This document shows positions 1 through 30,986 of a stretch of 30,986 bases of DNA, one piece after another. The position numbers were made by a program, and so were the translations under genes. A model generated the notes under the pieces. That model did not search any database. It was not told the DNA's origin and saw nothing but the letters and a program-made list of their open reading frames with translations. The DNA comes from a virus. The stretch lies in IMG/VR virus record IMGVR_UViG_3300048014_000077, positions 1-30,986 of that record, one strand, 5' to 3'. The stretch's first letter is position 1. Each line of letters opens with the position of its first letter.

Positions 1-325
1 AGCAATATGCAACCATTCTATACTACAGACTGCATATTACCAGATTAATTATGCAACCATTCTATATTACAGACTGCATATTACCAGATTAATTCAGTCA
101 AATAAAACATAGGGGCTTAACGCGATGTCGCGAGGCGTCAGCAGAAATAGTCGATGTCTAACTGTTTCGGCTGTTCATCGCCATTTTTTTGCTGCTGATC
201 GCCCACAACTCGCCTCCTGAGCAATATGCAACCATTCTATATTACAGACTGCATATTACCAGATTAATTCAGTCAAATAAAACATAGGGGCTTAACGCGA
301 TGTCGCGAGGCGTCAGCAGAAATAG
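1..325. repeat. Three direct repeat copies with internal inverted repeat
   Basis: A 100-bp sequence at 51-150 recurs without visible change at 226-325, 175 bp away. A shorter copy of its first 44 bases lies at 7-50, directly abutting the second, with one base difference (c for t at 22). The first and third copies share six more upstream bases (1-6 and 220-225). Each of these two also holds an inverted repeat, AATATGCA then TGCATATT, with a 19-nt spacer (4-11/31-38 and 223-230/250-257). A short palindrome CGCGA-TG-TCGCG lies at 121-132 and again at 296-307. The right part of the third copy encodes the last residues of the peptidase gene ending at 269, so the second copy holds a broken C-terminal remnant of that gene. 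It could be a replication or attachment site, a partial gene duplication, or an assembly effect at a contig end. Confidence 0.85.
138..206 (-). CDS. Possible 22-residue ORF (weak)
   Basis: A GTG at 204-206 follows an unusually strong Shine-Dalgarno sequence (AGGAGG at 212-217 on the minus strand, about 5 nt away) and opens a 22-codon frame rich in Gln and Asp that stops at 138, inside the second repeat copy. A TTG one base upstream opens another short frame. The ribosome site is better than for most neighbours, so this may be the start of a gene whose body was cut by the repeat rearrangement. No function can be assigned, and it may be only a remnant. Confidence 0.22.
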   Translation of the reverse strand: MGDQQQKNGDEQPKQLDIDYFC

Positions 326-712
326 AGGAATAGCGGGATTAAGCAATGGACGCCCAACTTGCAGAAACGCTAAAGCGATGGTGCGAGAGCAGATTGAGTG
401 TTTTTTCTGGTGCCACGGCTTATGAAATACAATGCCTAAGATGTTTAGCCAATCATAAGGAGTATCGATCTCGCTTTCTATGGCGTTGACGATGATGCGG
501 GAGACGTAGTGGGCCGTGTCAATTGTGGCGAAGGCTTGGGCTTTGGGTTGGACGTAGTTAAGCGGGCGAAGACGAATACCGCCGTCAGGACGAGCACCCA
601 AATAACCATTTTCCAGAGCAATTTCCACGTGACTATATGCATATCCAGTCCACCAACAGACGATCTGCGACCATATTGTGTTCTCACTAATAAATCTGAG
701 CCTAACACTCAT
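269..712 (-). CDS. Permuted papain-like (NlpC/P60, YiiX-type) cysteine peptidase
   Basis: The 147-residue product has the order expected of circularly permuted NlpC/P60 enzymes of the YiiX/YebB type: a His motif early (YSHVEI, His28 with Glu30) and a catalytic Cys late (ICSRTIA, Cys108), with a YDW motif near 86-88. Family members are amidases or peptidases acting on peptidoglycan peptides or lipid-linked substrates. No signal peptide is seen. The start at 712 is chosen over an in-frame ATG at 775 because it overlaps the stop of the preceding gene as ATGA and leaves that gene intact. The last residues are encoded inside the 226-325 repeat. Following a coiled-coil/membrane gene, it could act as endolysin or virion peptidase. 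Fold assignment is fairly sure; the lysis role is inferred. Confidence 0.72.
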   Translation of the reverse strand: MSVRLRFISENTIWSQIVCWWTGYAYSHVEIALENGYLGARPDGGIRLRPLNYVQPKAQAFATIDTAHYVSRIIVNAIESEIDTPYDWLNILGIVFHKPWHQKKHSICSRTIALAFLQVGRPLLNPAIPLFLLTPRDIALSPYVLFD

Positions 713-927
713 TTTAGATACACCGCAGTGATGAAATAGAGCACGATGAGTACGGCTGACAGGCCAGCAAGCCACGCTAGAAACTTCATTTCAAGCTCAA
801 GATCGCTAATGCGCTTGTCTCGGACTTCGTTGTCCAGCGCGTAGAGCGAGTCGCGGGCAGCGCTATGGCGAGCGAAAGAGCTGGGCTCAGTCTCGAAAGT
901 AGTATCGCTTGAGCTTTGACAGTTCAT
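709..927 (-). CDS. Coiled-coil plus C-terminal membrane protein (XhlA/holin-like)
   Basis: A 72-residue protein with a charged, helical N-terminal half (around the segment DNEVRDKRISDLELEMKF) followed by one strong membrane segment (about residues 50-70, ending TAVYLK). This layout is that of XhlA-type holin accessory proteins and small phage membrane proteins. It sits directly before the papain-like peptidase with an ATGA overlap, which makes a holin and lysin pair plausible but unproven. The start at 927 is the nearest ATG that keeps the whole coiled coil. It overlaps the upstream zinc-ribbon gene by 41 bases, and a weak AGAAG lies close upstream. A longer reading from 1092 would run through the upstream gene out of frame and is rejected. 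Confidence 0.6.
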   Translation of the reverse strand: MNCQSSSDTTFETEPSSFARHSAARDSLYALDNEVRDKRISDLELEMKFLAWLAGLSAVLIVLYFITAVYLK

Positions 928-1114
928 GATCTTCTGCGTGCCTGAGCCGTGTTTCGAGATCGTAGGGTAGCCAGCGCCCGCGTCCGCACCATATCCAGTA
1001 GATTGCTTTACCACAGTTTTTACAGACCGCCTTATTGCGATCCTCGAAGCGATCCAACTCAATGGGTTGCTCTTCACCTGGTAACTCCACACAATTGCCC
1101 CAGTTGAGTGTCAT
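887..1114 (-). CDS. Zinc-ribbon-like small protein
   Basis: Up to 75 residues with a CKNCGK motif, a tryptophan/arginine stretch (IYWIWCGRGRWLPYD), and a later RHAEDH histidine pair. This CxxC...W...P...H arrangement is common in short phage and bacterial proteins predicted to bind one zinc ion. It resembles the protein at 2282-2473 (CSQCRRRIKW...KYVPM...HKC), so the two are probably related. The start is uncertain. ATG at 1114 overlaps the upstream gene by 41 bases and lacks a ribosome site. A TTG at 1057 follows AGGTGAAGAG, formed by the stop of the upstream gene, and would give about 56 residues with the zinc motif intact. Function unknown; nucleic-acid or protein binding is the usual guess. 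Confidence 0.62.
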   Translation of the reverse strand: MTLNWGNCVELPGEEQPIELDRFEDRNKAVCKNCGKAIYWIWCGRGRWLPYDLETRLRHAEDHELSKLKRYYFRD

Positions 1115-1469
1115 GCATAATACCAATGCGCCATGCTTGGATAGTATCAGTCGGCACGAGCGAGTCGTATTTTATCGGAATACCAGCGAACAAGAGTTCC
1201 CAGTGCTCCATTTCCTCGTCTGTTTTCGGCTTACGTTGCGGAAATTGATAAGGTCCCGTGAATGAAACTGAGTCAAATAGATCATAAATAGCGTTCCACG
1301 CCTCTTTGCCGGCGCGAAACTCGTGCGGCAGGATTTTTCCATCCTTTGTTGCATTCAGAAGTCCAAAAAGCGCCTGAAGAGACAAAATATTGTCAGTACC
1401 GGTGTCCACAACACCGTTAGATGTGGGCTGTGCGCCCCCATCAAGCTTGAGCGTGACGGGCGCTATCAT
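1074..1469 (-). CDS. Unknown protein, 131 residues
   Basis: I do not recognise this protein. It is soluble-looking, with mixed hydrophobic and acidic stretches, several Trp, and no Cys pair or membrane segment. The segment NGVVDTGTDNILSLQALFG near residues 18-36 and the acidic KTDEEMEHWE near 80-90 stand out. It belongs to the leftward operon: its start ATG at 1469 overlaps the stop of the upstream gene as ATGA, which fixes the start by translational coupling. Its own stop overlaps the zinc-ribbon gene downstream. Reality of the gene rests on length, tight packing and lack of competing frames. Confidence 0.6.
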   Translation of the reverse strand: MIAPVTLKLDGGAQPTSNGVVDTGTDNILSLQALFGLLNATKDGKILPHEFRAGKEAWNAIYDLFDSVSFTGPYQFPQRKPKTDEEMEHWELLFAGIPIKYDSLVPTDTIQAWRIGIMHDTQLGQLCGVTR

Positions 1470-1714
1470 TTTTGAAGCACTCTAGCACTTTGCACCTTGT
1501 CGATCAGCGCTTGAGGCATGTTTTTATACTCCTTCTCGAAGTATTGGTTAGCGTCCGAGCCTATCAGCTTATTTTGCCGAATCAATTCGTGCAGCCATTG
1601 GGCGCGAAACAGGTTGAATTTGCTGATCGCCGGTTGTCTGGTACCGAGAACGGCTAGTTTCTTCAGGTCTTTCAGCACGTTTTGTGCGGTGTTTTGGTCA
1701 AGCATCGTTGTCAT
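1466..1714 (-). CDS. Unknown small helical protein, 82 residues
   Basis: A mostly helical, basic protein (LKDLKKLAVLG, then FNLFRAQWLHELIRQNKLIG, then YFEKEYKNMPQALIDKVQ) without recognised domain. The start ATG at 1714 lies directly next to the stop TAG of the upstream 56-codon gene, with GAGGA about 9 nt upstream as ribosome site. The end overlaps the next gene as ATGA. The helical, Lys-rich nature fits a small DNA- or protein-binding early phage product, but that is a guess. Confidence 0.6.
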   Translation of the reverse strand: MTTMLDQNTAQNVLKDLKKLAVLGTRQPAISKFNLFRAQWLHELIRQNKLIGSDANQYFEKEYKNMPQALIDKVQSARVLQK

Positions 1715-1885
1715 CTAGCAATCCTCATCAATATCAGAAATGTCGATGTTGCCCTCAAGAAACTCGCGAACGATTTGCATCAAGCGAGCCTCATTTAGCA
1801 CGTGTTGCAAAGGTTCGCGCAACTCAGGTTGGACAGTGGGGATGAGTGCCAACACGGCGTTATAGCAATCGGTACTATTTGTCAT
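1715..1885 (-). CDS. Unknown acidic microprotein, 56 residues
   Basis: This short gene fills a gap between two others. ATG at 1885 overlaps the upstream stop by 11 bases (ATGACAAATAG), and its TAG at 1715 is followed at once by the next ATG. The product begins MTNSTDCYNAVLALIPTVQP and ends in a strongly acidic stretch (NIDISDIDEDC), with a likely amphipathic helix between. No family is recognised. Support comes from packing at both ends and from a complete frame with no spare sequence. Confidence 0.6.
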   Translation of the reverse strand: MTNSTDCYNAVLALIPTVQPELREPLQHVLNEARLMQIVREFLEGNIDISDIDEDC

Positions 1886-2093
1886 TTTCGTAGGCTCGCT
1901 TAAGGTTGATCAGACTCTCGTACTTCTCAAGCTCATCACAGGGCGGCGTCCAAGCTTCTGTACCAACGGTAGCCACTTCAAGGCAGCCACCTTTGACCTT
2001 AATGCCGACATTTTCCGCCAGCCACAACAGCGCTTCCGCTGCTTCCTGCCGCAACGACTCTGTTCTCCTGGTCAACACAATTTCCTCAGTCAT
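1875..2093 (-). CDS. Unknown small protein, 72 residues
   Basis: A helical N-terminal half (TESLRQEAAEALLWLAENVG) is followed by a glycine turn and a short Cys-containing segment (KVKGGCLEVATVG, then WTPPCDELEKYESL). Two cysteines are present but not as CxxC. The ribosome site AGGGAA lies upstream of ATG 2093. The gene overlaps the next small gene by 11 bases. Unknown function within the leftward operon. Confidence 0.58.
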   Translation of the reverse strand: MTEEIVLTRRTESLRQEAAEALLWLAENVGIKVKGGCLEVATVGTEAWTPPCDELEKYESLINLKRAYENDK

Positions 2094-2126
2094 TTTTCAT
2101 TCCCTGTTTGGTTCTTTCTTCGGCTT

Positions 2127-2285
2127 CTAGTTTTGCTGATTGCAATAGCCAGTCACTTGATATTTGTTCTGCGGCTCAGCTCTGATCCCAACAATCAACA
2201 CTCGCGCAGAAGGCTGTTCGCAGACTACACAGGGTCTCTCTAGTTTCCTAAGCGCCGCTTCCTTAACCTGTTCGTTAGTGCTCAT
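2127..2285 (-). CDS. CxxC microprotein, 52 residues
   Basis: A frame of 52 codons from ATG 2285, whose first bases overlap the stop of the upstream zinc-ribbon gene as ATGA and which has a good ribosome site (GAAGGA). The product has a basic helical start (STNEQVKEAALRKLERP), then CVVC, and a lone Cys near the end (GYCNQQN), so a metal-binding knuckle is possible. It leaves only 33 bases to the next gene. No family recognised. The gene falls below the usual length cut but is well supported by spacing and start signals. Confidence 0.62.
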   Translation of the reverse strand: MSTNEQVKEAALRKLERPCVVCEQPSARVLIVGIRAEPQNKYQVTGYCNQQN

Positions 2286-2473
2286 ATGTATCCTTCTCGG
2301 TGCTTGGGGGGTCTGCCGTAGTCTGCTTGGTTACATTTGTGCGGCAATTTCGATCCAGGAACCATCGGAACGTACTTACCGGTCTCTGGATCAGGAGCCC
2401 ATTTGATCCGGCGGCGGCATTGGCTGCACACGGAATACCGCGAGCCTTTGCCACGATTGTCACTATCAGTCAT
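2282..2473 (-). CDS. Zinc-ribbon-like small protein, likely leaderless
   Basis: A 63-residue protein with CSQCRRRIKW, a GKYVPM segment and a closing HKC, the same pattern as the gene at 887-1114. It likely binds one zinc ion. It heads a transcription unit: a promoter candidate lies just upstream, with its -10 hexamer only 8 nt from ATG 2473, and no Shine-Dalgarno sequence is visible. The mRNA may therefore start at or next to the ATG. It ends with an ATGA overlap into the next gene. Function unknown. Confidence 0.66.
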   Translation of the reverse strand: MTDSDNRGKGSRYSVCSQCRRRIKWAPDPETGKYVPMVPGSKLPHKCNQADYGRPPKHREGYI

Positions 2474-2481
2474 CGACAGTA

Positions 2482-2510
2482 ATTAAAGCCGAAAGTGTCT
2501 ATGACATCAA
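2482..2510 (-). promoter_or_regulatory. Promoter candidate for the 2473-269 operon
   Basis: On the minus strand TTGATG (2505-2510) and TTTAAT (2482-2487) are separated by exactly 17 nt; they match 4/6 and 5/6 of the sigma-70 consensus. The -10 box ends 8 nt before ATG 2473, which predicts a leaderless or nearly leaderless transcript. Confidence 0.5.
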
Positions 2511-2544
2511 TACGCACTACTGGATATGGTTTGTCTATAGCGGT

Positions 2545-3693
2545 CTAAGCCTCCGTAACTGGCGCGCCGCCAGTCTTGTGGTAAATATGGCTGATAAGCG
2601 CCATGTCGCGTACTTTGATCAGCTCTGGTCGCTTCTCGCGCAGCCGATATAGCCGTTTGCGCAGCGCCTGCTGATTCTCTTTGAGCCAAACGTCGAACTT
2701 TTGATCGCCCGCGACCTTCACCGGGTCGAGCGGCACAAGCGGCACTACATTGCCTGCTGCATAACTCGGACGGGTAGTGGAACTTTGGGATGTCAATCCC
2801 CCATCGGACAATTCGGGCTGCTGCATAATCACTTTTCCTCCGAAAATCTTGTGTGCCATCTCAACTTCTGTCTTCCTGTCCAAAGCATCATTTTTCAACC
2901 CGCGCCAGTCTGGTAAAATCGCAGGCGCCGAACAACCTGCTGGCGGATTGTCCGTAACCATACCGGTGCCAAAAGCAGTTTGTTTGGCTTTTTTAATTTC
3001 TAACGCCTCTTTTTTTTCGCAGCCCTTAGAACCAACAACCCCCATACCCCTGTTCGGCGTTATTACGGTTCCCACCCTTGGGAACTCGTTTGAATCCCAC
3101 TCGGCTCGATGCCTGGCAACCGTTTTATGGTCACAACCGCTTTCTCTTGCTAACGCTTTGACACCAACCGGCCTGCTTTGTTCTTCAAGCCTTCTCTTGG
3201 CAGCAGCTATCTTTAGACTAGCTCCATTCCAACTCTTGAGATTGCCATACCAAAAGGATTCAAGGTTCTGATCTGGTACTTCTGTAAGCCGTTCGATTAG
3301 TTCATCCGACATTGGCTTCCAGCCAGCAGGTTTCCAGTGCACCGCACGATATAGCGCGCCTTCCCAGCACTTCCTTTCAAACGCACTACGGGCAGTGCGG
3401 CGGTCGAAAAACCATTCAGTCAACAACTCAAGTCGTTCGTCTTCTCTGCCATAACCGTAGCCGGACTGAAATAGATAGAAGCCCACCGCGTATATGCATC
3501 TGTCACGTTCACCGCGTCGAATGAACGGCTGCCGATAGCGCAATTCGCCTTCTCGGAACAACGCATCGCGATCCTCTTGCGACATGCGATATCGTTTCGG
3601 CAATCGCGAGATATCTGCTTGATGGGCTTGCGGAATCTGATGAGCTGGATTATTATTCATTCGGGTTGGCACCCATTTTGGTTTGAAGATCAC
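2545..3693 (-). CDS. HTH-containing early protein, possible replication initiator or regulator
   Basis: The 382-residue protein has a central helix-turn-helix, GVKALARESGCDHKTVARHRAEW at about 177-199 (given in part: ALARESGCDHKTVARHR), of the type found in replication initiators and regulators. Before it is an aromatic, charged region (CIYAVGFYLFQSGYGYGRED to about residue 120), and after it a disordered linker and a basic helical end (KENQQALRKRLYRLREKRPELIK). It is the first gene of the leftward arm, the usual place for a phage replication or control protein; no ATPase or primase motif is seen. The start is unsure: GTG 3693 follows a hairpin, while ATG 3660 (MNNNPAH...) has no ribosome site. 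Replication versus regulation cannot be separated from sequence alone. Confidence 0.62.
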   Translation of the reverse strand: MIFKPKWVPTRMNNNPAHQIPQAHQADISRLPKRYRMSQEDRDALFREGELRYRQPFIRRGERDRCIYAVGFYLFQSGYGYGREDERLELLTEWFFDRRTARSAFERKCWEGALYRAVHWKPAGWKPMSDELIERLTEVPDQNLESFWYGNLKSWNGASLKIAAAKRRLEEQSRPVGVKALARESGCDHKTVARHRAEWDSNEFPRVGTVITPNRGMGVVGSKGCEKKEALEIKKAKQTAFGTGMVTDNPPAGCSAPAILPDWRGLKNDALDRKTEVEMAHKIFGGKVIMQQPELSDGGLTSQSSTTRPSYAAGNVVPLVPLDPVKVAGDQKFDVWLKENQQALRKRLYRLREKRPELIKVRDMALISHIYHKTGGAPVTEA

Positions 3694-3695
3694 GC

Positions 3696-3725
3696 AACAG
3701 CCGCACTCTTAGGGGTGCGGTTGTT
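3696..3725. promoter_or_regulatory. Hairpin in the leader of the 382-residue HTH gene
   Basis: Arms at 3696-3706 and 3715-3725 flank an 8-nt loop and pair over 11 positions. One is a G-U wobble in plus-strand RNA and an A-C mismatch in minus-strand RNA. On the minus strand it lies 2 nt before GTG 3693. It may control translation of the HTH gene, act as a terminator for plus-strand RNA, or be part of an operator. Confidence 0.5.
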
Positions 3726-3744
3726 CTTATGTACGATCTCCTTT

Positions 3745-3773
3745 AACTTACTGCGCAGATAGAAGAAGGTCAA
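3745..3773 (-). promoter_or_regulatory. Leftward promoter candidate
   Basis: On the minus strand TTGACC (3768-3773), a 17-nt spacer and TAAGTT (3745-3750). The -35 is strong (5/6), the -10 weak (3/6). It points at the HTH gene. AAAGGAG directly after the -10 would fall at or before the predicted transcript start, so it would not serve as ribosome site if this promoter is used. Confidence 0.42.
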
Positions 3774-3781
3774 TACCCCTC

Positions 3782-3794
3782 TATCTAGTAGATA
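3782..3794. promoter_or_regulatory. 13-bp palindromic operator candidate
   Basis: TATCTAGTAGATA is a perfect palindrome about a central G. It lies between the -35 boxes of the two divergent promoter candidates, followed at once by ATGCAT (3794-3799). The position is ideal for a repressor that controls both arms. Which protein binds it is unknown; the tandem-HTH product at 4246-4545 or the HTH protein at 2545-3693 are candidates. Confidence 0.4.
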
Positions 3795-3808
3795 TGCATG
3801 TAGTAGGC

Positions 3809-3837
3809 TAGGCACCGCATGGGGTGTGATTTATACT
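3809..3837 (+). promoter_or_regulatory. Rightward promoter candidate
   Basis: TAGGCA (3809-3814), 17-nt spacer and TATACT (3832-3837), matching 4/6 and 5/6 of the sigma-70 consensus. The predicted start near 3844 leaves a leader of about 20 nt before ATG 3866, which fits a normal mRNA for the nuclease-terminase operon. Confidence 0.5.
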
Positions 3838-3865
3838 TGCGTGACATACATCGTGGGTAGTTTTG

Positions 3866-4249
3866 ATGGTCAACTCATGCAGAAAAGGAAAAGACGCTGA
3901 AAATGAAGTGTGCCGAATCTTATCTGAAAAACTGGATGACAAATTCACCCGCAATCGGATCGGCGTATCGGTCTGCGACGTAATAACGCCCGACTGGTTC
4001 TTATTCGCAATTGAATGCAAGAACACCAAGACCGTCCGGCTCGTTCACCTCTTTGGCAAGCCGACCAAACTGCTGCAAGACTTCTGGAAGCAAGCAAGCA
4101 GCCAGGCTGACGTTTTGAACAAATACCCACTCCTTATAGTGAAATCCGAGGGGGTGTTTATGTGTACCACGGATGGCGAGCAATGGCAGAAGCTAGAGCG
4201 CTTTTGCGACATCTACAAAGCGCAGAATCCCAAAAGGTTTCCGGCATGA
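3866..4249 (+). CDS. PD-(D/E)XK nuclease, Holliday-junction-resolvase-like
   Basis: The 127-residue protein shows the PD-(D/E)XK core: an early helix with Glu (GKDAENEV, Glu12), then TPDW (Asp43) and, seven residues later, the E-x-K triad IECKN (Glu50, Lys52), followed by a helical QASSQADVLNKYPLLIVKSEG region like the later core strand of VRR-NUC and Hjc-type enzymes. Such phage nucleases resolve branched DNA before packaging or process recombination intermediates; its place two genes before terminase fits that. It is the first gene of the rightward operon. ATG 3866 is chosen over TTG 3863; the ribosome site is weak (GGGTAG). A restriction-type role is less likely in this context. Confidence 0.72.
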   Translation: MVNSCRKGKDAENEVCRILSEKLDDKFTRNRIGVSVCDVITPDWFLFAIECKNTKTVRLVHLFGKPTKLLQDFWKQASSQADVLNKYPLLIVKSEGVFMCTTDGEQWQKLERFCDIYKAQNPKRFPA

Positions 4250-4545
4250 GGTTGATAGAAAAGGAAGTCGCCGTCATAAGGAAGCTGATTGCTCTTGGTG
4301 TTAAGCTCTCGCGCGTTGCCGAAATCTTCGACATAAGCGAAAGGCACGCACGAGCGATCAAGTCGGGGCAATGCTGGGGCGGCGAGCCGATGCAGCGCCG
4401 CTACATGCCATTGAGCACAGTGCAAGAAATACGCCAAGCCCTTGCCGCTGGCAGCCGCCAGGTTGACATTGCCGCGCAATTCAACGTAAGCCAAGCGCAA
4501 ATAAGCCGCATCAAAACTAACGCCTGCTGGGGGAAGTATAAATGA
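4246..4545 (+). CDS. Tandem helix-turn-helix protein
   Basis: The 99-residue protein consists of two similar units. The first runs VIRKLIALGVKLSRVAEIFD to AIKSGQCWG, the second VQEIRQALAAGSRQVDIAAQ to RIKTNACWG. Both hold a helix-turn-helix of the resolvase/homing-endonuclease-linked type and end in a shared K-x-x-x-CW motif. The start at 4246 is fixed by an ATGA overlap with the nuclease stop; a longer reading from 4162 would lie inside the nuclease gene. A DNA-binding role is secure in kind; it may be a regulator of this operon, bind the palindrome upstream, or act in packaging-site recognition. The duplicated CW motif is unusual. Confidence 0.7.
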   Translation: MRLIEKEVAVIRKLIALGVKLSRVAEIFDISERHARAIKSGQCWGGEPMQRRYMPLSTVQEIRQALAAGSRQVDIAAQFNVSQAQISRIKTNACWGKYK

Positions 4546-5339
4546 GCGACAAAGAAGATCTGATGAAACCCGAGTCACGCCAAGAGTACGAAGCCGATCG
4601 CGACAGGTACTATCGCAATGTGGGCTCGCCAAAAACGCCAGGTATTAGCGCTGACGACCTGCGCATCGCTGATGCGCACTTACCGCCGTTGGAACAGCGC
4701 CTGAAGCATGCTGAACGACTAGAGAAGGGATTCACTAAGACATCCCGCTCTGGTGCCTTTACAGACAAGCCGAATGCCTCTGCTGCGATATTTCCCAACG
4801 GACTCAAATTCGCTTCTGATTTTGTGGATGAGCACACACCGAAGGGTTGGAAACCGCCTGCGCCCATGAAGCCTAGACCAACCCAAGAAAAACCAACCGG
4901 AAACGCGCCCAAACCTAAAGCAATCCTGGACCGTTGCCCAAGTTGCATGGCGCCTGTAGACCCTAAAGCCTATTCTCTTGGCATGATCATCGCTGATGAC
5001 CCTGATTCATTAAAGCTACATGCTCAAGGACTAACCTTTGGCGACATCGTGCTCTACTGCCTCTGTATTCCATGCTATGAAAAAGCGAAAGAGTTGGCGG
5101 AAGAAGCCTACCCGCTCGTGCTAGTCGAGGGCGGTGAGCTTGTCCCCGAAGAAGAGGTTGCATTCGCAGTAAAATACAATAGGCCTGTTTTTGTTCACAC
5201 CGGCGCTGAGCGCACCGCCGCGCAGTTACGAATGCGCGAGAACGCAGAGCGTGTATGTCAGAACATCTGGAGATATCTAGAGCAAGAAAACCAGAAGCCT
5301 GACAGTCCCGTGTTTCTCAGACACAGGAAGGGAAGTTAA
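4542..5339 (+). CDS. Unknown protein with central cysteine motifs, 265 residues
   Basis: Residues 1-70 are charged and helical, about 100-125 form a Pro/Lys-rich linker, and then come CPSCMAP (near 132) and CLCIPCYEKAKELAEEAYP (near 173), two Cys clusters about 40 residues apart that could bind one zinc ion. The C-terminal part is acidic then basic (AERTAAQLRMRENAERVCQNIW). It overlaps the upstream gene as ATGA and has a good ribosome site (GGGGGAAG). No family recognised. Its place before the terminase genes suggests a role in DNA handling, which is inference only. Confidence 0.62.
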   Translation: MSDKEDLMKPESRQEYEADRDRYYRNVGSPKTPGISADDLRIADAHLPPLEQRLKHAERLEKGFTKTSRSGAFTDKPNASAAIFPNGLKFASDFVDEHTPKGWKPPAPMKPRPTQEKPTGNAPKPKAILDRCPSCMAPVDPKAYSLGMIIADDPDSLKLHAQGLTFGDIVLYCLCIPCYEKAKELAEEAYPLVLVEGGELVPEEEVAFAVKYNRPVFVHTGAERTAAQLRMRENAERVCQNIWRYLEQENQKPDSPVFLRHRKGS

Positions 5340-5822
5340 ATGAGAGACGACACCCGCGCCGAGGTTGTGCACGTAAGCGCCGAGGCGGTCACGCCGCCCA
5401 CGGCGGAATGGTGTGTGCAAGTGCTTGAAAATTGCGGGGGCAGTCTCTCTAAATGGCGCGATTCCTACCCCGCCAATCTCGCGCTAAACCTCGACGACGA
5501 GCAGCTTATCACCCGCACCGAGCAATGGCTGGCCAGCCTTGAGGATAAATCGCTGCTTCGTCGCTGGAACCAAGCAATCAAGCATAATCAGATTGTCCGG
5601 CTCAAACTACTGCAAAACAAAGCGCTCAAACGCATCGAATCACTCGTATCGCCCGACAACCCGGACTGGTACAAAGTCGCAAAGGAAGCGACAGCATTCA
5701 AAATGATCCTTGCGGACCTTTTAGCTGGGCAGACTTTTCAAGCAAAACAAAAACTCGTGCTTGTCGAAGAAAATAATAGCGATGACGATCCAGACTTAGA
5801 TGAGATTATGGCTGGTGCCTAA
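5340..5822 (+). CDS. terS: Candidate terminase small subunit
   Basis: The 160-residue protein lies directly before the large terminase, the standard place for the small subunit that recognises viral DNA and regulates packaging. It is helical, with an N-terminal region (WCVQVLENCGGSLSKWRDSY) that could be a winged or simple HTH, a central helix pair (LRRWNQAIKHNQIVRLKLLQ to NPDWYKVAKEATAFKMILAD) of the kind that forms the oligomerisation core, and an acidic tail (ENNSDDDPDLDEIM). Start ATG follows the previous stop at once, with AGGAAGGGAAG as ribosome site. Assignment rests mostly on position, size and helix pattern, not on a clear motif. Confidence 0.55.
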   Translation: MRDDTRAEVVHVSAEAVTPPTAEWCVQVLENCGGSLSKWRDSYPANLALNLDDEQLITRTEQWLASLEDKSLLRRWNQAIKHNQIVRLKLLQNKALKRIESLVSPDNPDWYKVAKEATAFKMILADLLAGQTFQAKQKLVLVEENNSDDDPDLDEIMAGA

Positions 5823-5825
5823 GAG

Positions 5826-7637
5826 ATGAGCAGATTCCCTCCCAAGCAAGAAAAATGGCGCAACGCCGCAAGGGCAAACCCAATCGGGTTTATCGAAAAA
5901 CGCATACGTATTGCTGATTTAATGGGACGGGAAGTTGACTTTAAGCTGAACTGGGCACAGCGCAAAGTTGCAGAGTGGAAACGCGATCTACACAAGTCCG
6001 GTAAGCCCGTGCGTGGATGGGTAACCAAGTGGCGCAGGGCTGGCGTTACACTCTACGAATCAGCCGATGGATATGCCTACGCCTACGGCACAGATAATGC
6101 CAGGTTGGGAGTGATCGCCCACTTGGAAGATCGCGCGAAGGAAATTTTGCACAACTATCGCATGTTCGACGAATCAATCGCGCGGTATCACCCCGATTTA
6201 TTGCTCGAGAAGGCGAAAGATAATATCTTCGGAATTCGCTTTGCTAAGAGTAATGCACAGGTTCTAATTGCCACAGCAGAGAACCCAATCAAAGTACGCG
6301 GCGATGGCATTCATCGACTGCACGGCTCAGAAGCTGCGCACTGGTACAATAAATTTCATTTAGTGATGAAAGAAGTGTGTCCGGTCGTGCCACCAGATCC
6401 AATGTCAGAGATTATTCTTGAATCGACTGGCTCAATCATCGGTTCGGAACCTTACGAGCATTGGATGGAAGCCGAGTTAGGCAGGAATGAGTTTGCCTCC
6501 TTGTTTCTCTGTTGGCTAGACGATCCTTCGCAAGCCATTCCTTTTGTGAGCGACAAAGAAAAACATGAGCTTTACGACAAGATCATTCAAACTGAACCGC
6601 GTCTTGCTGAGCTAAACGCGTTTTACAAGCTCACGCCGGAACAGATTAACCGCAGTTGGCAAATGTTTCACTACCAGTCAGAGAACGACTTTGACTACTA
6701 CTGTAGGGAGTTTCCGTACAACAAGCAAATGGCTTGGAGTGCAGGTGGAGACTCGTTTTTTGGCGTTTACGAGATAGGCAAAGCGCGCCCGGAAAATCCA
6801 GAGTATATTTATCTCGTTGACCAACATTACATGCGACGGTTGTTTACCGATCCAGGGCAGCTCCGCAGAGTTGATCATGTTGAGCAGTATTCGATCTTGC
6901 CTCACCTGAAGATCTGGGCGCTGCCAACGAAGGGCGCTCGGTACGTCATTGGTGGCGACAGCTCGCTTGGCGAAAGCGGAGGCGACTACTCGGCGGCTTA
7001 TCTTATTGACGTTGTGACTCGCGAAATGATGGCTTCCTATCACGGGCTACTCAGACCAGACGAAGCAGCTTGCCTAATGGTCTCGTTATGCAGAATGTAC
7101 AACAATGCTCTTGCTGCCCCCGAAACCAACCCGGCAGGCGGTGGATACGAGGCTTTGAACTGCATCCAGCGACTTGGCTATCACAATATCTATTCTTCGC
7201 GCCGCCGCGATTCCAACCAAGGGATTGAGAGCAGCAAGGCGCTTGGATGGTGGACTCATTCGAGATCCAGGCCGCTCATGTTAGGGGAGCTGCGGAAGAC
7301 TTTTATCGACGCGGTACGCAATAGAATAGCAGACCCCGGTTTATTTCGCGATCAGTCGCTGATTAATGAAATGCGCACATTCGGGATGCGAGCGGATGGT
7401 ACGCCGGGCGCCAACGCTAATTGCAAAGATGATCGCGTGATAGCTTGTGCTATCGCCCACCAGGTGGCAAACGACGAGGTGTATTGCACACTAGATGATA
7501 CGCTGTTCCAATATGCAAAATCGACAATGCCTAAGCCTGACCCAGAACAATTGATTATGAAAAGAGACCCCAACCAGGTGATATCGCGCTTCATGAGTCC
7601 CCACAGTCCGTTCAATCGAAACAAGTTTGAAATTTAG
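5826..7637 (+). CDS. terL: Terminase large subunit (ATPase and nuclease)
   Basis: The 603-residue protein is the packaging motor. An unusual Walker A-like segment TKWRRAGVT lies at 67-75. A Walker B-like segment, IHRLHGSEAAHW (162-173), carries SEAA in place of the common DE pair, as in several phage terminases. The C-terminal RNase H-like nuclease follows: GGDSSLGESGGDYSAAYLID (first Asp at 378), ETNPAGGG (Glu433) and KDDRVIACAIA (Asp535/536). Length is typical for P22-like and related large terminases. It cuts concatemeric DNA and drives it through the portal, whose gene lies 1.6 kb downstream rather than adjacent. The start ATG is 3 bases after the previous stop. Confident. Confidence 0.93.
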   Translation: MSRFPPKQEKWRNAARANPIGFIEKRIRIADLMGREVDFKLNWAQRKVAEWKRDLHKSGKPVRGWVTKWRRAGVTLYESADGYAYAYGTDNARLGVIAHLEDRAKEILHNYRMFDESIARYHPDLLLEKAKDNIFGIRFAKSNAQVLIATAENPIKVRGDGIHRLHGSEAAHWYNKFHLVMKEVCPVVPPDPMSEIILESTGSIIGSEPYEHWMEAELGRNEFASLFLCWLDDPSQAIPFVSDKEKHELYDKIIQTEPRLAELNAFYKLTPEQINRSWQMFHYQSENDFDYYCREFPYNKQMAWSAGGDSFFGVYEIGKARPENPEYIYLVDQHYMRRLFTDPGQLRRVDHVEQYSILPHLKIWALPTKGARYVIGGDSSLGESGGDYSAAYLIDVVTREMMASYHGLLRPDEAACLMVSLCRMYNNALAAPETNPAGGGYEALNCIQRLGYHNIYSSRRRDSNQGIESSKALGWWTHSRSRPLMLGELRKTFIDAVRNRIADPGLFRDQSLINEMRTFGMRADGTPGANANCKDDRVIACAIAHQVANDEVYCTLDDTLFQYAKSTMPKPDPEQLIMKRDPNQVISRFMSPHSPFNRNKFEI

Positions 7638-7695
7638 CCCAATCAACTACACAGTATAGAGTGCATGGTATGAGTACGAGCAGGAGTAATAGAGA

Positions 7696-8493
7696 GTGAG
7701 CAAAAACATAGAGAAACTGAAGGCGGTAATGCCCGCGACGATGAAAGCGATCGGTAAGGCGGCGCGACAAGGGGATATCCCGAATATCTCGACGCAGCCT
7801 GTGATTGAGACAAAGCCGTTCAATAGCCATCAATTTGAGGGTAATTTCCGCGATCAAGCAGGGCTGACAGCGGAGCATTTGAACCTGGCGGCGGCGCATA
7901 TCAGCGGAGCGAATCAGGAGTTGCGGCAGTTGCGGTCTGAATTTGCTGAGCAGGCAAGCCAGTTAGCGCGCTTGGAGCTCCCCGACACACAGGTGATGGT
8001 TGATGGACACAAGATAGAGGTGCCATTCCACGTGAAACAGTATGCCATTGACCTTGATCAAGAGAAGTACATGCGCATTATGTGGGGCTTGCTCGGTGCA
8101 GAGCGCATTTTAGACTTCCAGAAGCATGCTACCAAGAGCAATCAGAACAACACGCCAGCACTTTGGCTCAATCAGGCAATTCAGATTGAGGTAAAAAAGC
8201 CCTACGTGTACCAGATACGCCAGAACGTAGGGCAGAAGATCAAAGACGAAGGGATGGACAATATTACGCCAGAACTCGCGCAGACTGCCAGCAACTATCT
8301 GCATATGGCACTGGGTTCAACTTTGCACGGACAGTTAACGCACATCGCCAGCACGCAGGATTTATCGATCCTGACGGTGTTTGTGATCATCGTGGATGAG
8401 ATCCTGAGATCGCGCGGAGTGCAGAGCGTACCGGTCGTGGCAAGCAGCCTGTGGGCCAACCCGTTTGGTGAAGATGCGGAGGAAGCAAGCTAA
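7696..8493 (+). CDS. Unknown protein between terminase and portal, 265 residues
   Basis: Start is GTG with AGGAG 9 nt upstream. A 58-base gap separates it from terminase and holds only a tiny 9-codon frame. The product has a charged start, a helical coiled-coil-like part (QELRQLRSEFAEQASQLARLE, about 75-95), and a central mixed region with VDGHKIEVPFHVKQYAIDLD and many Gln/Asn. A hydrophobic strand pair (LSILTVFVIIVDEIL) lies near 225-240. I do not recognise it. It could be a virion or packaging accessory protein because of its position. It ends with a TAATG overlap. Confidence 0.62.
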   Translation: MSKNIEKLKAVMPATMKAIGKAARQGDIPNISTQPVIETKPFNSHQFEGNFRDQAGLTAEHLNLAAAHISGANQELRQLRSEFAEQASQLARLELPDTQVMVDGHKIEVPFHVKQYAIDLDQEKYMRIMWGLLGAERILDFQKHATKSNQNNTPALWLNQAIQIEVKKPYVYQIRQNVGQKIKDEGMDNITPELAQTASNYLHMALGSTLHGQLTHIASTQDLSILTVFVIIVDEILRSRGVQSVPVVASSLWANPFGEDAEEAS

Positions 8494-8636
8494 TGGAGCT
8501 AGCTATCTTCACTTGGGTAGTCGTCACGCTGTCGCTGTGCGTTGTGTTCAAAATGTTCAAGCATTTTGAAAGACGTGCAAAGAAGCGCAGTAAGGCGATT
8601 TTGAAGCGCATCAAGCGACTGGGGGTTAAGAAATAA
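8493..8636 (+). CDS. 47-residue membrane microprotein with basic tail
   Basis: A short frame linked on both sides by TAATG overlaps, with GGAGGA as ribosome site. The first 20 residues form one membrane helix (LAIFTWVVVTLSLCVVF). The rest is strongly basic (FERRAKKRSKAILKRIKRLG). One helix plus a cationic tail is the shape of small holin- or pinholin-like proteins and of some phage inner-membrane effectors; no family is recognised. It is followed by a second membrane-anchored gene, so the pair may form one module. Confidence 0.62.
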   Translation: MELAIFTWVVVTLSLCVVFKMFKHFERRAKKRSKAILKRIKRLGVKK

Positions 8637-9004
8637 TGGAATGCATTGCGTTGATGTGGGCAGGTGTGGCGCTGTCTCTGATTGGCGTGTGGCTTATCGA
8701 GTGGCGCTACGACTCTTTGAACCAGAAGCGATCAGATGAATTGCAGCGGTGCCTCGATAGTCTTCGTAGAAGCGGTGCGGCTTCACTTGCGATGTTGCTC
8801 GACTACGAGCAAATGCGTGAAGAACTCAACCTGTACCACGAAGCAAAGCTCCTACCAGCGCTGCGAATGCTTGCTGCCCAACGGACAGAGCCACAGCCGG
8901 AACCGCAGCCCGAGCCAGAACCGTCCAGACGTAGTGGTGCGCGCGAGCCGCTGAGTGCTGAAGAGATCGAAAACCTCTACGACAAAGTGAAGGCAGCATA
9001 CTGA
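8636..9004 (+). CDS. Membrane-anchored protein with PEPQ repeat
   Basis: The 122-residue protein starts with a membrane segment (about residues 3-22, LMWAGVALSLIGVWLIEW), then a helical, partly coiled-coil part (RSDELQRCLDSLRRS, MREELNLYHEAK), then a Pro/Glu/Gln repeat near 84-96 (EPQPEPQPEPEP), and a short acidic helix at the end. N-in or N-out topology is not clear. The shape (membrane anchor, coiled coil, Pro-rich linker) recalls inner-membrane spanins and other envelope-spanning proteins, but no outer-membrane partner is seen. It overlaps the upstream gene as TAATG. Confidence 0.6.
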   Translation: MECIALMWAGVALSLIGVWLIEWRYDSLNQKRSDELQRCLDSLRRSGAASLAMLLDYEQMREELNLYHEAKLLPALRMLAAQRTEPQPEPQPEPEPSRRSGAREPLSAEEIENLYDKVKAAY

Positions 9005-9256
9005 ATGAGCGACGATGACATCTGGGGATTAAACGATGACGAGGTGTTGCGTCTAGCAAGACTTGGCAAACTTGTCGAAGCCATGCCACCGGGTCACTTT
9101 ATAGGAAGGGAATACCCTATACCTCATGCTGCTGACAAAGAGTGGGACTACTGCAAGGTGGACAAAGGTGAATACATCAACCTTGGAACTGGTTTTACGG
9201 CAGCCGAAGCTCTAATGAACGGCGGTTGTGAGTTGGCTGCGCGAAGGAGAATCTGA
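9005..9256 (+). CDS. Unknown small acidic protein before portal, 83 residues
   Basis: Begins MSDDDIWGLNDDEVLRLARLG, a helical acidic start, then an aromatic middle (EWDYCKVDKGEYINLGTGFTAAEALMNGG). The ATG follows the upstream stop at once (TGAATG), and the end overlaps the portal start as TGATG. The middle part resembles small phage proteins of a hydrolase- or lyase-accessory look, but I cannot name it. Tight coupling to the portal suggests co-expression with virion genes. Confidence 0.58.
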   Translation: MSDDDIWGLNDDEVLRLARLGKLVEAMPPGHFIGREYPIPHAADKEWDYCKVDKGEYINLGTGFTAAEALMNGGCELAARRRI

Positions 9257-11196
9257 TGACACTGGAAATTTCTCTAAACACGCGTATCAACTGGGACGAT
9301 GTGAAACGTTTCACGCCAGATCTCTACGATGAGTATTGCAATGCGCCTCTATGGGAAATTGATTCCCCTGATTTCACTTGTGCCGAGGATTACCACGGCT
9401 ACTACACAGCATTTGGGCAGCAGCTGGTCCAGGCAAGCAAGTCGATCATTGGCAGATGGCAGATGCGCGGCAAAGAAGCGGCGCAAGCCGCAGAAAGAGC
9501 GCTGAATCCCAGTTTGCCGGTATTCGACTTCCAAAGCGCAGTATCAGAGGAACCATTGCCTATTGCAGTGGCGCAAATCCACGAGAAAGTAGCGCTCCTA
9601 AGCTCTAATCCGCCGCGTCCTATTGCCATGCCTCAGCAAGAAAGCCAGGGCGAAGAGGTAGCAGCGCTTAACCAGCTCATGGACATGGTCTATGAAGACA
9701 ATAACTGGCCCATTGTTTGTTCAAAGAGCCACTATGACATCCAATTCTGGAACGCCGCTTGCCTGCGCTGGACAATTGACCAGTTTTCGCCCGGCGTGCC
9801 AGGTGTTGAGGCAAAAATCACCCTCGATAAAGTCTCAATGGATGATATTTTCCCCGATCCCAAGGCAAAAGAGCTGGACTGGCGCTATATGGACTATTGC
9901 GTGCAAAAGCACGTCATGGAGATAGGCGAAATCCAGTCGCAGTACCCACTCATGGCTAGTTTGGTCAGCGCCAGCTCTGATGAGGTCATTTCGGATACGT
10001 CAGTCACCTCGCGCAATAATGAGGATTATGTGCAGTCCCCACAGCCGAAGATGGCGCGCGATGCAGCAGGCAGAAGGCAAAAGATCACCGTGCTTGAGGT
10101 GTGGCTCAAGGACTCGCGCACCAAATTTGAGCCATTGCTTGTGGAGGGCGCCAACAATAAGCCCTACAAAGAGCGATTCAAGCTCGATGAAGACGGGTTT
10201 ATCATAGGCAACTGGGTGCCGCGCTATCCAGACGGCAGAGTGCTCATAATGACCGGGGATGTGGTTCTAATGGACAGTGCCAATCCATTCCCGCATGGTC
10301 AATTTCCGTTTGTCTTCCCGATCGGCAATCCTTCAAATGTGTGGTATTCGGAAGGTGATGCCATGCGCATCATGACTGTTACCCGCAAATTCAACAACAT
10401 CACAAGCGCTATCCACAGGTTTTACCAGTCGGAAGTGTTGCGCCCGATGCACTGCGATGCCGGTGCACTAATGGACCCGAATCTACAACAACAAGTGCCT
10501 AATGACGTCACATTCATTCTTGAACTGTCACCAGGCAAGTCACTCGCTCGACCGCCAGCCACTGATGTTCCCCCCGCTGTCTACACGTACGTACAACTAC
10601 TTCAGAGTATGATCGACTTGACATCTGGCTCAAGTGGGGTAATGCGTGGGCAGATAAGCGATGGTGCGCAGTTGTCGGCAGAGGCGCTTAGCTCATTACA
10701 GCAGTTTGCATCCTCGCGCTTGGCACTGTCAGCCACATTCTTTAATGCTGCCATCCGCCAACTAGGCTACCAATTAATGTGGATACTACGCGGCATAGCA
10801 AAAGAAAAAATCAAAGTGACGATTACGATGCCTGATGGTAGCCCTAAGGTTATCGATTGGGAGTCCGACCGCAAGATCTTTGAGAAGGGCGACCCGATAG
10901 CCATTCGCAATCTCAGACGCGCCGAAGACTATCTGATGACAATCAAGGCCGGTACCGGCAAGCCAGGCGCTCAAGACCAGCAGCAGGCACAATCGCTTCA
11001 ATTGTTCAAAGACAACGCTATTGACCGCGACGCATTGCTTGAAAACCTTCAGTATCCGAATAGGCAAGCGATCGGTCCACGTATGCGCGCTAAAGAGTTG
11101 GAAGACCTCAGGACGGCAGCAGAAGGGCGCGCAATCGGCATGTCGGTTGCTACCGCGCTCAAAGAAGACAATCCTGGGAAAAAGAAAAAAAGCTAG
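9256..11196 (+). CDS. Portal protein, P22-like
   Basis: The 646-residue product has portal signs: a long helical entry (SKSIIGRWQMRGKEAAQAAERALNP), a run like KVSMDDIFPDPKAKELDWRYM typical of P22-type portals, the hallmark PHGQFPFVFP near 350-360, and the crown/stem helices around LTSGSSGVMRGQISDGAQLSAEALSSLQQFASSRL with long helices after it. It ends with a Lys tail (GKKKKS). It forms the 12-subunit ring through which DNA enters and leaves the head. AAGGAG precedes the ATG. Of note, the capsid and scaffold genes that normally follow are on the other strand 15 kb away. Confidence 0.88.
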   Translation: MTLEISLNTRINWDDVKRFTPDLYDEYCNAPLWEIDSPDFTCAEDYHGYYTAFGQQLVQASKSIIGRWQMRGKEAAQAAERALNPSLPVFDFQSAVSEEPLPIAVAQIHEKVALLSSNPPRPIAMPQQESQGEEVAALNQLMDMVYEDNNWPIVCSKSHYDIQFWNAACLRWTIDQFSPGVPGVEAKITLDKVSMDDIFPDPKAKELDWRYMDYCVQKHVMEIGEIQSQYPLMASLVSASSDEVISDTSVTSRNNEDYVQSPQPKMARDAAGRRQKITVLEVWLKDSRTKFEPLLVEGANNKPYKERFKLDEDGFIIGNWVPRYPDGRVLIMTGDVVLMDSANPFPHGQFPFVFPIGNPSNVWYSEGDAMRIMTVTRKFNNITSAIHRFYQSEVLRPMHCDAGALMDPNLQQQVPNDVTFILELSPGKSLARPPATDVPPAVYTYVQLLQSMIDLTSGSSGVMRGQISDGAQLSAEALSSLQQFASSRLALSATFFNAAIRQLGYQLMWILRGIAKEKIKVTITMPDGSPKVIDWESDRKIFEKGDPIAIRNLRRAEDYLMTIKAGTGKPGAQDQQQAQSLQLFKDNAIDRDALLENLQYPNRQAIGPRMRAKELEDLRTAAEGRAIGMSVATALKEDNPGKKKKS

Positions 11197-11204
11197 GGGG
11201 CGCC

Positions 11205-11486
11205 TTGAAACAGGTACTTTTAGCGTTAATCTGGGCTGTATTTGCGACAATCGCAGCGTTTGCCCAACAGCAAAACACCATCATCTATGTGATGCCAGGC
11301 GAGAGCATACCGCGCACTCATGCCGTTGTGCTTGTTCACGGTGTCGCCTACAATGCCGATCCGACCAATGCGGCGCACCAAGGCAAAGTACCAGCAATAT
11401 TATGTGGGTGCAGGTGGCGCGCTCAGCACAAGCCCTACGGCACCAGGGGCTGTATGGTCGCAGTACATAGGTTATGCCCGATCTAG
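11205..11486 (+). CDS. Signal-peptide N-terminal part of a fibre-like gene (frame changes downstream)
   Basis: From TTG 11205 (GGGGG 4-5 nt upstream) the frame encodes a classical Sec signal peptide (MKQVLLALIWAVFATIAAFA, cleavage expected after AFA), then QQQNTIIYVMPGES and a plausible exported domain up to about GKVPA (near 11390). After that the reading becomes Cys/Arg-rich noise (LCGCRWRAQHKP), while the +1 frame gives good fibre-like sequence (QYYVGAGGALSTSPTAPGAVW). So the real product most likely joins this part to the ORF ending at 12081. The junction lies near 11385-11400. A one-base insertion, a sequencing error or a programmed +1 frameshift could explain it. Confidence 0.6.
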   Translation: MKQVLLALIWAVFATIAAFAQQQNTIIYVMPGESIPRTHAVVLVHGVAYNADPTNAAHQGKVPAILCGCRWRAQHKPYGTRGCMVAVHRLCPI

Positions 11487-12081
11487 TACGCTCCTTGAGC
11501 TAAACACAACCCAGGTCGTTTCAGCCAGTGGCAGCGCTGCTGTGCAAAGCGTGACTGGCAACGGCACTGTTACCGCATCACCAACAACCGGCAATGTTGT
11601 GATCGGCTTGCCAACTACAACAGTGACACCAGGAAGTTACACAAATACCAATCTGACAGTTGATGCTTATGGAAGGCTGACCACAGCAAGTAGCGGCGGT
11701 TGCGGCGGAAGTGGCCCAGGCGGCTGTGCAAACCAAATGCAATATAACAATGCCGGCACATTTGGTGGCATAGGTAACGGCACGGCAGGTCAGATCATGA
11801 CCAGCCAAGGCGCCTGTAGTGCGCCACATATGGCTGCAAATGCTGCACTCAATGCTTCCAATATTAGCTCCGGTACATTGCCAGCTGCACGATTACCCAA
11901 GCCCACAGGCACAACCCTGGGTGGTATAGAGAGCGGGTGCGCTCCTTCTCACCAGTTGATGAGTGGCGTAAGTGGATGTGGTGTGCCGCAATTTGGCACG
12001 CTGCCTAAGCCCACTACTAGCGCTCTAGGCGGTATAGAGGCAATCAACGGCATTAGTCATGAGTGGGTCAACTCTATTTAG
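11320..12081 (+). CDS. Fibre-like C-terminal part of the frame-changed gene
   Basis: Frame +1 relative to the signal-peptide ORF. Meaningful sequence starts near 11390 and holds VVSASGSAAVQSVTGNGTVT, then the common phage fibre module SYTNTNLTVDAYGRLTTASSG, a Cys/Gly stretch (GGCGGSGPGGC), MQYNNAGTFGGIGNG and two LPKPT...LGGIE repeats near the end. These are typical of tail fibre or receptor-binding stems. The same SYTN...DA.GR..TASSG module occurs in the fibre gene at the right edge of the window. The end is followed by the small Cys-rich gene. Host binding is the usual role; the exported N-terminus makes that role uncertain here. Confidence 0.65.
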   Translation: MPLCLFTVSPTMPIRPMRRTKAKYQQYYVGAGGALSTSPTAPGAVWSQYIGYARSSTLLELNTTQVVSASGSAAVQSVTGNGTVTASPTTGNVVIGLPTTTVTPGSYTNTNLTVDAYGRLTTASSGGCGGSGPGGCANQMQYNNAGTFGGIGNGTAGQIMTSQGACSAPHMAANAALNASNISSGTLPAARLPKPTGTTLGGIESGCAPSHQLMSGVSGCGVPQFGTLPKPTTSALGGIEAINGISHEWVNSI

Positions 12082-12091
12082 AGTAAATATT

Positions 12092-12385
12092 ATGTCTCAC
12101 ACAGAAATTGAAATCATGCAGATGCGAGCCAAGAGAGATGAATTGCTTGATTGCAGCGCAATGCAATGTCAGCCCTGTTGGTTCTATCGTTACGAGCCGG
12201 ATGAGTGGCACTTGCGCCGCAAGCATCAATGTCCACTATGTGAGGGTTGGCGATCATTCTGTGAGTCATGTTTCACGGATCACCACGAAGGCGGCTGGAA
12301 CTCGTGCAATCACAATCCGAATGATAGCAGCGGTCCTCGTAAGTGCCCGAGATGGCATCCACTATGTAGAGAGGCGATGAAATGA
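12092..12385 (+). CDS. Cys/His-rich small protein
   Basis: A 97-residue product with many metal-ligand residues: CQPCW, CPLCEGW, CESCFTDHH, then CNH and CPRWHPLC. At least four CxxC-type pairs in about 70 residues suggest two zinc sites of RING or treble-clef type. The frame extends upstream to 12059, but that start would overlap the fibre gene; ATG 12092 is chosen though it lacks a clear ribosome site. It ends with an ATGA overlap. Function unknown; zinc-binding phage proteins often bind host proteins or nucleic acids. Confidence 0.6.
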   Translation: MSHTEIEIMQMRAKRDELLDCSAMQCQPCWFYRYEPDEWHLRRKHQCPLCEGWRSFCESCFTDHHEGGWNSCNHNPNDSSGPRKCPRWHPLCREAMK

Positions 12386-12696
12386 GCGAGACTGAGAAGG
12401 ACATCGAAACTGTAGCCTGTCGAATGGTCGGCATGAACGAACAGCACGCATTGGAGGCGTGGACAAATCTACTGCACCTCGCGCGCCTTGGCGATGCCGT
12501 CGAGGCGAACCATCACCGGCTAGTCTATGCGGTGCGCAAGGCTTACTTCGCCCTGAAGGATAGCAAGGAACTTGATTATCGGGCATCTTGCGAATGCGCA
12601 ATCGGTTGGATCGAGACTGTGAAAGACCTGCTCGACTCCGCCACGCCAGCAGAAGCACTCGCCGCGCTCACGCACAAGGAGGACGGGAATGGCTAA
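12382..12696 (+). CDS. Unknown helical acidic protein, 104 residues
   Basis: A helical protein (HALEAWTNLLHLARLGDAVEA, LVYAVRKAYFALKDSKELD) with a closing SATPAEALAALTHKE. It starts by an ATGA overlap with the Cys-rich gene, with GAGGCGATG as ribosome site. Of similar look to the 83-residue protein at 9005-9256 only in size and acidity. No family recognised. Confidence 0.55.
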   Translation: MSETEKDIETVACRMVGMNEQHALEAWTNLLHLARLGDAVEANHHRLVYAVRKAYFALKDSKELDYRASCECAIGWIETVKDLLDSATPAEALAALTHKEDGNG

Positions 12697-12793
12697 ATGC
12701 TACACGGCAATCAATGGTGAAATCACGGTCAGGGTCTACGCCTTAGTCGAACACGATGAGGACGAGCACATCTCCGACGAATATGACAAGTAA
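12689..12793 (+). CDS. 34-residue microprotein with strong ribosome site
   Basis: ATG 12689 follows AAGGAGG by 6 nt, one of the best ribosome sites in the window, and opens a 34-codon frame beginning MAKCYTAINGEITVRVYALV and ending in an acidic tail (EHDEDEHISDEYDK). It overlaps the upstream gene by 8 bases and the next by 11. The β-strand-like front with acidic tail recalls small phage inhibitors or DNA-mimic-type proteins only loosely. Function unknown. Confidence 0.55.
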   Translation: MAKCYTAINGEITVRVYALVEHDEDEHISDEYDK

Positions 12794-12995
12794 GCCTATT
12801 TGTCCCTGCGATCCCGAACATTCCCCCGGTACTTGTGATGACCTGTGTTGCCCTAACGGCATTCATCGCCATATCCGCCCCTGCCAGAATCGCAAAGCCC
12901 TGCGCTCACCAGACGAGCCGCCGATGACCGATTACGCTGCACCGGTCTTAGAACTATTGACAGAGTTACTGATCGCACAGCCGTGGGTCTCATAA
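12783..12995 (+). CDS. Cys-rich small protein at the end of the rightward operon
   Basis: From ATG 12783 the product has 70 residues with CPCDPEH, CDDLCC and a later HIRPC, then a helical end (APVLELLTELLIAQ). The cysteine pattern suggests a zinc site. The start overlaps the upstream stop by 11 bases (ATGACAAGTAA), the same layout as the overlap at 1875-1885 in the leftward operon. An in-frame ATG at 12756 is possible. This is the last plus-strand gene; 6 bases separate it from the convergent minus-strand gene. Confidence 0.5.
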   Translation: MTSKPICPCDPEHSPGTCDDLCCPNGIHRHIRPCQNRKALRSPDEPPMTDYAAPVLELLTELLIAQPWVS

Positions 12996-13001
12996 GATTG
13001 A

Positions 13002-13304
13002 TTATTTTTTAGCCGCAAGGTACTCATGGGCTGTTTTAAATGCGTACGCTGACACAAGCGCCAGCGCTGGGCCCATGAAATTATTCAGAAATGCCTGCCC
13101 CTTGACTGGTTCTTGCAACGCCAAGATTGAGATTATCACTACAAAGAAAACGAAGCCCACAGCTAACACTACGAGCACATTTGCATAGCCACGAGCCATG
13201 ATTAAAGCGATCTGGGTCTTAGCTCCCACAGGATCACAAAGGCAACCGCGATCGCCGTCAGGCTGTATACAACAATCTGACTTTCCATTATCATCGTCAG
13301 ACAT
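13002..13304 (-). CDS. Two-helix membrane protein, holin candidate
   Basis: The 100-residue product has a Cys/Asp-rich front (SDDDNGKSDCCIQPDGDRGCLC), one strong membrane segment (VLVVLAVGFVFFVVIISILAL), a short loop, a weaker second one (FMGPALALVSAYAF) and a basic tail (AAKK). Size and layout fit phage holins, which permeabilise the inner membrane at lysis. It is the last gene of the long virion operon, a common place for lysis genes. ATG 13304 is taken because it lies 4 bases after the upstream stop. A shorter start at an ATG inside (MARGYANV...) is possible. Confidence 0.55.
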   Translation of the reverse strand: MSDDDNGKSDCCIQPDGDRGCLCDPVGAKTQIALIMARGYANVLVVLAVGFVFFVVIISILALQEPVKGQAFLNNFMGPALALVSAYAFKTAHEYLAAKK

Positions 13305-13308
13305 AACA

Positions 13309-13554
13309 CTAGCGGCTGTCCATCTTACGATCGCCGCGCTTGATCGACATGTTCTTAGAGGTAGACATGCCAGCCCGGACGCCACGGCTCATCACGTCAG
13401 CGTTGCCAGAGCTCCATTCTGGACCGTCTGTAAGGTTGCCAGTCGGAAGCACGTTATCGATGGGTCCGCGGCCGTCGTTGCCGCCCATGCTGCCCATTCT
13501 GCCTACGCTTCGGACTTCTCCAACTGCATTAAGATCGCCAAACGAGTCTGACAT
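13309..13554 (-). CDS. Unknown Gly/Asp-rich small protein, 81 residues
   Basis: A low-complexity, probably flexible protein (GRMGSMGGNDGRGPIDNVLP, then WSSGNADVMSRGVRAGMSTS) ending very basic (IKRGDRKMDSR). A strong GGAGG precedes ATG 13554. It lies between the large internal virion protein and the holin candidate. Composition fits a minor virion component. No family recognised. Confidence 0.58.
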   Translation of the reverse strand: MSDSFGDLNAVGEVRSVGRMGSMGGNDGRGPIDNVLPTGNLTDGPEWSSGNADVMSRGVRAGMSTSKNMSIKRGDRKMDSR

Positions 13555-13556
13555 TT

Positions 13557-13643
13557 TTACCTCCGGCGTTCTTGCCGCTTAGTGTCTGCTTTTTTTGTAC
13601 TCTTGGGAGCCAAGAGATCCATGATGTTATCTTTTCTTGCCAT
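13557..13643 (-). CDS. 28-residue basic microprotein
   Basis: ATG 13643 with GGGAG upstream opens a 28-codon frame beginning MARKDNIMDLLAPKSTKKAD and ending QERRR. The last codons and stop (AGG TAA) provide the ribosome site for the next gene, so the two are coupled. Short basic proteins of this kind are found next to virion genes in many phages; no function is known. It is below ordinary length cut-offs. Confidence 0.5.
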   Translation of the reverse strand: MARKDNIMDLLAPKSTKKADTKRQERRR

Positions 13644-13709
13644 ATTGCGGGCTCCCACTCGATTGATACTCTGGAATAAACTTACTATATTCTGGCGTCG
13701 ATGGCAATA

Positions 13710-16700
13710 CTACTTCTGCGCGAGACTGGCGGCATCAAGCGGCTCAGGCGCCGTGGCGCCGAGCTTGTTAGCGGCGTTAGCGGCATAGACGGCTTGTTGG
13801 AATGCACGCGGCCTGACGCCAGGGGTGCGCGCGGCAAGCTCGAGCAGTGCGTCAGTTTGTGCTTCAGCGTCAGCGGCGGCTTGCGTCTGTCCTGGCAGCG
13901 GCTCGTACTCCACCACTTTTGATGGCGTGACCATAGAGCGACCAAGACCGCCCCACGGTGATTCTTGTCGCACGGTGAATTCTTTGTTGGCGACATCCGG
14001 CCAGTATTTGACTGCATCGCGCACCCAGCGTGTTGGTATGCTGGCGCCAAATACTTGCAGTTTAGGGAACAGCAGTCCGACAGCGCTTATGCTAGCCACT
14101 AATGCATTCTGTCCTTTCTTCACATCAGCATCGGCTTTTGATCCGGTGGTGAATGTGGTTGGATCGCCAGAGCCGAGCGCTTCGGTCATCTTTGAGATGC
14201 TGGCGCCACCAGACATAACATCCTTGAATGCTTCTATGGCGTCGTCGATACCAGGCGTGCGCTGCCCCATGATGGGCGCGATTATAGGGTCCCACCTGCC
14301 GTGCTCGCCAAGGTTGCCGAGTGTCCGCAAGCCGAGGCTGAGCGAGTCTATGGCATCAGCAACTTGGGCTGTCGCTTGCGCAGTATACTGCGATGACATC
14401 AAGGCGCCATAGGCAGTCACTGGGATAAGTGCCCTAGCGCCGCCGTATTGTGCCTTGACGGCAAGCGCATGAGCGATTCTGCCGAGTAGTTGCAATGCCA
14501 GTGCGAACTTACCTTCATTGTAGAATTGCGCCGCCATCTGTAGATTTAGCTTGATCAAGCGCTGCTCGATCATCATGTAGCGCGTGTACTTGAAGATGGT
14601 TGCTCCTTTTAGGGAGCGTTCCCAACCGAGCTTGTTTAGCCCGCTTGGATCGGAGCCTGTCATACGCGCCACATCTAGTGCCACTTCAGACCAGAGTTTA
14701 TCGGCGTGCACATCTGGGAGCTTGTGAGATAGCGCTTTCTCGGCAAAGTCAGTAGCAGATGTCACGCCCATGTGTTGCAACTGCTCAGGGCTTGAATTCT
14801 GGTAATACTTGTTCAGGGCAGCAAGTGTGGCTAGCTGGTTATGTACAAGCTCCACGCCAAACGGATTGGCTTTTTGGTCGAGTTCCTGCGCTACCTCAGT
14901 AGCTGCCCCGCCAATATCCAAGCGCTGCACTAGTCCGCGCAATATCGGGCTGCCGGCGAACTGTCCGTAAGCCGCGTACACCGATGGTACACCGACTTGC
15001 ATACCGCCGTAGGCTGCCATGTCATGCAACCATGCAACGGTAGCAATCTTCCAGTTCAAAGTGAAGTTGAAAGCGGCAGCGCGGTGAAAGACTTGGTGAA
15101 GAATGTAATCGGCAGCCGTCATCGGCTCAGCTTTGCCATTGAAAGCCTTATCTGCATTATGCACCGCATTGCGTATTTCAAGCGTATTGAGTTGATCAGC
15201 TTTGCTCAGCGCATGATAGCCCTCGTCAAACTCCCGGCGGTACTGTGCTACGTGAGTGGCAATATCATCACGCAGTTGCGACACTTCAGCGGCAAATTTG
15301 CGCCCTTGCGGCGTCAATACAGCTAGAGCGTCAGGATCGCCTTGTAGCGCGCGCGCCATTGCACCATGGGCATCCGGCAGCAAGTGCGCTTGGAATAGCT
15401 TGCCGCGATACTCATTGAGTGCATCGCCCAGAGATTCCACTTCGGTCAGCGGCGTACCACCACGAAAGTTAGCCATCATGTCATCAGCCATACGCGACAA
15501 CTCTTGCGTGTCTTCGTACAGGAAATGGAAAATAAAACTGTAGTGAGAAGCAATGTATCGCGCGCCTGCCGGCCCAAATTTCTTAGCGAGAATAGCACCT
15601 GCTACAACGAGTGGTAGCTTCGCCTGATCCCAGATGTTTTGCTCAGGAGTGTTATTGTCATCCAGTCCAGCTGCGTGTGCCGGTGCGCCACCAAATGCAT
15701 TGACGCCAAGGGCTGCAGCAAGTAACAGCGTCTTGCTTGTCGGATGGATGATGCCAGCCTTAGACAACGCTTTCAACGCAGCTGGTGCGGTGACGCGCCC
15801 GTTATGCGCGACATCGTATGCAACCTTCTCTTTCAGGTTGCGCTCAACCGCCCTAATGCCTTGCTCGATCTCTTTATAGCGTGCAAGATAACGTCCGGCA
15901 AGATGAGCAACTGATGGATTGTATTGCAGTTGTACCGTCATATGTGTGCTTGACGGTCCAAACTTCTCGTTCTGAATGACATGACGCACTGCTGTTGGTG
16001 TGCCGATATGAGCATCCATCTGTTCAAACAATGGTTGATGCCGCTCACGCAATGTCTTCAAGTGCTTCTCGGCGTTGAGCAGTAATCCATTGGCAGTCTC
16101 GGCTTGCTTGGCAGCTTCTGTGAAAGTGTCGGCGAGCGGCTCAAGTTCAGTTTTGAGAGCCTTTCTATCGGCTGTCACGTTCAAGTGCTTTTTCGATGAC
16201 AGCTCAAGATCGCGCAGCGGGTGTGTCATGGCTTGCAGCTTGTGCTGCTGTTCAAACAGATAGGCACGCACTTTACTGAGTGTGCCGCCAGCGGTTGTAG
16301 TCAGTTCTTTCGTTACTTCTTTATTGACGCGACGCAAGTCGGCTGGCGTGCTTGCGAGCTTAAGAGCGTTCTCCGCATAAGCGGCCACTTGATTTTTGAG
16401 ATGCTGTACGGCTGCAGCTGTCTCGCCAATCTCTTCCACCGCGCCCTTAAGTTGCGCTGCCATTTCTGGTGACAGTTTCTTCATTACACGTTCTAGCGGT
16501 GTGCCATTGTAAGCGCGCTGATAGCCACGCCTCTGCACGACGCCACGCACTTGCGGCGCTGGCGCTTGGGGTTTGACGATTTGACCATCTTTTACCTTGA
16601 GCTTAGGTAATGGTTGTTTCCCGATATTACTCAAATAGGCCTGTTCGCCAGGGGTGGGAAGCTCGCGATCCAAACCTCTGAGTATCTCTATCTGCTTTCT

Positions 16701-17792
16701 GCCTATGGCAGTAGTTGGCGCAGTAGCAGCTTGTAGTGCTTGCTGAGCTTTAGCCAGAGATGCGGCTTCACTCTTAATGATTTGCGATTCGATATCAGCG
16801 ACAAACTTATGCGGGTCAAAGCCGAGCCGCTTGGCTAGGTCCTGACCGCGACTGATCACATTGCGAGCAGCTGAGCCTAAAGCTTTTCCAACAACAGGAG
16901 CGGCAGCCGAGCCGATAGCGCTGAATCCCGCACCAAGAGCAGCTGAGCCAGCCAAGTCGCCAACGCTTGCCTTCTTTCCTTTGCGTACAGCTTCGCGGGC
17001 AGCCGCACCCATACCTGCCACTGCGTTTTCTGCTGCGCCGGTTGCTGCTGCCGTAGCTGCCACAGCCGGAATTCCTGCGCCGGTTGCTGCTACTCCAGTA
17101 GCGCCAGCCAGCGAGCCTGCACCATACGTGCCCACCTGGCCAGTGACATCACCCGCCTTGTACTCAGGCGACTGCTGCACTTCTTGCGGCACTTCATGTT
17201 CAGCTTGCCAGTCAGGCAACTCTTGCTCTTTCGTGACTTGCCCGAGCAAGCGATCCTTGAGCGACATAGCCTGTGCGCCGACAGTCGCAGCCCCATGCTG
17301 AGTGCCCAAGATGAACTTTTCAAGGCTTGTGAATGGTGTCTGCCCTTCTTTTGCCCAATACTCCGCTTCCAGGCTAGGAGCAGATGGCACCGCCGGTGGT
17401 GCAGGTGTATTCGCCATATCCCTGAGCGTGTCGAGCGCGCGGCTTGGCGCAGGAGTGGCAAGGTTTTCGTGCGGTTGAGGAAACGGTACCATAGGTATAG
17501 GCGCAGGCATAGCAGGAGCAGCTGTAGGTGTGGGTGGCTGCTGCGCTGGCTGCTGTCCAGAGCCTGGTATTATTGGTGGTTGTTGGTATGTCTCTGCCGC
17601 CTTTGTTACTAGCCCGCCAGCTAATGGCTGTCCAGCGCTAGAGGCAGGTACTTCTCCTGGCTGCGGCGGTGCTAACGGATCTATTTTTGGTGTTTCTGTT
17701 TGCTGTGAAGGCGCAATACCGGCTGTGGCTGCTTTCTCCAAGCCGTCCACGCTGTCATTGAGCATGTCGACATCGCTAGCCCCATTGCTCAT
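13710..17792 (-). CDS. Very large internal virion / DNA ejection protein candidate
   Basis: A 1360-residue protein. Residues 1-140 are Pro/Gln/Ala-rich and probably disordered; about 215-315 is a Gly/Ala-rich, weakly hydrophobic stretch (GAGSLAGATGVAATGAG and repeats of it); then long helical parts with heptad-like runs (e.g. near 490-650), and a second hydrophobic patch near 705-725. A long, helical, Ala-rich protein with membrane-active patches is the shape of T7 gp16- or P22 gp16-type ejection proteins, which leave the head and help DNA cross the envelope. No lytic transglycosylase motif is evident. AGGAG precedes ATG 17792, which overlaps the upstream stop as ATGA. Confidence 0.68.
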   Translation of the reverse strand: MSNGASDVDMLNDSVDGLEKAATAGIAPSQQTETPKIDPLAPPQPGEVPASSAGQPLAGGLVTKAAETYQQPPIIPGSGQQPAQQPPTPTAAPAMPAPIPMVPFPQPHENLATPAPSRALDTLRDMANTPAPPAVPSAPSLEAEYWAKEGQTPFTSLEKFILGTQHGAATVGAQAMSLKDRLLGQVTKEQELPDWQAEHEVPQEVQQSPEYKAGDVTGQVGTYGAGSLAGATGVAATGAGIPAVAATAAATGAAENAVAGMGAAAREAVRKGKKASVGDLAGSAALGAGFSAIGSAAAPVVGKALGSAARNVISRGQDLAKRLGFDPHKFVADIESQIIKSEAASLAKAQQALQAATAPTTAIGRKQIEILRGLDRELPTPGEQAYLSNIGKQPLPKLKVKDGQIVKPQAPAPQVRGVVQRRGYQRAYNGTPLERVMKKLSPEMAAQLKGAVEEIGETAAAVQHLKNQVAAYAENALKLASTPADLRRVNKEVTKELTTTAGGTLSKVRAYLFEQQHKLQAMTHPLRDLELSSKKHLNVTADRKALKTELEPLADTFTEAAKQAETANGLLLNAEKHLKTLRERHQPLFEQMDAHIGTPTAVRHVIQNEKFGPSSTHMTVQLQYNPSVAHLAGRYLARYKEIEQGIRAVERNLKEKVAYDVAHNGRVTAPAALKALSKAGIIHPTSKTLLLAAALGVNAFGGAPAHAAGLDDNNTPEQNIWDQAKLPLVVAGAILAKKFGPAGARYIASHYSFIFHFLYEDTQELSRMADDMMANFRGGTPLTEVESLGDALNEYRGKLFQAHLLPDAHGAMARALQGDPDALAVLTPQGRKFAAEVSQLRDDIATHVAQYRREFDEGYHALSKADQLNTLEIRNAVHNADKAFNGKAEPMTAADYILHQVFHRAAAFNFTLNWKIATVAWLHDMAAYGGMQVGVPSVYAAYGQFAGSPILRGLVQRLDIGGAATEVAQELDQKANPFGVELVHNQLATLAALNKYYQNSSPEQLQHMGVTSATDFAEKALSHKLPDVHADKLWSEVALDVARMTGSDPSGLNKLGWERSLKGATIFKYTRYMMIEQRLIKLNLQMAAQFYNEGKFALALQLLGRIAHALAVKAQYGGARALIPVTAYGALMSSQYTAQATAQVADAIDSLSLGLRTLGNLGEHGRWDPIIAPIMGQRTPGIDDAIEAFKDVMSGGASISKMTEALGSGDPTTFTTGSKADADVKKGQNALVASISAVGLLFPKLQVFGASIPTRWVRDAVKYWPDVANKEFTVRQESPWGGLGRSMVTPSKVVEYEPLPGQTQAAADAEAQTDALLELAARTPGVRPRAFQQAVYAANAANKLGATAPEPLDAASLAQK

Positions 17793-19837
17793 GGTTGTGC
17801 TCCTGCGGCTTTTGCTATTGCATCTTGAGCCTCTTTGTTAACGAGCGCCTTGAAAGCTTGTGCTTCTGGCGTATTTGCCGCCGCTACGCCTTTTGTTGCA
17901 TTCAACTTTTGGGCTAATGTTCCCATTGTCTTAGCGAAACCTTGCCTTTGTGTTTGCTCTTCCCTTCGCTCCTTTATGATAGCTTCAAGTGTCAAGCGTT
18001 CTTCTTTCTCCGCGGCCAGCTTCTTCATGGCAGCTGCTGCATCTTCCTGCACTTGATCTCTATGCGCTTGCTGCGCACTGCGATTAATCGACTCAGCCAA
18101 GCTGAGTTCTGCTGCATTGGATTTATCAAGAGCGTCCTGTACTTCGATCTTACTTTTAATGGCAGCTTCTAGTGCCATACTGCTGTCATTGTTGATCTTT
18201 GCTACTTCTTGGGCTGCGGTAATAAGCCTCTCTTGCCAGTGTTGTCGTTCCTGAATGACTTGATTTGCCCCAGTCAACATTCTGTCGGTTGTAGCAGCAG
18301 AAGCATCAGCGTTAGCACGAAGATTGTTGATGACACTCTGTTTGATTACGGTGGGTAAGGTAGCACGCTCGGTCTCGTAGTTGCCTCTAAGCGCGTCACC
18401 TTGAGCTGGAAATTGTTGCGAGATGCGTGCGGCAGCCTTTTCCTTATTGTCGATAAGACCGTTGACTACTTTCATTATTGCATCATCGTTTGCGCCGTTC
18501 TGCACTTCGATGGCGGCGGCGTTCATAGCCTGCTCGCGGTCATGCATCATCATCGCAGTGTCGCGCTGATGGAGAGCAAATTGATAACGCGACATTGGCG
18601 TGCCATCAGGTCCGCGCAGTTCTGGAATGGGTGTATCGAAGTTTGCCAGCATCTTTTTTAAAGGTAGGGCAACCTGCGCCTTGAAACGGTTTTGCGCTGC
18701 TTTAAGTTCATCACGAGCGCTATTAAACTCCTTTTGCAGTAAGTCCGCGCGAGCAATATTGTTAGGAATGTCTGTGTTTATCTTGTCAATTATCTGCGCG
18801 GTGATATCGAACAAAGCGGCTTTGCGAGCATCCTCTTGTTTTTCTGCTTGAAGATCGGCAAGGGCCTTAGCAAGATCGGCTTGGGCTTTGGCTAGCTCGT
18901 CTGCGTGTGCCTTGACCTGAGCGTGCGCATTCTTGGCTCTTTGTATCTGCTCAGCGTGTGGTGACGCGCCTGTGAGGGCTGCTATTTGGGAGCCATTAGG
19001 CGGCACACTCCTTAAGTTGTTTGTGAGTGGTGGTGCCGGAACTATCCCTGGCGGATTCGATTGTACCTGTGCAGCTGGCGGCGGCTGTGTCTGCGGGTAC
19101 GACTGCGGTTGTTGCCCACGGGTTTGCGGTCCAGCGGTCGTTGTGCCTATAGCTGGCGGCGGTGGATTGCTAGCAATAGCTTGGCCGCCGGCAAGTGCCC
19201 CAGGCGGTCCAAAACCAGCCGGTGCTGCCGCTGTTGTCGGCGGGATATTGCCAGCCACACCAGACATGCCGGATGCACCGGGTACGCCTGGCACGTTGCC
19301 TGCATTCATACTGACGCCACCTTGCAGTGGTGCGCCTTGTCCATTGCTTAGAGTTGGCGCAGCACCACCCGTGTTTGACACTGGCGCGCCTTGCAGTTGG
19401 GCAGCGCCTTGCGCGTACGCAAGTGCATTGGCTGGCGCAGTATAGGTCGCCGTAGAATAAGGATTGTTAGCCGTGTTGCTGCTGGTATTGCTCAAGCTAG
19501 GAGCGTTTGGCGTAGTAGCAGCAGGTAGAGGCGTGCTTGAGGTGGGTGGCAATGGAGCTGCGCTAGGTGCCACGACTTGAGCAGGCGCAGCTGGCAACTG
19601 TACTGACGTTGGTGCTGTCGGCGCTGCCGCTGTCGGGGCTGCGTTTGGTCCATAACCTGGAAGCCAAGTTACGGTTACAGGACCAAGAGGGTAGGTACTG
19701 GTAGAACCATGTCCCGTTGGAGCAGCAGACAAACCTGGATCAACCGTGTTGACCTCATTGGTCATCAAATACGGTGAGATATTTGCAAGCGATGTGCTTA
19801 CCTGGTTGTCGGAAATATCACCTGTTAGAAACACCAT
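17789..19837 (-). CDS. Internal virion protein candidate: disordered front, coiled-coil body
   Basis: The 682-residue product is very rich in Pro, Ala, Thr and Asn up to about residue 280 (many runs such as PTAAAPTAPTSVQLPAAPAQ), then becomes a long helical coiled-coil region (AKAQADLAKALADLQAEKQED and on to about 665). This two-part design, with the next gene as partner, fits an internal or ejection protein set. The start follows GGGAGG. Its first base overlaps the last base of the upstream stop. No enzyme motif is seen. Confidence 0.65.
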   Translation of the reverse strand: MVFLTGDISDNQVSTSLANISPYLMTNEVNTVDPGLSAAPTGHGSTSTYPLGPVTVTWLPGYGPNAAPTAAAPTAPTSVQLPAAPAQVVAPSAAPLPPTSSTPLPAATTPNAPSLSNTSSNTANNPYSTATYTAPANALAYAQGAAQLQGAPVSNTGGAAPTLSNGQGAPLQGGVSMNAGNVPGVPGASGMSGVAGNIPPTTAAAPAGFGPPGALAGGQAIASNPPPPAIGTTTAGPQTRGQQPQSYPQTQPPPAAQVQSNPPGIVPAPPLTNNLRSVPPNGSQIAALTGASPHAEQIQRAKNAHAQVKAHADELAKAQADLAKALADLQAEKQEDARKAALFDITAQIIDKINTDIPNNIARADLLQKEFNSARDELKAAQNRFKAQVALPLKKMLANFDTPIPELRGPDGTPMSRYQFALHQRDTAMMMHDREQAMNAAAIEVQNGANDDAIMKVVNGLIDNKEKAAARISQQFPAQGDALRGNYETERATLPTVIKQSVINNLRANADASAATTDRMLTGANQVIQERQHWQERLITAAQEVAKINNDSSMALEAAIKSKIEVQDALDKSNAAELSLAESINRSAQQAHRDQVQEDAAAAMKKLAAEKEERLTLEAIIKERREEQTQRQGFAKTMGTLAQKLNATKGVAAANTPEAQAFKALVNKEAQDAIAKAAGAQP

Positions 19838-20658
19838 TAGAAATCGCCGCCTCCCGATGTATCTTCGCTAAGCGGAGCAAAACCGCCTGATGCGGCGCTG
19901 CTACCATACATCGATTGCACCTGTCCGTTATCATCCACGTAATAACCGGGGGGAAGTCCTTGTTCGATCATGTCGTATGGATTTGTTGATCTAACACGAG
20001 CGGCGCTGCTACCATACATCGATTGCACCTGTCCGTTATCATCCACGTAATAACCGGGGGGAAGTCCTTGTTCGATCATGTCGTATGGATTTGTTGATAT
20101 AACACGAGTGGAACTTCCGCCACTTCCGCCGATTTCTTGCAGATTGCCGCCAGCTCCCAGAGTAGCTGGAATGGGTTGTGTATCAGCATAAGGACCAGGG
20201 CTAGCTGTCTGTGGTCCTTGGTCGATGCCGCCGTTGTATTGAGTGGCGTTAGGCGCGGGCGGTCCATACATCGGACCCGGCGCGGGCGTCTCGGAAGTGT
20301 CGCCGCCTGACGGCGAGCCAATAACACCAAAGAGATTGCGCGCAGCACTTGGCACAAATGTCGAGATATTCGGTGTTGCATAAGGATTGGCATCTTGCCA
20401 TGCGGCGTAAGCTGGATCAGTCGAAGCGATCGGATCGTAGGGATTAACTGTTGCCGATAAAATCTGTTCCGCTACTGGATTCAGCGCATTATAGTAAGAC
20501 TGGAAACTCTGAGCGGCTGGCGCGTACCAAGGCTGCGATTGCACGCTGCTTGCTTGCGGCGTGATTTGTTGCGGTGCCTGCATCGGCTGCACCTGCAAAG
20601 GCGCAGGTACTGACTGCACTGGCACTGCTGCTTGTGGCACTATCCCTTCTATTGCCAT
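19837..20658 (-). CDS. Pro/Gln-rich virion protein with 36-residue tandem repeat
   Basis: A 273-residue low-complexity protein: front rich in Pro/Gln/Val (VPVQSVPAPLQVQPMQAPQQ), middle with NPYDPIASTDPAY and a Pro/Gly linker, and two copies of a 36-residue unit containing STNPYDMIEQGLPPGYYVDD and NGQVQSMYGSSAA, then an acidic Gly end. The repeat comes from a 108-bp DNA duplication. A shorter NPYDP/NPYAT element earlier in the protein looks like a distant relative of the unit. GAGGTAG precedes ATG 20658. Probably a minor virion protein; function unknown. Confidence 0.64.
   Translation of the reverse strand: MAIEGIVPQAAVPVQSVPAPLQVQPMQAPQQITPQASSVQSQPWYAPAAQSFQSYYNALNPVAEQILSATVNPYDPIASTDPAYAAWQDANPYATPNISTFVPSAARNLFGVIGSPSGGDTSETPAPGPMYGPPAPNATQYNGGIDQGPQTASPGPYADTQPIPATLGAGGNLQEIGGSGGSSTRVISTNPYDMIEQGLPPGYYVDDNGQVQSMYGSSAARVRSTNPYDMIEQGLPPGYYVDDNGQVQSMYGSSAASGGFAPLSEDTSGGGDF
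19893..20108. repeat. 108-bp tandem duplication inside a virion gene
   Basis: 19893-20000 and 20001-20108 are direct copies that differ by only one base seen (c at 19991 against a at 20099), giving R-S versus I-S in the protein. Unit length is a multiple of three, so the frame is kept. The near identity suggests a young duplication. Confidence 0.9.
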
Positions 20659-20666
20659 TCTCTACC

Positions 20667-21323
20667 TCACAACTGCACATTGAGATTGCTAGTGCCATTT
20701 GCAATTGCGGACAAATCAGCCAGCGCCTGCTGCCAGTCTTGCTCTTGTTGCGTGTTGCTCGTCGATGTCTGCGCCTGTGTGCCGGTTGTGGTCTGACCTT
20801 GTGTGCCGGTCACGCCTTCTGGTGTCAGCCCGATAGTGCCAGCCTGATTAATGGCATTCTGGTAAGCAGACAAATTGGTGCCATACACATTGGCGTTTAA
20901 CTGCTCAAGCCCAAGAGCAAGTTGGCTGCCGAGCGCAGACGAACCAGGTCCTTGAGCGGCAGCAATCTGAGGCGCTACTACCTGATTGTACTGGTCAGTG
21001 TAAGCCTGCTCTAGAGCTTGATCAGCGCCAGTCACGCCGGGCGGCGGGGTGCCGCCCGTGACATAATTGCCAGCTGCCGTGCCGGCTTCTTGCGCCAGCG
21101 TCTGCTGCCACGGCTGATACACGTTGCTCTGAGCCTGCGATCCAGCCAGCGATCCCGTCTGCGTGGCATTGCTCTGCTGTTGATTGTTGATCGTCCCAGT
21201 CTGCGAGCCAGTGCTGCCTGTCAGCTGCCCCTGCACGCTTCCCGATTGAGCAGCACCAGTGCTGCCGCCACTTACCGTGCCGGGCGCTGGTGCTGCAACT
21301 GCTGGGCTAACACTGTCTGCCAT
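20667..21323 (-). CDS. Gln/Thr/Gly-rich virion protein candidate
   Basis: The 218-residue product is low complexity at both ends (GTVSGGSTGAAQSGSVQGQL; GVTGTQGQTTTGTQAQTSTS) with an ordered middle: YQPWQQTLAQEAGTAAGNYV, then ALEQAYTDQYNQVVAPQIAA and GSSALGSQLALGLEQLNANV. This middle pattern is familiar from proteins in the internal-protein cluster of podovirus-type metagenome phages, though I cannot give a named family. GAGGT precedes ATG 21323. Eight bases separate it from the next gene. Confidence 0.62.
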   Translation of the reverse strand: MADSVSPAVAAPAPGTVSGGSTGAAQSGSVQGQLTGSTGSQTGTINNQQQSNATQTGSLAGSQAQSNVYQPWQQTLAQEAGTAAGNYVTGGTPPPGVTGADQALEQAYTDQYNQVVAPQIAAAQGPGSSALGSQLALGLEQLNANVYGTNLSAYQNAINQAGTIGLTPEGVTGTQGQTTTGTQAQTSTSNTQQEQDWQQALADLSAIANGTSNLNVQL

Positions 21324-21332
21324 GGATCAACC

Positions 21333-21569
21333 TCACGCAGCACTATCAGCAGCAGTCTCGACACCAATGGCTGGATCAGCAGGTGCAACAGGCACTAACT
21401 GCGGCATCCCGATTCTCGCCAAGAGCTTTTGGAGATTTTCATTGGTTGCCAATTCAGACTGAATTGCCGCCTCGGCTGATTGAAGCTTAGCGAGCGTCCC
21501 GTCCTTCTCAAGAGCCTGGTAGAGAGCCAGCACTTCCGAGACCAGCGAAAAAATTTGTCCAATGTTCAT
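21333..21569 (-). CDS. Unknown small helical protein, 78 residues
   Basis: A helical front (IGQIFSLVSEVLALYQALEK, TLAKLQSAEAAIQSELATNE) and a Pro/Ala/Val tail. The pattern resembles small phage proteins found next to internal virion genes. Strong GGAGG lies before ATG 21569. Function unknown. Confidence 0.58.
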   Translation of the reverse strand: MNIGQIFSLVSEVLALYQALEKDGTLAKLQSAEAAIQSELATNENLQKLLARIGMPQLVPVAPADPAIGVETAADSAA

Positions 21570-21599
21570 TTGTTTTCCTCCATTGATTCAACCATCTTA

Positions 21600-22520
21600 C
21601 TAGGCGACTCGAATAAAACCTATAACGGCGGTGCTGGACGGGTTCGTGCTGTGAAACACCACTCCTGTTCCTGCTGTTGTAGCATATGAAAATTCCTCAG
21701 CCAGCGGCGAAGATCCTTTGACTGTAATGACGTAAACGCTGCTGCTTGTGACAGTAGTGTCTGCCACACTGACAGAGCCACTTGCCGCAAAGGTTGCCGT
21801 GCCAAAAGTGAAAAGCGTTGTTGTCACAGCGCTAGTGCCCGCACCGGTAAGCAACGAGCCAGAGGCTAATGTAGTGGCACCAGTACCACCATTGCCAACA
21901 CTTAGCGTACCGCCTGTGATCGCTCCTGTGCCGTTGCCAACCAGAGCACCTGTGAGCGTTGCCGCTCCGGTGCCGCCATGAGCGACTGTCAAAGGAGCCA
22001 GTGCTGTAACCGCGCTCGTACCGTTGCCAATCAGCACGCCTGTAAGTGTCGTCGCCCCAGTGCCGCCGCCTGAAACCGGCAATGCAGATCCAAGCGTGTA
22101 GTTGCTCAGTGTCACATTCTTTAGCGTGCCGTTGTTCATGTCGAATGTTCCAGTGCCGCCGCCTGGAATGTTCAATTGCAGCGTGCTAGCAGCTGACCGA
22201 ATGAGCAACACATCTGGCGCAGTGCTACCACCAGGACCAAACTGCAAGCCCTTATCTGCTGTCATCACAATTTGAGGATTGGCATCTGTAGTCAGTCCAC
22301 TGCCCCAAGTATGGCCGCCTGTAGTTGTCAGGTTGATAGCTGGACCCCCAGGCGATAATCCCAGCTTGCTCACTGCAATGGCGGCGCCAGATGAGATGTT
22401 GGTGTTATCTAGACCGCCGTTTACTTGCGTGACTATGGCGGCGTTGTTGGAGTTGACTTGTGCTGGCAGGATTGTCGTATTCGCCACGAAGGTGGGAAAC
22501 GGAAGGGTGATAAAAGCCAT
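21600..22520 (-). CDS. Tail fibre-type protein with GGTGATT repeats
   Basis: The 306-residue protein has the typical fibre N-terminus of podovirus-type phages (FPTFVANTTILPAQVNSNNA, then NGGLDNTNISSGAAI) and three units of about 29 residues around GGTGATTLTG, GNGTSAVT near 150-240, which build a trimeric β-stem in such fibres. The C-terminal part is β-rich with Ser/Thr/Val. It lies directly after the gp10-like hub gene (TAATG overlap), where a hub-bound fibre is expected. Probable role: stem or adapter of the receptor-binding apparatus. Confidence 0.72.
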   Translation of the reverse strand: MAFITLPFPTFVANTTILPAQVNSNNAAIVTQVNGGLDNTNISSGAAIAVSKLGLSPGGPAINLTTTGGHTWGSGLTTDANPQIVMTADKGLQFGPGGSTAPDVLLIRSAASTLQLNIPGGGTGTFDMNNGTLKNVTLSNYTLGSALPVSGGGTGATTLTGVLIGNGTSAVTALAPLTVAHGGTGAATLTGALVGNGTGAITGGTLSVGNGGTGATTLASGSLLTGAGTSAVTTTLFTFGTATFAASGSVSVADTTVTSSSVYVITVKGSSPLAEEFSYATTAGTGVVFHSTNPSSTAVIGFIRVA

Positions 22521-25330
22521 TAGATTACTCCTGCTACTTGAAAGGCGAGTTGATTGCTAGTGGGAAGTCCAAACACGATATACATAGCGCCAAGTGAACT
22601 GTTAGGAACTACGCCGCTGATATTTTGAGCGCCTGGCACGGAAGGGAACGTCGTGCTTAGAATTTGATTGCTGGCATAGAGATGATAAACGGGCGTATTG
22701 GCGATGTTCGTTGGCCCCATAAACATTCCGCCAACACCATCAGGTACAAAATTGCCGACCGGTTGTGCTAATCCTTGTTGCAGCTTCAAAGCGCTTGTTG
22801 TTGTGTCGTACCTGAATATTCCCCATGTATTATCCGACAAAAAGAGAGAGTAAGCACCTATGACGTCCCCTGTGACTGGATCGGTGGACAAGATAGGAAG
22901 TTGAGGCGCAAGGCCACCAGGTGTCTCTAGCGGAATAGTCCAAGTATGAATCAGCGATCCTGTGATCGAATACTGGACTAGCTGGAATCCGTTAGAGTCG
23001 CTGGCAATGATGATGTTCGAGTTATCGCCGTTTACGAACGTAACACCAAGACCGAAATTGGCAGGACTAGTTGGATAAGAAAATGACGAGGCAGTTTGTG
23101 AGCCGGTATCTAGTATGTAAATGAGTGCGCTTGCTGGATCAACAACGGCGACTTTTGTTCCATCTTGAGAGATGGCGCATGAACCTATTGTTCCGTTAAC
23201 ATTACCTCCTAAAGAAACAAAGACAGGAAATTCCCCTAGCACCCCGTCTGAAATGGTGTAGCAAATACAGCCTGGCCCATTGCTGAAGCCGTCGCCAGCT
23301 GTGATAACGTAGCACGCGCCCCCGACCGGGTTCATCAAAAGCCCTTGTAAAGGACCGCCATCGACGCCAGCAAATGGATCGATGCTAGTGATAGCACCCG
23401 TGCTTGTGCTAATCAAAAGGACCACCGAATCGTATTGTCCCTCAGCAATCAATGCCAAAGACTGTCCATCTGGCGTGATTGTTGCAGACAAATTTTGCAG
23501 AGCAACGCCAGAAACAGCGTTGTATCCAAAGAATCCAGGCACATTTACTACATTCGACGGGATTCCTGTCGGCGGCGCATTACCAGTGTTGGTGAATCTG
23601 TTGCCCCAATTTGGCGATATGTTAGTGACTTGCCCCTGATTGCTGTACGGCAGTATTCCGACGTTCTCGTTTTGGAAAAGAAACGACACTTTGAATGAAG
23701 TGATACGGAAGTCTGGGACTCCAGCATTCCAAGCAATTCGGAATTGGGCACCGCCAGTGCGCAGCGGTAACGGATAGCCAGCCGGGCCCCACTTGCTGAC
23801 GCCTGAAGGCACAATAAGCGGTGTTTTCATGCCGCCTATGGCGTAAGGTTGCACAATGGTACCGGCCTGATTACCGCCCCATAAGGATTGCCCCCAGACT
23901 GCTTGCCCCCAAAGTGCTACTTCTGTGGGCTGCGAAGGATAAGCCCCAACTGCTGGATCATTGAGTAATGCAGTCTGAGTGGTCGGTGTGACTCCGTTCG
24001 ATTGCGGTATCCCGTAAGCAGTCAGTGCATACTGGCAACCGACGTTATAGGCGAATACAGTGCACTCCTGAAACAATTTTAGGCGTTCCGGCTTGCCACC
24101 ATGCACATAAGGCGACGACCAGTAAGCGCTTATCGGATTGCCGTTGTCGTCCGTCTGGTCAATGGCTAGCTCGTAGACTCCGGTTGTATTGCCGTAATTG
24201 GCACCAACAAAGATAGTCGGCAGTCCGCTGCCAGTCGGGTAAGTTGTGTAAACACCAGATGGCCAACCTTGAAAATACCACCAGGCGCCTGTGTCCCACT
24301 TGTAGATAAGCTGCGTGTTATTGCCAAAGTCACACATGTAATACTGAAAACGCTGATTATAGACAGCATTGAAACGCTGCCCTGGGTTCTGTGCAAGCGC
24401 TGCATTCACAAGATTATTGGTCAGCACTTTGATGTTATTGCTTGCCACTGGACACTCAATACCGTTGCACAGGTAAAACAAGCCATCGTCGCCAAGGAAC
24501 ATGACGGCGCCGAGTCCTTGCTGTGTCGGTATGTAGACAGCGCTAGCACCATCTCTGACACCAACTGGAGACGACACGGCATTTTCAGTGAGCGAGCCAA
24601 GTGCACCAAGATAGAGGAATATTTGATTATTGGATTTGCCCACCATGAATTGTTTGGTGGGCGAGACACCTACTTGCGCAACACCCATAAGCAATGCAAA
24701 GGTGCATATGCCGCCGTCGTTGCTGCCGACTGTCTGAACATTGGCGCCCACCCAAGTGGTGGGATCGTTGACGTTGCTCCAGATGAAAGCGCCAGGCTGA
24801 GCGCCTGCTGTAGTTGTGAAGTTAACAGCCACAAGTGAGCCTTGGAAGGCCACTAGAAACGCACAGGCAGGTGGTGGCACAACTCCGGTGCCGCCGCTAT
24901 TAGGCACAGCCTTTTCTGTTGTGCCATCCCACTGGCGCAAAGGCACCGTAGCCGTAGACCAATAGAGAATGCCGTTGAGTTGTGCGTGAGCAATTGTCTG
25001 CCCAGGCACATAGACACCGCTTGCAATTGTAATAGGCGAACCTGTGCTGACATCATACATATTGCCGCCGGCCCACGCGACAATGTGTACGTTGTCGTTG
25101 ACATCGTAGTAGGTGTAAGCGCCGTCTGCAGAAGCAGGAAGCGTTGACCAGCTGCTATAGCCGCCACGGAAGTGCAAGCTGCCTTCCCATGCGAAAACAT
25201 TCAGTGAATCAGGCGTCTGATTGGCAGCAAGCGATAAGCCGCCAGTGTCGGTGCACAAGCCGCCTGAGAAGTCGTTGAAGAGAAGCCCTTTGCGGCTGTC
25301 TTCTAATACGCCACGCACCATGTCCGTCAT
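22520..25330 (-). CDS. Tail hub / DNA stabilisation protein, P22 gp10-like, with β-propeller end
   Basis: The 936-residue protein opens with FNDFSGGLCTDTGGLSLAAN, then QTPDSLNVFAWEGSLHFRGG, the start seen in gp10-type packaged-DNA stabilisation and tail hub proteins. Later parts have many WG and GxN turns and the run LWGQAVWGQSLWGGN. From about 590 to the end there are repeated strands of YVTN/WD-like form (NLSATITPDGQSLALI; GSCAISQDGTKVAVVDPAS; ALIYILDTG), so a β-propeller is likely there. It plugs the portal-connector and carries fibres. The gene is 2 bases after the connector gene. At 936 residues it is much longer than P22 gp10 (about 470), which the added propeller would explain. Confidence 0.7.
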   Translation of the reverse strand: MTDMVRGVLEDSRKGLLFNDFSGGLCTDTGGLSLAANQTPDSLNVFAWEGSLHFRGGYSSWSTLPASADGAYTYYDVNDNVHIVAWAGGNMYDVSTGSPITIASGVYVPGQTIAHAQLNGILYWSTATVPLRQWDGTTEKAVPNSGGTGVVPPPACAFLVAFQGSLVAVNFTTTAGAQPGAFIWSNVNDPTTWVGANVQTVGSNDGGICTFALLMGVAQVGVSPTKQFMVGKSNNQIFLYLGALGSLTENAVSSPVGVRDGASAVYIPTQQGLGAVMFLGDDGLFYLCNGIECPVASNNIKVLTNNLVNAALAQNPGQRFNAVYNQRFQYYMCDFGNNTQLIYKWDTGAWWYFQGWPSGVYTTYPTGSGLPTIFVGANYGNTTGVYELAIDQTDDNGNPISAYWSSPYVHGGKPERLKLFQECTVFAYNVGCQYALTAYGIPQSNGVTPTTQTALLNDPAVGAYPSQPTEVALWGQAVWGQSLWGGNQAGTIVQPYAIGGMKTPLIVPSGVSKWGPAGYPLPLRTGGAQFRIAWNAGVPDFRITSFKVSFLFQNENVGILPYSNQGQVTNISPNWGNRFTNTGNAPPTGIPSNVVNVPGFFGYNAVSGVALQNLSATITPDGQSLALIAEGQYDSVVLLISTSTGAITSIDPFAGVDGGPLQGLLMNPVGGACYVITAGDGFSNGPGCICYTISDGVLGEFPVFVSLGGNVNGTIGSCAISQDGTKVAVVDPASALIYILDTGSQTASSFSYPTSPANFGLGVTFVNGDNSNIIIASDSNGFQLVQYSITGSLIHTWTIPLETPGGLAPQLPILSTDPVTGDVIGAYSLFLSDNTWGIFRYDTTTSALKLQQGLAQPVGNFVPDGVGGMFMGPTNIANTPVYHLYASNQILSTTFPSVPGAQNISGVVPNSSLGAMYIVFGLPTSNQLAFQVAGVI

Positions 25331-25332
25331 GA

Positions 25333-26115
25333 CTAACCGCCCATCGTCGGCATCGGGTCAACGAAGATGACAGAGCTGGAAGCAGATTGCCGCCATGGTT
25401 CAACCACCGTGCCATAACGTGCCGATTTGTCTTGCTGTCTTTGAGCCGATGCATACACGCGATACTTTTCACATTCAGCTTCGTACTGTGCTTGAAACTG
25501 CTGCGCCTCTGCATACGCCTTTTGGATGCTCCAGCACCTGGCAATAGCAGCAGCTGCCCAACCATAGAGAAACTGATCGGGAATAGCACAGGGATCGCCT
25601 GGATCTTGCATCCATTTGTGGATGTACGAGTACCAAATGTGAACTATCGCAGGCTCAGGAGGTATGGGCCATACACCGACGACCGTGCGGTAAACATCGC
25701 CAAATGGAGCATTCGGGCTTATCGGAATGTCCACGATGTCGGATGTTGCCACTGACTGTGGTGTCATGTCGCGCGTGCTTGTCTTCAAGTAGTACCAACG
25801 CGGAATCGAGCCGACTGAGGCACCGGCTTGCAAAGATTTCCAATCGTGGGGTTCCAAAGGAAAAAGCTGGCCTGCAAAATACTTGCAGGCTTTCACTTTA
25901 TCCACTTCAAGATCAAGCGGTGCTTCCTGTGCTCCTGCCGGTGTCGTGCCAAGCGTGATGTTTTCAAACTTGGTTAGATCGCCAGCAATGGAGCACATTT
26001 TGCGAGCGGCGTGATTCAGATCAAAGATGATCTGGTCGTCAGACCAGAGGTATTCTTGCAGTTCACCGAGTTGCGTGCGAACTGCGTACACTCCATCTTT
26101 GAGACTGAGCGCCAC
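25333..26115 (-). CDS. Head-tail connector (adaptor) protein
   Basis: The 260-residue product has the look of small connector proteins that bind under the portal (P22 gp4 and T7 gp11 types): a helical front (VRTQLGELQEYLWSDDQIIF to LNHAARKMC), a β middle with PRWYYLKTSTRDMTPQ and VWPIPPEPAIVHIWYSYIHK, and a helical end rich in Ala/Gln (AAAAIARCWSIQKAYAEAQQF and EAECEKYRVYASAQ). The WPIPPEPA...VWYSY-type β hairpin is common in this group. Start is GTG 26115 with AGGTGA. It is placed correctly between capsid and hub genes. Confidence 0.72.
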   Translation of the reverse strand: MALSLKDGVYAVRTQLGELQEYLWSDDQIIFDLNHAARKMCSIAGDLTKFENITLGTTPAGAQEAPLDLEVDKVKACKYFAGQLFPLEPHDWKSLQAGASVGSIPRWYYLKTSTRDMTPQSVATSDIVDIPISPNAPFGDVYRTVVGVWPIPPEPAIVHIWYSYIHKWMQDPGDPCAIPDQFLYGWAAAAIARCWSIQKAYAEAQQFQAQYEAECEKYRVYASAQRQQDKSARYGTVVEPWRQSASSSVIFVDPMPTMGG

Positions 26116-26135
26116 TAGCCATCACCTGCCCCGCT

Positions 26136-26669
26136 TTATCCTAAGAAGACCGGGCTAACTGCTCCGCTACCGCTGCCTACAGCCACCGTATTCACGATGT
26201 TGCCTTGCAGGTCAGTGCCGGCAGTAGCTGCATACAACAGACCAGGCGTGCCGCTAGATGCCACGATGGCACCCTGCCCGACTGATGCTGCTGTAAGAGC
26301 AAAAGCCAAGCCTTTGATCTTCACCCACGCGCAGTAGTTGTACGGGACATCAGCGCCAGATGTGGCAGTGTTGTTGTTTGTGGCAAATCCGCCAGCCAGG
26401 TCATTGACACCGATAACCAGTTGGTTTTTCGCTGTCGTTGCAGTCATCAGGTAGTCGGTTTGCCAAGTCAGACCGACTTGTAGTGCGTAGTTGGCTGGCG
26501 TTGATGGGCCTGTCGTCAATTGCACAAATTGTGCGCAACTGAAGTCAGCCAGCAACAGGAAGTTACCTAGCGTCGGTCCATCCGAGGAACCAGGGATACT
26601 AGATGTCGGACCTGGAATAGCCGAGTAGACATCGTATAAATTGCCCCAATTAGAGGTAGGGAAAGTCAT
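26136..26669 (-). CDS. Small β-rich structural protein after capsid
   Basis: The 177-residue product is β-rich, with Thr, Ser, Gly and Asn in short turns (LLADFSCAQFVQLTTGPSTP; TDLQGNIVNTVAVGSGSGAV). It lies directly after the capsid gene, the place for capsid decoration or head-fibre proteins. Domain identity is not clear. The 20 bases before the connector hold that gene's ribosome site. Confidence 0.58.
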   Translation of the reverse strand: MTFPTSNWGNLYDVYSAIPGPTSSIPGSSDGPTLGNFLLLADFSCAQFVQLTTGPSTPANYALQVGLTWQTDYLMTATTAKNQLVIGVNDLAGGFATNNNTATSGADVPYNYCAWVKIKGLAFALTAASVGQGAIVASSGTPGLLYAATAGTDLQGNIVNTVAVGSGSGAVSPVFLG

Positions 26670-26680
26670 TTAGTTGCTCC

Positions 26681-27733
26681 TTATCCTGTGATGCCCGACA
26701 GAATCGGCATGGTGTTCGGGCGTGAATGCACCAGAGCCGCGATAAACAATAGGTACTTGACGTTCACCATGGCGTTGGAAGGCTGTCTCCATGGGGTTTC
26801 CACAAATAGTGCGTTCTTCCAGACACGGAGCTCTAACATGTCGTTGACACCGTATAAGGTGCCTGACGTGCATTTGTCATCCTGGTAGATCGGGATGCCC
26901 GCGAAGTCCAGAGCCTGCGGCCCGTTGGCGAATACTTTCTCCATGGAAGATTCGCGAGCAATCGCTACAAACAAGTTGCCGATCGCCTGATACCCGATGG
27001 CATCAGTGAAGCCAGCAAGCGGACGGTAAGGTCCGACGCTACCAGCGAGCAACCACGCAAACAGCGCATTGTACGACATGATCGTCGATGAGCCAGGGTT
27101 GACACTCGGCTTCGACCAGACTGCTTGTGGTCCGCCGTTGATTGACAGAACTGCAGCATTCCACCACGGCGCGCTGCCCACAGGTGCAGACCACGAGCCG
27201 GAAGATCCAGAGCGCGAGATGTTGCCGTAAGGCACTGCCGGGTCGCTGCCGCTGGTGCCCAATGCACCAAGACCCTGGATTGGGTAGAAGCTGCCGCTTC
27301 CGCCAGGACCGGCTTGCAGAGCGCCGTTGCCGTAGAAGTCGATGCCCAACCGCTCAATGATCGACATGATCATCTGCTCGTATTGAGCCTCGACGATGTC
27401 AACGATCTGCGATTGCCCTTGGTTTTGGATTGCCACGGTGTCGGGAATTCCGATTGCACCGTAGTAGTACGCAGGCGACCAAGTTGCAAGCGTGGTGTTG
27501 GGTACGAAGTTGGCAGGCAATTGCTGCGTGCCACCGCCCCAGACGCCTGCTTGAGGCGATTCGTTATAGATGATCGGCTGGTTGAAGGTAGCACCGCCAT
27601 CGACTGGCTTGATACCGACATTCAGCATGAACTGCATCGCAGCGGTGCTTGTGAATACCTGGTCACGAGCACGTCGGTTGTAGTAACCGATTGTGCTGCT
27701 ATTGACGGTATCTGGGCTTAAAAGTGTAGGCAT
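26681..27733 (-). CDS. Major capsid protein
   Basis: The 350-residue protein is the head subunit. It has an N-terminal arm, a long spine-helix-like region (QIVDIVEAQYEQMIMSIIER near 115-135), Gly/Ser-rich loops, an A-domain-like end (LDFAGIPIYQDDKCTSGTLY; VNDMLELRVWKNALFVETPW) and a final LLFIAALVHSRPN, all typical of HK97-fold capsids of podovirus-type phages. The GIPI.QDD.C.SGT segment is common in them. It follows the scaffold gene, with GGGGGAG before the ATG. No protease gene is seen, so assembly is likely by scaffold release, as in P22 or T7. Confidence 0.85.
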   Translation of the reverse strand: MPTLLSPDTVNSSTIGYYNRRARDQVFTSTAAMQFMLNVGIKPVDGGATFNQPIIYNESPQAGVWGGGTQQLPANFVPNTTLATWSPAYYYGAIGIPDTVAIQNQGQSQIVDIVEAQYEQMIMSIIERLGIDFYGNGALQAGPGGSGSFYPIQGLGALGTSGSDPAVPYGNISRSGSSGSWSAPVGSAPWWNAAVLSINGGPQAVWSKPSVNPGSSTIMSYNALFAWLLAGSVGPYRPLAGFTDAIGYQAIGNLFVAIARESSMEKVFANGPQALDFAGIPIYQDDKCTSGTLYGVNDMLELRVWKNALFVETPWRQPSNAMVNVKYLLFIAALVHSRPNTMPILSGITG

Positions 27734-27746
27734 TGTCTCCCCCTAA

Positions 27747-28628
27747 TTAGCTAGCTGTTCTCAACAGCCGTTTGTTTTGTTCTTCAACCAAATAGCGGTT
27801 GAAGCCAGCGAAGGCACCAACACGCTTGCCCATCTTGGCGGAAGCCGCCCGATAGATGTCTTCGTCAAAATCGTTCACTGGTCCGCGTGACGGAATCGGC
27901 ATACCGTTTCTGCCACCACGAGGCATCGAAGCCATGTCGCCAACAACATCGCGCCCTGCCGGCTGCTTCGCTCTTTCAAGCTGTGCTTCCAGCTCTTTCA
28001 TGCGCGCTTCAAGACGCGGCGCGCGCCTGTCGTTGTACTGCTGCTTGAAGTACATGTCCCAATTGGTGCCTTCAGCCCGCCCAACGTCATTACCGATGTG
28101 TTGCTTCCAAGTGCTCTGCAACTCTTCCTCGGTGTAGTCGAACTCTTTGCCGTACTGATTGCGCGCAGCATTGAGCGCGTTTTTTGCCTTTTCCCAGGCG
28201 TTATTAAGGCGAGTCTGAGTCAGTGTCTTTTCGATTTGACCAAACTTCTGGGCAACGGGATCAGCCGGCTCAGCTTCCGCCTGCACCTGCACGACTGGCT
28301 GGCGTAGGCTGGAAAGTTCATTGCGTAGGCTGGAAAGTTCACGGGTGGTTGTGTCGGTAATTGCACGGAGGGAAGAGTTGATCGGCTCGATTGCCTTAAT
28401 CCAGTCTGGTGTTGATCCTGCGCCTTCGCCACTATCGGATGTGGTATTAGACTGCACGGTAGACTCTATATGTTGTAGTTGCTGTGAAGACTGCGAGGGC
28501 TTATCATTAGCTCCAGCAAGCATTCCCATCAAGCCAAAATCTTTATTGTTGTTGAAAGTTTCGCCAAGCGAAGCCAGGCGATCTTGCAACTCATTCTTTT
28601 GTGAATCAATTTGGTTAGTATCCGCCAC
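27747..28628 (-). CDS. Scaffolding protein
   Basis: The 293-residue product is charged and mostly helical: a Gln/Ser-rich disordered front, a coiled-coil centre (RELSSLRNELSSLRQ) and RLEARMKELEAQLERAKQ near 205-225, and a basic helical end (FNRYLVEEQNKRLLRTA), which is the likely coat-binding part as in P22 gp8. Position directly before capsid and composition make this the best fit. Start is GTG 28628 with AAGGAG. A 21-bp tandem repeat (28302-28341) encodes the doubled LSSLR unit. Confidence 0.76.
   Translation of the reverse strand: MADTNQIDSQKNELQDRLASLGETFNNNKDFGLMGMLAGANDKPSQSSQQLQHIESTVQSNTTSDSGEGAGSTPDWIKAIEPINSSLRAITDTTTRELSSLRNELSSLRQPVVQVQAEAEPADPVAQKFGQIEKTLTQTRLNNAWEKAKNALNAARNQYGKEFDYTEEELQSTWKQHIGNDVGRAEGTNWDMYFKQQYNDRRAPRLEARMKELEAQLERAKQPAGRDVVGDMASMPRGGRNGMPIPSRGPVNDFDEDIYRAASAKMGKRVGAFAGFNRYLVEEQNKRLLRTAS
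28302..28341. repeat. 21-bp tandem repeat in scaffold gene
   Basis: 19 bases at 28302-28320 recur at 28323-28341 (period 21). They encode LSSLR twice in the coiled coil, an in-frame duplication of two helical turns. Confidence 0.8.
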
Positions 28629-28929
28629 TCTCGTCGTCTCCTTGAATTACTTCGGTCAACATATTATTGATTTTGGTTAGTTCGTAGCTAATCTTCAACA
28701 GTTTCTCGCTACAATCGCGAAAGCCATCACCGCCAGTTGTTTTCACACTATGGGCTAACTCTAAAACCTGGTTGACTAACAAGTCAATAGTACCTTGATA
28801 TGGGTTCCGTGGCTTAGGACGCCCCAAAGGTTGGTAAACGCTCGGCATCAAAGCCGCCGCCTGTTGGTTGCCGCTTTGGATGCCGCTGATCATCGCTCCT
28901 ATAGGGCTGCCTGGTCCGCCTGGTAACAT
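28615..28929 (-). CDS. Unknown small virion-operon protein, 104 residues
   Basis: Pro/Gly-rich front (LPGGPGSPIGAMISGIQSG), a basic middle (LGRPKPRNPYQGTIDLLVNQ) and a helical end (CSEKLLKISYELTKINNMLT). The end overlaps the scaffold start by 14 bases, and the start overlaps the upstream stop as TGATG. No family recognised; perhaps an assembly accessory. Confidence 0.58.
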   Translation of the reverse strand: MLPGGPGSPIGAMISGIQSGNQQAAALMPSVYQPLGRPKPRNPYQGTIDLLVNQVLELAHSVKTTGGDGFRDCSEKLLKISYELTKINNMLTEVIQGDDESGGY

Positions 28930-29348
28930 CAGTTTGATAAAACCCCCAAGCTAATTACCAACTCTTGTGTGCCGCTTGGATTTGTGATCCATACAGTCGG
29001 CAGTGCAGTCGTACCGTCAGCAGTCCATGCAAGCCAGCTGTTAGGACCGACGCCCAACGTGTTCCCGCTGCTGTCGAAGGCAATCGTAAAACCAATACCG
29101 GGATTGCTTACATCCGTGATGCTGACAAAGAGAGGCGCCCCGTAAGCGGCAAATAAGGTAGCGAGATCAAAGGATGTCGTGGTGCTTGTCCCGACCGTCA
29201 CGGCAAGCACTGCGGATGCATCAGCCGTAAATGCGTCAGGCGTAGACCAATTGAGGATAGATTGCGCTGTTGGCCCAACAGGATTTACATAGCTTCGTAG
29301 TGAAATTACCGCTTGAGTCGCCTGTACATTTGCTCCAAGTCCGCTCAT
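28929..29348 (-). CDS. β-rich small structural protein, decoration or head-fibre candidate
   Basis: A 139-residue product with β-type composition (FTADASAVLAVTVGTSTTTS; GFTIAFDSSGNTLGVGPNSW; VWITNPSGTQELVISLG). The WITNPSGTQE...ISLG end is of a type often found in small phage surface proteins. It lies upstream of scaffold and capsid. Starts by ATGA overlap with the previous gene. Function inferred only from look and position. Confidence 0.58.
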   Translation of the reverse strand: MSGLGANVQATQAVISLRSYVNPVGPTAQSILNWSTPDAFTADASAVLAVTVGTSTTTSFDLATLFAAYGAPLFVSITDVSNPGIGFTIAFDSSGNTLGVGPNSWLAWTADGTTALPTVWITNPSGTQELVISLGVLSN

Positions 29349-29542
29349 CGGCTACCGCCTTTGCGGCTTTTGCCGAGCATTCGGTCAGCCTTAGCGCGCA
29401 CCTTATCTTTTTGAGACGAGGATAAGCCACCTTGATTGATGCGTGACAAAGCTGCGCGCGCGTGGGCACGATCGCCAATCGGGTAGGAGTCTTTGCCTAC
29501 CGTGGCATATTCCTTGCGCTCAGCTTCGTCGTAAGTAGCCAT
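29345..29542 (-). CDS. Small basic protein with YPIGDRAHARAAL motif
   Basis: The 65-residue protein contains KDSYPIGDRAHARAALSRIN and LSSSQKDKVRAKADRMLGKS. This (Y/F)PI.DR.HAR.AL...KVRAKA pattern is common in phages, alone or attached to virion proteins; from memory it matches a domain of unknown function (DUF6582-like), not checked. It is helical and basic. It overlaps the upstream gene by one base and the downstream gene as ATGA. Confidence 0.66.
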   Translation of the reverse strand: MATYDEAERKEYATVGKDSYPIGDRAHARAALSRINQGGLSSSQKDKVRAKADRMLGKSRKGGSR

Positions 29543-29862
29543 CAGCTCTTAGCCGCCTCCGCAAGTGCAAGGGTAGCTTTCACTTTGGGTTTAAGGGGCG
29601 CCACAACCGGAAGCTCGGCAACCGGCAGTGGCGCGTCAACTGGTTCTGTAGCCGATTCTTCCGGCTTGATCTCGGGCATCTTCGCGACTTTAAACGGGCA
29701 GCCGTTGGTGAAACGCGTGCCGCCGTCTTTCAATTCCATAAACACCTTTCCGCACGGCTTGGTCACATCATGCAGCATTCGACCAGCGAAGTGGTGAAGC
29801 TGGTATACAACCCCTGGACCTTGGTGCCGCGTGACATGCGAGATTTTTGGATCTAACAACAT
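29542..29862 (-). CDS. Unknown small protein with Pro/Ala tail, 106 residues
   Basis: An ordered front with several His (ISHVTRHQGPGVVYQLHHFA) and two Cys, a GGTRFTNGCPFKVAKMPEIK segment, then a Pro/Val/Ala-rich tail (EPVDAPLPVAELPVVAPLKP) ending helical. Could be a minor virion protein. No family recognised. Confidence 0.55.
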   Translation of the reverse strand: MLLDPKISHVTRHQGPGVVYQLHHFAGRMLHDVTKPCGKVFMELKDGGTRFTNGCPFKVAKMPEIKPEESATEPVDAPLPVAELPVVAPLKPKVKATLALAEAAKS

Positions 29863-29877
29863 AGTATGCAGTGTACC

Positions 29878-30015
29878 TTACGCGATATAGTAGTGAACGA
29901 TAACAGTATTAGTATCGTCAATCGTATTGAGATAAATCTCGTTGCCGTGAACCGCGTAGGAAGTGCCAAAGCCCGGGTGGGCTGTACGTGCTTGGTTTGG
30001 ATTGCTCGAGGCCAT
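29878..30015 (-). CDS. 45-residue microprotein
   Basis: ATG 30015 follows AAGGGGAG by about 10 nt and sits 2 bases after the stop of the previous microgene. The 45-residue product begins MASSNPNQARTAHPGFGTSY and ends with β-like GNEIYLNTIDDTNTVIVHYY. It fills the gap to the 106-residue gene. A plus-strand frame over the same DNA (29866-30243) has no promoter or ribosome site and runs against all neighbours. Function unknown. Confidence 0.58.
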   Translation of the reverse strand: MASSNPNQARTAHPGFGTSYAVHGNEIYLNTIDDTNTVIVHYYIA

Positions 30016-30017
30016 AG

Positions 30018-30116
30018 TTATCTTTTGCTCCCCTTACGGTTTTTACCTTCTGCACGGATCTCGGTCGCTATGTTAGCTGCGCGCGCCTTGTCAGTAGTCG
30101 ATTTGATTAGCGGCAT
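30018..30116 (-). CDS. 32-residue basic microprotein with MPLIKS start
   Basis: ATG 30116 is the first start in a frame that closes 18 nt upstream. The product begins MPLIKSTTDKARAANIATEI and ends in a Lys/Arg-rich tail. Its front closely resembles the MPL.KS..KKA...NI.TE.R start of a small basic protein family found in many phages (DUF6496-like, from memory), but it lacks the usual middle. It may be a shortened member. Placed as first gene after a terminator and promoter candidate. Confidence 0.58.
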   Translation of the reverse strand: MPLIKSTTDKARAANIATEIRAEGKNRKGSKR

Positions 30117-30147
30117 TGAATATCCAAGGTATGACTATCATGCCCTA

Positions 30148-30176
30148 AACTTACCATGCGTTGTGGTAGCCTACAA
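30148..30176 (-). promoter_or_regulatory. Promoter candidate for the capsid operon
   Basis: On the minus strand TTGTAG (30171-30176), 17-nt spacer, TAAGTT (30148-30153). Each box is only a 3/6 match, but the -10 and spacing are identical to those of the leftward candidate at 3745-3773. It lies 31 nt before ATG 30116. Confidence 0.33.
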
Positions 30177-30181
30177 GCCCA

Positions 30182-30215
30182 AAGCAAAAGCCCTGCGAAC
30201 AACCAAACTCGCGGG
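30182..30215 (-). terminator. Intrinsic terminator candidate after the fibre gene
   Basis: On the minus strand CCCGCGA and TCGCAGGG pair over seven positions with one bulged A and a 10-nt loop, followed by CTTTTGCTTT. It lies about 20 nt after the fibre stop at 30236 and before the promoter candidate. Confidence 0.45.
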
Positions 30216-30235
30216 TGCCCTTTTTGGCAATCCAC

Positions 30236-30986
30236 TCAGTTGAACTCCTGATCGATCCTAATGAAGTAGAAATATGCACCTACGTTAGCCAAAGCGGTGC
30301 ACTGAACTGTCCAGAATTGAGCGTCCGTTGGCAGATGCGTAGTATTGGTCGCTACTAAATTGCCGTCGATGTAAAAGCGGGCGTGAGACGTGTCTGGAAA
30401 GTACACTCTAAACAAGTGCAGGTTTGTGTCGATAGGCACGCCTGTATCAGTTATCGTCTCAGATGAGCCGTCGGACGTAATGGCCTGAAAATCTGTGTCG
30501 CTTGCCGATGTCGATGCTCTAAACATCGCCCCGCTAATTGTGCCGAAGGTATCCCCGTTAGCTAAAACTCCTGAAAATGCGTTGTCTTGCATCCCAGCCC
30601 AAAAGCGGATCGTTGAGGTAGTGCTTAATTGCCCGTAAGTGCTCCACATTGGTTGGAGCACTGGGGTAGTAAAGACGTTATTTGATCGCATACGTCTGTA
30701 AGTTCCACTTGTGGCTGAGCCAAGGTAGTAAACGTAATAATTACCTTGAATCTGTGTTCCTTGAAAACCGCCGCCATCTACCGCCTGTGTGCCTGTTCCG
30801 AAGGAAACCATGTTTCCGCTTTCATAATCAATATAAAAGTATCCGTGCACTCGATTGTAAGGAACTCCGCCACACCCAGCGGCACAACCGTTACCACTAC
30901 TGGCTGTTTTTACCCGTCCTTGTGCATCAAGAGTGATGTTGGAGTTTGTGTAGCTAGAGGCACCCGGTCCAGTGTTTTTAAGAGTA
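30236..30986 (-). CDS. Tail fibre-type protein with LamG-like end, cut by window edge
   Basis: The frame is open to the last base of the window, so the gene is longer than its apparent GTG start at 30850. Residues upstream of that codon read SYTNSNITLDAQGRVKTASS, then a Cys/Gly stretch (GNGCAAGCGG), a standard fibre module shared with the gene at 11320-12081. The rest (about 205 residues) is a jelly-roll domain of laminin G/concanavalin type: GYFYIDYESGNMVSFGTGTQ, ...IRFWAGMQDNAFSG, and the typical LFRVYFPDTSHARFYIDGNL. Such domains bind sugars or form fibre tips. The N-terminus is missing from the window. Role: receptor binding, inferred. Confidence 0.7.
   Translation of the reverse strand, partial: TLKNTGPGASSYTNSNITLDAQGRVKTASSGNGCAAGCGGVPYNRVHGYFYIDYESGNMVSFGTGTQAVDGGGFQGTQIQGNYYVYYLGSATSGTYRRMRSNNVFTTPVLQPMWSTYGQLSTTSTIRFWAGMQDNAFSGVLANGDTFGTISGAMFRASTSASDTDFQAITSDGSSETITDTGVPIDTNLHLFRVYFPDTSHARFYIDGNLVATNTTHLPTDAQFWTVQCTALANVGAYFYFIRIDQEFN

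Follow-up and report, generated by a model that had tools for sequence, protein, structure and literature searches.

Gene content of the locus

The window analyzed here spans an entire IMG/VR virus record (30,986 bases). It contains a fibre-like gene that opens with a predicted Sec signal peptide, changes frame, and ends early; the TTG start of its signal-peptide ORF lies 8 bases beyond the stop of a portal gene. The features of this region, and the other window genes referred to below, are as follows.

5826-7637: terminase-like gene
9256-11196, + strand: P22-like portal protein gene (PF16510, E 7.5e-22; phrog_156, E 1.1e-32)
11195-11200, + strand: Shine-Dalgarno-like AGGGGG, 4 bases ahead of the TTG start
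11205-11264, + strand: predicted Sec signal peptide, MKQVLLALIWAVFATIAAFA, score 3.98
11283-11390, + strand: first third of a phage fibre domain (PHROG 4368 type) in frame 0, matching L039; HMM positions 18-53
11391-11394, + strand: frame change/junction; about 32 domain residues (HMM positions 54-85; roughly 95 nt, of the form 3k+2) absent
11395-11499, + strand: last third of the same PHROG 4368-type domain in frame 1; phrog_4368 positions 197-234, HMM positions 86-118
11500-12078, + strand: fibre shaft repeats with 5 cysteines, ending inside the module LGGIEAINGISHEWVNSI (12025-12078); module homology to L069, E 1.6e-19
12092-12385, + strand: cysteine-rich small protein, the next gene downstream, with a homologue in the relative G005
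21600-22520, - strand: ordinary virion fibre of this phage, without signal peptide or cysteine, N-terminus conserved in relatives
26681-27733: major head protein (MCP) gene

The extent given to the fibre-like feature in the initial annotation, 11205-12081, was correct, and the next gene starts 10 bases past its premature end. Five relatives of the phage, all podoviruses, were retrieved by capsid, portal, and terminase searches; a TerL scan for further relatives returned the same five and distant fragments only, and no MCP homologues were found in bacterial genomes or cultured phages. The capsid-to-holin block of the window (13002-30850) is on the minus strand and the terminase and portal region (3863-12700) on the plus strand, whereas the two are codirectional in all five relatives. 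This arrangement is either a real inversion or a misassembly, and the junction carries no inverted repeats of note. No lysis gene was recognized among the window ORFs, and this absence, together with the inverted late block, indicates that the contig is probably incomplete. Several repeats were also observed: at the left end (region 1-325), a 101-nt direct repeat whose copies at 50-150 and 225-325 are identical and a three-copy 50-nt repeat, and a 108-nt tandem duplication, 99% identical, at 19892-20107 within the ORF 19837-20658.

Signal peptide

The ORF at 11205-11486 (+) has a TTG start, no earlier start in frame, and an anti-Shine-Dalgarno pairing energy of -9.3, the same as that of the MCP gene. 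Its N-terminus reads MKQVLLALIWAVFATIAAFA followed by QQQN, with a lysine in the n-region, a hydrophobic core, and A-F-A before the predicted cut. The signal score of 3.98 was obtained with a simple, home-made scheme rather than SignalP, and by the same measure 15 of 387 control ORFs had 3.5 or more. The classical signal peptide proposed in the initial annotation thus appears convincing, given this score and the strong ribosome site. The predicted cut falls between AFA and QQQ, and no lipobox cysteine is present there.

Frame change and missing domain segment

By codon statistics trained on the other window genes, frame 0 is favoured until about 11373-11391 and gives way there to frame 1, which is favoured as far as 12081. 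This confirms that the coding frame of the fibre-like gene changes; the passage to the +1 frame lies at about 11376-11400. Frame 0 has a stop at 11484, and no stop interrupts frame 1 between 11293 and 12079. SYTN..L..DAYGR and LPKPT..LGGIE, the fibre-type motifs of the initial annotation, occur in this second (+1) frame.

Intact homologues of the first part were sought with the short motif G.AY.AD..N..H, and L039 was found to carry the complete domain. The first part and L039 share 40% identity over 37 amino acids, with a score that was reached by none of 2,000 shuffles. L039 and L038 were assigned to PHROG 4368 and PHROG 30025, and the second part alone matches PHROG 4368 at positions 197-234. 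When both parts are joined with a 32-residue gap, they align as one stretch with phrog_4368 positions 129-234 (E 7e-5, versus 2e-3 ungapped). In a six-homologue profile, the window parts occupy positions 18-53 and 86-118, and the approximately 32 intervening residues, which all six aligned homologues of this domain of about 108 residues possess, are absent. The loss of about 95 nt explains a frame shift of the 3k+2 type. Of 37 cultured-phage records, 34 contain at least 80% of the domain, and its usual neighbours are tail or virion genes. An AlphaFold model of the domain from two sequences had a pLDDT of 36 and was discarded.

Truncation at the 3' end

The gene carries a second lesion. The segment LGGIEAINGISHEWVNSI corresponds to the front half of a shaft module whose sequence in other proteins is LGGVES.AAVTH.WINSISTSGVP..QPAF.DISG. 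All 62 module instances in other proteins continue for at least 40 amino acids, whereas in the window a stop follows directly after LGGIEAINGISHEWVNSI. These two independent lesions, an internal deletion and a 3' cut, point to a decaying gene. A close relative of the joined protein, or a near-identical intact copy, was found neither in viral contigs nor in cultured phages; a weak early match to a Klebsiella tail fibre was rejected as a chance match after its translation had been read.

Signal-bearing fibres in related podoviruses

Signal-bearing fibres adjoin a lysis gene in two of the five relatives, G002 and G004. (i) G004 encodes a 1,501-residue fibre-like protein starting MQLLLSRLLAFFLCVLCTLPAFA, which is preceded by a 134-residue signal-bearing protein and followed by a third one; all three are downstream of a glucosaminidase-type lysis gene. 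(ii) G002 encodes a 685-residue fibre starting MKRLLTLFLCLLLTSPACA and a 116-residue signal-bearing partner. (iii) In G003, the partner protein has its own start and no signal, and the upstream region offers no coding room for one. The absence of the signal from relatives, which would have spoken against an exported fibre, was therefore encountered in part: two relatives have the signal, and a third has the same small partner without it. In a BLAST alignment, the similarity of the G002 and G003 partners sets in at residue 20 of the G002 protein, where the cut is predicted, so that export signals behave as modules gained and lost on the same protein. Upstream of the fibre next to the lysis gene, a partner of about 95 residues is encoded in G003 (6958-7257), G002 (30833-31183), and G004 (27560-27964), with a signal in two of them.

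The virion fibre of this phage group is encoded by a gene separate from the signal-bearing window gene. Its N-terminus, MAFITLPFPTF..QVNSNNA, is absent from the window protein, where a signal peptide stands in its place. The window's virion fibre (21600-22520) is partly similar to the signal-bearing fibre of G004 and has the same kind of shaft repeats. It contains no cysteine in 306 residues, versus 5 in the approximately 272 residues after the signal of the window copy. Neither the G004 fibre nor a Bdellovibrionales relative had a match in sequence searches against solved structures.

Survey of signal-bearing fibres

An alignment of the shaft module was used as the survey query and retrieved 55 viral and 13 bacterial loci, although some of the IMG/VR contigs may include bacterial islands. 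Statistics were calculated on 55 distinct, uncut fibre-like proteins, with 387 neighbouring frames treated by the same procedure as controls. At a score of 3.0, a signal-like N-terminus was found in 36 of the 55 fibre-like proteins and in 29 of the 387 controls; this 65% rate is not that of phage fibres in general, because the query module came from a signal-bearing fibre. At 3.5, the counts were 28/55 and 15/387 (odds ratio ~26, p ~1e-18). A positive n-region and an A-x-A cut motif recur consistently in many unrelated copies.

The cysteine content of the signal-bearing fibres is 1.26%, compared with 0.76% for the others (p = 0.005; p = 0.01 for viral proteins only), as expected for proteins that fold in an oxidizing compartment. 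Cysteine pairs within the LGG[VI]E module were not seen as a source of this enrichment in the module sampled, and the signal-bearing fibres of L048 and L089 have no cysteine. In five proteins (L049, L051, L060, L070, and L082), the mature sequence begins with C.GQ.....CGN..A...P, which places two cysteines directly behind the signal; this shared N-terminus may mark a subfamily.

A genuine phage context was established for several of these genes. The L048 copy is flanked by phage genes (TerL, portal/head-tail adaptor), that of L052 is preceded by an MCP gene, and those of L049, L080, and L095 neighbour tail, baseplate, or virion genes. Hallmarks of tailspikes were identified as well, namely, a Peptidase_S74 chaperone in L083 and, in L057, a pectate lyase fold with End_N_terminal (endosialidase N-extension). 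Signal-bearing fibre-like proteins are also encoded by the annotated phages MW202444 and BK063671. In the latter (L034), a phage assigned to Methanomicrobiales, three consecutive structural-looking genes at 3338-7957 bear signals that look bacterial-type.

Taken together, the association of signal and fibre is general in the survey, and the signal-bearing fibres of G002 and G004 are unbroken, so that the exported fibre-like protein proposed at the outset is supported as a prediction. The window gene has the composition of this class, a Sec-type signal followed by the phrog_4368 halves and LGG[VI]E modules, but its frame is incomplete owing to the internal deletion and the truncation.

Alternative explanations

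Three causes had been considered for the frame change: decay, an error of one base, and a programmed +1 shift. Decay gives the best fit, with about 32 residues missing and the 3' end cut mid-module, and the other two options leave the missing residues unexplained. The gene could be intact in the real phage and make the full exported fibre, its lesions being an assembly or indel error of the contig. The incompleteness of the contig, the late block inverted with respect to five relatives, which could signal misassembly, and the exact 101-nt repeats at its left end are in line with such an error. However, the loss of about 95 nt combined with a mid-module stop exceeds a one-base error, and the junction lies within coding sequence where no repeat family of that size occurs, so that we consider an intact gene unlikely. 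The deletion itself could be an assembly artefact, but an assembly scar is less likely than a remnant formed by deletion and 3' truncation. A programmed +1 frameshift with two products, one short and exported and the other a long fibre, would be compatible with both frames being open across 11293-11484, and yet the joined protein would be without some 32 conserved domain residues, no known +1 shift sequence was seen by eye, and the signal-fibre relatives are unbroken; we give this mechanism hardly any credence. The existence of two small genes, one for a signal-peptide peptide and the other for a fibre fragment started independently at the ATG at 11320 in the second frame, is very improbable, since codon statistics do not favour that frame before about 11373 and both pieces fit one domain in order.

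A different objection concerns the signal itself. The hydrophobic N-terminus might be an uncleaved anchor that holds the fibre to the virion or to the host membrane rather than a secretion signal; their domains identify the proteins as phage fibres, which normally function on the virion. Against this stand the positive n-region and the A-x-A cut motif, both found consistently across many unrelated copies, the cysteine enrichment, and the fact that homology begins at the predicted cut, and an anchor appears rather doubtful.

Proposed role

We therefore favour, with reasonable but limited confidence, the reading of the window feature as a decayed gene for an exported phage fibre, whose intact relatives would be exported late and released at lysis. 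Its sequence basis comprises the signal, the two lesions, the class to which the relatives appear to belong, and the cysteine enrichment of that class, and from it we infer the export, timing, release, and role of the fibres. In the ancestor, a Sec signal would have replaced the virion-anchoring N-terminus and been followed by the phage fibre domain and a cysteine-containing shaft of repeat modules. The central part of the domain would then have been lost through a deletion of about 95 nt, which would also have put the sequence behind it out of frame, and a further lesion would have cut the 3' end inside a shaft module. The window gene would now yield just a short exported fragment of about 73 residues after the signal.

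The intact relatives would be synthesized late, pass through Sec to the periplasm, fold there, possibly with disulfide bonds, and be released with the virions at lysis. Late expression is suggested by the lysis-gene neighbours in G002 and G004 and by the portal gene upstream in the window. Release at lysis fits these late-operon and lysis-gene neighbourhoods better than an early superinfection block, a role that we favour less. Because the signal takes the place of the virion anchor, the usual route of attachment is presumably not open to the fibres. We favour free fibres that, once outside, would bind surface polysaccharide or degrade it, although they may instead attach to virions at a late stage.

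The assembly of fibres is taken to happen on the virion, within the cytoplasm. The proposed class of exported phage fibres is apparently widespread in environmental phages and apparently undescribed; no description of signal-bearing phage fibres as a class was found in a literature coverage that was incomplete, with few subscription journals and preprints. In a broader reading, to which we give about an even chance, many tailed phages of soil and freshwater would have a second fibre set with a Sec signal in place of the anchor. These fibres would be secreted and disulfide-stabilized, with signals acquired and lost as modules, and they would either act off the particle, by polysaccharide clearing, receptor occupation, or debris glueing, or, after maturing in the periplasm, join virions at lysis. 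If such a class is common, phages would routinely send binding or degrading proteins of fibre type across the envelope of the host, which would bear on receptor competition, on the clearing of polysaccharide, and on the prediction of host range from fibre genes. The window copy, as a remnant, matters mainly as a pointer to this class.

Comparison with known systems

PblA and PblB of the Streptococcus mitis phage SM1 resemble tail fibres and gain access to the surface of the host. They are not known to have a signal peptide, their surface access is tied to lysis proteins, and the host is Gram-positive. Superinfection-exclusion lipoproteins such as T5 Llp and Cor are phage-encoded exported envelope proteins; they are small, expressed early or from the prophage, and not known to have a fibre shaft. 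The window protein, unlike them, has no lipobox. WceF of Pantoea stewartii is an exported tailspike-like trimer that acts on exopolysaccharide, but it differs from the window protein in its Tat signal, bacterial gene, and beta-helix enzyme body (PMC7949094).

The nearest described proteins are the fibres of the mosaic adhesive trimer (MAT) superfamily of Bdellovibrio, in which a signal peptide precedes phage-tail-fibre-like shafts that are displayed on the surface (PMC10769870). MATs are bacterially encoded, share a beta-rich domain of about 130 residues after the signal, and end in some cases in an S74 chaperone (PMC10769870). The window protein did not match the N-terminal domains of L103 and L104, which represent this post-signal domain (best E 0.089, outside the N-terminus). 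Unlike MATs, it has a phage fibre domain after the signal and is located in a phage. The likeness between the two is apparent from the shaft-module scan, which matched Bdellovibrionales genomes, and exported phage fibres, if they exist as proposed, would provide a phage source for bacterial exported fibres such as the MATs.
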